A DNA stretch of 42,556 nucleotides, from positions 1 to 42,556 of IMG/VR virus record IMGVR_UViG_3300001847_000341; one strand, given 5' to 3'. A program made the position numbers and the translations under genes. The DNA comes from a virus. Positions 1 to 42,556 of the stretch are shown here, piece after piece. The notes beneath the pieces are model-generated. The model saw only the letters and a list, made by a program, of their open reading frames with translations. It was not told the DNA's origin and ran no database searches. Positions within the stretch are counted from its first letter, which is position 1; each line of letters begins with the position of its first letter.

Positions 1-1332
1 GTCGCTCGCTACGTCGCCAACTTCATCCCGCCCCTGCCCCACGCCGACTACGGCACCCTGGTAGATCCCTACCTCGGCTCCACGAGCCTGTTGATGCCGA
101 TGGAGGGGCCGAACAACAGCACGGGCTTCTTCGATCGCGCTGATCGCCTACCTGTTACGACCTACGGCAACGCCAAGATCAGCAACGCGCAGTACAAGTG
201 GGGGCTGACGAGTGCGTATTTTGATGGAAACGGGGACTATTTAACAATACCAGCGGGGACTCAGTTTGCATACGGTTCAAGCGATTTCACAATTGAGCTG
301 TGGCTCTACAAGGCCGCAAGTGGTTCGATGGCGATACTGGATAGCACCGGTTCTGGTGGCTTTGGTTTCCTTGTTAATGACACACAAGTGCAGAGCTATG
401 TAACGAACGGAGCTACATTTACAGTTGCTTATTCTATTCCTCTAAATACCTGGACGCATATTGCATATTCGCGTTCAGGAACTACTTTAAGGTTATTTGT
501 TAACGGCAGCCAGGTTGGCAGTAATACAGATAGCAATTCTTACACATCTCCCGCCGATCTAAACATTGGAAGAAATCCGAACTCCAACACGGCTTTCTTA
601 AACGGCTACATCGACGACCTCCGCATCGTCAAAGGCTTTGCCCACTACACCACCAACTTCACCCCGCCCACCGCCGCCTTCAATAGCAACTCAATTAACG
701 ATCCCTATCGGGCAAGAGTTTCGCTGCACCTGAAGATGGATGGAGTCAACAACTCAACGACGTTCACTGACAGTTCAGCAGCACCCGTAACTGTTACCGC
801 AGTTGGTGACGCGAAAATCAGCACGACCCAAGCTAAGTATGGGGGCGCGAGCGGGTACTTTGACGGAACCGGTGACTATCTGTCTTGTACACTTAACGCG
901 CTAGGTACAAACGACTTCACCATTGAAACGTGGGTCCGTATGGCATCCTTTGCGAACTATCGAATGCTATATGAAACCCGTACATCAGACGGTGATACGT
1001 CTGGTTTCGTATGGGGTGTTAACGCCAGCGGTCAGCTTTTTGTGTACCTTGGGAGTTTTGTCCTTACGACCGGAACACTTGCCACCAATACATGGTCCCA
1101 TGTAGCACTAACTCGAGCCAGTGGAACTTGGCGCATTTTTGTGGACGGGGTGCTTCAAGCAGGTACATATAGCAACTCAGTCAACCTGACAAGGACAGCT
1201 GTGCGTATAGGGATGGATTGGGCAACACTGTACGGAGCCAGCGGATACCTAGATGACTACCGGATCACCAAGGGTGTAGCTCGCTACACGGCCAACTTCC
1301 TACCGCCAACAGTTGAGCACCCTGCATTCTAA
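1..1332 (+). CDS. LamG/concanavalin-like repeat protein, virion appendage (5' end outside window)
   Basis: The frame is open from base 1, so the start lies upstream of the window. Two complete LamG-like units of about 200 residues follow the tail of a third. Each has the pattern YFDGxGDYL, then DFTIExW, then NTWxHxAxxR, then a closing GY(I/L)DDxRIxKGxAxYxxNFxPP. Such beta-sandwich domains bind glycans or proteins. In phages they usually decorate tails or fibres, so a role in host surface recognition is inferred. Bases about 220-600 and 900-1240 use clearly more A/T-ending codons than the GC-rich joints around 600-680, which suggests module exchange. A -10-like box and a new gene follow. Confidence 0.8.
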   Translation, partial: VARYVANFIPPLPHADYGTLVDPYLGSTSLLMPMEGPNNSTGFFDRADRLPVTTYGNAKISNAQYKWGLTSAYFDGNGDYLTIPAGTQFAYGSSDFTIELWLYKAASGSMAILDSTGSGGFGFLVNDTQVQSYVTNGATFTVAYSIPLNTWTHIAYSRSGTTLRLFVNGSQVGSNTDSNSYTSPADLNIGRNPNSNTAFLNGYIDDLRIVKGFAHYTTNFTPPTAAFNSNSINDPYRARVSLHLKMDGVNNSTTFTDSSAAPVTVTAVGDAKISTTQAKYGGASGYFDGTGDYLSCTLNALGTNDFTIETWVRMASFANYRMLYETRTSDGDTSGFVWGVNASGQLFVYLGSFVLTTGTLATNTWSHVALTRASGTWRIFVDGVLQAGTYSNSVNLTRTAVRIGMDWATLYGASGYLDDYRITKGVARYTANFLPPTVEHPAF

Positions 1333-1370
1333 TGGGAGAATAACCACTCAGTTCCCCAACTCCTGATAGG

Positions 1371-1376
1371 TAGACT
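1371..1376 (+). promoter_or_regulatory. Late-type -10 box
   Basis: TAGACT preceded by AGG, 22 nt before ATG 1398. Confidence 0.45.
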
Positions 1377-1397
1377 ACATCGTTAACTGCCGAGCAA

Positions 1398-1826
1398 ATG
1401 GCTACACTTTCTCTGTATAACCATACGGCAAAAATCCTTGTAGACGGCAGTAGTACTGACGTCTACAGGGTCATACTTCTTAGCGCTGGTACGTTTTCGG
1501 CAACTCACACGACGCTTGCAGCAGCCAGTGCTGCCTATACCCAGGTGGCCAACGGTAACGGTTACACCACTGGTGGCCTTGCTTTGGCGAATGTTACAGT
1601 TAGCACTGTTACCACAAACGACGCAAAATTCGATGCAGATGATGCGATTTGGAACGCAACCGGATCTGGTATAACCGCAGTTGCCGCTATCTTATACAAT
1701 GATACATTGGCCAACGACCCGCCAATTGCCTACATTAACTTTGGTGGCTCTGAAACGGCAAATGGACTAACAGATTTCAAGATTGTTTGGGCTCCTTCTG
1801 GGATCTTCACCTGGACTGTTGCGTAG
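1398..1826 (+). CDS. Hypothetical small virion-type protein
   Basis: This encodes 142 residues rich in Ala, Thr, Asn and Gly, with no charged clusters, no signal peptide and almost no Lys or Arg. It begins MATLSLYNHTAK and ends in an aromatic strand-like stretch, TWTVA. The composition is that of a beta-rich structural protein such as a tail or decoration component. It sits between the LamG protein and a fibre-adaptor gene. It has its own -10-like box (TAGACT) 22 nt before ATG, and no strong ribosome site is visible. The family was not recognised, so the virion assignment rests on composition and position. Confidence 0.65.
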   Translation: MATLSLYNHTAKILVDGSSTDVYRVILLSAGTFSATHTTLAAASAAYTQVANGNGYTTGGLALANVTVSTVTTNDAKFDADDAIWNATGSGITAVAAILYNDTLANDPPIAYINFGGSETANGLTDFKIVWAPSGIFTWTVA

Positions 1827-1833
1827 CAATCGG

Positions 1834-1839
1834 TAATCT
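1834..1839 (+). promoter_or_regulatory. Late-type -10 box
   Basis: TAATCT preceded by CGG, 21 nt before ATG 1860. Confidence 0.4.
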
Positions 1840-1859
1840 AGCACAGTTCTCCGACTACC

Positions 1860-2252
1860 ATGGCCGCTCCTCAGAACAGAGTTCCAGTAAGAGTGGCTCG
1901 CGGGACCAAGGGCAACCTCGATGCGGCGCTGGCGCTGGGATCCCTGCAGGAAGGTGAGCTGGTTTATGCTAAAGACCAGAACACCCTCTATGTCATGGAG
2001 GATGGGGTTCTCGTATCAGCTGCCGTAACTATTGGCAATATTGCTGATGTTATCCTAGCGTCACCGGCTAATAACCAATACCTTGGCTACAATTCAACCA
2101 CGTCAAAGTGGGAGAATAAAACTGCTACTAACATGCGAACACTGCTTGGTATTGGCAGTTACACAAACGATGCTGCAGCCGGAACCGGTGGAGTCACTTC
2201 CGGTTCTTTGTACTATAATACTACGTCTAGCTCGTATGTTCTGAAGACTTGA
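1860..2252 (+). CDS. Short tail-fibre/adaptor-like protein
   Basis: The N-terminal 50 residues have the layout of the fibre N-terminal domain seen in phage tropism-determinant and fibre proteins: a basic strand (VPVRVARGT), a Leu/Ala helix, then GSLQEGELVYAKDQNTLYV. The second half contains QYLGYNSTTSKWEN, a strand pair common in fibre shafts and also present in the protein at 7525. The same N-terminal layout recurs in the proteins at 8836 and 10281, so these are inferred paralogues. A -10-like TAATCT lies 21 nt before ATG. At 130 residues it is short for a fibre and may be a baseplate or fibre-joint protein. Confidence 0.65.
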   Translation: MAAPQNRVPVRVARGTKGNLDAALALGSLQEGELVYAKDQNTLYVMEDGVLVSAAVTIGNIADVILASPANNQYLGYNSTTSKWENKTATNMRTLLGIGSYTNDAAAGTGGVTSGSLYYNTTSSSYVLKT

Positions 2253-2262
2253 TTGGGTTTGG

Positions 2263-2268
2263 AATAAT
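2263..2268 (+). promoter_or_regulatory. Late-type extended -10 box
   Basis: AATAAT preceded by TGG, 22 nt before ATG 2290. Confidence 0.45.
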
Positions 2269-2289
2269 AGCCCACGACCAAGGCTGACC

Positions 2290-2694
2290 ATGATCAACTC
2301 AATCGAAGACCTTCGAAGTTCTGGTGTATTGCCTACGGGGCCAGTTTCTGCTTGGCCACAGGAACGCAATATTTCGGGTCCCGAAATGGAAGAAAGGTTT
2401 CATCCGGGTGATGACTATACGAAAAGGCCAATTATCGCTCAAGAATACGCGACAGAGGTAAAGGCAGGCTTCGGCCAAATGGCAACAGGGCTTGCAAGGA
2501 ACGTTGGAATTGCCTTTACGAATGGTCGAGTCGAAGGTGATATTAGAGAGGAACGCTTTGACCTATGCAAGGCATGTCCTGCCTTTATCCCTAAAACGCA
2601 ACGTTGCTCAGAATGCGGATGCTTTATGGCGGCAAAGACCTGGCTGAACGGCAATCCGCAGCAACTCTGTCCTCTCAAGAAGTGGAGTCGCTGA
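2290..2694 (+). CDS. Small zinc-ribbon-like protein
   Basis: This is a 134-residue protein. Residues about 95-131 carry CKACPAF, CSECGCF and a final CPLKKW, that is, five or six cysteines placed as in a treble-clef or zinc-ribbon fold. Similar short C-terminal Cys modules occur in many cyanophage virion-region proteins; this is recalled from the general pattern and was not searched. The N-terminal part is polar and unrecognised. An AATAAT box preceded by TGG ends 22 nt before the ATG. The gene ends one base before the next start, so the two are probably co-translated. Function is unknown. Confidence 0.65.
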   Translation: MINSIEDLRSSGVLPTGPVSAWPQERNISGPEMEERFHPGDDYTKRPIIAQEYATEVKAGFGQMATGLARNVGIAFTNGRVEGDIREERFDLCKACPAFIPKTQRCSECGCFMAAKTWLNGNPQQLCPLKKWSR

Positions 2695-2695
2695 G

Positions 2696-3172
2696 ATGCC
2701 TACAGAAGTAGAAGCTGGGCTATGCAAGAAACAATGTCGATGCCTAAGTGGTCCTAATCGTGGCATTTTGTATGACTGCGATAACCCATGCCCTGGTGGG
2801 GGTACCTGGAATGATAGTATCTGTACTTGTGTCAATGGTAGTGGTGGAACTACGGGTTTTCCGGGTTTCATAACGCTTAAACCATATCTCTACGCTGTGC
2901 TTACAGACGTGGATACATGTACCTTTGGCCCAAACCCAGCTCCCGATGGCGGAGTTTCTTTTATGTCTGTTGGTGGTGGCATGGGCAAGTGCATTTCAGC
3001 ATCAAATAATTATTCCTACATATATTCAATTGGGTCCATCTATAATGTAATCGGCCTTTACGGCTCTTTCCCTTTTGTAAAAAGTGACACAAATGCCTCA
3101 GCAGGATCGAGTAGTGCTTGCAACAATCCTGGCAACTTAGTCGTTTTAGATCTCAGCGTGCCACTTTTTTAG
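2696..3172 (+). CDS. Hypothetical Cys/Gly-rich protein
   Basis: This 158-residue protein has an N-terminal knot-like stretch with eight cysteines in about 45 residues (CKKQCRC, CDNPC, CTC). Gly- and Ser-rich sequence with aromatic residues follows, including repeated Tyr-Ser patterns near residues 103-115. It has no signal peptide and no membrane helix. It starts one base after the upstream stop. Codons are A/T-ending more often than in the DNA-metabolism genes. It could be a disulfide- or metal-stabilised tip or decoration protein. Nothing in the sequence proves this, and the family was not recognised. Confidence 0.6.
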   Translation: MPTEVEAGLCKKQCRCLSGPNRGILYDCDNPCPGGGTWNDSICTCVNGSGGTTGFPGFITLKPYLYAVLTDVDTCTFGPNPAPDGGVSFMSVGGGMGKCISASNNYSYIYSIGSIYNVIGLYGSFPFVKSDTNASAGSSSACNNPGNLVVLDLSVPLF

Positions 3173-3193
3173 GCCCTGATTTTTTCCAATTGG

Positions 3194-3199
3194 CATACT
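3194..3199 (+). promoter_or_regulatory. Extended -10 box before scaffold
   Basis: CATACT preceded by TGG, 41 nt before ATG 3240. Confidence 0.45.
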
Positions 3200-3239
3200 A
3201 CCTCGCAATCAACAACGGGCGTGATGCTCGTGCAATTCA

Positions 3240-3965
3240 ATGTCTAGCGAACAGCAGTCGACCACCGAGATGGAGTCTTCGGCAGCCAATACTCAATCAT
3301 CCATGGATGATATGATGCCTCGCGCGGATGCCGAGAATCTTCTAAAGGCGCTCAAGGCAGAACGGGAAGCTCGTAAGCAATACGAGCGCGAGGCGAAAGA
3401 GAAGGCTGCTCAGCTTGAGCGTTTTGCTTCGATCAATCCCGACGAGTATAACAAACTTCAAGAGGAGGCGGCAAAGGCAGCCCAGCTTCAGGCTCAGTTT
3501 GGTGTGGCGCAAGAAGCCATCGAGGAGAAATACTCCAAACAGGCTCAAGCGGCTGCTGCAGAGGCTCAGGCGGCCAAGGCGGCCTTGGCTGAGTATCAGA
3601 AGAAGTATGCCCTTGAGAAGGTGTTCTTTGCCGCTGGTGGCCGCACCGATTCGGCCGATGGCGTGTCGTTCTTCGACATGATGGCCCAACAGATCGGCGG
3701 TCGTTTCCGTCAAGAGGCCGATGGCTCGCTGACTGTTGTTGATGCCCAGGGCGATCCTGTCCTTGACAAGGAGAGCGGCAAGCGGATCTCTGCCGAGGAT
3801 TTTGTTGGTTCCTTCAAGGTCCACCCGATCTACGGCACTTTCTTCAAGGGTGTCAAGGGTGCCGGTGCTGGTATTGGCTATGGCGGCACGGACGTCAATG
3901 GCATGCCGACGGAGGACCTGTCAAGCCTCAGTCGTGATGAAATGTTCCAACGAGCATTTGGCTGA
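3240..3965 (+). CDS. Capsid scaffolding protein
   Basis: The 241-residue protein is dominated by a coiled coil (residues about 30-125, rich in Ala, Glu, Lys and Gln, for example AEREARKQYEREAKEKAAQ). A compact Gly/Phe-rich C-terminal domain follows. It ends in a polar tail with SLSRDEMFQRAFG. A long acidic/basic coiled coil immediately upstream of the major capsid gene is the classic profile of a phage scaffold, which holds capsid subunits during assembly and is then removed. No protease gene is visible beside it. A TGG-CATACT box lies 41 nt upstream of ATG, and two hairpins follow the stop. Confidence 0.8.
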   Translation: MSSEQQSTTEMESSAANTQSSMDDMMPRADAENLLKALKAEREARKQYEREAKEKAAQLERFASINPDEYNKLQEEAAKAAQLQAQFGVAQEAIEEKYSKQAQAAAAEAQAAKAALAEYQKKYALEKVFFAAGGRTDSADGVSFFDMMAQQIGGRFRQEADGSLTVVDAQGDPVLDKESGKRISAEDFVGSFKVHPIYGTFFKGVKGAGAGIGYGGTDVNGMPTEDLSSLSRDEMFQRAFG

Positions 3966-3966
3966 A

Positions 3967-3991
3967 CTCCTAACCTTCTTCAAGTTAGGAG
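3967..3991 (+). other. Hairpin after scaffold stop
   Basis: Perfect 8-bp inverted repeat CTCCTAAC/GTTAGGAG with a 9-base loop. It is the first of two hairpins. No T-run follows. Confidence 0.6.
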
Positions 3992-4005
3992 CAAATTAGA
4001 AGTTG

Positions 4006-4026
4006 GGGCCCCACGAGGGCCCTTTT
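4006..4026 (+). terminator. Terminator between scaffold and capsid genes
   Basis: GGGCCC (4006-4011) and GGGCCC (4017-4022) pair, followed by four T. With the hairpin just before, read-through may be partial so that capsid and scaffold levels differ. Confidence 0.7.
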
Positions 4027-4104
4027 CTATAAATAGGTACCCTGTATTTAGATCACCCAGAAGGGATGCTCCGAGATGGAGTGGACTGGAAGGGTGTCAT
4101 GCTG

Positions 4105-4125
4105 GCACTTGTGCGATACTTGTGC
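4105..4125 (+). repeat. Operator-like direct repeat in the capsid leader
   Basis: ACTTGTGC occurs at 4107-4114 and 4118-4125, spaced 11 bp, in a region also carrying short inversions (GCAC...GTGC). It lies about 50 bases before the capsid ATG. Confidence 0.4.
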
Positions 4126-4172
4126 AAGCAATTCACCCAATCTTTGTTCCATCCATTCCGTAGGAAATTATC

Positions 4173-5060
4173 ATGGCCCTTACCCTGCTTGAAGCCCAGA
4201 AGCACGCTCGCACGCCCCAGGAACTGGCGGTTGTGACCGAACTGGCTGCTGGCCCCCTGCTGCAGAACCTGCCCTTCCGCAATATCGAAGGCAACGGTCT
4301 GTTCTGGAAGCGTGAAGAAGCTCTGCCTGATGTGGGTTTCCGTAACTACAACGGCGCCCTGGCTGAGAGCTATGGTGAAGTCAGTCAGCAATCCGAGAGT
4401 CTGAAACTCTTCGGTGGCGACATTAAGGTTGACCGCGCCATCGTTGATCTCGAGGGTCCTCAGGCCAAGGCTTACCAGGTGCAGGCTCGCGTTCGCGCCA
4501 TGCGTCTTGCCTGGGAAGCTCTGTTCATCAAGGGCGATTCCAACAAGTCTCCTTCCGAGTTTGACGGTCTGGCTGCTCGTTGCAAGAGCGGTTCTAGCCA
4601 GTATCTCTCCAACGGCGCTGGCGCTCTGAGTCTGGCCAAACTGGATGAAGTGATTGACTATGTCGACGCTCAGGGTGGCAACAAGTTCCTGGTGATGTCG
4701 AAGTCCGCTCGCCGGGCCCTTAGCCGTCAGGCTCGTACGAACGTCCAGGTCGACATCACGCGCAACGAATTCGGTTACCAGCAGCTGGTATATGCCGGCA
4801 TCCCTGTGCTGGAACTGGATCGCGACCACAAAAACGTGGCAATCATGGATGCCACCCCGACCTCGCAGGACATCTACTGCGTGGCCTTCGGCAACGACCT
4901 GCTGACCGGCATTCAGAACGGTGGCGTGTCTGTGCGCGAGCTGGGCGAAAGCCACACTCAACCCCAGATGATCACCCGTGTTGAGTGGTACTGTGGTCTG
5001 GCACTGATCAACGGTCGCTCTGTGGCCCGTCTGGCTGGCTTTGACGCAACCCAGGGCTGA
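4173..5060 (+). CDS. Major capsid protein
   Basis: This 295-residue protein begins MALTLLEAQKHARTPQE. The region WKREEALPDVGFRNYNGALAE and the following SESLKLFGGDIKVDRAIVD match the N-terminal arm and loop pattern of a common siphovirus major capsid family, presumed HK97-fold. It forms the icosahedral shell. Position supports the call: it follows a scaffold gene, is isolated by terminators on both sides, and strongly favours C- or T-ending codons, as highly expressed genes do. AGGAAA at 4162-4167 precedes the ATG. The 145-base leader contains an operator-like repeat described separately. The long ORF on the opposite strand (4053-4961) is a shadow. Confidence 0.88.
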   Translation: MALTLLEAQKHARTPQELAVVTELAAGPLLQNLPFRNIEGNGLFWKREEALPDVGFRNYNGALAESYGEVSQQSESLKLFGGDIKVDRAIVDLEGPQAKAYQVQARVRAMRLAWEALFIKGDSNKSPSEFDGLAARCKSGSSQYLSNGAGALSLAKLDEVIDYVDAQGGNKFLVMSKSARRALSRQARTNVQVDITRNEFGYQQLVYAGIPVLELDRDHKNVAIMDATPTSQDIYCVAFGNDLLTGIQNGGVSVRELGESHTQPQMITRVEWYCGLALINGRSVARLAGFDATQG

Positions 5061-5079
5061 TCACCTTAGCGGTTAAGCC

Positions 5080-5104
5080 GGGCCTCCTTCGGGGGCCCTT
5101 TTTT
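5080..5104 (+). terminator. Terminator after major capsid gene
   Basis: GGGCCTCC paired with GGGGGCCC (one G-U) around TTC, then six T. Confidence 0.8.
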
Positions 5105-5114
5105 ATTGCTTAGG

Positions 5115-5120
5115 CATACT
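5115..5120 (+). promoter_or_regulatory. -10 box after capsid terminator
   Basis: CATACT preceded by AGG, 69 nt before ATG 5189. Confidence 0.4.
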
Positions 5121-5188
5121 AGATCGTACAGCAGTTGCCCTCCTCACTCTGCGCGGGGACTGCAAACAAAAACCCAAGGAGTCCATCA

Positions 5189-5551
5189 ATGGCCGCTCTG
5201 TCTACTGGTATGTTCCCTCGTGAAGGTTTTGACCTTGACGATAGCTGCAAACTGACCGCTACCCAGGTCGCTGCTGCCACCACCCTCAAGTACGCTAAAA
5301 CCATCCGTATCATTGCCCTTGGCGTGAGCGGTATTGACAACGCTGGCACCAACAAGCTGACCGTCACCATCGGCGGCCAGTCTGTGGTGTTCCAGGCTCA
5401 GGATGCTGATCCGAACGGCGTGTACATTGCCCATCTGCGTGGCGCTCTGTGTGACATCAACAACACCGTTGGTTACACCCTCGGCGGTACCGCTGCGGTA
5501 GCTGGCACCGGCGGCGTGTTCTATCAACTGGTTGATTACCCTGCTCGCTGA
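5189..5551 (+). CDS. Probable head decoration/stabilisation protein
   Basis: The encoded protein has 120 residues. The ATG at 5189 was chosen over an upstream TTG because AAGGAG lies 7 bases before it. The protein is Ala/Gly/Thr-rich and likely all-beta (for example TNKLTVTIGGQSVVF and GGVFYQLVDYPAR), with no membrane or signal segment. It directly follows the capsid gene as its own unit, with a CATACT box upstream and a GC-rich terminator downstream. Codon choice resembles the capsid gene, implying high expression. A decoration or head-stabilising role is inferred from location and composition. A major tail protein would be an alternative, though it would be small. Confidence 0.65.
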   Translation: MAALSTGMFPREGFDLDDSCKLTATQVAAATTLKYAKTIRIIALGVSGIDNAGTNKLTVTIGGQSVVFQAQDADPNGVYIAHLRGALCDINNTVGYTLGGTAAVAGTGGVFYQLVDYPAR

Positions 5552-5578
5552 ACCCAATCCTAGCCATAGGAAACATAA

Positions 5579-5601
5579 GGGGTCTTCGAGGCCCCTTTTT
5601 T
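5579..5601 (+). terminator. Terminator abutting a start codon
   Basis: GGGGTC-TTCGA-GGCCCC stem-loop and six T; ATG 5603 begins one base after the T-run and C. Confidence 0.75.
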
Positions 5602-5602
5602 C

Positions 5603-5932
5603 ATGGCTCACCTTGATAAATTGCCAACCTATTTTGTCAAGGCCGACGAACGTCGTGCTGCTTACTATACGATTGATGCTACCGAGCTGTTGGCAGATGG
5701 TTGGGCAGAAGAGGGCGAGAAGGCTGTCGCGGCTGTCATCCATAAACCACTGCCCGAGATTCCAGTGGAAGCCGGTGTCGACGCTTTTGATGTGGAACCT
5801 GAAGAGGACATCGATGAGCCGTTGGAGGCGATGACCAAGAACGAACTTCTTGAATACGCCATGAAGCATGGAATTGATCTGAAGAACAATCTGCCAAAAG
5901 CGGAAATCCTTAAGGCCTGCAAGGAAATCTGA
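5603..5932 (+). CDS. Small acidic protein with C-terminal HeH/Rho-N-like helix pair
   Basis: This is 109 residues long. After an acidic linker (residues about 60-78, many Asp and Glu), residues about 77-109 (MTKNELLEYAMKHGIDLK, then LPKAEILKACKEI) fit the short helix-extended loop-helix module of SAP/HeH/Rho-N type. That module is common at the ends of phage head-tail and gp-connector proteins. The ATG begins two bases after the T-run of the terminator at 5579-5601. Translation therefore depends either on read-through or on a transcript starting near the hairpin. Function is not established. Confidence 0.65.
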   Translation: MAHLDKLPTYFVKADERRAAYYTIDATELLADGWAEEGEKAVAAVIHKPLPEIPVEAGVDAFDVEPEEDIDEPLEAMTKNELLEYAMKHGIDLKNNLPKAEILKACKEI

Positions 5933-5955
5933 TTTTCTTTGTGCAAATGTAATGG

Positions 5956-5961
5956 TATCCT
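5956..5961 (+). promoter_or_regulatory. Late-type extended -10 box
   Basis: TATCCT preceded by TGG, 22 nt before GTG 5983. It overlaps the start of the terminator at 5959. Confidence 0.45.
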
Positions 5962-5979
5962 AGCTTGCTAGGTTTTTTT
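5959..5979 (+). terminator. Terminator overlapping a promoter
   Basis: CCTAGC (5959-5964), TT, GCTAGG (5967-5972), then seven T. A transcript begun from the overlapping -10 box would start inside the hairpin and so escape it. Confidence 0.65.
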
Positions 5980-5982
5980 GCT

Positions 5983-6156
5983 GTGAATATCTCATACACT
6001 GTAGGTCCCCGGTTTATCGATGGAATCAATATCGATTTTAGCGTTGAGGCATCCGTTCCTTGCGAACTAGAGGTTGAGATTTCGGAGCCGGTGACGGGAC
6101 TACTTGGTATTGGTTATGAACCTGGGCAGAAAAACCGTGACGGAGGAGAGTTGTGA
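5983..6156 (+). CDS. Hypothetical small protein
   Basis: This encodes 57 residues from GTG. The TTG eighteen bases upstream lies inside a terminator hairpin and is less likely. The sequence is strand-rich and acidic (ELEVEISEPVTG) and unrecognised. A TGG-TATCCT box ends 22 nt before the GTG, matching the spacing seen ahead of other virion-region genes. The stop overlaps the next start as GTGA. Confidence 0.5.
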   Translation: MNISYTVGPRFIDGINIDFSVEASVPCELEVEISEPVTGLLGIGYEPGQKNRDGGEL

Positions 6157-6314
6157 GTCTTAAGCGCAGGATGAGACTTCGCCAGGACTGTGCATTGATC
6201 ATGATAGCCGTGTCTTCAGTTATATCTGCTGCGACTGTATTGGCTTACAATCATTTACAGTACTTGCGCACGTTTAGCGGAAGCTACGAAAACCGTTGCG
6301 GTAGCCTACGGTGA
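6153..6314 (+). CDS. Small single-span membrane protein
   Basis: This gene is below usual ORF cut-offs: 53 residues from GTG, with an excellent GGAGGAG six bases upstream. A basic N-terminus (LKRRMRLRQ) precedes one hydrophobic helix (residues about 13-32), then a polar tail. The topology is that of a small inner-membrane protein, possibly a holin or spanin component, since the next gene is also membrane-anchored. It overlaps the previous stop by GTGA. The specific role is inferred only. Confidence 0.55.
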   Translation: MSLKRRMRLRQDCALIMIAVSSVISAATVLAYNHLQYLRTFSGSYENRCGSLR

Positions 6315-6327
6315 GCGGAATAGCTTC

Positions 6328-6633
6328 ATGTTGCCTGAATACATTCTTGCTGCTATGGTAACTGCAGTATTAGGCTGGGGTGGTTTTACGTGGCGCAGGG
6401 CTGAACAGGCGCTCGAGGCTGCTTACAAGGCCGCTGATGCTACCGACAGACTTGAACTGAAACTCGCTGAGCGGTATCTAACCAAGGATGAATTTGAGAG
6501 CCAGATGGACCGACTGTTCAAAACACTTAGTCGGCTTGAGGAAAAGTTAGACTACAATCTATATCACCAGACTAACGAAATCAAGGGACTTCGTGGTAGA
6601 CTAGGAATGTACGAAGAAGGCAGGAACTCCTGA
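6328..6633 (+). CDS. Membrane-anchored coiled-coil protein
   Basis: In this 101-residue protein, residues 4-22 (EYILAAMVTAVLGWGGFTW) form a membrane helix. A long amphipathic coiled coil with alternating Ala/Leu and charged residues follows (about 25-80). The arrangement resembles phage lysis accessory or XhlA-like proteins and recurs in small cyanophage proteins. Its stop (TGATGG) overlaps the next start. It could assist lysis or anchor a complex at the membrane. The sequence does not decide between these. Confidence 0.65.
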   Translation: MLPEYILAAMVTAVLGWGGFTWRRAEQALEAAYKAADATDRLELKLAERYLTKDEFESQMDRLFKTLSRLEEKLDYNLYHQTNEIKGLRGRLGMYEEGRNS

Positions 6634-6953
6634 TGGCCGCTAAGAAGCGCTCCACTGCTGATTTCTACAAAAGCAATCCAGAGGCGTACGCTAAAAAACT
6701 AGCTTACGATAAGAAGCGTAACGCTAAGCCAGCCCGCAAGAAGTACCGCGCTGATCTTGCTCGTGAGCGTCGGGCTCGTGGCATTATGGGCAAGGGTGGC
6801 CCCGATGTAAGTCACCAGTCCGGTGGCGGCTTCAAGTTGGAGAATCCGAAGACTAACCGGGCTCGCAATGGCGCAGGGAATAATGCTCGGCTGGCCAACG
6901 GCAAAGGTACACGCAAGTCTTCGACTAAGTACACTCCTCGTAAGAAGGATTGA
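6633..6953 (+). CDS. Small highly basic protein
   Basis: This 106-residue protein has about one third Lys plus Arg, spread over the whole length (MAAKKRSTADFYKSNPEAYA, later KGTRKSSTKYTPRKK), with many Asn and Gly. No hydrophobic core or membrane segment is visible, so it is probably disordered and nucleic-acid binding. Small basic proteins of this kind are packaged with DNA or sit in the virion in several cyanophages; that is family-level knowledge, not shown here. Its start overlaps the upstream stop, and the next gene begins one base after its own stop. Confidence 0.65.
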   Translation: MAAKKRSTADFYKSNPEAYAKKLAYDKKRNAKPARKKYRADLARERRARGIMGKGGPDVSHQSGGGFKLENPKTNRARNGAGNNARLANGKGTRKSSTKYTPRKKD

Positions 6954-6954
6954 A

Positions 6955-7140
6955 ATGGCAGTCCCTCGTCGTCAACTGAGTTTTCGTGATGTAGCACTAC
7001 GCCTACTAGGCGGTCTCATGTGCTGCCATCTAGCTTTCATCGGCTTCAACACAAGGCAACCCGAAGCATTCCAAAAAGCGGCTGAGACATACGTGGCCAT
7101 TCTGCTGGCGCTTATGGTGCCTGCAGTAAGAGAATCTTAA
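6955..7140 (+). CDS. Small two-span membrane protein, holin candidate
   Basis: This encodes 61 residues. The ATG at 6955 was chosen because the open frame upstream shadows the basic-protein gene. A basic head (VPRRQLSFRD) is followed by two hydrophobic segments, about residues 16-32 and 47-60, joined by a polar loop, as in short class II holins. The virion-lysis location fits, but the endolysin lies 4.5 kb away, so holin is only the leading suggestion. Confidence 0.55.
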   Translation: MAVPRRQLSFRDVALRLLGGLMCCHLAFIGFNTRQPEAFQKAAETYVAILLALMVPAVRES

Positions 7141-7141
7141 G

Positions 7142-7276
7142 ATGCCTTTCAAGTCAAAAGCACAACGCCGTTGGATGCACGCTACCAATCCAACCATGGC
7201 TGCTAGGTGGGAAAAAGAGCAGAGCAAAGCAGCCAAAAAGAAGTTGCCTAACAAGGCCAAGAAAAAGAAGCACTAG
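7142..7276 (+). CDS. Tiny basic protein of the MPFKSKAQRRWM type
   Basis: This is 44 residues, beginning MPFKSKAQRRWMHATNP and ending in a Lys-rich tail. The opening, with its Trp-Met pair after a basic helix, is a pattern found again and again in small phage and environmental virus proteins, and that recurrence is the main reason for calling a gene this short. The ATG lies one base after the previous stop. Its stop overlaps the stop of the opposing gene by the palindrome CTAG. Function is unknown. Confidence 0.7.
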   Translation: MPFKSKAQRRWMHATNPTMAARWEKEQSKAAKKKLPNKAKKKKH

Positions 7277-7461
7277 GCCCACGGCCACCCAAGCATAATA
7301 TCCCCTTTCCAGGCATCATCGGTGAGGGGAATTTTCTTTGCATATTTACTGAAGACGATAAACATTTCTTTCTTACTAAGCCCGCATTTGGCAGCGGCCG
7401 TCGGCACGTTACTCTTGCCGCGAAAAAGCATATCGCAGGCTTGCTCAACTGTAAGACGCAT
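7273..7461 (-). CDS. Small helix-turn-helix-like protein, antisense to the virion region
   Basis: This 62-residue protein starts at ATG 7461; an in-frame TTG at 7476 is a possible start. The sequence MRLTVEQACDMLFRGKSNVP followed by TAAAKCGLSKKEMFIVFSKYA reads as a helix pair with a turn. It then ends in a Trp-rich tail (DAWKGDIMLGWPWA). This is coherent protein on a strand otherwise empty here. It sits where the plus-strand genes leave a 250-base gap, and its stop meets the facing gene at CTAG. Small proteins with the same architecture are common in cyanophages (from memory). A regulatory DNA-binding role is possible but unproven. Confidence 0.65.
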   Translation of the reverse strand: MRLTVEQACDMLFRGKSNVPTAAAKCGLSKKEMFIVFSKYAKKIPLTDDAWKGDIMLGWPWA

Positions 7462-7495
7462 ATTTTTGAGTTTCAAGTAGTATTCCGCTTCTTGG

Positions 7496-7501
7496 CAAAC
7501 T
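7496..7501 (+). promoter_or_regulatory. Late-type extended -10 box
   Basis: CAAACT preceded by TGG, 24 nt before ATG 7525. Confidence 0.4.
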
Positions 7502-7524
7502 ACCCTTGAATAACCGTGGTTGCA

Positions 7525-8802
7525 ATGATTCTCAGTTCTGCCGATATTCTTCGCATCCTCGGTCGAAGCGAGATCATTCGCTTGTCAGCTAAGCTTAGTA
7601 TCGTTGATTCCCGCCCCAATCCTAGTGGAGCCGAGGGGCTTTTTATCTTCATCGAGCGATTTCCAGTACTTGGAGAGTTTGAAGCCACCTGGAGGCTGTG
7701 GCTTGAAAGTGATGGTAGCGAACCGGATGATCTGGTAATTGCTGAGATAAAAAAACTGCTTCCCAATGTTACTGTTAGCGATGGTTTGCTTGTTGAAGTT
7801 ACAACGACTGACTTTCGCTCAGAAAACACTCAGGTAGTACCAAGGACTATCGACCAGTCCTCGTCGCCGTTATCGACCGTCAGGGTGGAGTTGGACCTGA
7901 CAGCCTACGAGAATCGCTTCCAGGCCCTTGTGGAATCCGTTCAGGATCAGATGCTTTTGGTTGGTCCCGGGCAGCCAGGGAAGGATGGCCAGCAGGGTCC
8001 TGCGGGCAAGGATGGCAGGAACGGGATAGATCTGGTAGCAACGGAGGTTGATCTCGAAGACCTGCGGAATGTTGAACAGGGGATCCCCTTTGAGAAAGGG
8101 CAGGTCCTGACGTGGGATGGCGAAAAATGGACAAATCTTTTTATTCCAAAAACACTTATCTTCGGCGGGGGTAGTACCGTTAATTCTTCTTCCAGCAGTG
8201 AATTTGTCAGTTCTACTGTTCAATGGAAGTACCATGGAGCAAATATATCTCAAGATCCTGCCTCTGGTGATTTTAATGCAAACTCTTCGGTTGCTGCCTC
8301 TGTAACGAACTTTTATGTCAGTAATCATACAACGCAAGGAACCGATATTTCGGTTCTTCTAAGAGACCTGTTGAGCCAGGGATATGATCGACTGTATGCC
8401 GCTCGCAGCAATGATTTATCACAAGCACAACTTTACGCCATCGCAAGCCACAGTGAAACACCGCAAGGATTCCTGATACAGGTTGCTCATGTTGAGACCG
8501 CTGGAACAGAGCCTAATTTTATCGTATCTCAAAATTATCAATTTTTTATCAGCAAATCTGCGGCCGCTGGTGGAGGTGGTATTCCAGAGGCGCCAATCGA
8601 TAACTCTTACTATATTCGGCGGAACGGAACATGGGCAAATTCCTCTTCGATGATCAATGAAGTACTACTAGGAGATTTGGCGGACATCGACACAACATCA
8701 AAAGTGGATGGAAGTGTTTTGTGCTACAATTCAGGCAGTGGCAAATGGGTAGGCGGTAATATCACTACGGTACTTACGCTAACGGATGGAGGAAACTTTT
8801 GA
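7525..8802 (+). CDS. Tail-fibre-like protein with short collagen-like stretch
   Basis: This encodes 425 residues. ATG 7525 is preferred over GTG 7516 because it lies 24 nt after a TGG-CAAACT box. Residues 1-90 form a compact alpha/beta domain, probably the particle-binding part. Around residues 148-168 there is a Gly-X-Y run (GQPGKDGQQGPAGKDG), a collagen-like trimerising stretch. Ser/Thr/Asn-rich fibre sequence follows. The end (DLADIDTTSKVDGSVLCYNS, then GKWVGGN and DGGNF) shares a strand pattern with the proteins at 1860 and 8836. The role is host adsorption as a trimeric fibre, inferred from these modules and the two fibre genes downstream. Confidence 0.75.
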   Translation: MILSSADILRILGRSEIIRLSAKLSIVDSRPNPSGAEGLFIFIERFPVLGEFEATWRLWLESDGSEPDDLVIAEIKKLLPNVTVSDGLLVEVTTTDFRSENTQVVPRTIDQSSSPLSTVRVELDLTAYENRFQALVESVQDQMLLVGPGQPGKDGQQGPAGKDGRNGIDLVATEVDLEDLRNVEQGIPFEKGQVLTWDGEKWTNLFIPKTLIFGGGSTVNSSSSSEFVSSTVQWKYHGANISQDPASGDFNANSSVAASVTNFYVSNHTTQGTDISVLLRDLLSQGYDRLYAARSNDLSQAQLYAIASHSETPQGFLIQVAHVETAGTEPNFIVSQNYQFFISKSAAAGGGGIPEAPIDNSYYIRRNGTWANSSSMINEVLLGDLADIDTTSKVDGSVLCYNSGSGKWVGGNITTVLTLTDGGNF

Positions 8803-8806
8803 TTGG

Positions 8807-8812
8807 AAGAAT
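8807..8812 (+). promoter_or_regulatory. Late-type extended -10 box
   Basis: AAGAAT preceded by TGG, 24 nt before the TTG at 8836. It is a weak match. Confidence 0.3.
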
Positions 8813-8835
8813 AAGCAGTAATTGAGGTCACTGCG

Positions 8836-10281
8836 TTGCCCAACACTGTAAGAATTAAGCGTAGACTTGCCGGTGGCGCGGCAGGGGCTCCATCCTCTCT
8901 TGCTAATGCGGAACTGGCATTTAACGAGCAAGATTCCACGCTTTATTATGGCGTTGGCACTGGTGGCGCTGGCGGGTCTGCGACGTCCATCCTCGCTATT
9001 GCAGGTCCTGGCGCATTTGCAACACTTGGTACGACCCAGACTATTACTGGCGGCAAGACTTTTACAGGTAGCGTTGATCTAACGGGGTCGACAGCCACGG
9101 CAGCTACGCAAGCTGCTAATGATAGTAGCACCAAGATCGCCACGACAGCCTTCGTACTGGGTCAGGCCAATAGCACGGCCGGTACCATTGCGATGAACGG
9201 TACGCAGGCGGCCGGCGCGTCAAGCCTCTACGCTCGTGCTGATCACGTCCACCCGACCGACACCAGCCGGGCACCGCTAGCTTCGCCCACCTTCACCGGA
9301 ACACCGGCGGCGCCTACAGCAGCGGTTGACACAAACACGACGCAGGTCGCCACGACAGCCTTCGTCCTAGGTCAGGCATCCGCCGTCACTGGTGCGGCGC
9401 TGGGTACGGCCGCAATCGGAACATCAACCCGGTACGCAAGGGCTGATCACGTCCACGCAATGCCAACCCTCTCGCAGGTTGGCACGGCAACTGGCGACGT
9501 AAGTTTCGGCAGCTTCAAGATCACCAACCTGGCGGATCCGGTCAACGCGCAGGATGCGGCGACCAAGGCCTATGTAGACGCGGCTCGCTCGGGTCTTGAC
9601 GTGAAGGGCTCGGTGCGGGTGGCCAGCACAGCCAACGTCACCGTCACCTATAACGCCACGGGCGGCACCAGCACCAGGGGGCAGATCACTGCAGCGCCGA
9701 ACGCCCTTGACGGCGTGACCCTGGCGGCTAATGACCGTATCCTGCTTAAGAACCAGACTGCCGGCGCCCAGAACGGCATCTGGGTTGTAACAACCCTAGG
9801 CACGGGTGCGAACGGGGTCTGGGATCGCGCAACAGACTTTGACCAAGATGCGGAGGTGACGGCAGGTGCTTTCACCTTTATTGAGGAAGGAACGACCAAC
9901 ACCGACAGCGGCTGGGTACTGGCTACCAACAACCCGATCACAATCGGCGGCGCATCCGGCACCGCGCTGACCTTCAACCAGTTCAGTAGCGCAGGTGGTG
10001 GCGTCACTTCGTTCTCAGCCGGAACGACGGGCCTCACACCTAACACTGCGACCGGCGGCGCAATTACATTGGCTGGTGTTTTGGCCGCAGCCAATGGTGG
10101 AACCGGTGTCAGTAATAGCAGCACAATTACGGTGGGCGGCGCCCTCCAGACTGGAGGAGCGGTAACGTTTTCTGGAGCATTTAGCACAACAGTAACAGTT
10201 ACTGGTGCTACGTCGGTAACACTTCCGACCAGTGGGATTATACTGAGTGATGGATCAATCGTAGACGGTGGAACTTTCTAA
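8836..10281 (+). CDS. Tail-fibre protein with repeated shaft motifs
   Basis: This 481-residue protein starts at TTG, which GAGG 9 bases upstream supports. The N-terminus (PNTVRIKRR, then NAELAFNEQDSTLYYG) matches the fibre-adaptor layout at 1860 and 10281. The shaft repeats the blocks STKIATTAFVLGQA and YARADHVH twice, and has KITNLADPVNAQDAATKAYV, a hallmark of long phage fibres. A C-terminal DUF-like stretch (NGIWVVTT...DRATDFD) is also typical of fibre heads. It ends IVDGGTF, like the preceding gene's DGGNF. It should mediate host attachment. The stop shares its last base with the next ATG (TAATG), so the two fibre genes are coupled. Confidence 0.85.
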   Translation: MPNTVRIKRRLAGGAAGAPSSLANAELAFNEQDSTLYYGVGTGGAGGSATSILAIAGPGAFATLGTTQTITGGKTFTGSVDLTGSTATAATQAANDSSTKIATTAFVLGQANSTAGTIAMNGTQAAGASSLYARADHVHPTDTSRAPLASPTFTGTPAAPTAAVDTNTTQVATTAFVLGQASAVTGAALGTAAIGTSTRYARADHVHAMPTLSQVGTATGDVSFGSFKITNLADPVNAQDAATKAYVDAARSGLDVKGSVRVASTANVTVTYNATGGTSTRGQITAAPNALDGVTLAANDRILLKNQTAGAQNGIWVVTTLGTGANGVWDRATDFDQDAEVTAGAFTFIEEGTTNTDSGWVLATNNPITIGGASGTALTFNQFSSAGGGVTSFSAGTTGLTPNTATGGAITLAGVLAAANGGTGVSNSSTITVGGALQTGGAVTFSGAFSTTVTVTGATSVTLPTSGIILSDGSIVDGGTF

Positions 10282-11417
10282 TGCCAAACACACTCAGGCT
10301 TCGTCGCGGCACAACAACCCCTGTCGCCACCAGCTTCGTGGATGGTGAGCCGGCATGGGACAGCACCAACAGCCGGCTCTTCATCAAGAACACAGCCGGC
10401 TCGATGGTGCAGATCGGTGACGCCGTGCTCAGCGCGAGCAACGGTTTCACGGGTGCTAATACCTACTACAATGCCACCGGGCAGACGTTTGGCACGGCCA
10501 CGGCAGCCAATGACGGCATCGTGCTGCAGGGGCGGGCTGGCGGCACCAGCTCGTTTCGCAGCACACTGGTTCCTGGCACGTTGACCGCATCACGCACATT
10601 GACACTTCCAGATGTCAGTGGAACGGTTGTCACGACAGGCGACACCGGAAGCGTGTCCAATGCGATGCTTGCAACGATTACGACTGCAGGCAAAGTATCT
10701 GGCGCAGCAATTACTTCTGGAACGATTAGTGGTAGCACTGCAATTAACACGGCAGGCGGCATTCAAACCTCCGGCACTCTTACTGGATTTGTAAACACAA
10801 ATTCTGGCACCTCAAGTACCCCGCCAATACAGATCAGCGCCGCGAGTGTTTTGACATCCTCTGCGCTGGAGGGTTCGGTTGAGTTTGCTGGTAACTACTA
10901 CTACGCGACCCCCCTTAGCGCGTCAGGGCGTGGCTGCATCCCAGTGCAGAACACTTTTCGCCTGACGGCGGATGGCACCGCTATTGGTCCAGCCGCTGCA
11001 GACTTTTTTGGCGCAACTAGCGCGATCAACCTTGCGGCCAGCAGTGTCTACAACATTGAGATACTGGCCTACTTGTTGAAAAACACTGCTGGAACACTGA
11101 CATGGGCACTGGCTTCATCTAGCGCTCCAACTCTTGTCACAGCAATGCACTGGGCAGGCCCCGTTACAGGCATCGCCTCTGGTACTCCTACAACGCTCTA
11201 CACCGGTGCAAGGAACTCTACGTCAGCAACCTTTGGCGCCACTGGTTCGATCACCGCAGGTGCATTCATGGCTTATCAATTCAAGATCAATGTCATCACC
11301 AACCTAGCAACTACATTCAAACTGCAAGTCACATCTAGCGCCGGTACGGTTACACCAACGGCGGGTTCTTTTTACACAGTTAATCGCATATCTACTACGA
11401 CTGGGTCATTTGCATGA
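10281..11417 (+). CDS. Second tail-fibre protein
   Basis: The protein has 378 residues and begins MPNTLRLRRGTTTPVATSF, followed by VDGEPAWDSTNSRLFIKN, a clear copy of the adaptor domain of the gene before it. The middle is a Ser/Thr/Gly-rich shaft (residues about 50-180). The last 190 residues form a distinct domain with RGCIPVQNTFRLTADGTAIG, which could be the receptor-binding head. It has no Cys in the shaft and no signal peptide. It is coupled to the upstream fibre gene by TAATG. About 140 bases after the stop, a strong terminator closes the fibre unit. Confidence 0.82.
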   Translation: MPNTLRLRRGTTTPVATSFVDGEPAWDSTNSRLFIKNTAGSMVQIGDAVLSASNGFTGANTYYNATGQTFGTATAANDGIVLQGRAGGTSSFRSTLVPGTLTASRTLTLPDVSGTVVTTGDTGSVSNAMLATITTAGKVSGAAITSGTISGSTAINTAGGIQTSGTLTGFVNTNSGTSSTPPIQISAASVLTSSALEGSVEFAGNYYYATPLSASGRGCIPVQNTFRLTADGTAIGPAAADFFGATSAINLAASSVYNIEILAYLLKNTAGTLTWALASSSAPTLVTAMHWAGPVTGIASGTPTTLYTGARNSTSATFGATGSITAGAFMAYQFKINVITNLATTFKLQVTSSAGTVTPTAGSFYTVNRISTTTGSFA

Positions 11418-11556
11418 TTAGGTTGAGACATGACTCTCGACTTATTACTGTGACCTGCCGTCAGCTCCCTTGTCATCAAATTTATTGCAACGTCCGATTT
11501 GCAGCGTCTACGGTCGCCTGGTATAGCAATTAACAATTTCAAAATTATCTAGTTGC

Positions 11557-11591
11557 GATTGCCGATGGGTCATCCTACGGCAATCTTTTTT
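11557..11591 (+). terminator. Rho-independent terminator after fibre genes
   Basis: A perfect 8-bp stem, GATTGCCG at 11557-11564 and CGGCAATC at 11578-11585, has a 13-base loop and is followed by six T. It ends the fibre transcript. Confidence 0.8.
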
Positions 11592-11599
11592 GGCATAAT
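11591..11599 (+). promoter_or_regulatory. Extended -10 promoter for endolysin
   Basis: TGG-CATAAT begins on the last T of the preceding terminator run and ends 21 nt before the endolysin ATG. No -35 is seen. Confidence 0.5.
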
Positions 11600-11619
11600 T
11601 TACTAGACGCTCTTCTGCT

Positions 11620-12744
11620 ATGGCATCAGTTACGTGGGATGAAATTATCCATTACGCCCGGGAGGCTGGCGCCAAGTTCCCAGAGGTTGTTGCAGCGCAG
11701 TTCTGGCTTGAGTCTGGTGGCGGCGAACATACATCTGGGAAGAACAACTACTTCGGCATCAAGGGTGCACCTGGCACGACTGTTAGTACCCAGGAGTGGA
11801 ACGGGTTCAAGTTTATCACCATCCAGGATACGTTCAAGGACTTCGCGTCTGCGGAAGCATGTGTCTTTCATCTTGTCAAGCAGTGGTACCTGGACTACGG
11901 CACGTTTCGTGGTGTGAACAGAGCATCGAATCGTGATGAGTGCGCCAAGTTGCTAGTCGAGGAACACTATGCGACAGATCCCAAGTACTCAGAGAAGCTG
12001 ATCCGCATTATGAATGAGCACGCACCGGCAACCGAAGATAAAGCCTGCTTTCTCGAGCAGGCCGCAGTCCACTTCGTCAGCGAGCCCCACCAGGAAGCCG
12101 CCTGGAAGTGGCTAGAACAGACTCTGGATACAAAGACCCTTGAGGAGTTCAAGACGCGCTACAGGGCCAAGCAGGAGGTTTCTGCGAAGCCGTCGCAAGG
12201 TGGTCCTATCAAGTTCCCACTAGCCGTCCCCTACTTTTACCAACGCGATAGCAAAACCGGTCACGGCGAACGGATGTGTTTCAGCTCGTCTATGGCAATG
12301 GCGATCGAATACATTGATCCTGATGCCATCGAAGGCGACGATGATGCCTATCTGCGTGAGGTTCTCAAGCGTGGCGACACTGTGTCATCGGACGCGCAGG
12401 TCAAGACCGCCAATGAGCTAGGCGTTCCGTGCCGCTTCTCGAATACTGGATCACAGAAGAATCTGGAGGCCCTGCTCGATCGTGGGATTCCCGTTCCGAT
12501 CGGGATCCTGCACAAGGGTAGCGTCGACCATCCGACCGGTGGCGGCCACTGGATCTGTCTGATCGGACACGACTCGAACAACTTCATGGTTAATGATCCG
12601 TTCGGCGAGCTTGACCTGATGAATGGCGGCTACCCCAAGGCTGGCCCAACTGATGGCAAAAACCAGCGCTACAGCAAGAAGAACCTGATGCGCCGTTGGC
12701 TTATCGCAAGTGATAGCGATGGTTGGTATGTAGATTTTGGTTGA
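11620..12744 (+). CDS. Two-domain endolysin: glucosaminidase plus C39-like peptidase
   Basis: This protein is 374 residues. Residues about 1-135 match a glucosaminidase domain: AAQFWLESGGG with the likely catalytic Glu31, then NNYFGIKG and YATDPKYSEKL. Residues about 195-374 match a papain-like C39-type peptidase, with Cys220 in GERMCFSSSM, His310 in GGGHWICLIG, and Asn325/Asp326 in MVNDPFGE. The two would cut the glycan and the peptide parts of peptidoglycan. There is no signal peptide, so release would need a holin. Residues about 143-185 form a helical linker, possibly wall-binding. A terminator and an extended -10 box precede the gene. A virion-borne role is an alternative because it adjoins the fibre genes. 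Confidence 0.85.
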   Translation: MASVTWDEIIHYAREAGAKFPEVVAAQFWLESGGGEHTSGKNNYFGIKGAPGTTVSTQEWNGFKFITIQDTFKDFASAEACVFHLVKQWYLDYGTFRGVNRASNRDECAKLLVEEHYATDPKYSEKLIRIMNEHAPATEDKACFLEQAAVHFVSEPHQEAAWKWLEQTLDTKTLEEFKTRYRAKQEVSAKPSQGGPIKFPLAVPYFYQRDSKTGHGERMCFSSSMAMAIEYIDPDAIEGDDDAYLREVLKRGDTVSSDAQVKTANELGVPCRFSNTGSQKNLEALLDRGIPVPIGILHKGSVDHPTGGGHWICLIGHDSNNFMVNDPFGELDLMNGGYPKAGPTDGKNQRYSKKNLMRRWLIASDSDGWYVDFG

Positions 12745-12779
12745 TTTTTGGGAACACTTGTTCGGCATGCAATATATCA

Positions 12780-12989
12780 ATGAAGATCCTTGGCTTCCTG
12801 CCTGGCTACTACTGGACCGGCAGCACGCTGAAAAGCACTGGTGCCGCCCTGTCTCCTACTCAGCATATGGATCCGGAGACTGGCGATACCATTTACTACG
12901 TGAAACCGTTCTTCATCCATGGCCCCACTGTTGGCCTATACATCAAACGATCTGGCCTTGAACGGGCTATCGCTGAAGGCCGGGCATGA
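12780..12989 (+). CDS. Hypothetical small protein
   Basis: This is 69 residues from ATG 12780: MKILGFLPGYYWTGSTLKST, then DPETGDTIYYVKPFFIHGPT and a basic amphipathic end (KRSGLERAIAEGRA). The coherent aromatic/Gly pattern favours this frame over an overlapping one at 12737. No ribosome site, signal or membrane helix is obvious. It follows the endolysin after 35 bases and meets the opposing operon tail to tail. Function is unknown. Confidence 0.55.
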   Translation: MKILGFLPGYYWTGSTLKSTGAALSPTQHMDPETGDTIYYVKPFFIHGPTVGLYIKRSGLERAIAEGRA

Positions 12990-13010
12990 AAAAGGGAGCC
13001 GTAGCTCCCT
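12989..13010 (-). terminator. Terminator of the minus-strand replication operon
   Basis: GGGAGC at 12994-12999 and GCTCCC at 13004-13009 form a 6-bp stem with a 4-base loop. Read on the minus strand, it is followed by five T. Confidence 0.75.
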
Positions 13011-13042
13011 TGGTCCCTCCACGGACACCTCCAGTTTAATGG

Positions 13043-13492
13043 TCAGTCCTCGTCGTCGTCCTCAAATTCCACCCCATAGGAGAGGTCGGTCCCAGATTCA
13101 ACGGCTTCCTTGAGGTACTGATGAATGTGAGGTTCGTCCCAATCGCACTCATTGAGAAGTGCGTTTGCAATTTCTGTCAAGGCCTCGCTATCCTCTTCGG
13201 TCCACTCTCCTTTCTTAACAGCATCTTCCTTTAGCTTAGTGGCCGCAGAAAGAAGTTCAAGCTCGCGTGCCTGGCGCTCCAGGGCGACCTGAGCCTCCTC
13301 CTCCGCGACAGAAGAATCAAAACGATCAGCATCGACGAGACGGAGCAGATAGACGGCAAGTGCGGCAAGGAGTGATCTGGTCAGCACTAAAAACCCCTCT
13401 AGCAGGCCTGGCAGTATTTCAGCAAGCCAGGCAAGCAATGCGAGTGTTAGGTAGCTGACGTTGGTGAGGGTGTCAAAGGCTAACTTTTTCAT
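13043..13492 (-). CDS. Membrane-anchored acidic protein
   Basis: The 149 residues start at ATG 13492. The open frame continues upstream to 13759, but that part shadows the helicase gene. Residues about 8-50 are hydrophobic with two likely membrane helices (VSYLTLALLAWLAEILPGLL, then FLVLTRSLLAALAVYLL). A charged helical region follows, ending in a very acidic tail (EFEDDDED). It overlaps the helicase end by 20 bases and is last in the operon. It may tether replication proteins or the genome to the membrane, though nothing in the sequence proves it. Confidence 0.65.
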   Translation of the reverse strand: MKKLAFDTLTNVSYLTLALLAWLAEILPGLLEGFLVLTRSLLAALAVYLLRLVDADRFDSSVAEEEAQVALERQARELELLSAATKLKEDAVKKGEWTEEDSEALTEIANALLNECDWDEPHIHQYLKEAVESGTDLSYGVEFEDDDED

Positions 13493-15194
13493 TGATCTGG
13501 TGGTAGGTGTCGTCTCCCTCGCGGCCGGGGAGAATCGAAGAGCTTGGGTGGTTGATCTTGATGACGGATTTCTCGATAAAGCCCCGGAGCCCTTCAACCG
13601 AGTTTGACCGCTGATTCCAGTAGGCCTGACGCCCACGGACCTTCGCGTGCCACAGTTCCAGGTTACCAGTCGACATGCGTTGGCCCTGGTCGTCGTCACT
13701 CTTCTCCTTGCGGAGAATCCAGACGGCATGAGAGATGTGCGCAATAGCGTCGGTACCACGGATCTGGTCTAGGCCTGGGGGCTGCTTGGCGGACAGGGAA
13801 TCCATGCCAACACGGTTCATCTGAGCCAGGGCGATCAGGTCCACATCCAATTCCTTTGCGATGGTCATCAGGCGATAGGCCCTCTCTTCTAGCATTGTCG
13901 CTTCGTTCGAGGCGGCGCCTTTGTGACGAGCCAGGCAGTGGAAGTGGTCAAGGACTAGCAGGCGTAGCTCAGGGTGCCGGGCCTTCATGGAGCGCATCGA
14001 GCTGACCACTGCATCGATGTCAGCGCCCCAGGGAGCCTCTACGAGCAACTTGCCTCCACAATCCTGGAGGACACCAGCGATTTGACTGAGCCGTGTAGTG
14101 ATCTTTCCTTTCTTTTCCTCGGGAGGAGCCATAATAGAGCCTGAATAGATCACCTCATCCCTGTTGGTTGCAAGTTGGGCCGAGATGGAGGACCAGAGCC
14201 TTGCATAGATACTGTTCTCGTCGAGTTCTGCCGAGATGAACCCAACAGTCAAGCCGCCAAGCGCACCAGCTGCTGCGACCTGTACCCCTAATTGCGTTTT
14301 CCCGTCACCCGTCCGACCGCAGAGCGTGAACACTCGTCCGCCGCCAACACCCGCAGGACGAATGCCGCCCTCCATGTCAAGATCGAGCGCCATAATCCCA
14401 GTCGAGACGGGACGGACACCTGCGTCTGTGTTGAGGATGCGCTCGACGAAACCAGTGCGGCTATCGGTGCTGAATAGGTCGTTGACGATGTCCTGGAAGT
14501 TGCCCTGTTGGCCTACGGATCCACGGAGTAGACCGAGGCATTCCATGGAACGCTGCTGCAGGAACTCAATGCTCTTCTCAAGCTTAGAGTCTGCTCGGGT
14601 GACTTGATCGGCCACTTGCAGTGTCTCCTTGTATAGAGTCTTGACGCGCTGCTTGCGAAGCAGATCTAGGGCGGTAGACCATTCCGACTCCTCAGCGCCG
14701 TAGGTCTTCATGGTCTCGCGGCAACCCAGGGTAGCAGCCGTCTTGCTGACCTCGGACAGCGGGGCGACATTGAACTTCTGAGAGGCGACTAGGTCGGTGT
14801 GCATCGAGGTGATTGCCGCTACCGAGATAGTCTCGAAGTCAGCGTCACCCAGAAAGATTCGATCGACGTGGCCGCCGATTGCCTGGAAGACGGCAGTCGA
14901 CCAGAAGTACTCTGGAAAGCGTTGGCCATGGCCGACTCCGATCGCAGCGCGGAGTTCGGACCAGAGGTGCCGGGCTACTCCGCTCGGGGAGGATAGCACG
15001 CGACAGAGGACGATGGCCTCCTGGTCGGTGGTGTCATCCAGCTTGGCCGTCGTTGTCGGCTGAAGCTTCTCAATCAAGCGAGCCGTTCCCATGACCGTCT
15101 CGACTGCCTCCTTGTTGCAGCCAACGATCTTCCCCTCCTCCGCTTGGAGCAGGCCAAGGTCGACCGCTCGTTGGATATAGTGGGGGAAGTTCAT
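13473..15194 (-). CDS. Replicative DNA helicase, DnaB/RecA-fold
   Basis: This 573-residue ATPase unwinds DNA ahead of the fork. Residues 1-260 form an N-terminal helical region. The RecA-like core has Walker A GRTGDGKT (293-300), FISAELDE (319-326), and Walker B LLVLDHFH (412-419) with Asp416. The stretch LDVDLIALAQMNR and then DQIRGTDAIAHISHAVWILR corresponds to the DnaB H3/H4 motifs. It ends RSNSVEGLRGFIEKSVIKI. It is longer than E. coli DnaB (471), the excess being mainly N-terminal. The ATG overlaps the upstream initiator stop by ATGA, so the pair is coupled. Primase (26606) is encoded far away on the other strand. Confidence 0.9.
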   Translation of the reverse strand: MNFPHYIQRAVDLGLLQAEEGKIVGCNKEAVETVMGTARLIEKLQPTTTAKLDDTTDQEAIVLCRVLSSPSGVARHLWSELRAAIGVGHGQRFPEYFWSTAVFQAIGGHVDRIFLGDADFETISVAAITSMHTDLVASQKFNVAPLSEVSKTAATLGCRETMKTYGAEESEWSTALDLLRKQRVKTLYKETLQVADQVTRADSKLEKSIEFLQQRSMECLGLLRGSVGQQGNFQDIVNDLFSTDSRTGFVERILNTDAGVRPVSTGIMALDLDMEGGIRPAGVGGGRVFTLCGRTGDGKTQLGVQVAAAGALGGLTVGFISAELDENSIYARLWSSISAQLATNRDEVIYSGSIMAPPEEKKGKITTRLSQIAGVLQDCGGKLLVEAPWGADIDAVVSSMRSMKARHPELRLLVLDHFHCLARHKGAASNEATMLEERAYRLMTIAKELDVDLIALAQMNRVGMDSLSAKQPPGLDQIRGTDAIAHISHAVWILRKEKSDDDQGQRMSTGNLELWHAKVRGRQAYWNQRSNSVEGLRGFIEKSVIKINHPSSSILPGREGDDTYHQINEKVSL

Positions 15195-16306
15195 GCGTTC
15201 TCCTTGGTGTACCAGATGTAGGCGTCAGCAAGTGGGCACTTGCGCCAATCGACTGGATGGATGGCCATCCGGGCGTCCGCAAACTCGCGCGGCGTCAGCT
15301 TGAGGCCAATATAGCCGCTAAAAGCCTTCCGAAGAAACTCATCGTAACTTTCTGTATTGTTGAGTTTCGAGCGAAGCGTCTGGACGGCTATGGCTACGAC
15401 GGCGTCGTTAGCAATCTCGCTCCAGCCCTCTTTCTTGCGGGCATCCCAGGCTGTGTAAATCTCCTGGTACTCGCGACGAGCCTCTTCGGCTGCAAGTTCC
15501 TGGGCCTCATCGATCGCGTCCTGCTCGCGGTTGTACTCCTCCCAACGGGCCTGAGCCTCTTCGGTGGCCTGAGCTGCGCGAGTCTCGCTATACTCGACCC
15601 GACGGCCAATCTGGTACAGCTTCTCGACGTTTTCAAACTTCTTGTCGTCTAGGTTGGCCCCGAAGCCAAATACGTTAGTAGGCTTCAGCTCGCGCTGCGA
15701 CCACCATTCATCCTTGGCCGCTCCACGGCACACGGCACCGATGAAGGCGTCGTAGTCGTCCCGATCGATGCCGAGGCGCTTGCTTTGTGTCTCGATAGCG
15801 ATGAACAGCGGCAGATTGATCCCGCCGTCGAGCCGTAGGTAGCGCTCTGGCTTATGGGAGTTCCAGGCAGCCTTGATCTTCTCCCAGCGATCCTTTTGGC
15901 TCAGGCCAGTCGACTCACGCTTGGGCTGGGCCTCGACATCGGCAGAGATCAGCTTCTCTGGCTCGGTAACTTGCTCGATGACTTGCTCGGCGGATGGCTC
16001 GTCGATCTCCTTTGTACCATCGCCGTACGGAAGCACCTGGATAACGCCATCACGGAGCTGGCCGTCGACGAGGCCAAGCATGCGGAGTGTACTGATCGCA
16101 GTCCTCAGTGGACGCAACCCGATTCCAAGGATGCGTGCCAGGTCCTCGGCGTCGTGGAACTGGGCCTTGGAGCGAAGCGAGGTCAGCAGCAGGTACGCCC
16201 TGGTCGCCAGCGGCTGGGACCAAAGTCGAGAGTCGTAGAGCAGCGCGTTTGGGATCTTAGTAAAGCTCTCGGTCGTTTCGAACGAGCGCCTGACGACCAG
16301 TGGCAT
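15191..16306 (-). CDS. Winged-helix replication initiator
   Basis: This is 371 residues. Residues about 14-85 (FTKIPNALLYDSRLW, then ATRAYLLLTSLRS, LARILGIGLRPLRTAISTL and MLGLVDGQ) form the winged helix typical of phage and plasmid replication initiators and of DnaD-like proteins. A charged helical middle (about 240-300, rich in Glu, Ala and Arg) and a helical C-terminal domain follow. It is first in a minus-strand operon with the helicase, which it would load. Just upstream lies the array of nine TTGAC units, the expected binding site if it acts as an iteron-binding initiator. That binding is inferred, not shown. Confidence 0.78.
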   Translation of the reverse strand: MPLVVRRSFETTESFTKIPNALLYDSRLWSQPLATRAYLLLTSLRSKAQFHDAEDLARILGIGLRPLRTAISTLRMLGLVDGQLRDGVIQVLPYGDGTKEIDEPSAEQVIEQVTEPEKLISADVEAQPKRESTGLSQKDRWEKIKAAWNSHKPERYLRLDGGINLPLFIAIETQSKRLGIDRDDYDAFIGAVCRGAAKDEWWSQRELKPTNVFGFGANLDDKKFENVEKLYQIGRRVEYSETRAAQATEEAQARWEEYNREQDAIDEAQELAAEEARREYQEIYTAWDARKKEGWSEIANDAVVAIAVQTLRSKLNNTESYDEFLRKAFSGYIGLKLTPREFADARMAIHPVDWRKCPLADAYIWYTKENA

Positions 16307-16334
16307 GTGGAGGGCCTTGGTAGGTGGCCTAGCC

Positions 16335-16343
16335 AGTCTACCA
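16335..16343 (-). promoter_or_regulatory. Extended -10 promoter for the initiator-helicase operon
   Basis: Reading leftward, TGG-TAGACT lies 29 bases before the initiator ATG. It abuts the TTGAC array, so a protein bound there could repress it. Confidence 0.5.
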
Positions 16344-16346
16344 TGC

Positions 16347-16418
16347 TTTGACGTGTTGACCGTTTGACGTGTTGACCGTTTGACGGTTTGACCGTTTGAC
16401 GGTTTGACCGTTTGACGG
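16347..16418 (+). repeat. Iteron-like array of nine TTGAC units at exact 8-bp spacing
   Basis: TTGAC begins at 16348, 16356, 16364, 16372, 16380, 16388, 16396, 16404 and 16412, followed alternately by G and C. The larger period is 16 bp: two copies of TTTGACGTGTTGACCG, then two of TTTGACGGTTTGACCG, then a half copy. Inverted GTCAA/CGTCA copies follow at 16418-16453, then TATATATAT at 16460-16468. This is the only simple direct repeat array seen in the window. It lies between the divergent initiator operon and the rightward genes, as an origin or operator would. Confidence 0.75.
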
Positions 16419-16507
16419 TCAAGGCGTCACGCCAATGACGTGTGAGGCGTCAAAACACCTATATATATCAAGACTGTTTCTAAGACTGGTACTAGAAGGG
16501 GGATCAG

Positions 16508-16849
16508 ATGCAAATCAGCCAACGGGAGGCCGAGGCCCGTCGCCATCTCTACGAGAACGGAGGGGAGGCGATCGGGGAGTTCCTCTGCCGCTATCCCGAG
16601 GAAGAGCCAACGATCTGGCGCATGGTTGCCGGAGCAGGCCTGTGGACCCGCAAGGACCTGGCGGCCTTCAAGTCGCTCTGGAGGAGGGACAACCCGCGTG
16701 CCCACCAGGTGATCCGGCAGATGCGCTACGAGCGCAAGCTGAGGGCCCGGCGCAAGGCCAGTAGACTGAGGGAATCCCGGGAAGCCTGCAAGCCGCAGGC
16801 CATGCCCACCGAACGAAGGCCCCGGAAAGACCTGGGGGAAAGATCATGA
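16508..16849 (+). CDS. Hypothetical basic protein
   Basis: This protein has 113 residues. The N-terminal half is helical and mixed-charge (SQREAEARRHLYENGGEAIG), with WTRKDLAAFKSLWRRDNP in the middle. The last 45 residues are strongly basic and probably disordered, suggesting nucleic-acid binding. GGGG lies about 8 bases before ATG. As first rightward gene beyond the TTGAC array, it should be an early gene. It ends by ATGA overlap with a membrane protein gene. The family was not recognised. Confidence 0.65.
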   Translation: MQISQREAEARRHLYENGGEAIGEFLCRYPEEEPTIWRMVAGAGLWTRKDLAAFKSLWRRDNPRAHQVIRQMRYERKLRARRKASRLRESREACKPQAMPTERRPRKDLGERS

Positions 16850-17067
16850 AGGAACATCACACGAACATCCTGCGCATGCTCGGCTCTGCTGGCCTTTGCG
16901 GTGCGTACCTGCTGATCACCTCGGGGTTGGTATGGCAAGGGGTGGTGCTCAACTCGGCCTGCCAGTTTCTGCTGATGCCATTCGCCCTGCGGACCCGTTC
17001 GTGGGACTTCCTCGGCCTGTCGGCCTTCTTCCTGACCTACAACCTGAAATTCCTGCTGCGGCTCTGA
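16846..17067 (+). CDS. Small polytopic membrane protein
   Basis: The 73 residues include two or three hydrophobic segments (LGSAGLCGAYLLITSGLVW; VVLNSACQFLLMPFAL; FLGLSAFFLTYNLKFLL). The charged ends are short and basic. It starts by ATGA overlap with the preceding gene and is followed within six bases by an extended -10 box. The family is unknown. Early phage membrane proteins sometimes block superinfection, but that is speculation here. Confidence 0.65.
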   Translation: MKEHHTNILRMLGSAGLCGAYLLITSGLVWQGVVLNSACQFLLMPFALRTRSWDFLGLSAFFLTYNLKFLLRL

Positions 17068-17069
17068 CC

Positions 17070-17078
17070 TGCTATACT
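17070..17078 (+). promoter_or_regulatory. Extended -10 promoter before annealase
   Basis: TGC-TATACT lies immediately after the membrane gene's stop and 27 nt before the annealase ATG. No -35 is seen. Confidence 0.5.
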
Positions 17079-17104
17079 GGTGGAGTACCTCTACGAGGAA
17101 TCGT

Positions 17105-17821
17105 ATGGCCCCCCTGGACCCTGGTTTCCAGATCCTTCCCAATCTCGCTGGTGTGGCGACCAAGGACCTGGTCGAGAACATCGGCTCCGGCTCGTTTAGG
17201 GCCAGCTACATCAACTGGTCGAGAACCATGAACCTGCTGCGCCAGAACGCACCGGGTTGGATGGTTGACTACGAACCCTCCGTCGATGGCCAGCTGCTTC
17301 ACCGCGCCCCTGTCGGCGGTTACCTGATGATCCGGTTCCGTCACGTCGATGGGACCACCACGCCGGCCCTGCCTCAAGCCGTGATGGATCACAAGAACAA
17401 CGCGATCCCTTACGACAAGATCAGCGCCCGCGACATCTCCGATACCCAGCGTCGCGGGATGTGCATGGCCGCTGCCATGACATTCGGTCTGGCCTACGAG
17501 CTGTGGGCCAAGATTGCCCTTGAGTCTGGCTATGGCGACTCCGATGTCGAGGCCCCTGTTCGCCAGGAGTCTAAGGCCGCCCCAAAGGCTGCTCCTGCGG
17601 CCAGCCAGGCTGCACCGGCGACTTCTGGTGGCACTTCTGAGCCGACGGAGGCTGACTTTCGCGAGGCAGCCCTGGCCAAGGGCGTCGATACCCGCGCCAT
17701 CGATGCCATCGTCGCCAAACTCGGCGGCAAGTACGCGGCAGGCATCACCGCCCTCGCCAAGAAGACCGCAGCTGAACTCAATGCCCAGTACGCTCCCGCT
17801 GACGACGGTGAGCAGTGGTGA
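17105..17821 (+). CDS. Single-strand annealing recombinase, DUF1071/Sak3 (Rad52-like)
   Basis: This 238-residue protein pairs complementary single strands. Residues about 30-145 follow the DUF1071 pattern: SYINWSRTMNLLRQNAP, GGYLMIRFRH, QAVMDHKNNAI, and DISDTQRRGMCMAAAMTFGL with the long helix that closes the fold. A linker of Ala, Pro and Lys (about 152-178) leads to a helical C-terminal piece with the acidic end DDGEQW, as in proteins that touch SSB. GAGGA precedes the ATG by six bases. With the exonuclease at 21760, SSB at 18811 and RusA at 21387 it makes a full recombination set. Confidence 0.82.
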   Translation: MAPLDPGFQILPNLAGVATKDLVENIGSGSFRASYINWSRTMNLLRQNAPGWMVDYEPSVDGQLLHRAPVGGYLMIRFRHVDGTTTPALPQAVMDHKNNAIPYDKISARDISDTQRRGMCMAAAMTFGLAYELWAKIALESGYGDSDVEAPVRQESKAAPKAAPAASQAAPATSGGTSEPTEADFREAALAKGVDTRAIDAIVAKLGGKYAAGITALAKKTAAELNAQYAPADDGEQW

Positions 17822-17884
17822 CCTGGAGGGCTTCTGCCAGCTCTTTTCTGGTCAGGTCGTCGAGGTTGAAAACCTGATTCTCTA

Positions 17885-17909
17885 GGAGGGCTTGACACCC
17901 TCCTTTTTT
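17885..17909 (+). terminator. Terminator whose loop holds a -35
   Basis: GGAGGG (17885-17890) pairs with CCCTCC (17898-17903) and six T follow. The loop is CTTGACA, so it includes TTGACA (17892-17897). Confidence 0.8.
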
Positions 17910-17920
17910 CTTGGTACACT
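17892..17920 (+). promoter_or_regulatory. Strong sigma-70 promoter for sigma factor gene
   Basis: TTGACA at 17892-17897, a spacer of exactly 17, and TACACT at 17915-17920 preceded by TGG. It is the best -35/-10 pair in the window and is usable by host polymerase early in infection. Confidence 0.75.
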
Positions 17921-17952
17921 CGGAGAGTATTCAAGCCTCAAGGAGGTACCGC

Positions 17953-18744
17953 ATGACCAACCCCATCACCATCTGGCTCGATAGCGCTGCTAGCTACCGT
18001 GTCCTGACCCACGAGGAGACCCTTGAGCTTGGCCGGGCCATCCAGGCTGCAACACCTGGCACTGCCAAGCATACCCGCTTGGTCAACAAACTGTGCAACC
18101 ACAATCTGCGCCTGGTTGTCCGCTACACCAAGCAATACATGAGCGGTGGCAAGCGTAACCTGCATTGGGGCAGTGAGGAGACTTTGGACCTCCTGCAAGA
18201 GGGGGCCATCGGCCTGCGCCGTGCCGCTGTCAAGTTCGACCCCACCAAGGGCTATACCTTTGCTACCTACAGCTGTGCCTGGGTTCGGCAGGCCCTGGGT
18301 AAGTACCACGTCGATAAACTTAGCCTAATCCGCGTGCCTGAGTCGTCGGCCCGGGAGATTTTCTACTACCAGAACCACGGCCGCCCCCGCAACGAACGTA
18401 GCGCCTCCTGGGTGGCTGAGGCATCGATTGCAGCTCAAGCCGCCTACGGTCTCGTGTCGTATGACTGCAAATTGACGATTGACTCTCAGGAGTCGACCAT
18501 ATCAGTCCTTTCAGACGAGAATCGGGTCGGTCATGTTACATGCAAGCCAGATTATTCACTGCGAGAAGCTCTAATGGTCAAACTTGGCATTGAGCAGAAG
18601 ATCCGCGACGTGATTATCTCATACTGCAAACGCGGCAACCTTGACACTGCTATGATGAAAAACAAACTCGTGGTCTCGAAGGCTAACCGGGCCAAGGTCC
18701 GCGAGGCCATTGCCCTGGTGAAGGGGCACTGTGCTGCCCAGTAA
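17953..18744 (+). CDS. Phage sigma-70 family factor, group 1/2-like
   Basis: The 263 residues start at ATG 17953, with AGGAGG six bases upstream. Region 1.2-like VLTHEETLELGRAIQAA is followed by region 2: CNHNLRLVVRYTKQYM (about 48-63), LDLLQEGAIGLRRA (78-91), and FDPTKGYTFATYSCAWVRQALGK (95-117), the core-binding and -10 recognition helices. Region 3-like LSLIRVPESSAREI follows. The last 60 residues are diverged; only VSKANRAKVREAIALVKGH faintly recalls region 4, so -35 contact may be lost. It should redirect host RNA polymerase to phage promoters. A strong host-type promoter drives it. A second, unrelated sigma lies at 25855. Confidence 0.88.
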   Translation: MTNPITIWLDSAASYRVLTHEETLELGRAIQAATPGTAKHTRLVNKLCNHNLRLVVRYTKQYMSGGKRNLHWGSEETLDLLQEGAIGLRRAAVKFDPTKGYTFATYSCAWVRQALGKYHVDKLSLIRVPESSAREIFYYQNHGRPRNERSASWVAEASIAAQAAYGLVSYDCKLTIDSQESTISVLSDENRVGHVTCKPDYSLREALMVKLGIEQKIRDVIISYCKRGNLDTAMMKNKLVVSKANRAKVREAIALVKGHCAAQ

Positions 18745-18810
18745 ACTGTAAAGGGAGGAACGGGGCACCTCTGTAAAAACGCCCTTCTCAACCTATACAG
18801 GAAACGAACA

Positions 18811-19167
18811 ATGGCTTCAATCTCCCTCGCTGGAACCGTTACCGGCAAGCAGGGTGAGCCCGCAGTAACCGTCAAGACCTTTGACAGCGGCGACTCTGTG
18901 GCTACATTCTCGGTCGCCGACCGCGAATACGTGTATTCGCGCAAAGGTGAAGAGGCCAAAGGCCAGTTTTATCGCGTCGAGATCCGTGGGAAGGCGGCCC
19001 AGATCGCTGCCGACCGCCTGCAACGTGGAGACAAGGTGGCCATCCATGGTCAGCTCGTGCAACGCGACTACAATGGCAAGACCTACCTCGATGTCAAGGG
19101 AGCCCGGATTACCTACCTGGAGGCCCGTCGAGACCAATTCGATTTGTACGAGGAAGCTCCTTTCTGA
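18811..19167 (+). CDS. ssb: Single-stranded DNA-binding protein
   Basis: This protein has 118 residues and an OB-fold layout: SISLAGTVTG, VATFSVADREYV, QFYRVEIRGKAAQIAADRLQRGDKVAIHGQLVQRDYNGKTYLDVK. That matches bacterial SSB strand order, including the basic and aromatic DNA-contact strands. It ends FDLYEEAPF, a short acidic tail with a terminal Phe like the SSB protein-interaction tip. It protects single strands during replication and recombination and probably recruits partners by the tail. AGGAAA precedes ATG by eight bases. A terminator follows directly. Confidence 0.88.
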   Translation: MASISLAGTVTGKQGEPAVTVKTFDSGDSVATFSVADREYVYSRKGEEAKGQFYRVEIRGKAAQIAADRLQRGDKVAIHGQLVQRDYNGKTYLDVKGARITYLEARRDQFDLYEEAPF

Positions 19168-19184
19168 TTGTTAAGAGATATACA

Positions 19185-19206
19185 GGGGCTCCGGCCCCCT
19201 TTTTTT
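19185..19206 (+). terminator. Terminator after ssb
   Basis: GGGGC-TCCG-GCCCC stem-loop followed by a run of T, then at once an extended -10 box. Confidence 0.8.
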
Positions 19207-19207
19207 G

Positions 19208-19216
19208 TGGTATATT
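19208..19216 (+). promoter_or_regulatory. Extended -10 promoter
   Basis: TGG-TATATT sits two bases after the T-run and 24 nt before the ATG at 19240. Confidence 0.5.
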
Positions 19217-19239
19217 GACATGGTGTTCGAGAGGAACCA

Positions 19240-19689
19240 ATGAATCTTGAAGAGTCTGAGATGGCCCCGGGAACGGTCGGCCTGCTGTTTGACGAAACCC
19301 CGCTGATGACCCACGCGCACATCCGCGCATTCGTGTGGCCGATCCTGCTCTACAGGGGCGCTGTGAGGCCCCACGAGGTGGTTGCAGCCGTCTCCGGGGT
19401 ATGCTCTACCGAGGACATGAAGACAGGCGCCTGGGACGCTCTCCTGGGCGACTACGGCGATCGTACTCGAGTCGAGTTGCTGGTAGACGAGGTGCTGGGC
19501 GAGATGATCGCCGAGGGCCTTTGCCGCTACAATGAGGAGCAAGACATCTGGGTGCTAACCCTGGGTAATCAACGCCAGAATGTCGCCCGCGTGATCAACG
19601 TGGTAACCGCTCTCGATGCGATGATGCCTCAACACTTATTGGCTGACCTTGCCAAGGATGAACGCAATCGCCTTCCGATTCCTTTTTAG
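19240..19689 (+). CDS. Hypothetical acidic protein
   Basis: This 149-residue protein is mostly helical and acidic, with LLVDEVLGEMIAEGLCRYNE resembling a winged-helix wing region. It ends in a Pro-rich piece (RLPIPF). GAGAGGA precedes ATG. No catalytic motif is visible. It heads a run of closely packed genes (19240-21394) that ends with recombination enzymes. The family was not recognised. Confidence 0.65.
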   Translation: MNLEESEMAPGTVGLLFDETPLMTHAHIRAFVWPILLYRGAVRPHEVVAAVSGVCSTEDMKTGAWDALLGDYGDRTRVELLVDEVLGEMIAEGLCRYNEEQDIWVLTLGNQRQNVARVINVVTALDAMMPQHLLADLAKDERNRLPIPF

Positions 19690-19713
19690 ATCAATTATCG
19701 CTGAGGAATAATT

Positions 19714-19944
19714 ATGCCCGTCCGTCAAAACAAGAAGAAGCGCCGCGACCGCTACGAACGAGAACTTGAAAAACAGGTCCAGGCCGCTCTCGATCCGCCC
19801 TCTGAAGGCCAATTCTGCGTCCTCGACAAGAAGACCAAACAGAAGCACCGGGGCCTCAACTGGAAGCAGGCCCAAGCTCTCTGGAACTCACTGGAGAGCG
19901 CCATTATCCTTCAAGACGAGCACGTTCGCAATGGGACGCTTTAG
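19714..19944 (+). CDS. Small basic coiled-coil protein
   Basis: This has 76 residues and begins with a Lys/Arg block (RQNKKKRRDRYERELEKQ) that should bind nucleic acid. A Trp-containing helix follows (GLNWKQAQALWNSLESA). GAGGAA lies before ATG. It overlaps the next gene by 14 bases. Function is unknown. Confidence 0.6.
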   Translation: MPVRQNKKKRRDRYERELEKQVQAALDPPSEGQFCVLDKKTKQKHRGLNWKQAQALWNSLESAIILQDEHVRNGTL

Positions 19945-20197
19945 CCGTCAAACTGGTGAATTTACCGCCAAGCCTTCAACCCTGAAGGCCGTCGAGCGGA
20001 TGTACCAAGCTCCTACTCCACTCCCTGTGTTCCGTAAGGGCGCTCCCGTAGAGGTTTTTCTCGGATCCGGTTGGGCAAAGGGTGCAATCGAATACAGTGA
20101 TAAGATTCGTTGCGTCGTTTTCCTCAAGATCGGCCAGCGGCGAGTAATCTGCTATGATGCTCGGAATGTTCGTCCCTGCACCCCTTCTGCCAAATGA
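19931..20197 (+). CDS. Hypothetical small beta-rich protein
   Basis: The 88 residues start at ATG 19931. The upstream open frame shadows the neighbour. The core VFRKGAPVEVFLGSGWAKGA then IRCVVFLKIGQRRVICYDARNVRP reads as an SH3-like barrel with a turn after each strand. Such small barrels often bind nucleic acids or proteins. It overlaps the next gene by ATGA. Confidence 0.6.
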   Translation: MGRFSRQTGEFTAKPSTLKAVERMYQAPTPLPVFRKGAPVEVFLGSGWAKGAIEYSDKIRCVVFLKIGQRRVICYDARNVRPCTPSAK

Positions 20198-20748
20198 CTG
20201 ACATGATCGACCCCCTCCACTACCGTGGAGGCCGCCGCTTCGAGCCCATTGAGGTGATCGAAGACTGGGCCCTCAACTACCGACTGGGCAATGCCCTGAA
20301 GTACATCTCCCGCAATGGCCGTAAGCCTGGCGAGGATCCCTGTGAGGGCCTCAAAAAGGCCATGTGGTATTTGCAGCGCGAGATCGAAACCCTCGAAGCC
20401 AAGAATGTCCCCTACGCCCTTACCTACGAGGATGTGCTTGAAGACTATGCGGCCTGCGCCGCCGAGGGCAAGATCTACAATCGAGAGCAGTCCTTAGACG
20501 GCCAGTTCGATCCGTACGCAGAAGAGTTGGAAGCTGGCTGGGACGAAAGTGCTGGTCCCTTTGAGGCCTACGTTCCCAGGCCCGTGGCGCCATCTTGCGA
20601 GGTTGACCTCAGTGAGCTTCACAAAGACCTCGACCAATTTGAGGACGATGAGATCATCGCCACATTTGAGCGCCGTGGCCTCCTCTTCGGCGTTGACCGC
20701 AACGGTCGCTCCTATACCCTTGGTATCTACGAAGGACCCACCACATGA
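20194..20748 (+). CDS. DUF3310-containing protein (SaV-like)
   Basis: This is 184 residues. Residues about 5-68 match DUF3310: DPLHYRGGRRFEPIEVIEDW, then YRLGNALKYISRNGRK, then GLKKAMWYLQREIE. The module is widespread in phages and often labelled nucleotide-kinase-like, without firm biochemical proof. The remaining 115 residues are acidic and less conserved. The gene is coupled at both ends by ATGA overlaps, placing it with the nucleotide and recombination genes. Confidence 0.78.
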   Translation: MTDMIDPLHYRGGRRFEPIEVIEDWALNYRLGNALKYISRNGRKPGEDPCEGLKKAMWYLQREIETLEAKNVPYALTYEDVLEDYAACAAEGKIYNREQSLDGQFDPYAEELEAGWDESAGPFEAYVPRPVAPSCEVDLSELHKDLDQFEDDEIIATFERRGLLFGVDRNGRSYTLGIYEGPTT

Positions 20749-21290
20749 AAACCGTCGCAATGTTCGGCTCGGCCCGTCCTGGCCCCGAAACGGAAGTCTA
20801 CTACGGTACAGTGCAGGCAGCCCGCCTGCTAGCAGAGAGTGGATGGACAATTGCCACCGGAGGAGGCCCTGGCCTCATGGAGGCAGCCAACGTCGGAGCC
20901 AAGCTTGGCTGCGAAGGAAGCACCTGTTCTCTCGGCTACTCAATTTACCTGCCATTTGAGTCCTCAACAAACCCAGCAGTGCAGCGCGATAGTCATCATG
21001 ACAATTTCTTTACCAGACTCAAGCAGTTTACTGATGACTGCGATGCTTTCATTGCTCTTCCTGGTGGCTATGGGACTTTGCTGGAAATCCTGACTGTAAT
21101 CCAGCTGCTACAGGTCAGGCATATGAACAACAAGCCGCTCATTCTTGTTGGTCAGATGTGGGACAATATCATGACGTACTCTTCTTCGATGATGTGGTTG
21201 GCCGGTTACATTGGCGATTCGGAGCAGTGCTTCCATCGGAAAGCTACGTCACCTATCCAGGCAGCTGAACTGCTGCTTGAGCTAACGTGA
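20745..21290 (+). CDS. LOG/TIGR00730-family Rossmann protein
   Basis: The 181-residue protein has the two signature motifs of the LOG (so-called lysine decarboxylase) family, GGGPGLMEAAN (39-49) and PGGYGTLLE (106-114), and an N-terminal FGSARPGP loop. Family members hydrolyse nucleoside 5'-monophosphates to base and ribose 5-phosphate (cytokinin activation in plants), or bind nucleotides as SLOG sensors. Length matches bacterial LOG proteins. In a phage it could feed purine salvage or remove a nucleotide signal used in host defence; both are inference. It overlaps both neighbours (ATGA and GTGA). Confidence 0.82.
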   Translation: MKTVAMFGSARPGPETEVYYGTVQAARLLAESGWTIATGGGPGLMEAANVGAKLGCEGSTCSLGYSIYLPFESSTNPAVQRDSHHDNFFTRLKQFTDDCDAFIALPGGYGTLLEILTVIQLLQVRHMNNKPLILVGQMWDNIMTYSSSMMWLAGYIGDSEQCFHRKATSPIQAAELLLELT

Positions 21291-21394
21291 CCACCGAATC
21301 CGCTATTGGACTTCTTCTGGGCGCCGTTATTGTTAGCGGTGCCTTTTCTTTGTGCGTCTCCATCCTGGTCAATCGCTTGAATACCAGTGATTGA
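21287..21394 (+). CDS. Membrane microprotein, 35 residues
   Basis: From GTG overlapping the LOG stop, the frame reads a short polar start, one hydrophobic helix (IGLLLGAVIVSGAFSLCVSI) and a polar end. It ends eight bases inside the RusA gene. It fits exactly between two real genes with coupling at both sides. That makes translation likely, though at this length it is not certain. Its function is unknown. Confidence 0.5.
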   Translation: MTTESAIGLLLGAVIVSGAFSLCVSILVNRLNTSD

Positions 21395-21758
21395 ACTGAC
21401 AGTTAACATGGTGCTGTTCTCGAAGGCTCGACCCCGGGTCACCAGTCGAGGCACCTTCATGCCAAAAGAGTACCAGGCCAAGCGGCGTGAGATGCTCCGT
21501 CAGATCCAGGAACAGTACCAAGGGCCTCCCCTAGAGGGGCCCATTCGGCTAGAACTGGATGTGTATGGCGAAGGCCGAGCCGATGCTGACAACATCATCG
21601 GAGCCTTCATGGACACGGCTAACAAAGTACTCTGGGTTGACGACCGCGTATCGATCATCCCCGAACTGCAGGTCCGCTGGCGCAAGGCGAACAGGGGCGC
21701 CTCCAAGTGGATCGTCCGCATCTACCCGCTAGACTGCGAACAGGAACCGCTGTTCTAA
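21387..21758 (+). CDS. rusA: RusA-family Holliday junction resolvase
   Basis: This is a 123-residue protein from GTG. KARPRVTSRGTFMP near the N-terminus and GRADADNIIGAFMDTANKVL plus VDDRVS carry the RusA acidic residues (Asp, Asp and Asp) that hold Mg2+ and cut four-way junctions. Size equals the family norm of about 120. It would resolve recombination intermediates and branched concatemers before packaging. It sits between the LOG operon and the exonuclease, with one base to the latter's start. Confidence 0.87.
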   Translation: MIELTVNMVLFSKARPRVTSRGTFMPKEYQAKRREMLRQIQEQYQGPPLEGPIRLELDVYGEGRADADNIIGAFMDTANKVLWVDDRVSIIPELQVRWRKANRGASKWIVRIYPLDCEQEPLF

Positions 21759-21759
21759 C

Positions 21760-22599
21760 GTGGCAGAGACTCGCTTTAACGAGGCAGATTTCGACTATCG
21801 CAGAGAGGAGGGCGTTAACCAGTCCTCCCTCAAGAAGATCCTTGAGAGCCCGGCCCACTACCAGGCAGCCATCAAGACCAAGTTGATTCCCACTCCTGCT
21901 ATGGAGATGGGCACGGCCCTGCACTGCCTCGTCCTGGACGGCGCAGAGGCATTTAAGGCCCACTACGTCAAGAAGCCTGACGGCCTTAGCTTGGCCACCA
22001 AGGAAGGCAAGGAGTGGAAGGCTTCCCTGGGCCGTAAGAAGCCACTGGCGGAGGGCGGCAAGGACGACCCCTGGGGCTCTGTCATCGGCATGGGTGACTC
22101 CCTGCGCGAGCTACTGTGGTTCAACGGATCCGACCCCGAGTACATCAAGTACAATGAGGTGTCGATCTATTGGGACTGGGAGGGCGTCCGCTGCAAGGCC
22201 CGCCTCGACCGTGTGTTGGTGGATGAGGGTATCGTTCTCGATCTGAAGACGACTGACTCGGTTGAGCCTGAGCTATTCACCAAGAAGGTGGTGAGCCTGG
22301 GGTACGATTTTCAGGCGGCGTATTATGCTAAGGCTGCTGAGGTAGCTTTCGGCAAGCCTTTTAAGTTCATGTTCGCTGCCGTCGAGCGGAAGGCCCCCTA
22401 CAGCGTCGATCTCTTTGAGGTGAGCGACGAGATGATGGCCGAAGCCAACGCCAAGTGCGTCGCCGCTCTGCGTCTCTATAAGACTTGCAACGATCTCGAC
22501 CGCTGGCCCGGTCGCCAGCCTAGGATCCGGTCACTGGAATACCCGAGCTGGTATACCCCGTTCGGCCAGCCCACACAAGAAGAGGATGACCTGTTTTGA
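21760..22599 (+). CDS. RecE-like exonuclease, DUF3799/PDDEXK
   Basis: The protein is 279 residues from GTG. SSLKKILESPAHY and MEMGTALHCLVLDG (48-61, His55) are typical of the N-terminal motif. The nuclease core shows KARLDRVL (Asp150), VLDLKTTDS (Asp161, Lys163) and YDFQAAYYAKAA, the RecB/exonuclease VIII pattern. It should resect double-strand ends to give tails for the annealase at 17105. It is coupled to the next gene by a TTGA overlap. Confidence 0.83.
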   Translation: MAETRFNEADFDYRREEGVNQSSLKKILESPAHYQAAIKTKLIPTPAMEMGTALHCLVLDGAEAFKAHYVKKPDGLSLATKEGKEWKASLGRKKPLAEGGKDDPWGSVIGMGDSLRELLWFNGSDPEYIKYNEVSIYWDWEGVRCKARLDRVLVDEGIVLDLKTTDSVEPELFTKKVVSLGYDFQAAYYAKAAEVAFGKPFKFMFAAVERKAPYSVDLFEVSDEMMAEANAKCVAALRLYKTCNDLDRWPGRQPRIRSLEYPSWYTPFGQPTQEEDDLF

Positions 22600-22781
22600 A
22601 GATCACCATTGAGCTCAACGACGGTTGGTGGGATTGGGACGTGGAGGACGATCCCAACGCCCGTGGTACTTACTGCGGGACTACCTCCCGCAGCGTCCGA
22701 TCGGCCTGTGAAGACATGTTACAAGCTATACAGGACAAGGCCCGCCACCCCTATAATCCCAAGGTTCGCACGGAGTACTGA
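22596..22781 (+). CDS. Hypothetical small acidic protein
   Basis: This encodes 61 residues from a TTG overlapping the exonuclease stop, and it ends on the first base of thyX. The pattern KITIELNDGWWDWDVEDDP gives two strands with a Trp cluster. A helical, basic second half follows. Function is unknown. Exact fit between two genes supports it. Confidence 0.55.
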   Translation: MKITIELNDGWWDWDVEDDPNARGTYCGTTSRSVRSACEDMLQAIQDKARHPYNPKVRTEY

Positions 22782-23467
22782 TGACAATCGCTAACCGCGA
22801 CACGACCAAGCTTGAGTTCCCCCGTGTGGAGCTTGAGTTCGTAACTCCAGACGCCGAATTTTTCATGGGCCATGTGGCCCGGGTCAGCAACCCCAAGAAC
22901 CAGGACAACCCGAAGGTCTCCGGCCTCCTGAAGTACTGCATCAAGCACGGCCACTGGAGCGTCTTCGAGCATGCCCACATGACCCTCCAGGTCACCACGA
23001 CGCTGGACATCGCCACTCAGATATTGCGGCACCGCAGCTTCTGCTTCCAGCAGTTGTCCAGGCGCTACGCAGGAGAGGCCGAGGCGCCCCTGGTGATCCA
23101 TTTGCCACACCTGCGGGCACCACACCCCAAGAACCGCCAGAAGAGCATAGACGAGCTTCCAGGGGAGACTCAACTCTGGTTCCAGGCCAAGCTGGACGAA
23201 CACTTCCGCCAGGCCGAAGACCTATACACGGCCATGCTTCAGCACGGCATCGCCAAGGAGTGTGCAAGGGCCATCCTGCCCCAGGCCGCCGAGACGACCC
23301 TCTACGTGACTGGCAACTGCCGCTCCTGGATCCACTACCTATGCCTCCGGTCTGCCAACGGCACCCAGGAAGAGCATCAGGACGTGGCACTGAAGGCGAT
23401 CGGTATCTTCAGAGAGTACTTCCCGTCAGTAGCAGAAGCCCTGGACGAGCTGAACTGGACTTTCTAG
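22781..23467 (+). CDS. thyX: FAD-dependent thymidylate synthase ThyX
   Basis: This 228-residue protein methylates dUMP to dTMP using methylene-tetrahydrofolate, FAD and NADPH. The signature RHRX7S is present as RHRSFCFQQLSRRY (83-96). ECARAILPQAAETTLYVTG and SWIHYLCLRSANGTQEEHQD match the dUMP and flavin contacts at the C-terminal side. HGHWSVFEHAHMTLQ is the usual N-terminal motif. Length is normal for the family. It supplies dTTP along with the reductase at 31881 and the deaminase at 35113. Confidence 0.95.
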   Translation: MTIANRDTTKLEFPRVELEFVTPDAEFFMGHVARVSNPKNQDNPKVSGLLKYCIKHGHWSVFEHAHMTLQVTTTLDIATQILRHRSFCFQQLSRRYAGEAEAPLVIHLPHLRAPHPKNRQKSIDELPGETQLWFQAKLDEHFRQAEDLYTAMLQHGIAKECARAILPQAAETTLYVTGNCRSWIHYLCLRSANGTQEEHQDVALKAIGIFREYFPSVAEALDELNWTF

Positions 23468-23474
23468 GGAGCGG

Positions 23475-23480
23475 TATCCT
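23475..23480 (+). promoter_or_regulatory. -10-like box before terminase
   Basis: TATCCT preceded by CGG, 26 nt before the small terminase ATG. It is the same GG-TATCCT sequence as at 5956. Confidence 0.4.
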
Positions 23481-23505
23481 ACAGCGCGTGGAGTGATTCC
23501 AACTG

Positions 23506-24132
23506 ATGTCGTCGGACCCGAGTTCCTGGAAAGAGGCTCAGCCCCCATACAACCCGGGGCCCATCTACAACTTCCGCAGAGGGTACCGGGTTAGCGACGC
23601 AGGACGTCACGAGAACGACAAGCAATTCAGGGCCTTCCAGACCTACATGAATTTGGGGTCTGGGAGGTCTTATGCTGCAGTGGCGGAGATCTGCGAGATG
23701 GGGGAGAATACCATCATGGAATGGGCAAGTCGCTGGGAATGGCAGCGTCGTGCCGCGAAGTGGGACCAGAAGCAGCTCACCAGGGCCTTCGAGAGCGCCA
23801 ACAAGATGGAGCGGACCCGTCACCGCCAAAGCATTGAAAAGTTCCGCAAGAGCCAACAGGAGCAGGCTGAGAAGTTCGTGGCGGTTAGCAATGACCTAAT
23901 GGCGGTTATCCAGAGGCGAATAGAGCGGGCAGATGCCGAGGGCGAAGAGATCCCGATGGCACTCGTGTCTGGCCTGATGCGTGCAGCTGCAAACATCTCC
24001 GAGCAGGGCCGCCAGGCTTGGGCAACCTCTCTTGGCGTCAATGAGCTGATGGCCGTGGTGGACCAGGAGCTCGAACAGGTGAACGTCGAGGACGTTACCG
24101 ATGACGTGTACGACATCCCGCTGGACGAGTGA
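23506..24132 (+). CDS. Terminase small subunit
   Basis: This 208-residue protein is positioned just before the large terminase, with four bases between. Residues about 50-88 (GRSYAAVAEICEMGENTIME, then WEWQRRAAKWDQ) form a helix-turn-helix that would recognise the packaging site. A long charged coiled coil (about 98-130) would form the oligomer ring. The C-terminus is acidic (VEDVTDDVYD). The combination and location are diagnostic even though sequence conservation is low in this family. Confidence 0.8.
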   Translation: MSSDPSSWKEAQPPYNPGPIYNFRRGYRVSDAGRHENDKQFRAFQTYMNLGSGRSYAAVAEICEMGENTIMEWASRWEWQRRAAKWDQKQLTRAFESANKMERTRHRQSIEKFRKSQQEQAEKFVAVSNDLMAVIQRRIERADAEGEEIPMALVSGLMRAAANISEQGRQAWATSLGVNELMAVVDQELEQVNVEDVTDDVYDIPLDE

Positions 24133-24136
24133 CCCA

Positions 24137-25654
24137 ATGGCTCAGAAACTAGGCAAGGACTATCTGGCCAAGGCTGCGTCTGGCCAGGACCTGATTCGCG
24201 CCGTCAAGGCGAAGAAGGCTGAGCGCACTTCGAAGCAGATCGTGCTTTGGAGGTTCATCAAGCAGGTCTATCCCAACTACAAGATGTTCAAGTTCCATGC
24301 AACAGTCATCGAGCAGCTTCAGCGCGTCATCGACGGAGACTGCAATCGACTCATACTTCAGGTGCCGCCGAGGCACGGAAAGAGCCTCCTGGCTTCTCAA
24401 CTTCTGCCTGCTGCCTATCTGCTTGCTCACCCCGACCGTCATGTTGGCATCAGTTCATATAGCGCAGAACTGGCAGAAGGCTTCTCAAGAAAGGCCCGCG
24501 ACTTCTACCGTGAGGGCGGCGGACTTCTGAATGCTAGCTCTCAGGCAGTTAATGCCTGGGGCACCGAGGGTGGTGGTGGCCTTTGGGCTGCTGGTGTTGG
24601 CGGTGCTATCACTGGTCGATCTGGCCACTTGCTGATCATCGACGACCCCGTCAAGAACCGGGAGGACGCAGAGAGCGGTAGGATGATGGACAAGTTGAAC
24701 GACTGGTACACCTCTACCCTCTACACCCGTCTTGAGCCCCATGTCGGGGCCATTGTTGTGATTCAGACCCGGTGGTCAGAGAATGACATGATCGGTCAAC
24801 TGCTCGAGAACGAGATGAATGTTTCCGAGAAGGGACGCGAGAATTGGACTATTGTTGACCTGCCTGCTCTCTATGAAGACGAAGGTGACCGCCCCCTCCT
24901 GCCACCGCATTGTGAAATTATCCCTGACTGGCGCACCGAAGTGGGTACAGCGCTTTGTCCCCAGCGTTACGATGTGGACGACCTCGAAAGGATCAGAGAA
25001 GCCGTCGGCTCGCGCGATTTCGCCTCTCTCTACCAGCAGAGACCGGCCCCTGAGGGCGGCAACATGTTTAGTCCTGATTGGTGGCAGTATTACGGTCACG
25101 ACAGCGTTATTCCGGACTTCCAGCGTGTCATGCTTGCGGTTGACGCTACCTTCACCGCTACCAGCAAGAGTGACTATGTCGTTGGGATTGTGGTTGGGCA
25201 GGCGGGCAATCGGTTCTACGTTCTCGACCTCGTTAGGGAAAAGCTCGACGTGGTCGGTACGATGGCGATGATCAACCGTATGTATCAAAGGCACGCTCTA
25301 AGCGGCACCGTCATCGAACTTGCGGCGTCTGGTCATGCCGTTTACCAGATGATGCATCAAAAGGTTCCAGGCCTAATCGGCTTCAAACCGGACAAATCCA
25401 AGGAGGCCCGAGCCAGTGGTATTGTCCCGATCGTCGAGGCTGGCAACGTGTTCCTGCCGGCAAGCGCACACTGGCTCGATGCGTTCCTGAACGAGTTCTC
25501 CCTGTTTCCCGCGTCGAAGAACGACGACATGGTCGATGGTCTCACCATGGCCATCAACTACATGACCCAGCGGTCGGCTCCGCAACTAACGACGGTTACC
25601 TGGGGCCGAGGCGACAGGGCCCTACCTGATGTCCCTCAGTATCGCGCCTGGTAG
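24137..25654 (+). CDS. terL: Terminase large subunit
   Basis: The 505 residues start at ATG 24137. The ATPase domain has Walker A QVPPRHGKS (75-83), Walker B LLIIDD (165-170) and the coupling motif VVIQTRWSEND. The RNase H-like nuclease domain shows MLAVDATFTATSKSDY, VIELAASGHA and KNDDMVDGLTMAINYM, the three acidic positions expected. It powers DNA packaging and cuts concatemers. TerS and TerL form a pair, but the portal lies about 10 kb downstream, which is unusual. The stop overlaps an extended -10-like box. Confidence 0.95.
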   Translation: MAQKLGKDYLAKAASGQDLIRAVKAKKAERTSKQIVLWRFIKQVYPNYKMFKFHATVIEQLQRVIDGDCNRLILQVPPRHGKSLLASQLLPAAYLLAHPDRHVGISSYSAELAEGFSRKARDFYREGGGLLNASSQAVNAWGTEGGGGLWAAGVGGAITGRSGHLLIIDDPVKNREDAESGRMMDKLNDWYTSTLYTRLEPHVGAIVVIQTRWSENDMIGQLLENEMNVSEKGRENWTIVDLPALYEDEGDRPLLPPHCEIIPDWRTEVGTALCPQRYDVDDLERIREAVGSRDFASLYQQRPAPEGGNMFSPDWWQYYGHDSVIPDFQRVMLAVDATFTATSKSDYVVGIVVGQAGNRFYVLDLVREKLDVVGTMAMINRMYQRHALSGTVIELAASGHAVYQMMHQKVPGLIGFKPDKSKEARASGIVPIVEAGNVFLPASAHWLDAFLNEFSLFPASKNDDMVDGLTMAINYMTQRSAPQLTTVTWGRGDRALPDVPQYRAW

Positions 25655-25854
25655 ACTACTATCGTTCCCGCTCTGCTTCGGCATCGGGCTGAGTTTGCCG
25701 CTCATGCGCCGGGGACCCACTTGGCAAGCGCGAAGGCACGGCTCTGGAGGCGTCCGTAACGTCTCCCCGAAACACCCCCTAAGCCTCTCGACGATGCTCA
25801 AACCTGGGGGTCACTATTCGACCTGGTAGACTGATTTCAGTTACTAAGCCAGGC
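25655..25854 (+). other. Gap between terminase and second sigma
   Basis: No gene is seen in these 200 bases. Two identical CCTGGTAGACT boxes (25647-25657 and 25822-25832) bracket the gap. Inside lies a hairpin with stem GGAGGCGT (25746-25753) and ACGTCTCC (25759-25766). Confidence 0.5.
25824..25832 (+). promoter_or_regulatory. Extended -10 promoter for second sigma
   Basis: TGG-TAGACT ends 23 nt before ATG 25855. No -35 is visible. Confidence 0.5.
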
Positions 25855-26589
25855 ATGGCACGCAAGCCGCAGAAATTCCAGCTCAGCAAAGAGCAACAGC
25901 AGCTTGCGGCTAGCAATCTGAACCTAGCTCGTCGCGAGGCCTGGCGCATTCAGCGGTCGACAGGTATCGATTACCAGACCCTGGAGTCTGTAGCCTTCGA
26001 GGGGCTCTGCAAGGCAGCCTTCCGATACGACGCGGACAAGCCTCACCCGACCACTGGCAAGAGCATGAAGTTCTCCAGTCTTGCCGTGCCGACAATCCGT
26101 GGCGAGTTGCTACATTGGGTTCGCGATAGAACCTATGCTATGCGCCTGAGCCACAAGATGCGCGAGCGCTGGTTGAAGGGCCGTAAGATGCTGTACCGTG
26201 GCGCCACCGACATCCAGGTAGCCCGGGAGCTGGGTATCGATCTGGAGGACTGGCAGGAGGTCCGCAAGGTCTGCTCGGGCCCACCGCTTGAGCTCAAGGA
26301 CCAAGCCACCCCTACGGAGCCCCTGGAGCCCTCAGAGGTGGACTTCGCCACCATGTATATCGAGCAGGCCAGTCGCTCTATTGAGCAACTCGACCAAGAG
26401 CACCAGAGCAGTCTCTCGCAGATCGAGGTATACCTCAACGGCACCGGCACCCGTGTCCCACGAGCAGCTGTCGATGCTCTACTTGCGGCTGCTGGGTGTG
26501 CGGCTACCGACTGGAGCCAGATGGATGTTAATTTACTTGACGGTTGGGAGGACTTGGGTGACGATCGATTCCAGGGCAGCCTGTTCTAG
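25855..26589 (+). CDS. Second sigma-70 family factor, SigF/group 3-like
   Basis: This is a 244-residue protein. Residues about 21-92 match region 2 of alternative sigma factors: NLNLARREAWRIQRSTGI, LESVAFEGLCKAAFRYD, and MKFSSLAVPTIRGELLHWVRDR, the SigF/SigB style KFSxxAxPxIRGE. Region 3-like residues 100-139 (HKMRERWLKGRK, then ATDIQVARELGIDLEDWQEV) follow. The last 90 residues are acidic and lack a clear region 4. It is distinct from the factor at 17953, so this phage encodes two. A timed switch between promoter sets is the natural inference. It precedes primase. Confidence 0.85.
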   Translation: MARKPQKFQLSKEQQQLAASNLNLARREAWRIQRSTGIDYQTLESVAFEGLCKAAFRYDADKPHPTTGKSMKFSSLAVPTIRGELLHWVRDRTYAMRLSHKMRERWLKGRKMLYRGATDIQVARELGIDLEDWQEVRKVCSGPPLELKDQATPTEPLEPSEVDFATMYIEQASRSIEQLDQEHQSSLSQIEVYLNGTGTRVPRAAVDALLAAAGCAATDWSQMDVNLLDGWEDLGDDRFQGSLF

Positions 26590-26590
26590 G

Positions 26591-26599
26591 TGGTAGACT
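26591..26599 (+). promoter_or_regulatory. Extended -10 box seven bases before primase ATG
   Basis: TGG-TAGACT at 26591-26599, with ATG at 26606. If used, transcription would begin at or next to the ATG and give a leaderless message. AGGTGG overlapping it could instead be a ribosome site on read-through RNA. Confidence 0.4.
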
Positions 26600-26605
26600 G
26601 TCCCC

Positions 26606-28210
26606 ATGGCAGTCACCCCAAAAACCATCGCGGCAATCAAGGCCGCACCCCTTTCGGCACTGATTGAGGCAACCGGCGCCCAGCTCAAGCGAGTTGGCCA
26701 CGAGTTCCTTACTCAGTGCCTTTGGCATGACGACACCAACCCCTCACTTACGGTTAACGATGACAAGGGCTTTTGCTTCTGCCATGTCTGTCGTGGTGGT
26801 GGCGACGCTATTGACTATGTTGTCCGGCGTCATGGACTCTCTTGGCGAGAAGCGGCAGAGACCGCAGCCCAACTCCTCGGCGTTGGCTTTGAGACTGATG
26901 ATGAGAACGCAGAGGAACGGGCCTTCCGCAATGAACAGCGCAAGGTAGCCATTGCAGCCCTGCAGACCGAGCAAGACGCTTTCAAAGCAAACCTGAGAGC
27001 ACCACAGGCTAGCAGGATCAGAGGCCTGCTGCAGGCCCGTGGAATCACCGCTGAGGCGGCCAGAGAGTTCGGTATCGGCTTCTCTTCGAAGGGCTTCTTT
27101 GAGGGCCGGATCACCTTGCCCATTTACAACCACCGCAGTGAGCTGGTTGGCTGGACTGGCCGTGCCACCCGGGAGGGCCAGCCCGCCAAATACAAGAACA
27201 CTGAGTCGAACGACCTCTTCGACAAGAAGTCGCTGGTCTTCAACGAGGTTCGCGCCAAGGAGGCCGCCCGTGAAGCTGGCTCGATCATCTTCGTGGAAGG
27301 CCATCTCGATGTCGTCAGCATGTGGCAGGCTGGCATCCGAAACGTCGTAGCCATGCAGGGTACCGGGGCTCCAGACCCCTTGGTACTACAGAGATTGACC
27401 CGTAACATAAAAACTATTATATTATGTTACGACGGCGATGCTGGCGGAAGGAAGGCGACAGAGCAGTTCATCAAAGCAGCTGGCCCCATGGCCCTGCAGG
27501 GACAGCTCAATCTCAGCGTTGCGATCCTGCCAGAAGGCTCGGATCCCGACGAGGTAATCCGTGGTGGTGGTGACCTGTATTCATACCTGGCAAACGCCGA
27601 GAGCTGGCTTGACTGGGTGATCGACACCTGGGCTGCCGCTCTTGACAAGACTGATACGGCCATGGTTACGGACGTTGAGCAGAAGTTGCGGACGCTCATC
27701 GACAGCCTGCGCTCGAAGGCCCTGCGCACCCATTACGTCGACAAGGCAGCCCGGGTCCTGACCTCCAGTGAGAAAGAGGCCGAGAAGTTAGCCAAGGACT
27801 GGGGCAATGGCGAGTTCTTTGCCTCCGAATCGGAGTGGATTCCTAGGGCCCCTTCAGCCACACGTATAGCGGCTGAGCGGCGCCTGCTCCGCCTGTTTGT
27901 GCATCGCCCCGAGTTACGCGCAAATCTTCTGCCACTGATGGAACTAGTCCAGCATCCGGCCCTGCGCTGGCTGACGGCTCGCCTGAAGGAGCTGCAGGAG
28001 TACTGCCCACGAGATCTCACTCCTCACAGCGTCATGGCTGTTGTCGTAGTGGCAGAGCCGCACTACATGGAGCAGCTGCGGACGCTGATACAGCCAAATG
28101 TTATCGTTAATGAAGACCAAGAAGTGATCGACCACCTGGCCGTTATACTGGAAGACGAAGTGCTGTTTTCGGCCAACGATGAGCCTGACCCCAATCAGCC
28201 ATCTGCGTGA
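26606..28210 (+). CDS. DnaG-type DNA primase
   Basis: This 534-residue protein makes RNA primers for lagging-strand synthesis. An N-terminal CHC2-type zinc finger (Cys38, His41, Cys59, Cys62) is followed by the RNAP core. The TOPRIM motifs are FVEGHLDVV (Glu230, Asp234) and CYDGDAGG (Asp275, Asp277). GRITLPIYNHRSELVGWTGR is the usual strand before TOPRIM. The C-terminal 150 residues should contact the helicase encoded at 13473. Length is near that of bacterial DnaG (about 580). The end overlaps the next gene by 32 bases. Confidence 0.92.
   Translation: MAVTPKTIAAIKAAPLSALIEATGAQLKRVGHEFLTQCLWHDDTNPSLTVNDDKGFCFCHVCRGGGDAIDYVVRRHGLSWREAAETAAQLLGVGFETDDENAEERAFRNEQRKVAIAALQTEQDAFKANLRAPQASRIRGLLQARGITAEAAREFGIGFSSKGFFEGRITLPIYNHRSELVGWTGRATREGQPAKYKNTESNDLFDKKSLVFNEVRAKEAAREAGSIIFVEGHLDVVSMWQAGIRNVVAMQGTGAPDPLVLQRLTRNIKTIILCYDGDAGGRKATEQFIKAAGPMALQGQLNLSVAILPEGSDPDEVIRGGGDLYSYLANAESWLDWVIDTWAAALDKTDTAMVTDVEQKLRTLIDSLRSKALRTHYVDKAARVLTSSEKEAEKLAKDWGNGEFFASESEWIPRAPSATRIAAERRLLRLFVHRPELRANLLPLMELVQHPALRWLTARLKELQEYCPRDLTPHSVMAVVVVAEPHYMEQLRTLIQPNVIVNEDQEVIDHLAVILEDEVLFSANDEPDPNQPSA
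28144..28149 (+). promoter_or_regulatory. Possible internal -10 in primase gene
   Basis: TATACT 30 nt before the phosphoesterase ATG. It has no TGn and no -35, so support is weak. Confidence 0.25.
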
Positions 28211-29450
28211 CGAAGTGCGTGATCTCTACGAGGAGATCGGTTCGTACCTTGGCGTCGCAGAGGCTCTTTACTCCCGACATCGGGGCCTCGCAAGGCCTAA
28301 TCAGCTTCGTGGATACGTCAAAACCGAGCTGACGGCATCGCCTATTGACATCGAAACGGTGTCTGAGGGCGTACGGCTTGCCAAGTTGGTCCAAAAGCAG
28401 GCCGACGAAGCCCGCATCAAGAACAAGTCCTTCCGGGAGCACGCCCGGATCGAGAACGCCGTAGCCGCCTACAACGAGGCCCTGCTCGCCGAGCTGGAGG
28501 TGGTAGGGGCCTCTATGGAGGGCTGCTCCCGCCGGTCAGGCCCCCTTGACCCGGAGGCTGCCGCGATGGTTATCCACCTGTCGGACAACCACTTCAATGA
28601 GCTGGTCAACCTGCCGACCAATCGCTTCGACTTCCAGGTCGCCGCGAAGCGCCTGCAACTGCTAGCTCAGAAGGCCAAACTGTTCGGCAAGGCCTATGGT
28701 GTCGAGCGTGTTGTGGTGTTCTTTGGGGGCGACCTGATGAACAGCGATCGCCGCCTGGACGAGCTGCTGGCCATGAGCACCAACCGTGCTAAGGCCACCC
28801 TACTGGCAGTCCACTTGTACAAGCAGTTCCTCCAGGATCTCCGTGAGGACTTCTTTGTCGACTGCTTCGGCGTCGCCGGCAACGAGTCACGCGCCAAGGA
28901 TGACTTGGGCTGGGTTGACGTCGTCGCAACCGACTCCTACGACTTTACCATCTACAGCATGCTGCAGGTGATCTTCGAGGCCGTAGAAGACAAGGGCATG
29001 CGGTTCCACGACTTCGCCGCGAACGAGACTGTGTTCCGGCTGCACAATGAGACCTTCCTGGGCGTGCATGGCCATCAGGTCAATGCCACCGACCAGAAGA
29101 AGTGCCAGGCCCTGATCGGCAAGTACGCGGCCAAGGGCGTCAACATCACCCACATCCTGTGCGGCCACATCCACGCCACAGTCGTGTCTGACTACGTGTC
29201 CCGCAACGCCTCTCTGGTGGGTTCCAATGCCTACTCAGAAGAAGCCCTGGGCTTTGTGTCCAAGGCGGCCCAGAACATCCACCTGGTGACCCGGCAGGGA
29301 CTTGACGGCGTCAAGTGCGACCTACAGAATGTGGAATGCGTCGAAGGCTACGAGGTGATCCAACAGCTCGAGGCCTACAATGCCCGAAGCGCCGAGAAGG
29401 CCCACGAGGCCCTCTACGAACCCCAAACCATCGTGAAAGTAGTCATCTGA
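28179..29450 (+). CDS. Calcineurin-like metallophosphoesterase
   Basis: This is a 423-residue protein. Residues about 1-105 are a helical leader. The two-metal centre motifs appear in order: LSDNHF (Asp136, His138), FFGGDLMNSDR (Asp185), GVAGNES (Asn235), GVHGHQ (His297) and CGHIH (His330, His332). This set defines the calcineurin/Mre11-like fold, which hydrolyses phosphoesters in DNA, RNA or nucleotides. Its place after primase suggests a DNA-processing nuclease, but no partner of SbcC type is visible. The substrate is unknown. It is joined to glutaredoxin by TGATG. Confidence 0.85.
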   Translation: MSLTPISHLRDEVRDLYEEIGSYLGVAEALYSRHRGLARPNQLRGYVKTELTASPIDIETVSEGVRLAKLVQKQADEARIKNKSFREHARIENAVAAYNEALLAELEVVGASMEGCSRRSGPLDPEAAAMVIHLSDNHFNELVNLPTNRFDFQVAAKRLQLLAQKAKLFGKAYGVERVVVFFGGDLMNSDRRLDELLAMSTNRAKATLLAVHLYKQFLQDLREDFFVDCFGVAGNESRAKDDLGWVDVVATDSYDFTIYSMLQVIFEAVEDKGMRFHDFAANETVFRLHNETFLGVHGHQVNATDQKKCQALIGKYAAKGVNITHILCGHIHATVVSDYVSRNASLVGSNAYSEEALGFVSKAAQNIHLVTRQGLDGVKCDLQNVECVEGYEVIQQLEAYNARSAEKAHEALYEPQTIVKVVI

Positions 29451-29641
29451 TGAAAACCATCATCCACACCATCCCCAACTGTCCCTGGTGCGTTAAGGCC
29501 AAAACGCTGCTGGATCTCATGGGTGTCGAATATGAAGAAATTCAAGGAAAACACCCAGATCACCCGACGGCACCTTATATTATCATTGACGGGAAGCCCA
29601 TAGGCGGCTTCACTGAGCTTTCGAACCATGTTCGATCTTAG
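29450..29641 (+). CDS. Glutaredoxin
   Basis: This 63-residue short glutaredoxin has the CPWC active site (residues 11-14), the cis-Pro region TAPYIIIDGKPIGG, and the closing helix. It would re-reduce disulfides of the ribonucleotide reductase at 31881, as phage glutaredoxins are known to do. Its ATG overlaps the preceding stop. The next gene's start lies beyond a terminator. Confidence 0.9.
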   Translation: MKTIIHTIPNCPWCVKAKTLLDLMGVEYEEIQGKHPDHPTAPYIIIDGKPIGGFTELSNHVRS

Positions 29642-29683
29642 CGCTACCATCAATCCACCCGAGGCCGCCATTGGTCAGTCGCC

Positions 29684-29706
29684 GCCCAGGATCAACCTGG
29701 GCTTTT
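29684..29706 (+). terminator. Terminator after glutaredoxin
   Basis: GCCCAGG-ATCAA-CCTGGGC stem-loop followed by four T. It also argues against a start at 29628 for the next gene. Confidence 0.7.
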
Positions 29707-29747
29707 GCGCCTGCAACCAATATGGCTGTCGGTTATCGAGACAACCA

Positions 29748-30350
29748 ATGCGACTTTATGCCTCACTTGTTCCAGCTCTTTTCCTGATAGGTAGCCAGCC
29801 GGTTGCTTGCGTCGTCAAAGGCGTCGTCGATAGAACGCCACTGGCAGTAGTATCAAGCCTTATCTCCAAAGGAGAAGGCAGCTGGGACTCAGTTAATCGC
29901 GGATCAGCCGGGGACACCCCTGGGGGCATCCGATCGATTACCGGTCGAAGCCTGTCCGAAATGACGGTGCGAGAGGTCCAGCAGTTACAGCGTACCACTG
30001 TATTCGCAGTGGGCCGCTATCAAATGATTCCATCAACCCTTGACTACGCCATCAAGATGTCAGGCGTGTCCGAGGAAGATCACTTCACTCCCGCCGTTCA
30101 AGACAAACTGCTCCAGACCCTGATAGACCACAAACGCCCAGACATCGGCGCTTTCATCAGGGGACAAAGCCATGACATCGAGCTGGCCATGAAGGAGATG
30201 GCGCTCGAGTGGGCCTCGATCCCCTACTACGGCTCCAGCAGTTACTACGGCGGCTCGAACCGCGCTCATGTTACGAAACAAGAAGTAAGGCTTGCACTCC
30301 AGCGGGCCAGGGATCTATACTTGGGGAGTCCAAAGGAGGCATCCCTGTGA
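29748..30350 (+). CDS. Secreted or lipid-anchored lysozyme-like muramidase
   Basis: This encodes 200 residues from ATG 29748. An in-frame ATG at 29628 would add 40 residues, span a terminator and lose the export signal. Residues 2-21 are a signal or anchor (MRLYASLVPALFLIGSQPVAC), with Cys21 a possible lipobox though imperfect. The lysozyme-like domain has ISKGEGSWDSVN with the likely catalytic Glu43 and AVGRYQMIPSTLDYAI (88-103), the pattern of phage muramidases. It could be a SAR-type endolysin exported by the host Sec system. It is one of three wall hydrolases in the window. Confidence 0.72.
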   Translation: MRLYASLVPALFLIGSQPVACVVKGVVDRTPLAVVSSLISKGEGSWDSVNRGSAGDTPGGIRSITGRSLSEMTVREVQQLQRTTVFAVGRYQMIPSTLDYAIKMSGVSEEDHFTPAVQDKLLQTLIDHKRPDIGAFIRGQSHDIELAMKEMALEWASIPYYGSSSYYGGSNRAHVTKQEVRLALQRARDLYLGSPKEASL

Positions 30351-30508
30351 TTATCAAGGATTTCACCGTTATCTACCAGGATCGCAATGGCATCCGCCGC
30401 GAATTCTACCTTAAAGCTGCCTCAGCCTGCGACGCAACTATGGTTGCCTGTGAACTGCTACCCCAGGACGTTGAAATCGTCCGCTGCTACCACGACCCGA
30501 GCTGGTAG
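30347..30508 (+). CDS. Hypothetical small protein
   Basis: The 53 residues begin at GTG, with AAAGGAGG eight bases before it and a GTGA overlap with the previous stop. The sequence (IIKDFTVIYQDRNGIRREFY, then AASACDATMVACELLP) makes a two-strand and helix unit. The strong ribosome site fixes the start. Function is unknown. Confidence 0.65.
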   Translation: MIIKDFTVIYQDRNGIRREFYLKAASACDATMVACELLPQDVEIVRCYHDPSW

Positions 30509-30509
30509 T

Positions 30510-30767
30510 ATGGGGAAGATATTCAAGGATCCACGGGCCACCAAGCTCTGCGACGACATCCGGTGGCTATACAACATCAATGCTAGGGGCGGGTGGGTCG
30601 CCCGCCCTCGTCATGGCGTCCGGCAAATTGTTGTCGGGCATCCTGACTACTGTAGCGACCTAGATGTATCGACACAGGTCGATGCCCTGATCTCTAGTCT
30701 CAAGCACCTCCGCCTTGCAGACGAGATTGGTTACACTGTTGTCAACCTTGCCGACTCACCCGAATGA
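30510..30767 (+). CDS. Hypothetical small protein
   Basis: This encodes 85 residues from the ATG one base after the previous stop. It has a mixed helical and strand pattern with KLCDDIRWLYNINARGGWVA and a helix DVSTQVDALISSLKHLRLA. It has no membrane or catalytic motif. It overlaps the next gene by ATGA. The family was not recognised. Confidence 0.6.
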   Translation: MGKIFKDPRATKLCDDIRWLYNINARGGWVARPRHGVRQIVVGHPDYCSDLDVSTQVDALISSLKHLRLADEIGYTVVNLADSPE

Positions 30768-30988
30768 CCAACCTCTACGTCTACATTTTTCTGGCCGCCC
30801 TGGTGATCCTGTTCCCCAAGGATGCCTTGCTACTGCCCCTCTGGGTAGAGGCCCAGATTAAGCTTCATTACATCAACGCCAAGACCTTCTGGTTTGCCTG
30901 GACCCTGCATCGTAAACTGAGCAAGGAGTTCGCCTCCCAGGGTTGGCCAGTGCCACCCTTCAAGTTCGTCCCCATCTGGAAACGCTAA
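30764..30988 (+). CDS. Small membrane protein
   Basis: The 74 residues have an N-terminal hydrophobic helix (YVYIFLAALVILFPKDALLL) and a weaker second one, then a basic aromatic tail (PFKFVPIWKR). It overlaps both neighbours (ATGA and TAATG). It is a possible inner-membrane protein of unknown role. Confidence 0.6.
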   Translation: MTNLYVYIFLAALVILFPKDALLLPLWVEAQIKLHYINAKTFWFAWTLHRKLSKEFASQGWPVPPFKFVPIWKR

Positions 30989-31140
30989 TGGCAAAACCCA
31001 GCCCTACCGGTCTCGCTCTTCACATCCATCGGGATGGCCATACTATGGGAGACCGCAACAAGCGCACCTCGATCGGCAATGGTCCTCGCAAGCGCGGATC
31101 CCTGAAGCAGTCGAAGAAGTACAAGGGTCAAGGCCGGTAA
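30988..31140 (+). CDS. Tiny basic protein
   Basis: This has 50 residues. The second half GDRNKRTSIGNGPRKRGSLK then KKYKGQGR is almost entirely basic and Gly-rich. It recalls tiny basic proteins in cyanophage genomes (from memory, not searched). It may start internally at ATG 31045. It is coupled to both neighbours by TAATG overlaps. Confidence 0.6.
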   Translation: MAKPSPTGLALHIHRDGHTMGDRNKRTSIGNGPRKRGSLKQSKKYKGQGR

Positions 31141-31316
31141 TGCTTGCTCCTTATCAATCATTTCATCGCTTAATGCTCATGGCCTGCAACAAACCAGAAA
31201 ATCTGCGCTGTCCCAAGTGCAAAACCGAAACCAAAGAAGACCAAAGCACTAAGGCTTTCCGTGAATTTGTCGAGTCTAATCCCACTGCCTCTGAGGCTAA
31301 GGTCTACGATGTTTGA
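31140..31316 (+). CDS. Hypothetical small protein with CxxC
   Basis: The 58 residues start in a TAATG overlap. CPKCKTE near the middle gives a single CxxC, and Cys16 and Cys24 could add to a zinc knuckle. The C-terminal half is helical and acidic. It ends inside the next gene's first codons (ATGTTTGA). Identification is modest and rests mainly on exact packing between neighbours. Confidence 0.45.
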   Translation: MLAPYQSFHRLMLMACNKPENLRCPKCKTETKEDQSTKAFREFVESNPTASEAKVYDV

Positions 31317-31491
31317 GTTCAATTTTGCTAAGCCCAAGCTTTTCAAGGTTCTCTATAAGCTAAAGGGTAGTTCCTTTGTTGTTTCTGTGCTAGTAGCCGC
31401 AAGCAGTATCTATGAAGCTAATCGAAAGTTTGATAGGCTGTATTCGGAACAATACATTCGAGTTCCAGACACAACGAGCCAGGTTAAGTGA
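31309..31491 (+). CDS. Hypothetical small protein with one hydrophobic helix
   Basis: This encodes 60 residues. FEFNFAKPKLFKVLYKLKGS is basic and amphipathic, then FVVSVLVAASSIYEA is hydrophobic, then a polar tail. It could be peripheral to the membrane. It overlaps the gene before by 8 bases and the M23 gene by four. Function is unknown. Confidence 0.5.
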   Translation: MFEFNFAKPKLFKVLYKLKGSSFVVSVLVAASSIYEANRKFDRLYSEQYIRVPDTTSQVK

Positions 31492-31793
31492 TTCCAGTCG
31501 CCGGCCCGGTAATTCAGCATTCCTCGTCTAGGCACCCGGCCGTCGACATTGCCTGCGTAATCGGGTCTCCTGTTCGTGCTATGGCCAATGGTCATGGCAC
31601 TTTTCATTGGGACGATGACATGGGGTGGGTATTCGCCCAGGGAGATACCTCCATCAGTCACCTGGCCCATCGCGGCATCGACGGCTTCTACAGCGTTGGA
31701 GAGGTGATCTCCTCCTGTGGATCAACTGGGCGCCTGTCGGCAGGACCTCATGTCCATGTAGCAGGACCACCATCGGTGCTTCAGCGTTTCTGA
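31488..31793 (+). CDS. M23/LytM-type zinc endopeptidase, minimal
   Basis: The 101-residue protein from GTG contains the whole M23 zinc site: HPAVD (His16, Asp20), the SHLAH region (His58) and PHVHVA (His88, His90). The fold markers GSPVRAMANG, VGEVISSCGSTGRLSAG are also present. M23 enzymes cut peptide bridges in peptidoglycan. It has no signal peptide and is smaller than most relatives (about 120 for the bare domain). It could act in lysis or in the virion. A strong terminator follows. Confidence 0.8.
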   Translation: MIPVAGPVIQHSSSRHPAVDIACVIGSPVRAMANGHGTFHWDDDMGWVFAQGDTSISHLAHRGIDGFYSVGEVISSCGSTGRLSAGPHVHVAGPPSVLQRF

Positions 31794-31805
31794 ATGTTAA
31801 CAGAA

Positions 31806-31826
31806 GGGGCTCCGGCCCCTTTTTTT
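31806..31826 (+). terminator. Terminator before reductase
   Basis: GGGGC-TCCG-GCCCC stem-loop and seven T, the same sequence plan as at 19185. Confidence 0.85.
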
Positions 31827-31828
31827 GC

Positions 31829-31837
31829 TGGTAGACT
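31829..31837 (+). promoter_or_regulatory. Extended -10 promoter for reductase
   Basis: TGG-TAGACT two bases after the terminator T-run, 44 nt before ATG. The reductase is thus its own transcription unit. Confidence 0.55.
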
Positions 31838-31880
31838 GGTGGAGCCGAAAGGCATCCTAACCCTGCGTCTCTAAACCAAT

Positions 31881-34800
31881 ATGACCGAATTCCGTCCATC
31901 AGCCCCTTCCGCCGAAGCCGTATTCCTTCGCACGTACAGCCGGAGAAAGGCCGACGGTTCTCGGGAGAACTTCGAAGAGGCGATGCTCCGCACTATTGGC
32001 GACATCGCTCGCATCGGCAAGCTTGACCGGGACGAGTACGACCTGATCCTCGAGCAAGCCCTGGCTCAGCACTCCTTCCCTTCTGGCCGCGCCTTCTGGG
32101 TAGCTGGAACCGAGTGGGGTAAGAAGCCTGAGAACTTCTCCGGGTATTACAACTGCACATCAACCCACATCTCCGACATCGAAGCCTTTGGTCTGCTGGT
32201 CGACCTGGCTATGCAAGGCTCTGGTACCGGAGCGGTGCTTGAGAGCGATGTTGTAGCCGTTCTGCCTCCGGTCCTCAACAAGATTGAAGTCGTTGGCGTC
32301 TCAGGTATTGGCAAAAAACCGGGTCGAGCTAATACTACTTTTTACTGGGCCGACGCCGAGCTGTTCATCCAGGTTGGCGACTCTCGCCAAGGCTGGGTCG
32401 ATGCCTACATGAAGCTGATCGAGGTTGCAACCCTTCCTGGTAGTGGCCTCGTTAAGGTACACGTCATTCTTGACCAGGTTCGCCCTGCCGGCGAGCGTCT
32501 GAAGGGCTTTGGCGGCACCGCCAACCCGATCAAGCTTGGCGACATGTTCAAGAAGGTGGCAGCCCTGCTCTCGAAGGCCCAGGGCCGCAAGCTGACCACA
32601 GTCGAAGCCTGCCTACTCATCGACGAGGCCGCAGCCTGTATCGTGGCCGGCAACATCCGCCGCAGCGCCGGCATGCGTCAGTTCAGCAAGACCGACCAGG
32701 AGGCCGCCACTGCCAAGCTTGGCCTGTACTCACAGGACGAAGAAGGCAACTGGCGTGTTGACCCGGCCAAGGAAGCCCTGCGCATGGCCAACCACACCCG
32801 CTGCTACCATACCAAGCCTTCCTACAAGGAGGTTGAGGAGGCAGTGCGGATGCAATTCCAGAGCGGTGAGGGCGCCATCCAGTACGTCCCTGAGGCGATT
32901 GCCCGTGCGAACGCTGACGTGCTCACATGGGCCGGCCGTGATCGCTTCCTGGTTGCCTATGAGACATTCGGCCGCAAAGCTGCCAGGGATCAGCTTGAGA
33001 AAGAAGCCCGTGAGCTCGGTATTAAGCTGAGCAAGCGCGAACTGCGGCACCGTATGGATCGCTACGGCCTCAACCCCTGCCTGACTGGGGACACGCCAAT
33101 CCTGACCGTTCACCAAGGTGTCAAAACCTTTGAGGAGCTGGTCGAGAGTGGAGAGGACGTGCTCGTCTGGTGTGTCAACAAGGAGACGAACGAGGCTGCC
33201 GTGCGGATGATGCGCAGCCCCCGCGTAACTGGCTATAATCAGCCAGTGCTGGAGGTCGAGTTTGACAGTGGCCTGAAGGTGCGAGCCACGCATAACCACA
33301 ACTTCTTCACCCTGCAGCGCAACAAGGTCCAAGCCAAGGACCTCAAGGTTGGACAGTCCGTCTCAGCCTTTGCTATCCACCAGCATCGTGATGGTCACTT
33401 GCGAATCACTCGCAACAACAAGCAAGCTGATTCTGTCCGCCAGCAGTTCTGCCATCGGGTGATTGCCGATTACTATGGTATTTCTGGAGAGGTTATCCAC
33501 CACGTTGATGGGAACCCGGTGAACAACCTGCCCCAGAATCTGGAGGCGACTACCCACGTTGAGCACAATCGGGAGCACTACGGTAACCGTTGCCGCAACG
33601 GTTTCTACCACGGGTCTCCCGGCCCCGCTGCCGCCGAGCACATTGCGAATCACAAGGTTGTGGCCATCCGAGACGCGGGCACGGCGACCGTTTACAACGG
33701 AACAGTCGATGAGCATCACAACTACGTGGTGGTGGATCCGTCTTCTGTTGGCAAGAGCTACGTCTCGGGCATCCTCTCCGCCAACTGTGGCGAGATTATC
33801 GGCCGCGACTTCCACTGCAACCTGGCAGAGGTGCATCTGAACACCCTGGACCCCAACGACTTCCAGGGCCTGTACGACGCCTTCTATGCCGCTGGCCTAC
33901 AGGTGGCCTCCCTGCTGCAGCACAAGTTCGTACATGAGCGGTATCAGTACAGCCGTGAGATCGATCCGATTGTTGGCGTCAGCTTCACTGGCCTGTTCGA
34001 CTTCTATGTCCACGCCTTCGGGGCTGGCTGGCTGAAGTGGAATATGGAGGGTCGTCCCGAGTCCGATCGCTATGCCGATAAGTACACGGGCGCCGAGCAG
34101 TCGTACCTTATGCGCTTCCGTTTGGCCGCCCACGACGCTGTCGACGACTACTGCACAAAGCATGGCATCCGACTGCCCAACCGGATCACCACCGTTCAAC
34201 CCGCTGGTACCAAGAGCCTGCTCACAGGCGCTTCCAGTGGCTGGCACCCGCCCAAGGCCCAGCGCTTCATCCGTCGCATCACCCTAGGCGTTAAGGACCC
34301 CCTGGTGCCCGCTCTGATCGAGTACGGCTACAAGGTGATCCCTGCCCAGTCTGCCCGCGATGAGCATGGCAACCTGCTGGACGACATCACTGATCCTCGC
34401 GTTCAGGAAGTACTCGTCGAGATTCCCACCTCCGTGTCCTGGGCTGACCTACCTGGCTGCGATGAGTACGATCTGAGCAAGCTGCCCGTCACAGCCCAGT
34501 GGGGGATCTATATGAATGTGCAGAACTTCTACACGGACCACAACACTTCCGCAACCATCGAGTTGCGTGAAGAGGAGATCCCCGTGCTCTCCAAGCTGAT
34601 CTACGACAACATTGTGAACGATGGTGGCTACATCTCGGCCGCTCTGTTGGCCCGGTTTGATGCAAACGAGACCTTCCCTCGCTTGCCGTTTGAACCCATC
34701 TCCAGGGAGGAGTATGATCGCCAAATCCTACCCCGCAAGGTTGTCGAGATGACTGATGACCGCTCCCTGCTTGATATACTGAACAAGTATGACAGTAGCG

Positions 34801-34886
34801 AGTGGACTATTGAGAGTGTTGCAGGATGCACCAACGCGGCCTGCATCGCCAAGGCTGAAGCCGACGAACGCGAAGGCAAGGCTTGA
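31881..34886 (+). CDS. Class II (B12-dependent) ribonucleoside-triphosphate reductase with intein
   Basis: The 1001-residue precursor becomes 765 after removal of a 236-residue intein (400-635), close to monomeric class II enzymes. It reduces ribonucleotides using adenosylcobalamin. Cysteine landmarks are present: Cys92 (YYNCTSTH), the radical Cys636 in NP/CGE across the splice junction, Cys646 (DFHCNLAE), and the C-terminal pair Cys983/Cys988 (CTNAAC) that receives electrons from a thioredoxin or glutaredoxin. GSGTGAVLES and QPAGTKSLLTG are the substrate-phosphate and loop motifs. The glutaredoxin at 29450 is a likely partner. It has a dedicated promoter and terminators on both sides. Confidence 0.93.
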   Translation: MTEFRPSAPSAEAVFLRTYSRRKADGSRENFEEAMLRTIGDIARIGKLDRDEYDLILEQALAQHSFPSGRAFWVAGTEWGKKPENFSGYYNCTSTHISDIEAFGLLVDLAMQGSGTGAVLESDVVAVLPPVLNKIEVVGVSGIGKKPGRANTTFYWADAELFIQVGDSRQGWVDAYMKLIEVATLPGSGLVKVHVILDQVRPAGERLKGFGGTANPIKLGDMFKKVAALLSKAQGRKLTTVEACLLIDEAAACIVAGNIRRSAGMRQFSKTDQEAATAKLGLYSQDEEGNWRVDPAKEALRMANHTRCYHTKPSYKEVEEAVRMQFQSGEGAIQYVPEAIARANADVLTWAGRDRFLVAYETFGRKAARDQLEKEARELGIKLSKRELRHRMDRYGLNPCLTGDTPILTVHQGVKTFEELVESGEDVLVWCVNKETNEAAVRMMRSPRVTGYNQPVLEVEFDSGLKVRATHNHNFFTLQRNKVQAKDLKVGQSVSAFAIHQHRDGHLRITRNNKQADSVRQQFCHRVIADYYGISGEVIHHVDGNPVNNLPQNLEATTHVEHNREHYGNRCRNGFYHGSPGPAAAEHIANHKVVAIRDAGTATVYNGTVDEHHNYVVVDPSSVGKSYVSGILSANCGEIIGRDFHCNLAEVHLNTLDPNDFQGLYDAFYAAGLQVASLLQHKFVHERYQYSREIDPIVGVSFTGLFDFYVHAFGAGWLKWNMEGRPESDRYADKYTGAEQSYLMRFRLAAHDAVDDYCTKHGIRLPNRITTVQPAGTKSLLTGASSGWHPPKAQRFIRRITLGVKDPLVPALIEYGYKVIPAQSARDEHGNLLDDITDPRVQEVLVEIPTSVSWADLPGCDEYDLSKLPVTAQWGIYMNVQNFYTDHNTSATIELREEEIPVLSKLIYDNIVNDGGYISAALLARFDANETFPRLPFEPISREEYDRQILPRKVVEMTDDRSLLDILNKYDSSEWTIESVAGCTNAACIAKAEADEREGKA
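33078..33785 (+). mobile_element. HNH-containing intein inside the reductase
   Basis: The intein (236 residues) begins with Cys400 in CLTGDTPIL (block A). It has TxxH in RATHNHNFF (block B) and ends VDEHHNYVV then GILSAN before +1 Cys636 (blocks F/G). The penultimate residue is Ala instead of the usual His. A homing-type HNH nuclease lies inside: HHVDGNPVNNLPQNLEATTH followed by VEHNREH. Insertion is exactly at the catalytic Cys, a site known for reductase inteins. It could cut intein-free reductase alleles in co-infecting phages. Confidence 0.9.
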
Positions 34887-34893
34887 TCACCTA

Positions 34894-34912
34894 GGGGGCC
34901 CCGGCCCCCTTT
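34894..34912 (+). terminator. Terminator after reductase
   Basis: GGGGG, six-base CCCCGG centre, CCCCC, then three T followed by C-T. GC-rich but with a short T-run. Confidence 0.65.
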
Positions 34913-34930
34913 CTATTCCCCTGAGGTAGT

Positions 34931-35113
34931 ATGAATGAACTAGAGAAGGCTCTTGAGGAGTTTCAGAATCGCTATAGGTTCTACCTCGAAAAGGTAGACC
35001 GACGCTACAAGCAGCTCGGAGACAACGACTACGACGTCGTACAGGCTGCCTGGAGTCGGTACCTCAAGCTTCGCAAGGCTCGGCAAACCACCAAGAAAGG
35101 AGCAACAGAGTAA
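34931..35113 (+). CDS. Hypothetical small helical protein
   Basis: This 60-residue protein is strongly helical and charged (NELEKALEEFQNRYRFYLE, later RYLKLRKARQTTKKG). GAGG four bases before ATG serves as ribosome site. Its stop overlaps the deaminase ATG by TAATG. Function is unknown. Confidence 0.6.
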   Translation: MNELEKALEEFQNRYRFYLEKVDRRYKQLGDNDYDVVQAAWSRYLKLRKARQTTKKGATE

Positions 35114-35607
35114 TGGCCACAATTGTCGACTTTCAGATCGAAGCCCTGGGCCAGCATGGCCTAATCCAGCCATTCCGTCGCCAGCAGGTCAACCCGGCTA
35201 GTTACGATGTAACACTCGGCCCCAAGATTCTTGTCGAGGAGCGCGAGGGATGGAGGGAAGTCGATATTTCGATCCCGGGGTTTGAGATGATGCCCGGAGC
35301 CTTCATCCTGGCCCATACCGCCGAGGTCATCAATGTTCCCGACCACCTAGAGTGCATCTTTCAACTGAAGAGCAGCCGAGGCCGCGAAGGCTACGAGCAT
35401 GCCCTGGCCGGGTACATTGATCCAGGCTTCAGTGGGCAAGTGACACTCGAGCTTACCAACCTGAATCGCTACCACTGGCTTCCGCTGGAGGCTGGAATGC
35501 GGATCGGCCAGCTTCGGTTCTCTCGGGTAGACGAAACCCCTCTCCGCCCCTACGGCGTAACCGGTCGCTACAACCGGGACATGGGAGTGGTGCCCAGCAA
35601 GGGGTGA
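35113..35607 (+). CDS. dcd: dCTP deaminase / dUTPase-family protein
   Basis: The 164-residue protein follows the dCTP deaminase/dUTPase fold: VNPASYDVTLGPK, then LKSSRGREGYEHALAGYIDP and GFSGQVTLELTNL. dCTP deaminases have this SSxxRxG...AGxIDPGFxGxxTLEL arrangement and make dUTP, which a dUTPase converts to dUMP for ThyX. Whether it is monofunctional or also a dUTPase cannot be read here. Somewhat shorter than E. coli Dcd (193). It is coupled to the small gene before it. Confidence 0.82.
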   Translation: MATIVDFQIEALGQHGLIQPFRRQQVNPASYDVTLGPKILVEEREGWREVDISIPGFEMMPGAFILAHTAEVINVPDHLECIFQLKSSRGREGYEHALAGYIDPGFSGQVTLELTNLNRYHWLPLEAGMRIGQLRFSRVDETPLRPYGVTGRYNRDMGVVPSKG

Positions 35608-35638
35608 CGGAAACCTACTAGATGAGCGGTTGCGTGAC

Positions 35639-35663
35639 GCGCCGGTCTATCAAGTCCCGGCGC
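35639..35663 (+). other. Stable GC hairpin before portal
   Basis: GCGCCGG (35639-35645) and CCGGCGC (35657-35663) form a 7-bp stem with an 11-base loop and no T-run. It lies 25 bases before the portal ATG, which has no visible ribosome site. Confidence 0.5.
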
Positions 35664-35688
35664 GACGCCACCATTCGCAGCGACTGCA

Positions 35689-37227
35689 ATGCCCCAAGGA
35701 ATCTCTCACCCGATCAACGACCCCTCTCTGGTGTCGTATCACCGCCCAGAGCTTGTGCGACTGCTCCCGCAACTCGAGTTAGCTGACGATTGCTGGACTC
35801 TCTTGAACGGAGACGGCCAAGGCGAGGCCAAGGTGAAGTACTTGCCCAAGGAGCCTGCCGAGCCTCATGCGGCCTACTTGTCACGCCTTGGCCGTGCAAC
35901 CTACGCCCCGATCTACCGCGACTCCATCCGCTCCTATGCGGGCCTGCTGAGCCGCTTCCAGCTGATTGATGCCCCTGCCAGCATGATGGCGGCGCAGTCA
36001 GACGTGGACCTCCAGGGCTCCAGCATGCAGAGCTTTATGACACTCTGTGATGAGACCGCCCTACGCGATGGCGGGACGTTCATCATGGTTGACATGATGC
36101 CCGAGGCTGGCGCCAACAACTTCTTTGATCAGATGAACGATGGTCGCAAGCCGTACCTGATCAACATCCAGCGCACTGACGTCATCAACTGGAACGTGCG
36201 CTATGACATGGGTCGTGAGGTACTTGAGCGGGTAACTATTCGACAACTGCGTAGCATACAGGATCCCGAAAACGCCTTCGGTTCGATCGTTGAGCCGATC
36301 TACTACGTGCTGACTCCTGGTAAGGTTGAAAGCTATCGACTGGTTAAGGAGGCCACGAGCCGTTGGGCAAACCAGAAGATTGACGAGATCAACACCACCC
36401 TTCCGGTTATCCCCGTGGTATGGTATGGCGCCACGACCAGCCGCTTCGCCCAGGGCGATCTGCCTCTTGCTGGCCTGGCCGACCTGAGCATCCAGCATTT
36501 CCAGATGCGGTCAGACCTGGCCGAGTTACTGCACAAGTGCGCAATGCCAGTGCCCGTCCGCAAGGGCGCCCCTATCGGCCCTGATGGTCAACCTGCGCCG
36601 TTGGTGCTGGGCCCGAACACTGCTGTCGACCTGTCCGCCGAAGCCGGCAGCGGTTTCTCCTTTGCTGAGCCGAGCGGCAAGAGTCTGGAGCGCCACCAGA
36701 GCGAGATCGAGCACGTCGAGATGCTCATGGACCGTAGCTCCCTGAACTTCTTGTACGGGGCGAACATCAAGACAGCCACCGAGGCGTCCCTCCGGGCTTC
36801 TCAGGTGGCCTCTAGCGTGGCCGCCCTGGTCCGCAACAAGTCGAGCATGTTCTCGATGCTCATGAAACTCTGGGCCTGGTATGCTGGCGAAGTTGACCAG
36901 ATCACCAAGGAGTCGGGCATCGCAATCAACGACTCGCTGATCAACAAGCCGTTGGGCGCCTCGGAGATGGCTCAGCTCGTCAACCTGCATTCCAGTGGCC
37001 TGTTGTCCAAGCAGACCGTCCTCGACGAACTGCAGCGTGGTGGCGTACTCGATCCGGACATGGTAATCGAGGAGGAGGTGGCCAGAATCGAGGAGGACAA
37101 GCAGGCCGCTCTGGCCGACGCTCAGAAGGCTGCAGAGGCCATGCCGCAACAGCCTTCGGCACCTGCTGGCCCTCCACCGAAAACGGAGCAGCAGAAAACG
37201 GCTCAAGCCGCCAAGGTTGCGAAATGA
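35689..37227 (+). CDS. Portal protein, DUF4055-like
   Basis: This 512-residue protein has the portal layout: a core with YRDSIRSYAGLLSRFQL and FMTLCDETALRDGGTFIMVD near residues 78-150, then PYLINIQRTDVINWNVRYD, and PVIPVVWYGATTSR. It continues with QHFQMRSDLAELLHKCAMPV and the helical ATEASLRASQVASSVAALVR that matches the portal stem/wing, and ends in a Gln/Pro/Ala-rich disordered tail. It forms the dodecameric DNA gate and docking ring for the terminase. It lies about 10 kb from the terminase genes and far from the capsid genes, which is unusual. A terminator follows. Confidence 0.85.
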   Translation: MPQGISHPINDPSLVSYHRPELVRLLPQLELADDCWTLLNGDGQGEAKVKYLPKEPAEPHAAYLSRLGRATYAPIYRDSIRSYAGLLSRFQLIDAPASMMAAQSDVDLQGSSMQSFMTLCDETALRDGGTFIMVDMMPEAGANNFFDQMNDGRKPYLINIQRTDVINWNVRYDMGREVLERVTIRQLRSIQDPENAFGSIVEPIYYVLTPGKVESYRLVKEATSRWANQKIDEINTTLPVIPVVWYGATTSRFAQGDLPLAGLADLSIQHFQMRSDLAELLHKCAMPVPVRKGAPIGPDGQPAPLVLGPNTAVDLSAEAGSGFSFAEPSGKSLERHQSEIEHVEMLMDRSSLNFLYGANIKTATEASLRASQVASSVAALVRNKSSMFSMLMKLWAWYAGEVDQITKESGIAINDSLINKPLGASEMAQLVNLHSSGLLSKQTVLDELQRGGVLDPDMVIEEEVARIEEDKQAALADAQKAAEAMPQQPSAPAGPPPKTEQQKTAQAAKVAK

Positions 37228-37232
37228 TGCAA

Positions 37233-37253
37233 GGGGGCCGGTCCCCCTTTTTT
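37233..37253 (+). terminator. Terminator after portal
   Basis: GGGGG-CCGGT-CCCCC stem-loop and six T. TATACT (37260-37265) follows at once. Confidence 0.8.
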
Positions 37254-37259
37254 ATGCCC

Positions 37260-37265
37260 TATACT
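37260..37265 (+). promoter_or_regulatory. -10-like box after portal terminator
   Basis: TATACT, 26 nt before ATG 37291. It is not preceded by TGn and has no -35. Confidence 0.4.
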
Positions 37266-37290
37266 GTGGGGGTCCCAAGCAGGAGTCCCT

Positions 37291-37494
37291 ATGGCTGAGA
37301 TCATTGCCCGCTTCCGTTTCAAGCCAAACCGTGCCCCAGAGTTTGTCACGGTAGGGGAGGTTGCCGAGATGCGGTTTCATGAGGTGGAAGAGGTGATTGA
37401 ACTCTGCAAGGAGTTCTCTGATGCCATTGTTGACGTTGTTGCAAACGTCAACGGTCGCATTATCTCACTGGCCGACCAACCCGCTGCCGAATGA
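37291..37494 (+). CDS. Hypothetical small protein
   Basis: The 67-residue protein is mixed strand and helix (EIIARFRFKPNRAPEF, then VEEVIELCKEFSDAIVDVVA). AGGAG is seven bases before ATG. It overlaps the next microprotein by ATGA. No family was recognised. Together with its neighbours it starts a run of very small genes. Confidence 0.6.
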   Translation: MAEIIARFRFKPNRAPEFVTVGEVAEMRFHEVEEVIELCKEFSDAIVDVVANVNGRIISLADQPAAE

Positions 37495-37631
37495 ACCAAA
37501 TGTCTCAGCTCGATTACTACATGAACATTCTTGACACGCTGCTAGTATTTGGCGCGTATGCGAGTCTCATAACAATTATCGTATCTGCTAGCCTGCTGGT
37601 CTACTATTTTGGCCCCTGGGCACGCAAATGA
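37491..37631 (+). CDS. Membrane microprotein, 46 residues
   Basis: This short frame is tied by ATGA overlaps at both ends. A polar start (QMSQLDYYMN) precedes one long hydrophobic helix (LVFGAYASLITIIVSASLLV) and a small basic tail (WARK). The exact coupling makes translation likely. Function is unknown. Confidence 0.55.
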   Translation: MNQMSQLDYYMNILDTLLVFGAYASLITIIVSASLLVYYFGPWARK

Positions 37632-37987
37632 CCTCTTTCGTCCTACCTGCTGGCGCCAGGGTTTGCTCTCCTGGCGGAGCCTTTGTCTACGAAATCAAAG
37701 GGCCGTGTTGCATTCTGTTCGACAGGGCTACACTTCCTTGGCCTAGCTGCTCGCTGGTATGGCGCGGTCTGCAGCCATCATGGAATAGGATCGGACGCCG
37801 TTTTGTGGCTGATCTAGCCTGTTCCCGCTGTCCTTCCTATTCCGTTGCGGCATGGGACTCCTGGGGCCACCGCTGGGATCAGGAGTTGACAATCTATGAC
37901 GACAGGCTTGACAATACACTCCGGCAGGCTTGGTATTCGAAGGTCCCGGTCGGCCACCCATACCCACCATTTAATGAAGAAGGCTAA
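37628..37987 (+). CDS. Hypothetical protein with aromatic/Cys content
   Basis: This encodes 119 residues, rich in Trp, Pro and Cys (GPCCILFD, RCPSYSVAAWDSWGHRWDQE). The first half is strand-like, and no signal peptide is visible. It overlaps the preceding gene by ATGA and the next by 14 bases. The cysteines might bind zinc, but no standard motif is formed. The family is unknown. Confidence 0.55.
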   Translation: MTSFVLPAGARVCSPGGAFVYEIKGPCCILFDRATLPWPSCSLVWRGLQPSWNRIGRRFVADLACSRCPSYSVAAWDSWGHRWDQELTIYDDRLDNTLRQAWYSKVPVGHPYPPFNEEG

Positions 37988-38114
37988 ACAGGTCACTCCA
38001 GCTCCCGACTGGAGTGCTATATTCAAAAGACATCCAGGGTTGGAGGCCCCAGGTTACAAGGAGACATGTTCCGCTATCCAATTTTCAAAAAAGGAGAAAA
38101 ATGGAAAAGATTGA
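37974..38114 (+). CDS. Hypothetical small protein
   Basis: This encodes 46 residues from ATG 37974: MKKAKQVTPAPDWSAIFKRH then PGLEAPGYKET. A Trp-containing amphipathic helix followed by a Pro-Gly turn gives a coherent small protein, but no ribosome site is visible. It overlaps the gene before and after by 14 bases each. Function is unknown. Confidence 0.5.
   Translation: MKKAKQVTPAPDWSAIFKRHPGLEAPGYKETCSAIQFSKKEKNGKD
38018..38023 (+). promoter_or_regulatory. -10-like box inside small gene
   Basis: TATATT preceded by TGC at 38015-38017, 78 nt before ATG 38101. An inverted repeat CTCCAG...CTGGAG (37996-38014) overlaps its upstream side. Confidence 0.3.
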
Positions 38115-38325
38115 AAAAGCTACTAGCTACCTAGAGGCTTGGATCGCCAGCAATGGCAGATTCGATCTCGAAGACGCTGCTGATCGCGCTGGTGTCCTGG
38201 ATGAGCTTGACTTCGTCCGCAAGGATCTGCTTGAAGAGATTGCAACCTATGGTTGGAAGGCCGGCGTTCACCAAGCTTTTCTGGCTGAGCGGCGCCGCAA
38301 TTCCGCCCCCCGCCCCTTGCTCTGA
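38101..38325 (+). CDS. Hypothetical small helical protein
   Basis: The 74 residues begin at ATG 38101, with AAGGAG four bases upstream. The sequence is helical (MEKIEKATSYLEAWIA, then EDAADRAGVLDELDFVRKDL and a basic helix). The end RRRNSAPRPLL coincides with a run of C residues. In the next frame, CSDWLEETLEELTEHFFN reads like a protein end, so a frameshift extension is possible (see findings). Confidence 0.6.
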   Translation: MEKIEKATSYLEAWIASNGRFDLEDAADRAGVLDELDFVRKDLLEEIATYGWKAGVHQAFLAERRRNSAPRPLL

Positions 38326-38350
38326 TTGGCTCGAAGAAACTCTTGAGGAG

Positions 38351-38380
38351 TTGACAGAACACTTCTTCAACTGATAGACT
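38351..38380 (+). promoter_or_regulatory. Sigma-70 type promoter
   Basis: TTGACA (38351-38356), spacer 18, then TAGACT (38375-38380) preceded by TGA. ATG follows 28 nt downstream. Confidence 0.6.
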
Positions 38381-38407
38381 CAAACCACATTCAAAGGGAG
38401 AAACCCC

Positions 38408-38857
38408 ATGCGTTCAAACCGACCCCTAACCCAGTTCGCTGTCCGCAAGCTTGAAGAGTTTCTTCAGGCCGGCGAGAGTGGGTTTGTGCCCTGTGCAGAG
38501 GGCAACACATCCACATCGATTGAGCGGGACGGAGACCTGACCGTCCTCGGCTTCTGGCTCCACTCCGCCCGGATCCTGGAGCTAGTCTTCGACGGCGAGC
38601 AGTTCATCGAAGCGATCTTATACGACGGCGGCTTCTTCGACGGCGATGGCCGCCCCAGCAAAACCACCCGTGAGCGCCTGAACGGCCTATTGGATGCCCT
38701 GGGAGAAGCCTGTCTCCTGCCTGAAGGTATCCGTGTCTATCTGGATGGTCCGACAGCCTACGTGGGCCGTCGTGGCGACATCCGCATGCCCCTTGGTCGT
38801 GGCCACGCCAGTGTAGCGATCGGCTCTAACCCAGTTAAAGTGGAGTTCCTCCTGTGA
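38408..38857 (+). CDS. Hypothetical beta-rich protein
   Basis: This 149-residue protein begins basic (RSNRPLTQFAVRKLEEF) then alternates strands (DLTVLGFWLHSARILELVFDG), a helix (ERLNGLLDALGEACL) and strands (GIRVYLDGPTAYVG). AGGGAG precedes ATG by seven. It has no cofactor motif. Its TTTGACA-like promoter is among the better ones, so expression is probably early. The family was not recognised. Its stop overlaps the next GTG (GTGA). Confidence 0.65.
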   Translation: MRSNRPLTQFAVRKLEEFLQAGESGFVPCAEGNTSTSIERDGDLTVLGFWLHSARILELVFDGEQFIEAILYDGGFFDGDGRPSKTTRERLNGLLDALGEACLLPEGIRVYLDGPTAYVGRRGDIRMPLGRGHASVAIGSNPVKVEFLL

Positions 38858-39144
38858 AATACCCCTCTGGCCGCCAGTATTCAGACATGGCGATCCTATA
38901 CACTCTGGCCCAGACAGTCGAAGCCCCAACCGCCCACGATAAGACGTTGCTGGCGGCCCTGATGATGCGTTACCAGAACCACGAGTTTGCTGACACGATT
39001 CAGACAATCGTAAAGTCATGGGGGTTAACTTCAAAGGAGCTTCTTCACCAGGTCCGAGCAATCTGGGCCAACGGGTTCAAACCCGAAGACTTATCCGAAC
39101 CAGGCAGTTCCTGGGACTCCAACTCACAAGAGGACGATCAATGA
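38854..39144 (+). CDS. Hypothetical small helical protein
   Basis: This encodes 96 residues from GTG. A helix-rich core (YSDMAILYTLAQTVE, HDKTLLAALMMRYQNHEFA, KELLHQVRAIWANGF) is followed by an acidic disordered tail. ATGA overlap links it to the next gene. No motif is recognised. Confidence 0.6.
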   Translation: MKYPSGRQYSDMAILYTLAQTVEAPTAHDKTLLAALMMRYQNHEFADTIQTIVKSWGLTSKELLHQVRAIWANGFKPEDLSEPGSSWDSNSQEDDQ

Positions 39145-39401
39145 ACGAAGAAAAGAGCATGTTCGAGGTTGACCTCGACGACTTAGACTTGGACGAACTC
39201 ATCAACAGGACTGACTCGTTCACCCTGATGATCCTGCGCAACCTCTATGACGAGGAGACGATTCTCAAACTTGACGAGGATGGCAAAGCCCGCTTCGTGG
39301 CCTTCAGGGTCGCTCACCGGTACCTCGAAGCCATGAAAGCGCTAGCCGAGCGATATGCCCAGCTTGAGTCTGACAGAGCAGCCCTGTCAAAGTTGGTTTG
39401 A
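39141..39401 (+). CDS. Hypothetical acidic coiled-coil protein
   Basis: The 86 residues start at ATG 39141 in an ATGA overlap. The N-terminus is very acidic (FEVDLDDLDLDELINRT) and the remainder is a helix pair ending in a coiled coil (YLEAMKALAERYAQLESDRA). It could mimic nucleic acid through its acidic face, though this is speculative. Two hairpins lie at its end. Confidence 0.6.
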   Translation: MNEEKSMFEVDLDDLDLDELINRTDSFTLMILRNLYDEETILKLDEDGKARFVAFRVAHRYLEAMKALAERYAQLESDRAALSKLV

Positions 39402-39433
39402 CGGCAAACCGGACTTGGGCGGTTCGGCCGCCC
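39395..39433 (+). other. Two back-to-back hairpins without T-run
   Basis: GGTTTG-ACGG-CAAACC (39395-39410) and GGGCGG-TTCGG-CCGCCC (39417-39433). No T-run follows, so they are RNA stability or pausing elements rather than a simple terminator. The first includes TTTGACGG, the same 8-mer as in the array at 16347. Confidence 0.55.
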
Positions 39434-39458
39434 ACACGCAAAACCCGACCGGTCAGGG

Positions 39459-39464
39459 TATCAT
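39459..39464 (+). promoter_or_regulatory. Late-type -10 box
   Basis: TATCAT preceded by GGG, 22 nt before ATG 39486. Confidence 0.35.
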
Positions 39465-39485
39465 GATTGCAGTTACACCTCGCTT

Positions 39486-39659
39486 ATGTTTGACTTGTTT
39501 GACCTGGCCTCCCCTCGCGTCTATGTCGTCAGCGAGAAACGGTATGAAGAGATGCTAACCGAAAAGCGCCAACGCGAACGTCAGCGTCTTGAGCAACGCC
39601 GAGACGCCTATCTTGAGCTTGTAGCAAAGCTTGAACAGGAGATCAAAGCCCTTGCCTAG
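39486..39659 (+). CDS. Hypothetical small coiled-coil protein
   Basis: The 57 residues form a charged coiled coil (KRYEEMLTEKRQRERQRLEQ) after an aromatic N-terminus (MFDLFDLASPRVYVV). It has no ribosome site. A TATCAT box after GGG lies 22 nt before the ATG, matching the late promoter spacing. A terminator follows in 39686-39716. Function is unknown. Confidence 0.55.
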   Translation: MFDLFDLASPRVYVVSEKRYEEMLTEKRQRERQRLEQRRDAYLELVAKLEQEIKALA

Positions 39660-39662
39660 GCT

Positions 39663-39800
39663 CTACTTCCTAGCGTTGTCGCAGTAGCCCTTCAGCCGTC
39701 CGAGCAGGAGGGCTTTTTCTGTGCCTCCCAAAACGGGAGAATTCATGATCACCTTCCGGGCATCGGCGCACCAGACGATTGCCGGCGGAGCTGGAGGCAT
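39663..39800 (-). CDS. Possible small antisense protein
   Basis: The minus-strand frame from ATG 39800 (or GTG 39812) encodes 45 (49) residues: IVWCADARKVIMNSP, then GGTEKALLLGRLKGYCDNARK. The pattern of a Cys-containing helix, a turn and a second Cys-containing helix looks like real protein. It occupies a 259-base gap in the plus-strand genes. No ribosome site is clear, and it overlaps a plus-strand terminator, so support is moderate at best. Confidence 0.35.
   Translation of the reverse strand: MPPAPPAIVWCADARKVIMNSPVLGGTEKALLLGRLKGYCDNARK
39686..39716 (+). terminator. Weak terminator
   Basis: AGCCCT (39686-39691) pairs with AGGGCT (39709-39714), with a long loop and a run of T after the stem (TTTTTCT). 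Confidence 0.5.
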
Positions 39801-39918
39801 CGAATAGAACACGGGTATCCCGCTGCCCCTAGCATTCCCAATTGTTACGGTTTTGACACAGGACTGGACACGACTGGCCTACTCGCTTACGATAAGGCAT
39901 TCCCAAAGGGAGGGAACC

Positions 39919-40158
39919 ATGGAAGACACCATCGAGTTTCTGCAGAGGTACGACATCGACGTCATCAGGCAGGGCACCAGCAACCGCTATACCGTTATAT
40001 GGCCCAAGGGCGACGTCGCTATGCTATACTCGGATGAGGTCTCCGAGCTTGCTGTTGACATCGCCAACGCCTGCCCCTGGTCCGGTCAGACCGTCGAGCA
40101 GTATCAGCGGTGGTTCTTCGATCTCAACCGCAACGACACGATCCGCCTTCTCTACTGA
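39919..40158 (+). CDS. Hypothetical small protein
   Basis: This encodes 79 residues from ATG 39919, with AGGGAGGG six bases upstream. The pattern TIEFLQRYDIDVIRQGTSNR, then YTVIWPKGDVAMLYSDEVSE, gives a compact alpha/beta unit. It ends with a basic amphipathic strand. The internal TATACT at 40025 could promote the next genes. The family is unknown. Confidence 0.6.
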   Translation: MEDTIEFLQRYDIDVIRQGTSNRYTVIWPKGDVAMLYSDEVSELAVDIANACPWSGQTVEQYQRWFFDLNRNDTIRLLY

Positions 40159-40164
40159 ACAACC

Positions 40165-40332
40165 ATGGTCAGCCCCGTCCGCTCATTCGCCTTCAAGGTC
40201 ACCTGCGACGATCTCCCCTTCGGCGTGTTCGACACGTACAAGGAGGCCAAGGAATTTGCCGATGCCTGGACCCGCTTCGACCCTACGAAATATTACGCAG
40301 TGGTCGACCGGGAGTCAAATCGCCTATACTGA
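40165..40332 (+). CDS. Hypothetical small protein
   Basis: This encodes 55 residues (SPVRSFAFKVTCDDLPFGVF, then TYKEAKEFADAWTRFDP). Strand-strand-helix-strand order suggests a tiny folded domain. It starts six bases after the previous stop. The stop lies within a -10-like TATACT box for the following gene. Function is unknown. Confidence 0.55.
   Translation: MVSPVRSFAFKVTCDDLPFGVFDTYKEAKEFADAWTRFDPTKYYAVVDRESNRLY
40325..40330 (+). promoter_or_regulatory. -10-like box
   Basis: TATACT 25 nt before ATG 40355, with GCC before it and no -35. The GAAGGAG after it could be a ribosome site on read-through RNA. Confidence 0.35.
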
Positions 40333-40354
40333 AGGAGTCCCAAGGGAGAAATCC

Positions 40355-40612
40355 ATGGCAACCTTCGTCACCGACCGCATGAGCTTCGACACCTTTAAGG
40401 ATGTCGAGGCCTCAATCAATTCCTGGAAGCGGATCTGCCAACCCGATGGCACTGGTCGTCCCGCTGCCCAGGGTATCCGCTTTATCGAATTTAAGGGACA
40501 CATCATCGCCGCCGACTGCCGCGAGGCTCGCCGTGGCGCCAGCTTCCACACCCGCTGCACCATTACGATTGATAACAAACGCGCCACCCTCAAGGACATC
40601 GCCGCCCTGTGA
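40355..40612 (+). CDS. Hypothetical small protein
   Basis: The 85 residues have a helical N-terminal part (DRMSFDTFKDVEASINSWKR) and strands with Cys and His (FIEFKGHIIAADCREARRG, then HTRCTITIDNKRATLKD). AGGGAG precedes ATG by seven bases. It is unrecognised. Gene order places it in a run of single-gene units, each with its own -10-like box. Confidence 0.6.
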   Translation: MATFVTDRMSFDTFKDVEASINSWKRICQPDGTGRPAAQGIRFIEFKGHIIAADCREARRGASFHTRCTITIDNKRATLKDIAAL

Positions 40613-40617
40613 GGGGC

Positions 40618-40623
40618 TATACT
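40618..40623 (+). promoter_or_regulatory. -10-like box
   Basis: TATACT preceded by GGC, 26 nt before ATG 40649, five bases after the previous stop. Confidence 0.4.
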
Positions 40624-40648
40624 GCAGACATCACCAGGAGAGAGATCC

Positions 40649-40915
40649 ATGTTCAATCACGAAACCCTCCGCCAGGCCATCACCGATGCCGGCAGCCACT
40701 TCGTCTCCGTCCGCTTCATCAAGGCCGACGGCTCCGAGCGTCAGATGACGATCAACCCCCGCCAGTTCCTGGAGATCAAGGGAACCGGCAAGCCCGCCTC
40801 TGACCCTAACATCTTCCGTGTCGTTGACGCCAAGCTTGGTGCCTGGCGCTCCTTCGACGCCCGCCGTGTCATCTCCATTAAGGTGTCCGGCGAAGTATTT
40901 ACCTCCGATAGCTGA
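40649..40915 (+). CDS. SH3-like barrel small protein
   Basis: This encodes 88 residues. SVRFIKADGSERQMTINPRQ, then FRVVDAKLGAWRSFDARRVI, reproduces the strand order seen in small SH3-barrel phage proteins: xVxFxKxDGxxRxM, then IxVxDxxKGxWRSFxxxxVIxI. Such proteins are common in phages and some bind or modify host factors. Function here is unknown. The ribosome site AGGAGAG lies just upstream, and the end is two bases before the next start. Confidence 0.65.
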   Translation: MFNHETLRQAITDAGSHFVSVRFIKADGSERQMTINPRQFLEIKGTGKPASDPNIFRVVDAKLGAWRSFDARRVISIKVSGEVFTSDS

Positions 40916-40916
40916 C

Positions 40917-41024
40917 ATGCTTCACGACATCCTGCTCTATGGTGGTAGCCTGCTCCTTGCGGGTTTGCTCGTCTCCTTGCCCCATCTTTGGAGTAACCTC
41001 GAAAAACAATTCAACCATGACTGA
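40917..41024 (+). CDS. Membrane microprotein, 35 residues
   Basis: From ATG 40917, immediately after the previous stop, one hydrophobic helix (ILLYGGSLLLAGLLVSL) is followed by an amphipathic tail. It overlaps the next gene by eight bases. It is the third such single-span microprotein in the window (also 21287 and 37491). Translation is likely from tight packing. Confidence 0.5.
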   Translation: MLHDILLYGGSLLLAGLLVSLPHLWSNLEKQFNHD

Positions 41025-41463
41025 TCCAGCTCTACTGCAATGGTTTGACCGCTCCTGCGGCCAGTGGCGCTCTGAGCGCACCTACCTTTTCAAGCCCGAC
41101 GGCAAGTTCGTCATCATAACCACCATGATAGACGTCGACCGGGGTGACCATCACAACGAATACGTCATCAAGTGGACCGGCAAGACGACCGGAGAGATGC
41201 GCGTCAGTGTCGTCGAGAACAAGCTCGTTCGCAGCCGCGATTACTTCGGGAACGAAGCCCACGACAGCGATCTGAGCATGCTGGACCCCGACACAGTGGT
41301 GCTGCGCACCACCTACGACGGTGTTACATACTGCGAAGAGATCTCTCTCCGCAGCCATGACCAGTATAGACTGAGGAGGAACTTTGGAACCCACGAAGAC
41401 GGGTCTTTCGCCCTCTTCGGTTCCTACATGGAGTTCCGCCTTCCTGCTCAAGCCAACGCCTGA
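41017..41463 (+). CDS. cpeS-like: CpeS/CpcS-like phycobiliprotein lyase
   Basis: The 148 residues have FDRSCGQWRSERTYLF near the start. The strands EYVIKWTGKTTGEMRVSVVE and VVLRTTYDGVTYCEEISL, then YRLRRNFGTHEDGSFALFGS, follow the lipocalin-like barrel of the CpeS/DUF1001 family. It would attach phycobilin chromophores to light-harvesting proteins in the cyanobacterial host. It is shorter than host CpeS (about 170-200). The assignment rests on pattern and family knowledge. Cyanophages are known to carry such genes. It may keep light capture going or alter it during infection. Confidence 0.65.
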   Translation: MTDPALLQWFDRSCGQWRSERTYLFKPDGKFVIITTMIDVDRGDHHNEYVIKWTGKTTGEMRVSVVENKLVRSRDYFGNEAHDSDLSMLDPDTVVLRTTYDGVTYCEEISLRSHDQYRLRRNFGTHEDGSFALFGSYMEFRLPAQANA

Positions 41464-41468
41464 TTCTC

Positions 41469-41675
41469 ATGCACCTCTCAATCAGTCCCGACGGGACGCT
41501 TGATCTCTTAATCGGTCCCCTCAGCTACACCAGCTATTGCTACGACGCTATTCGCGACCTGCCTGCCGTCACCGAGATTTATCTCGATGTGCCATTCTTC
41601 GGTTTCTTCTTCGTCCGCCTGGGCAGCCACTTCAAGGGCGGTTCCAAATTCGCCTGTGGGAGGATCGCTTCGTGA
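41469..41675 (+). CDS. Hypothetical small protein
   Basis: This encodes 68 residues, beta-rich with aromatic clusters (VPFFGFFFVRLGSHF) and a basic end. No family was recognised. Its stop overlaps the next GTG (GTGA). It may be part of the CpeS-like unit, which it follows by five bases. Its role is unknown. Confidence 0.55.
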   Translation: MHLSISPDGTLDLLIGPLSYTSYCYDAIRDLPAVTEIYLDVPFFGFFFVRLGSHFKGGSKFACGRIAS

Positions 41676-42196
41676 TTCGTTTTTTGACCACTGCTCTACT
41701 TGCTACGACCATCTTTGGCTCCGTCACGCCAGCTCTCGCTGAGATCAGTCCACAGGTAGCCGCCGAACATAACGCTCTCTCTGCCGCTCTGACGGCTCGT
41801 GGCATCTCTCTCTATCTTGACGAGGAAGACTGCCACACCAGGCCCGTAGCCGGCTTCTACCACGGCCCCAGCAAGTCTCTGGTGCTGTGCAACAATGGTT
41901 CGGCTACAATGACAGAGGACAACCTCGATACCCTCCGCCACGAGTCAATCCACTTCATCCAGGATTGCGCCAATGGGGCCATCGATGGCCACCTCCGTAC
42001 AATCCTCGAACCCGGCCAGGCCCGCGCCATGCTGGCGCAGTCCGGTCAGGATCCGGAATGGATCCGTCGCACATACGAGTCGCACGGGGCTGGTGCCCAT
42101 GTCCCGTTCGAGGAGGAGGCCTTTGGCGCCGCTGCAGTGATGCCAGCTAGCGCCATCGTTCAAGCTATGGACATTTTCTGCCCCGTGATCCCATGA
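41672..42196 (+). CDS. Exported HExxH zinc metallopeptidase-like protein
   Basis: The 174-residue protein from GTG begins with a Sec signal peptide (IRFLTTALLATTIFGSVTP then ALA before Glu). The mature part has the zinc site RHESIHFIQDC (HExxH: His90, Glu91, His94) and an acidic EEEAFGAAA that can supply the third ligand. Cys54, Cys73, Cys99 and Cys170 suggest disulfides in an exported protein. It should act in the periplasm or at the cell surface. Substrate and purpose are unknown. Wall or surface protein cleavage, or superinfection control, are guesses. Confidence 0.7.
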   Translation: MIRFLTTALLATTIFGSVTPALAEISPQVAAEHNALSAALTARGISLYLDEEDCHTRPVAGFYHGPSKSLVLCNNGSATMTEDNLDTLRHESIHFIQDCANGAIDGHLRTILEPGQARAMLAQSGQDPEWIRRTYESHGAGAHVPFEEEAFGAAAVMPASAIVQAMDIFCPVIP

Positions 42197-42556
42197 CTAA
42201 CCAACACCCCGTCATCCCATCGTCGAAGTTGATCCACACGTGGACGGCTCTGTGCGCAGAAAGGAGATTCGATGAAGTGTTCAGTGAGGCCGCCAAATGG
42301 GGCGCCGACCAGGAGCTGGATGCGTGCTGCGAGTGGCTGGAGGAAATGCAGGTGGCTGGCAACGGCGATATTAAACTTCTCCGCGCCACCAGACGCCCCA
42401 AGCCGCCGAGCCTGGCGGAGGAGGCGTTGATTGGACTTGAAATGATTGATGAATGTGCAATTGATCAGATGAGAAATTACGTGGTTTTTGACGAATTGCT
42501 TACCCATAAAGACACCATCCGCCGCGCCCTGAAGCGCCTGCAGGAGCTGGAGGGTG
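42193..42556 (+). CDS. Hypothetical helical protein (3' end outside window)
   Basis: The gene starts by ATGA overlap and runs off the end at about residue 121. The core AAKWGADQELDACCEWLEEM then RATRRPKPPSLAEEALIGLE is a helical pattern recalled from cyanophage and cyanobacterial small proteins (not searched). It ends in a charged helix (DTIRRALKRLQELEG). Function is unknown and the C-terminus is not seen. Confidence 0.65.
   Translation, partial: MTNQHPVIPSSKLIHTWTALCAERRFDEVFSEAAKWGADQELDACCEWLEEMQVAGNGDIKLLRATRRPKPPSLAEEALIGLEMIDECAIDQMRNYVVFDELLTHKDTIRRALKRLQELEG

Follow-up and report, generated by a model that had tools for sequence, protein, structure and literature searches.

The question raised by this locus is what purpose is served by nine short direct repeats, set exactly 8 bp apart beside the operon for a replication initiator and a DnaB-like helicase; a preliminary description had likened them to either an iteron origin or an autorepression operator. 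The window (the whole stretch of DNA analysed, 42,556 bases) is a genome fragment of a Synechococcus siphophage, kin of S-CBS2 and the S-CRES phages, with S-CBS2 and S-CRES1–3 as its nearest named relatives. The genes on either side of the repeats are:

13473–15194, minus strand: DnaB-like replicative helicase, in the same operon as the initiator
15191–16306, minus strand: replication initiator, 371 aa, with a predicted N-terminal winged helix (aa ~1–96), a linker and a helical C-terminal part
16508–16849, plus strand: R1, the first rightward gene, 113 aa, a small helical protein kept at the same place in relatives
17105–17821, plus strand: Sak-type single-strand annealing protein (SSAP), a possible partner in recombination-dependent replication
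18811–19167, plus strand: single-strand DNA-binding protein (SSB)

Reading rightwards from the gap, the order is R1, a short ORF, the Sak-type SSAP, a sigma factor and the SSB. Two phage RNA polymerase sigma factors are encoded by the window (17911–18744 and 25855–26589), as is likewise the case for S-CBS2. Elsewhere, the ribonucleotide reductase ORF (1001 aa; 31881–34886) carries an in-frame intein-type insertion (residues 413–617; Pfam Intein_splicing), which contains an HNH endonuclease domain. The record for S-CBS2 (L163) has an AT-rich look over positions 1–7000, unlike its remainder, and ends inside a gene resembling one at ~40 kb of the window; a possible assembly join.

Within the gap itself, we distinguish the following elements:

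16335–16343, minus strand: extended −10 element TGGTAGACT of the leftward initiator operon, adjoining the tail
16347–16418, plus strand: ‘tail’ of nine direct half-sites TTGAC[G/C], with an 8-bp pitch and a 16-bp super-repeat
16413–16429, no strand: palindromic iteron 1, TGACG-N7-CGTCA, 17 bp
16436–16452, no strand: palindromic iteron 2, TGACG-N7-CGTCA, 17 bp, placed 23 bp from iteron 1 (family pitch 20–24 bp)
16456–16468, no strand: AT tract ending TATATATAT, a putative duplex-unwinding element on the basis of sequence and computed stability
16470–16488, plus strand: AAGACTG twice, 12 bp apart, just beyond the AT tract

The nine TTGAC units lie at 16348, 16356, 16364, 16372, 16380, 16388, 16396, 16404 and 16412, precisely the 8-bp register first described, and the base that follows each of them alternates, again as described, in the order G, C, G, C, G, C, G, C, G. 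Because of this alternation 16 bp is the better repeat unit; in agreement with the super-repeat claimed earlier, TRF reports a period of 16 with 4.6 copies and 96% matches, making the tail the top-scoring tandem array of the whole window. The best 56-bp stretch matches itself at 45 positions when shifted by 8 and at 54 when shifted by 16; in 60 first-order Markov windows of the same length as the window, the maxima for the same test were 31 and 30 respectively, nothing coming close to the observed values. The motif TTGACSGT matches the window 11 times against 2.0 expected, with eight of the 11 inside the tail.

At 10.5 bp per turn, each 8-bp step falls ~86 degrees short of a full turn, four units covering approximately three helical turns and facing every side of the helix. 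The suggestion that such a register could entail an unusual mode of binding holds in part: it is unusual for this family, but not unprecedented, because contiguous 7–8-bp registers exist in the metboxes of MetJ and the parS heptads of pSM19035. We know, however, of no described winged-helix initiator with contiguous 7–8-bp sites.

The ‘inverted copies’ reported to follow the tail exist, and are more regular than was claimed, taking the form of two 17-bp palindromes (TGACG-N7-CGTCA) that are the only exact ones in the window; the ninth TTGAC unit is itself the left half of the first. The AT tract is also where it was said to be, with TATATATAT at 16460–16468, seven bases past iteron 2, and of the 42,517 40-mers in the window, only 29 have a lower computed stability than that beginning at 16459. 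No DnaA box is present in the initiator/R1 gap of the window, and the GC skew of the window itself is uninformative.

Searches with the initiator alone, or with R1 alone, returned no relatives; helicase and SSAP queries did, and together with phage records gave 30 loci, of which 29 are non-redundant, the window included. The placement originally noted, between a divergent initiator–helicase operon and rightward genes, is the same throughout: in 29 of 29 the order is helicase (−), initiator (−), array and AT tract, R1 (+), SSAP (+), sigma factor (+), with the helicase off the contig in one. A search for the same array next to homologous initiators had been proposed as a check, and whilst arrays do occupy the same position in the 29 loci, their letters vary by lineage and their pitch is usually ~22 bp. 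Clear internal direct or inverted repeats are found in 24 of the 29 arrays, the other five being without clear repeats by the measure used. Pooling the arrays gives a peak at a direct spacing of 22 bp, where summed 5-mer matches reach 259 (5 in shuffles), and further peaks for palindromes 15 and 17 bp long (44 of 17 bp, against 4.5 in shuffles), which we take as the family norm; ordinary members therefore have dimer-type sites of ~17 bp, about two helical turns apart. Examples are TGCCCA-N5-TGGGCA in S-CBS2, TACCCA-N5-TGGGTA in S-CRES3, TGGACA-N3-TGTCCA in S-CRES1 and CGACAAATGGTGTCG in L017/L019; a scan of genome contigs yielded one contig, which bears a copy of an array of the L015 type.

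A counterpart of the AT tract, typically YCTATATATA, occurs in all 29 loci, its presence being partly selected for by the TATA-like pattern used to locate it, and in 24 of the 29 no other 40-mer of the locus is less stable, a ranking that was not so selected. Just past it, some 5-mer is repeated in 23 of 29 loci where 11.7 would be expected, a modest enrichment. TTTTCCACA, a cyanobacterial DnaA-box sequence, lies between the initiator gene and the iterons only in L020, L022 (3760–3813, minus strand) and L140. On the other flank, the extended −10 pattern TGnTAnnnT is found at the −10 position of the initiator operon in 20 of the 29 loci against 2.5 expected; in the window the corresponding −35 position, 17 bp from the extended −10, would fall within the tail.

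Which protein, then, reads the array? The initiator is the obvious candidate; its model (mean pLDDT 84) comprises a winged helix (residues 3–91, with pLDDT mostly about 90 or more across the N-domain), a linker and a helical C-terminal part. Among the matches listed by VIA-align, where absence of a family does not exclude it, the N-domain most resembles the Geobacillus DnaB primosome protein (Z 9.2) and RepA_N-type plasmid initiators (Z 7.5–8.0, one of these a Rep–DNA complex), the next listed match having a Z of 6.0. As Z-scores under 8 are common by the tool's own note, we consider this resemblance supportive, not decisive; Foldseek E-values for the initiator model were not significant. Of the PHROG families, the window initiator itself matches only the DnaD-like one (phrog_186, E 1e-4), with relatives matching the PHROGs ‘DnaD-like helicase loader’, ‘replication initiation protein’ and ‘replication initiation O-like’ (O-like family 678 in 8 of 26), as well as Pfam HTH_36. 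Against lambda O, the initiator profile gives a weak match confined to the N-domain (E 0.017).

A further line of evidence comes from loci that are otherwise conserved. Between S-CBS2 and L007 the helicases are 87% identical, the C-terminal parts of the initiators 72%, R1 80% and the SSAPs 88%, yet the initiator N-domains are only 11% identical and the arrays are unrelated. The window and L007, by comparison, have helicases that are 79% identical and N-domains that are 42% identical, and their arrays are of a common type, with an 8/16-bp pitch and two end palindromes 22–23 bp apart. On sequence comparison, then, the array switches with the predicted N-terminal winged-helix domain of the initiator and not with the neighbouring genes; since the two are exchanged together at otherwise conserved loci, the array is most simply taken to be read by the N-domain. 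Over all pairs, a partial Mantel test of array against N-domain agrees with this, if weakly (r 0.16, p 0.007); as classifiers of array similarity (AUC), other proteins perform at much the same level as the N-domain. As all of these proteins have a common ancestry, neither statistic singles out the N-domain, and the argument rests on the swap cases. Those same cases make it extremely improbable that the array is read by some other protein, such as R1: although R1 is kept directly beside the array, its copies in L032 and L033 are 97% identical, and those in S-CBS2 and L007 80%, despite entirely different arrays, which speaks against it as the reader; moreover, its model is all-helical and a fold search gave no significant match.

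A putative iteron array for initiator binding, next to the gene of a replication initiator, is thus well supported in the window by the comparisons made here. The best reading of its function is that of the iterons and unwinding element of a lambda-O/RepA_N/SPP1-like origin, housed in the intergenic gap next to the initiator gene and not within it. Probably it is also an autoregulatory operator; autorepression is made plausible by the array adjoining the extended −10 of the initiator operon.

In seven of eight testable genomes a second module, composed of the same motif and an AT tract, is found 26–28 kb away in non-coding DNA. The iterons of S-CRES1 recur at 31.5–31.7 kb and those of S-CRES3 at 29.7–29.8 kb, in each case followed by an AT tract and set in a large non-coding stretch; the other examples, 26–28.4 kb from the first module, are in the contigs behind L019, L145, L033, L024 and L026. 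First and second modules have a mean 5-mer similarity of 0.69 within a genome versus 0.09 across genomes, and the best match for each second module amongst the 29 first arrays is its own (its sibling's for L019; narrowly so for L024). Distant arrays thus change their letters together, which implies one reader acting in trans. No second module was found in the sequence examined for L009, or by motif in S-CBS2, whose record ends at a gene that by eye resembles one near 40 kb of the window. A gene resembling that at 41.5–42.2 kb of the window lies, again by eye, a few hundred bases from the second module of L019; the window's own second module is probably situated at about 43–45 kb, ~27 kb rightward and beyond the window end, and no contig was found to bridge the right end of the window. 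In several genomes a GAGGGGCCTTGTAGGGGCTT-like element occurs ~130–290 bases downstream of the second module (from about 6870 in L180; in L181, on the minus strand, some 150 bases beyond the AT tract; similarly in L178 and L179), for which a role as a packaging or primosome site would be a guess.

The existence of a second module bears on whether the array is an operator and nothing else, repressing the initiator operon and perhaps a rightward early promoter, with replication starting only at the distant module. Its location between divergent genes, adjoining the extended −10, would suit such a role, and in two complete relatives, S-CRES1 and S-CRES3, detrended GC skew reaches its minimum at or near the second module and not at the initiator-side array (the skew of S-CBS2 switches near the initiator-side locus, with a sign opposite to that usual for an origin). 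We nevertheless consider this unlikely: relatives have a full module of iterons and AT tract on the initiator side, most loci contain no DNA less stable than the AT tract, DnaA boxes are present in the initiator-side gap of three relatives, and the second copy looks alike even though no initiator gene adjoins it, which argues against a purely local operator. The iteron-origin interpretation offered at the outset is partly supported: conserved position, co-switching, second arrays, AT tract and predicted fold speak for it, but either array may be the one that fires, the skew minima of two relatives lying at the distant array.

The two modules per genome of the relatives also invite comparison with the fork block proposed for SPP1 oriR, in which case one of the two arrays, tightly bound by initiator, would be a fork barrier or titration site that stalls forks and so brings about a change to concatemer production by recombination; a long tail of 8-bp units would form a dense roadblock. 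The gene set of the window (SSAP, SSB, exonuclease, helicase and primase) matches, and RusA-type resolvases are annotated in relatives. The same analogy, however, makes the initiator-side copy the firing origin and the distant copy the barrier, and there is no sign of stalling in the sequence; we judge this reading very unlikely.

What of the tail? Among the loci compared, an 8/16-bp pitch is found only in the window and L007/L008; a search for further members of this clade found none, so that half-site tails of 8-bp pitch count as a rare form. The tail of L007 consists of eleven ACACG positions (one of them degenerate) at 8 bp; two palindromes, ACACGCGGCGTGT, spaced by 22 bp, come next, with CCTATATATT after them, and the last tail position supplies the left half of the first palindrome. 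The window and L007 tails thus differ in their letters but have a common architecture. L010 has a 7-bp version, independent of the 8-bp clade, in which TCCCGGA occurs four times and is followed by TCCCAATATTGGGA beside the AT tract. From the shape common to the window and L007, together with the L010 version, the tail is best seen as something added to an ordinary core of palindromes, which it does not replace. A scan with TTGACSGTTTGACSGT returned 81 contigs, nearly all with one match; L085 and L083 have short runs of TTTGACGG without an origin module, that of L085 (4547–4594), an unrelated contig, being six perfect units upstream of an ORF. The near-perfect 16-bp units of the window appear recently duplicated, and the similar-looking array of L085 might be taken to mean that the tail is a functionless product of slippage, a minisatellite, with only the two palindromes of consequence. 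This we regard as quite unlikely: at 42% N-domain identity, L007 keeps its eleven half-site positions, in other letters, in register with the first palindrome, and L010 has arrived at its 7-bp version independently.

Taken as a whole, the explanation that we consider likely combines an initiator-read origin module, a half-site tail, operon shut-off and a second module. N-terminal winged-helix dimers of the initiator would bind the two 17-bp palindromes beside the AT tract, and further initiators would line up on the 8-bp half-sites in register with the first palindrome; the complex would then, as in the family, melt the AT tract and help to load the DnaB-like helicase encoded in the same operon. 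As the −35 position of the promoter would lie beneath the tail, filling of the tail should shut off the initiator operon. A more specific version, which we put forward tentatively, is that the winged-helix initiator of this clade has gained a head-to-tail mode, a sheath seeded at the palindrome and extending along nine to eleven 8-bp half-sites, both silencing its own promoter and driving melting, with half-site and N-domain co-evolving.

The type of module predicted here is already known; its half-site tail is uncommon, and most testable relatives carry a distant partner module. In the literature searched, no paper was found on iteron origins of this group of siphoviruses, which infect Synechococcus-type cyanobacteria. 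The ~29 matched pairs of N-domain and array, with their natural swaps, provide material for asking how the DNA code read by a winged-helix initiator comes to change, and the 8-bp tail raises the question of whether an initiator can polymerise on half-sites.

Amongst characterised systems, contiguous sites of 8 or 7 bp filled side by side are familiar from the metboxes of MetJ, where repression requires at least two adjacent 8-bp sites (PMC3228920), and from parS of pSM19035, whose ParB requires at least four contiguous heptads (PMC9499535). Their readers are ribbon-helix-helix dimers, whereas the candidate reader here has an N-domain modelled as a winged helix, for which reason a reader of the MetJ/omega type was rejected; the present tail, unlike theirs, also joins palindromic iterons. 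The exchange of replication modules between elements recalls the RepA/iteron modules of the Vibrio PLE satellites, where a change of iterons allows escape from an origin-targeting nuclease (PMC8263062); for these cyanophage iterons there is no known attacker, and those of PLE1 are three ~30-bp repeats.

With lambda O and ori-lambda the module has in common palindromic iterons at a 20–24-bp pitch beside an AT-rich tract, and an initiator whose relatives match ‘O-like’ PHROGs; the lambda iterons differ in lying inside gene O and in having no 8-bp half-site tail. In vitro, the two lambda iterons nearest the AT tract suffice (PMC7466680), which fits the two-palindrome core found here.

In SPP1, two distant modules are served by one initiator, gp38 (G38P): theta replication begins at oriL, and forks are proposed to be blocked at oriR, giving rise to concatemers through recombination (PMC6316719, PMC3485210). 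There too the modules consist of direct repeats and AT-rich DNA, one at the initiator gene and one non-coding (PMC6316719, PMC3485210), accompanied by a set of initiator, DnaB-type helicase, SSB, SSAP, exonuclease and resolvase. In SPP1, however, oriL lies inside gene 38 where our array is intergenic, the modules are 12–13 kb apart on a 44-kb genome as opposed to 26–28 kb in relatives of 70+ kb, and, unlike in SPP1, no separate helicase loader has been identified in the present phage. Because the modules are paired, these phages, whose host is a marine primary producer, offer a test of the theta-to-concatemer idea.

Finally, RepA_N plasmid initiators (pSK41 type) are among the best structural matches of the N-domain, the differences being that they belong to plasmids and that the Rep boxes of pSK41 lie inside rep. 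The chimeric Rep of pPR9 has an N-domain of the pfam13730 (HTH_36) type, as do many of the relatives described here, and in that protein the N-domain was replaced together with the origin whilst the C-terminal part was kept (PMC5703833).

Follow-up and report, generated by a model that had tools for sequence, protein, structure and literature searches.

The Bacillus phages SPO1 and SP10 carry three sigma factors each (PMC9429907). Those of SPO1 (gp28, gp34 and gp2.21) are successive phage sigmas, as in the cascade proposed below: gp28 serves the middle genes and gp34 the late ones. The host is a different one, and homology to the factors described here is claimed for the sigma fold only. The Prochlorococcus siphovirus P-SS2, described in 2009, encodes a group 2 (ORF113) and a group 3 (ORF003) sigma factor, and its authors, whose promoter search was limited to classical sigma-70 promoters, proposed a specific regulon for the group 3 factor (PMC2784084). 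The cyanosiphoviruses S-CBS2 (gp61, rpoD; gp77, rpoS/SigF), S-CRES1, S-CRES2 and S-CRES3 have the same pair at the same loci as the genome analysed here, with one gene between a Rad52-like protein and ssb and the other between terL and primase. The sigma factors of S-CBS2 and the S-CRES phages have been annotated only; the sources we found describe no promoter classes or cascade, and we found no study in the literature on gene timing in cyanosiphoviruses of the S-CBS2 group.

Here we analyse a viral stretch of 42,556 nucleotides (IMG/VR record IMGVR_UViG_3300001847_000341; hereafter the window). The initial annotation had considered it unusual for one phage to have two sigma factors from different groups, a view that is contradicted by P-SS2, S-CBS2 and the three S-CRES phages, as well as by the three factors each of SPO1 and SP10.

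Results

Both open reading frames that had been read as sigma factors of different groups (Table 1) do match sigma-factor profiles. In the HMM search, sigma1 matches Pfam Sigma70_r2 (PF04542) at 1.3e-9, over the cut-off, and PHROG 351 (sigma factor) at 8.9e-26; the NCBIfam RpoD/RpoS models also match it, and region 2 (PF04542), which binds the core and the -10 element, is matched by 21/21 sigma1 homologues. On these matches sigma1 is a sigma-70 family protein of the RpoD/RpoS-like kind, and its syntenic homologue, S-CBS2 gp61, is 63% identical. Sigma2 matches PHROG 36098 (sigma factor) at 2.6e-100, and its best sequence matches in regions 2-3 are the SigF/FliA models (NCBIfam SigF, PRK07408, 1.6e-20; SigBFG, 1.4e-10; FliA, PDB 6pmi, 1.9e-4), all of them partial and below the NCBIfam model cut-offs; taken alone, its Sigma70_r2 match of 19.3 bits is sub-threshold (cut-off 24). 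Judged by these profiles, sigma2 is a sigma-70 family member of group 3, SigF/SigB/FliA-type, and it is 81% identical to its S-CBS2 counterpart, gp77. Both genes occur in 46 of the 48 contigs having enough upstream DNA, and their conserved syntenic positions are those of an S-CBS2-type two-sigma cyanosiphovirus. No sigma1 was detected within about 9.9 kb in contigs L099 and L100, while L017 and L014 probably lack it because their upstream DNA extends for only 8.5 and 7.9 kb.

The suggestion that both proteins lack region 4 turned out to be only half right, since sigma1, by its fold model, probably has a degenerate one. In the window's sigma1, region 4 is undetectable by sequence; the Pfam region 4 is intact in 2/21 members of the family (region 1.2 in 3/21), and hhalign of the C-terminal block against a region-4 profile of only five sequences gave no clear match. 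In the AF2 model, however, the C-terminus forms four region-4-like helices with pLDDT of about 85-93, and Foldseek aligns this model over full-length RpoS/SigA (E about 5e-9). The sigma1 C-terminus is thus modelled as a region 4 that is degenerate in sequence but well folded. Sigma2, for which the suggestion stood, has no detectable region 4 as far as sequence comparison goes, with Pfam region 4 in 0/29 homologues and a negative hhalign result against the same five-sequence profile; its AF2 model is weak (pTM 0.39) and cannot rule on a region 4 remnant.

Two conserved promoter classes without a -35 element divide the replication genes from the virion genes. Class E, TGnTAnACTG, is an extended -10 element found in front of genes for recombination, ssb, sigma2, primase and helicase, and class L, GG[AC]AnnCTA, which has no T at -12, is located some 30 bp in front of the head, tail, lysis, terS, portal and RNR genes. 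The underlying element, GG.A..CT, emerges from de novo motif discovery in the upstream regions of four genomes, and the division into E and L was based on the class of the gene, the bases next to the element and the orthologues. Class E sites occur in 25 upstream regions and class L sites in 62, where shuffles give 1.2 and 2.9, respectively; replication regions have E and L in the proportion 18:6, virion regions in the proportion 5:55 (Fisher p=3e-9, an optimistic value because the patterns were tuned on the same genomes). Orthologous promoters retain their class gene by gene across about 20 relatives. Among distant contigs that played no part in defining the patterns, GG[ACT]AnnCTA precedes the portal gene in 18/18, and most ssb genes are preceded by TATAAT/TACACT-type elements. 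The earlier impression that the visible promoters mostly lack a -35 holds for both classes: there is no TTGACA excess at spacing 16-18, where at least 4/6 matches occur at 8% of E and 11% of L sites, against backgrounds of 11% and 10%. A tandem E/L arrangement before the RNR gene is also seen in S-CBS2 and S-CRES3. Two promoter classes matching two sigma factors appear to be unreported.

The promoter of sigma1 itself, TTGACA-N17-TACACT, is an exception to this -35-less pattern, and TTGAC-N15-19-xAnnnT is found upstream of sigma1 in 14/24 orthologous regions. The T4-like late element TATAAAT and SigF/FliA-type GATAA/GCCGATAA elements were also searched for, and neither clustered upstream of genes.

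Table 1. Sigma genes and promoter elements of the window
Feature	Position	Strand	Remarks
Class L before head scaffolding protein (3240)	3192..3200	+	GGCATACTA
Class L before gene after major head protein	5113..5121	+	GGCATACTA; shortly 3' of terminator-like sequence
Class L before 7516-8802 (virion gene region)	7494..7502	+	GGCAAACTA
Class E before leftward helicase operon (16306-13473)	16334..16343	-	TGGTAGACTG
Class E before Sak/Rad52-like annealing protein (17105)	17070..17079	+	TGCTATACTG
Sigma1 promoter, host type	17892..17920	+	TTGACA 17892-17897, 17 bp spacer, -10 TACACT in TGGTACACT (17912-17920)
Sigma1	17953..18744	+	263 aa; RpoD/RpoS-like; region 2, probable region 1.2 and degenerate region 4
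L-like element before terS (23506)	23473..23481	+	GGTATCCTA; class L in 21/28 terS upstream regions
Second element upstream of sigma2, at terL 3' end	25649..25657	+	TGGTAGACT
Class E before sigma2	25824..25833	+	TGGTAGACTG; class E in 25/33 sigma2 upstream regions
Sigma2	25855..26589	+	244 aa; SigF-group; regions 2-3; region 4 undetected by sequence
Sigma2 C-terminal pentapeptide, codons	26572..26586	+	QGSLF; beta-clamp-binding-motif-like
Class E before DNA primase (26606)	26591..26600	+	TGGTAGACTG
Class E, P1 of tandem RNR promoter	31829..31838	+	
Class L, P2 of tandem RNR promoter	31851..31859	+	GGCATCCTA
Class L before portal gene (35689)	35609..35617	+	GGAAACCTA

Relatives of the window serve as natural controls. 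Both of its promoter classes were found here in S-CBS2, S-CRES1 and S-CRES3. Class L is present in five genomes with sigma2 and absent from three Synechococcus siphoviruses without it; S-CBS4, in which no sigma was found, has neither class (E 0, L 0), and of two phages with one RpoD-like sigma and without sigma2, S-CBS3 also has neither (E 0, L 0) and KBS-S-2A has a single E site (E 1, L 0). P-SS2 resembles the window in having two sigmas of different groups and late-type GGAAnnCT[AG] elements (variant L, 17 vs 1.0), and an L-type motif also arises de novo in its genome; unlike the window, it has a much diverged sigma1 beside its sigma2 homologue, no class E (0) and no QxxLF tail. As this diverged sigma1 is also present, P-SS2 was ruled out as a sigma2-only control. 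In this distribution class L goes with sigma2, and class E with S-CBS2-type sigma1.

At its C-terminus sigma2 carries, behind a variable linker, a short tail in which Q240, L243 and F244 are invariant in 26/26 sequences. The bacterial beta-clamp-binding motif has the weak consensus QLxLF (PMC4549789, PMC9690074), to which the Q-x-x-L-F tail conforms except at position 2, which is not Leu. A QxxLF-type ending is clade-specific, being found in about 49/75 closed sigma2 homologues. It is absent from other sigma2 lineages, P-SS2 included, although class L is present there, so that the tail is unnecessary for late recognition in general.

Discussion

Taken together, the genomic evidence suggests that the sigma pair brings about the change from middle to late gene expression in the virus. 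We propose, with a probability of roughly 0.6 and leaving aside any clamp docking by the tail, a three-step cascade that would run from the host sigma to sigma1, from sigma1 to class E promoters including that of sigma2, and from sigma2 to class L. To judge from the TTGACA-containing element, transcription of sigma1 would fall to the host's RNA polymerase carrying a group 1/2 sigma of the host; sigma1 would take the polymerase to class E at the recombination, ssb, helicase, primase and sigma2 genes, and sigma2 would take it to class L at the terS, portal, head, tail, lysis and RNR genes. A phage-run cascade with two -10 readers had been put forward earlier, and the two promoter classes and the natural controls speak for it at the level of sequence; which sigma reads which class we infer from co-occurrence in a few independent lineages and from one or two residues. 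In sigma70, the glutamine Q437 reads T at -12. Alignment shows that sigma1 retains the equivalent glutamine and that sigma2 has Gly at this position, and class E has T at -12, which class L excludes by definition.

As an extended -10 element, class E might also be recognised by the SigA of the host. Sequences of the type TGnTAnACT / TGGTATAAT suit a group 1 sigma well as extended -10 elements, and class E might be left to SigA or a host group 2 sigma, with a phage factor needed only for late transcription and sigma1 acting elsewhere, for instance in modulating host metabolism or competing for core. Such a role would suit the result, attributed to Sawa 2019 in PMC10452541, that S. elongatus expressing S-CBS2 RpoD alone had altered carbon metabolism and growth. 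We nevertheless regard host reading of class E as unlikely: despite closely related hosts, the class is not enriched in S-CBS4, S-CBS3, KBS-S-2A or P-SS2, and it shows no -35 excess, whereas the sigma1 promoter often has TTGACA.

Still less probable is a single degenerate element GG[ACT]AnnCT, read by one phage sigma or by both interchangeably, with E and L as the extremes of a graded series adjusted for strength. The first EM run did return a merged motif, in which A, C and T were about equally frequent at -12, and some probability of a single tolerant reader follows from the fact that both classes have A-11, C-8 and T-7 in common and that several late genes have T at -12. Against this, T at -12 is anti-correlated with A at the next position past the element (p=1.3e-5), gene function and orthology both separate the classes, and P-SS2 has L without E. 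That GG[AC]AnnCTA is instead a post-transcriptional signal, for RNA processing or translation, is very improbable: it does keep an unusually constant spacing of about 28-31 nt from the start codon, and its sites often lie within very short intergenic gaps, but the element resembles a -10, is often directly 3' of a terminator and occurs in conserved divergent pairs, back to back with GGTAnACT, before an HNH gene in S-CBS2, S-CRES1 and S-CRES3.

If sigma2 does read class L, as the cascade would have it, it may work like T4 gp55, which acts with gp33 and the sliding clamp gp45. Like gp55, sigma2 would be a late sigma without region 4 (undetected by sequence in sigma2) that acts at -35-less promoters, and both have a variable linker followed by a short C-terminal clamp motif, putative in the case of sigma2. 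Sigma2 differs in being recognisably of the SigF group and in having a tail that looks like a binding motif for the beta clamp of bacteria; no phage clamp was seen and no gp33-like factor was identified. The likeness concerns a possible way of working only. It is a speculative idea, drawn from this analogy and held as clade-specific since other sigma2 lineages lack the tail, that in the window's clade the tail docks on the host beta sliding clamp and couples late transcription to replication, a link that gp55 provides in T4. The fuller scenario, in which a cyanophage lineage remodelled a SigF-group sigma into a gp55-like, replication-coupled late factor by loss of region 4, use of -35-less GG[AC]AnnCTA promoters and a QxxLF tail recruiting the host beta clamp, is tentative and on balance doubtful. 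Were it true, sigma2 would be convergent with the T4 factor and, to our knowledge, the first known late factor of this kind to use the host's own clamp.

The promoter code proposed here makes gene timing in cyanosiphoviruses of the S-CBS2 group testable, and the conserved late element allows late genes to be called in dozens of uncultured phage contigs. The combination of -35-less promoters with region-4-poor sigmas would also give, alongside T4, another natural system in which to see how a sigma works without a -35 reader. The annotation of the pair varies among relatives: in S-CRES3 sigma1 is annotated as a DNA-directed RNA polymerase, and in S-CBS2 sigma2 is split by a frameshift.

Two sigma factors of different groups

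The window, a 42,556-base virus record, shares the gene order of Synechococcus siphovirus S-CBS2 and encodes two sigma-70 family proteins, here sigma1 and sigma2, which belong to different groups, as the initial annotation had proposed. Sigma1 matches Sigma70_r2 (1.3e-9) and most closely resembles RpoD/RpoS, while the matches of sigma2 are to PHROG 36098 (2.6e-100), a family of phage sigma factors, and to SigF (1.6e-20). Gene starts were assigned by ORF reading in the window and by homology in the contigs. The same annotation regarded such a pairing as unusual. It is, in fact, already known, since a 2009 paper described one group 2 and one group 3 sigma factor in P-SS2 (PMC2784084), SPO1 and SP10 have three each (PMC9429907), and both genes are found in each of S-CBS2, S-CRES1/2/3 and P-SS2. 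Of the 48 viral contigs that extend 9.3 kb or more upstream of sigma2, 46 also have a sigma1-type gene.

Positions of the features discussed
Record	Position	Feature	Length
Window	16347-16426	TTGAC-rich repeat array	
Window	17953-18744 (+)	sigma1	263 aa
Window	~19970-20197	small ORF	
Window	21758	RusA C-terminus	
Window	22599	exonuclease VIII C-terminus	
Window	25855-26589 (+)	sigma2	244 aa
Window	31881-34886	ribonucleotide reductase (RNR) ORF	1001 aa
S-CRES3 (L049)	5004-5801	gp8	
S-CBS2 (L048)	16833-17565	gp77	~206 aa as annotated

Promoter classes and their probable readers

An unsupervised motif search in the window, S-CBS2, S-CRES3 and S-CRES1 recovered a GG.A..CT element ~30 bp before start codons. 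It splits into class E (TGnTAnACTG), found chiefly upstream of genes for replication and regulation, and class L (GG[AC]AnnCTA), found chiefly upstream of virion, lysis, terS and RNR genes. The E:L ratio is 18:6 across replication regions but 5:55 across virion regions. Class E occurs 25 times and class L 62 times, against 1.2 and 2.9 in dinucleotide shuffles, although these counts overstate the significance because the patterns were tuned on the same genomes. Four checks depend less on this tuning. Orthologous upstream regions in ~20 contigs keep their class gene by gene. Distant contigs have GG[ACT]AnnCTA before portal in 18/18 cases read (strict class L in 14) and TATAAT/TACACT-type elements before most ssb genes. 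A GGAAnnCTA-type motif was recovered de novo in P-SS2, and neither class was enriched in S-CBS4, in which no sigma gene was found, or in S-CBS3 and KBS-S-2A, with one RpoD-like sigma each. No excess of -35 hexamers was seen at either class, whereas in 14 of 24 relatives the promoter of sigma1 itself includes a suitably spaced TTGAC.

Sigma70 reads the T at -12 through Q437 and T440. At the position aligned with Q437, sigma1 keeps Gln (Q113) and sigma2 has Gly83; the -12 base is T in class E and C or A in class L. Across eight genomes class L follows sigma2, while class E follows the S-CBS2-type sigma1 and is unenriched in P-SS2, whose sigma1 is diverged. Together, these observations point to sigma1 as the probable reader of class E and sigma2 as that of class L. 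In the resulting cascade, host sigma would drive sigma1, sigma1 would drive class E promoters, that of sigma2 included, and sigma2 would drive class L promoters.

Region 4 and the sigma2 tail

Neither factor had been thought to carry a convincing region 4. This holds for sigma2 by sequence, with none detected among 29 homologues, but not for sigma1, where the region appears degenerate in sequence rather than missing. The evidence is its AlphaFold2 model (pLDDT 81, alignment of 19 window and contig homologues), with confident helices in regions 1.2 and 2 and, at the C-terminus, a domain of four helices (residues 201-262), its full-length Foldseek alignment with RpoS and SigA, and a Pfam region 4 still present in 2 of 21 family members (alignment rows L042 and L043, with a classical helix-turn-helix). 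The sigma1 homologue gp8 of S-CRES3 is misannotated as DNA-directed RNA polymerase.

The sigma2 model (pTM 0.39) shows helical regions 2 and 3, then three further helices towards the C-terminus and lastly a flexible tail. The protein ends in QGSLF, with Q, L and F invariant in 26/26 sequences, after ~25 residues most of which vary. Bacterial beta-clamp-binding motifs follow a weak C-terminal QLxLF consensus (PMC9690074, PMC4549789). Among 75 closed homologues, a QxxLF-type end occurs in ~49 and is absent from other sigma2 lineages, including P-SS2. T4 gp55, whose core is sigma region 2 and which forms a split sigma with gp33 at late promoters, has a variable C-terminal linker bearing the motif that binds the clamp (PMC2988020, PMC7892883). 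Sigma2 of the S-CBS2 clade appears to resemble it, with a putative motif that fits the bacterial clamp. Docking on the clamp may occur in this clade; sister lineages lack the tail.

RusA ends in QEPLF (QEELPF in many relatives) and exonuclease VIII in DDLF/EDLF, possible clamp- or SSB-type tails. In S-CBS2, a frameshift, either real or a sequencing error, splits the sigma2 gene, so that annotated gp77 lacks the C-terminal part, which sits in another frame.

Other features

P-SS2 (L051, L056 and L057) has about 20 sites matching TTGACAnnnCGCC, and several of these are followed by CATAnT at a distance of 17 bp, a pattern unseen in S-CBS2-type phages. The small ORF between sigma1 and sigma2 lies where S-CRES1/3 have a gene annotated as an SPT5-like transcription elongation factor, and its product is a possible partner factor. 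The array of 8-bp units lies in the intergenic region that separates the helicase operon from the divergently oriented rightward operon, where other phages have different short repeats; it is possibly an operator or origin array. An intein bearing an HNH homing-endonuclease domain interrupts the RNR ORF (Pfam Intein_splicing, 4.7e-14), and the S-CBS2 RNR gene is ~700 bases shorter. RNR is preceded by tandem E and L elements, 22 bp apart in the window, an arrangement kept in S-CBS2 and S-CRES3. Between an HNH gene and a tail-region gene, a leftward GGTAnACT and a rightward class L element lie back to back, a pair conserved in S-CBS2, S-CRES1 and S-CRES3.

Follow-up and report, generated by a model that had tools for sequence, protein, structure and literature searches.

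The intein and its host gene

The DNA analyzed here, hereafter the window, is a virus record of 42,556 bases. Its plus strand carries an open reading frame of 1001 aa (31881..34886) that encodes the precursor of a class II, RTPR-type, adenosylcobalamin-dependent ribonucleotide reductase (RNR), intein included. Both a profile-search match to the corresponding family (TIGR02505, E = 8.8e-174) and the catalytic motif NPCGE, read across the intein junction, place the enzyme in this class. The N-extein (31881..33077, plus strand, 399 aa) ends in YGLNP, and the C-extein (33786..34883, plus strand) begins CGEIIGRDFHCNL. A primase and an exonuclease lie upstream of the reductase gene, and a dCTP deaminase and a portal protein downstream. 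Among named phages, Synechococcus phage S-CBS2 comes closest (79.7% DNA identity over 35% of a 14.6-kb query). It shares the gene order of RNR followed by dCTP deaminase, and its reductase is 79% identical to the window exteins at the amino acid level; the window virus is an S-CBS2-like cyanophage. An Rfam search of positions 31000-36000 matched no RNA element.

The intein itself (33078..33785; this and all features below are on the plus strand) consists of a class-1 splicing domain into which an HNH domain is inserted. It is 236 aa long (CLTGD...GILSAN) and occupies codons 400-635 of the reading frame, in frame and free of stops. Pfam Intein_splicing (PF14890, E = 2.3e-15) and HNH_3 (E = 1.2e-6) both match it, in agreement with the HNH intein proposed in the initial annotation, and NCBIfam intein_Nterm matches from residue 1 (E = 2.4e-9). 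The intein_Cterm profile reached only 14.3 bits (cut-off 15.6), its match ending at residue 218, ahead of an extension of about 10 aa between blocks F and G. Cys1, the first nucleophile (block A, 33078..33080), was located from the intein_Nterm match and the alignment, which also defines block B, RATHNHNF (33282..33305), with T71 and H74 of the TxxH motif; H74 is unchanged across all 12 aligned inteins. The HNH_3 homing endonuclease domain spans intein residues 126-165 (33453..33572) and has an intact IHHVDGNPVNN. In the alignment, block F, VYNGTVDEHHNY (33690..33725), contains Asn207 at position F:4 together with H213 and H214, and the following F-G segment (33726..33767) exceeds that of relatives at other sites by some 10 aa. 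Block G, GILSAN (33768..33785), provides the penultimate Ala235 and the cyclising Asn236.

A Hint-type fold, C1, C+1, T71 and H74 in block B and the terminal N236 assign the intein to class 1. The penultimate residue is Ala235 where His is usual in this class, and F:4, overlooked in the initial annotation, is Asn207 where Asp, Cys or Trp is commonest, but neither usual residue is required for membership. A class-3 intein, which would lack Cys1 and have Cys at F:4, is ruled out by the presence of C1 and of Asn at F:4. With its HNH domain nested in the splicing domain (HNH_3 28.5 bits, cut-off 24.8), it is an HNH homing-endonuclease intein. HNH_3 scores 40.4 bits in the relative L003 and falls short of the cut-off in L005 (18.2 bits), which has Arg in place of the second His of IHH. 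The lineage thus appears, from these sequences, to hold both intact and eroding endonucleases, as expected in a homing cycle.

An AlphaFold2 model of the intein, built from 12 sequences, had a mean pLDDT of 79.1 and a pTM of 0.77, with residues 176-193 under 50. Its best structural match was NrdJ-1 (8ubs; Z 18.8, rmsd 1.9, 144 aligned residues), which differs from the window intein in being a 150-residue split-intein fusion, too short for an HNH domain, with 22% identity. Npu DnaE (4kl5; Z 17.6, rmsd 1.9, 140 aligned) and Ssp DnaE (1zd7; Z 17.1, rmsd 2.6, 151 aligned, model 6..241 to chain 1..159) followed. Model residue 241, equivalent to N236, falls at the ends of these known inteins, and the modeled fold thus agrees with GILSAN/C as the true intein end, where the initial annotation had placed it. 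We rejected a different C-terminal block ending in the usual His-Asn, as there was no in-frame candidate and the fold comparison terminates at N236.

Insertion at a catalytic cysteine

The intein sits between NP and CGE, and its +1 Cys aligns to C408 of the L. leichmannii RTPR (1L1L; counted by hand); the next conserved Cys in this alignment, 419, has its equivalent at 33816-33818 in the C-extein. We take C408 of 1L1L to be the thiyl-radical cysteine, and on that assumption the earlier proposal that the +1 residue is the catalytic cysteine holds. The S-CBS2 reductase is intein-free and differs from the window flanks at three of 66 bases around the site. A search with the exteins returned 33 related viral loci, two of which (L020, L041) end before the site. 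Among the 31 readable loci, NP/C is empty in 25, the intein-free alleles for which the initial annotation had advised a screen, and occupied in six: L009, L014 and L015 by inteins of the window type (on the same contigs as L002, L003 and L004, discussed below) and L031, L032 and L038 by other types.

Homing elements usually target conserved codons, so inteins at RNR catalytic cysteines need no regulatory explanation. Other cysteines of this cyanophage reductase family are used as well: an intein in L028 (5270-6250; end TLTGQ/C) precedes the C419 equivalent, and inteins in L041 (4274-5164) and L035 (end LLTGN/C) precede a conserved Cys that we presume to be equivalent to C119, from its position near the end of a weak alignment and from an NC that is invariant among four aligned reductases. 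Each of the three catalytic RNR cysteines would then be the +1 residue of some intein, given the presumed C119 assignment; no report of this appeared among the open-access papers listed in our searches. Critical functional sites are described as frequent intein locations (PMC5874633), and in a published set of marine viral RNRs inteins were reported in only 8 of 18,717 sequences (PMC12918982).

Further arrangements were observed in these reductases. A fourth insertion site, QPAG/S, is occupied in L005 (6129-7217), L031 (6686-7828) and L032, each of which carries two inteins per reductase gene; the intein at this site ends SHN/S, and intein-free relatives mostly read QPAGT. In Microcoleus phage My-WqHQDG (L161, 238-3123), within a gene annotated only as a hypothetical protein, a 137-aa mini-intein apparently lies one codon downstream of the NP/C position (NPC/C...VNN/CEIL). 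The reductase of Thermus phage TSP4 (L159, an UNVERIFIED record) is annotated as two genes with the break inside the NP/C intein; the intein may be broken, or the record may contain a frameshift.

Relatives and horizontal spread

A search with the intein detected seven viral loci, namely L002 (100% identity), L003 and L004 (89%), L005 (74%) and three distant ones, L006, L007 and L008. Alignment-based scans picked up 10 viral loci and 3 in genomes. Scanning with the L050 intein yielded 46 loci, one of which, L094, was a new relative at the RNR site. Between the window and L003, the intein is 89% identical at the amino acid level and the exteins 67% and 77%; for L005 the values are 74%, 54% and 54%. 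The intein is thus conserved above the exteins in both comparisons, a pattern expected of a mobile element that fits horizontal spread, and the exteins of intein-free S-CBS2 (74% and 85%) are nearer to the window than those of either intein-bearing relative. The endonuclease may cut the empty allele, as such alleles and the apparent spread would indirectly suggest. The window-L003 dN/dS is 0.029, which points to purifying selection but is a rough value with dS near saturation.

The lineage also occurs elsewhere, in a DNA-polymerase-like gene (L008, penultimate Ala) and in L048, L049 and L051 (penultimate His). By our own count, 14 to 24 residues separate the aromatic residue after HN from the end in the 15 lineage inteins at RNR NP/C, compared with 9 or 10 in most other members. 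One of these relatives, in L050 (2734-4155), is 474 aa long and ends in Ala-Gln (VLCAQ/C), without a terminal Asn. Separately, a portal-like gene in L186 has two inteins, ending FFVKN/S and IIIKN/S, the first seemingly without the usual Cys1 start.

Absence of the penultimate histidine

At RNR NP/C, the lineage has penultimate Ala in the window, L003, L005, L050 (before a terminal Gln), L054, L064 and L065, Leu in L006 and L053, Lys in L007 and Met in L094. Eight of these are HNH inteins (the window, L003, L005, L006, L007, L050, L053 and L094) and three are haloarchaeal mini-inteins (L054, L064, L065); in all 11, the absent His coincides with Asn or Ser at F:4. Four other haloarchaeal mini-inteins at NP/C (L066, L067, L068, L085), near those three on trees, retain the penultimate His. 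The same insertion point before the C408 equivalent is used by inteins of Thermus phages G20c and P23-45_stolb1, Nodularia phage kac65v162 and haloarchaea, mostly of other lineages, with penultimate Gly in the Thermus phages and His in the Nodularia phage and most haloarchaeal copies, including the longer ones. Other NP/C inteins are those of L031 and L032 (Gly-Gln end) and L038 (His); judged by eye from length and sequence, several of the other-lineage inteins are probably of the LAGLIDADG type. Alignment with RNR inteins, as the initial annotation had recommended, thus recovered the Ala within the lineage and a range of residues (His, Gly, Lys, Leu, Met) across the site. We rejected the idea that the C408 site dictates the penultimate residue, since Ala, Leu, Lys, Met, Gly and His all occur there; the residue tracks the intein lineage and not the catalytic site.

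Absence of the penultimate His has precedents. About 5% of functional inteins are reported to lack it, and restoring His improves some and impairs others (PMC4031507). Mycobacteriophage inteins are described as poorly conserved at this position, a Gly-to-His change in one of them making splicing worse or slower (PMC5050341). Ssp DnaE has a natural penultimate Ala, and substituting His gave no gain in splicing (PMC12702839, citing Nichols and Evans 2004); given these published outcomes, the Ala-to-His change proposed in the initial annotation is not diagnostic alone. The Ssp and Npu DnaE inteins resemble the window intein in Hint fold, class-1 layout and lack of penultimate His (Ala in Ssp, PMC12702839; Ser in Npu, which ends IASN), but differ in being split, in having no endonuclease and in residing in DnaE, and Npu DnaE keeps Asp at F:4 (VYD). 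The best named-phage match to the window intein (33.5% identity over 71% of the query), and the nearest relative of proven activity that we found, is in the dCTP deaminase of Aphanizomenon phage CL131. Like the window intein, it is a cyanophage HNH_3 intein in a nucleotide-metabolism gene without penultimate His (it ends GVFVKN/C, that is, Lys-Asn), unlike it in host protein and site, in having Cys at F:4 and in lacking the F-G extension. When expressed in E. coli, its host protein had the spliced size, indicating self-excision (PMC6293099). The penultimate Ala is an old, tolerated trait of the lineage, unusual yet ordinary in kind.

Association between positions F:4 and G:6

Position F:4 is described as most commonly Asp, then Cys, then Trp, and in a model of the Pho RadA intein, Asp(F:4) restrains the terminal Asn until formation of the branched intermediate (PMC4031507). 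Across 59 inteins, a set gathered around the window's family, the combination at F:4 and the penultimate position G:6 was Asp with His in 34, Asp with non-His in 0, non-Asp with non-His in 22 and non-Asp with His in 3 (Fisher p = 2.6e-13, a value that ignores relatedness and how the set was gathered). Supported branches of a tree offered only five independent pairs, in which F:4 changed the same way in 4.4 on average and the opposite way in 0, and a sign test did not reach significance (p = 0.06-0.25); the tree has long branches meeting, and it puts the Nodularia intein beside L005, a placement we disbelieve. The 59 do not include duplicates and near-copies (among them L002, L004, L032, L142, L149, L150 and L187), the split TSP4 intein (Cys with Gly), five inteins whose start could not be parsed (L140, L144, L145, L147 and L153, all Asp with His), the second inteins in L095, L096 and L097, and haloarchaeal loci that were not extracted (L069, L070, L073, L074, L080 and L082).

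Exceptions exist outside the set. An RtcB-like intein, L086, which had been left out, pairs Asp with Ser and contradicts the coupling, and Npu DnaE is a further Asp-Ser exception. Among TIGR01443 matches (66 from the phylum of G002 and the best 30 from the phylum of G001; 89 of 96 stretches parsed, at least three of them, L208, L237 and L240, misparsed), L249 and L250 pair Asp with Ser, and L239, L240, L255, L256 and L271 pair Asn with His; the remainder of both samples is mostly Asp with His. No report of the coupling appeared among the open-access papers listed in our searches. A doubled block F His was considered as a compensating trait: in a set of 47 inteins, 12 combine a residue other than His at the penultimate position with Asn, Ser or Gln at F:4, and 11 of those read HHN, but HHN also occurs together with penultimate His in L048, L049, L051, L085 and L096. 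The idea was rejected, as L094 has FHN and the tree-based pairs gave no support.

It is possible, if doubtful, that the lineage centered on the RNR C408 site, which spans phages, Bacteroidota and haloarchaea, lost an accelerator (the penultimate His) and a brake (Asp at F:4) together, and perhaps that this reflects a general rule in which inteins become independent of the penultimate His through loss of the brake and not through gain of a new helper. Losing both Asp(F:4) and His(G:6) could keep the splicing steps in balance.

How the intein is best explained

We conclude that the window holds a mobile class-1 intein with a nested HNH homing endonuclease that very probably splices and tolerates its penultimate Ala. 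Such an intein would have spread among cyanophage class II RNR genes at strongly conserved C408-equivalent codons. It would follow the standard four steps, namely an acyl shift at Cys1, transfer to the RNR Cys at +1, cyclisation of Asn236 and an S-N shift, rejoining NP to CGE in an intact enzyme. Cyclisation of Asn236 may be assisted by H214 of block F and perhaps by H213, and Asp at F:4, which in the model of one intein restrains the terminal Asn, is replaced by Asn. We infer splicing, cutting by the endonuclease and the identity of the compensating residues; sequence association and published models suggest the compensation. The initial annotation reasoned that Ala would need another residue to assist cyclisation: the Ala stands and H214 is available, whereas an explanation specific to this protein is unnecessary when some 5% of functional inteins manage without the His.

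The same annotation raised the possibility that splicing acts as a switch. In a conditional form of this reading, slow or redox-sensitive splicing, owing to the missing His and a C408-equivalent +1 residue, would leave the reductase inactive up to some point in the infection. The position of the +1 Cys and the frequency of inteins at critical sites (PMC5874633) speak for this idea, and precursor build-up in a mycobacteriophage intein varied with the penultimate residue, leading its authors to suggest tuned phage splicing (PMC5050341). In that study, however, the slow form was the His version, and Ssp DnaE is not slower with Ala than with His (PMC12702839). The 25 readable relatives with an empty NP/C site manage without an intein, the same site hosts inteins with penultimate His, Gly and other residues, and we found no sensor, regulator or condition-dependence. 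A switch is therefore improbable.

Slightly less likely still is a dead or decaying intein, in which loss of His(G:6) and Asp(F:4) has abolished splicing and left the reductase non-functional. Two usual assisting residues are indeed replaced and intein_Cterm falls below its cut-off, but the splicing part is under strong purifying selection (window-L003 dN/dS 0.016, with dS near saturation), Cys1, T71, H74, H214, N236 and Cys+1 are all retained, the exteins are well conserved relative to S-CBS2, and the same replacements occur in open-frame relatives from phages, Saprospiraceae and Halobacteriales. An assembly or recombination artefact, conceivable since the 42.6-kb virus record belongs to a metagenome-type collection, can be practically dismissed, as the same junctions recur in other contigs (L002, identical in the intein; L003, L004 and L005).

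The mobile, splicing intein favored here is one of several phage inteins whose splicing nucleophile is the C408-equivalent Cys of class II RNR. Its insertion site is striking, though of a known kind, and assigning the odd penultimate residue to the intein lineage removes the tempting account of a switch. The association between F:4 and G:6 is the one lead worth testing, and haloarchaeal mini-inteins at a single site, with either Asn and Ala or Asp and His, offer natural pairs for studying how Asp(F:4) and His(G:6) may cooperate in Asn cyclisation.
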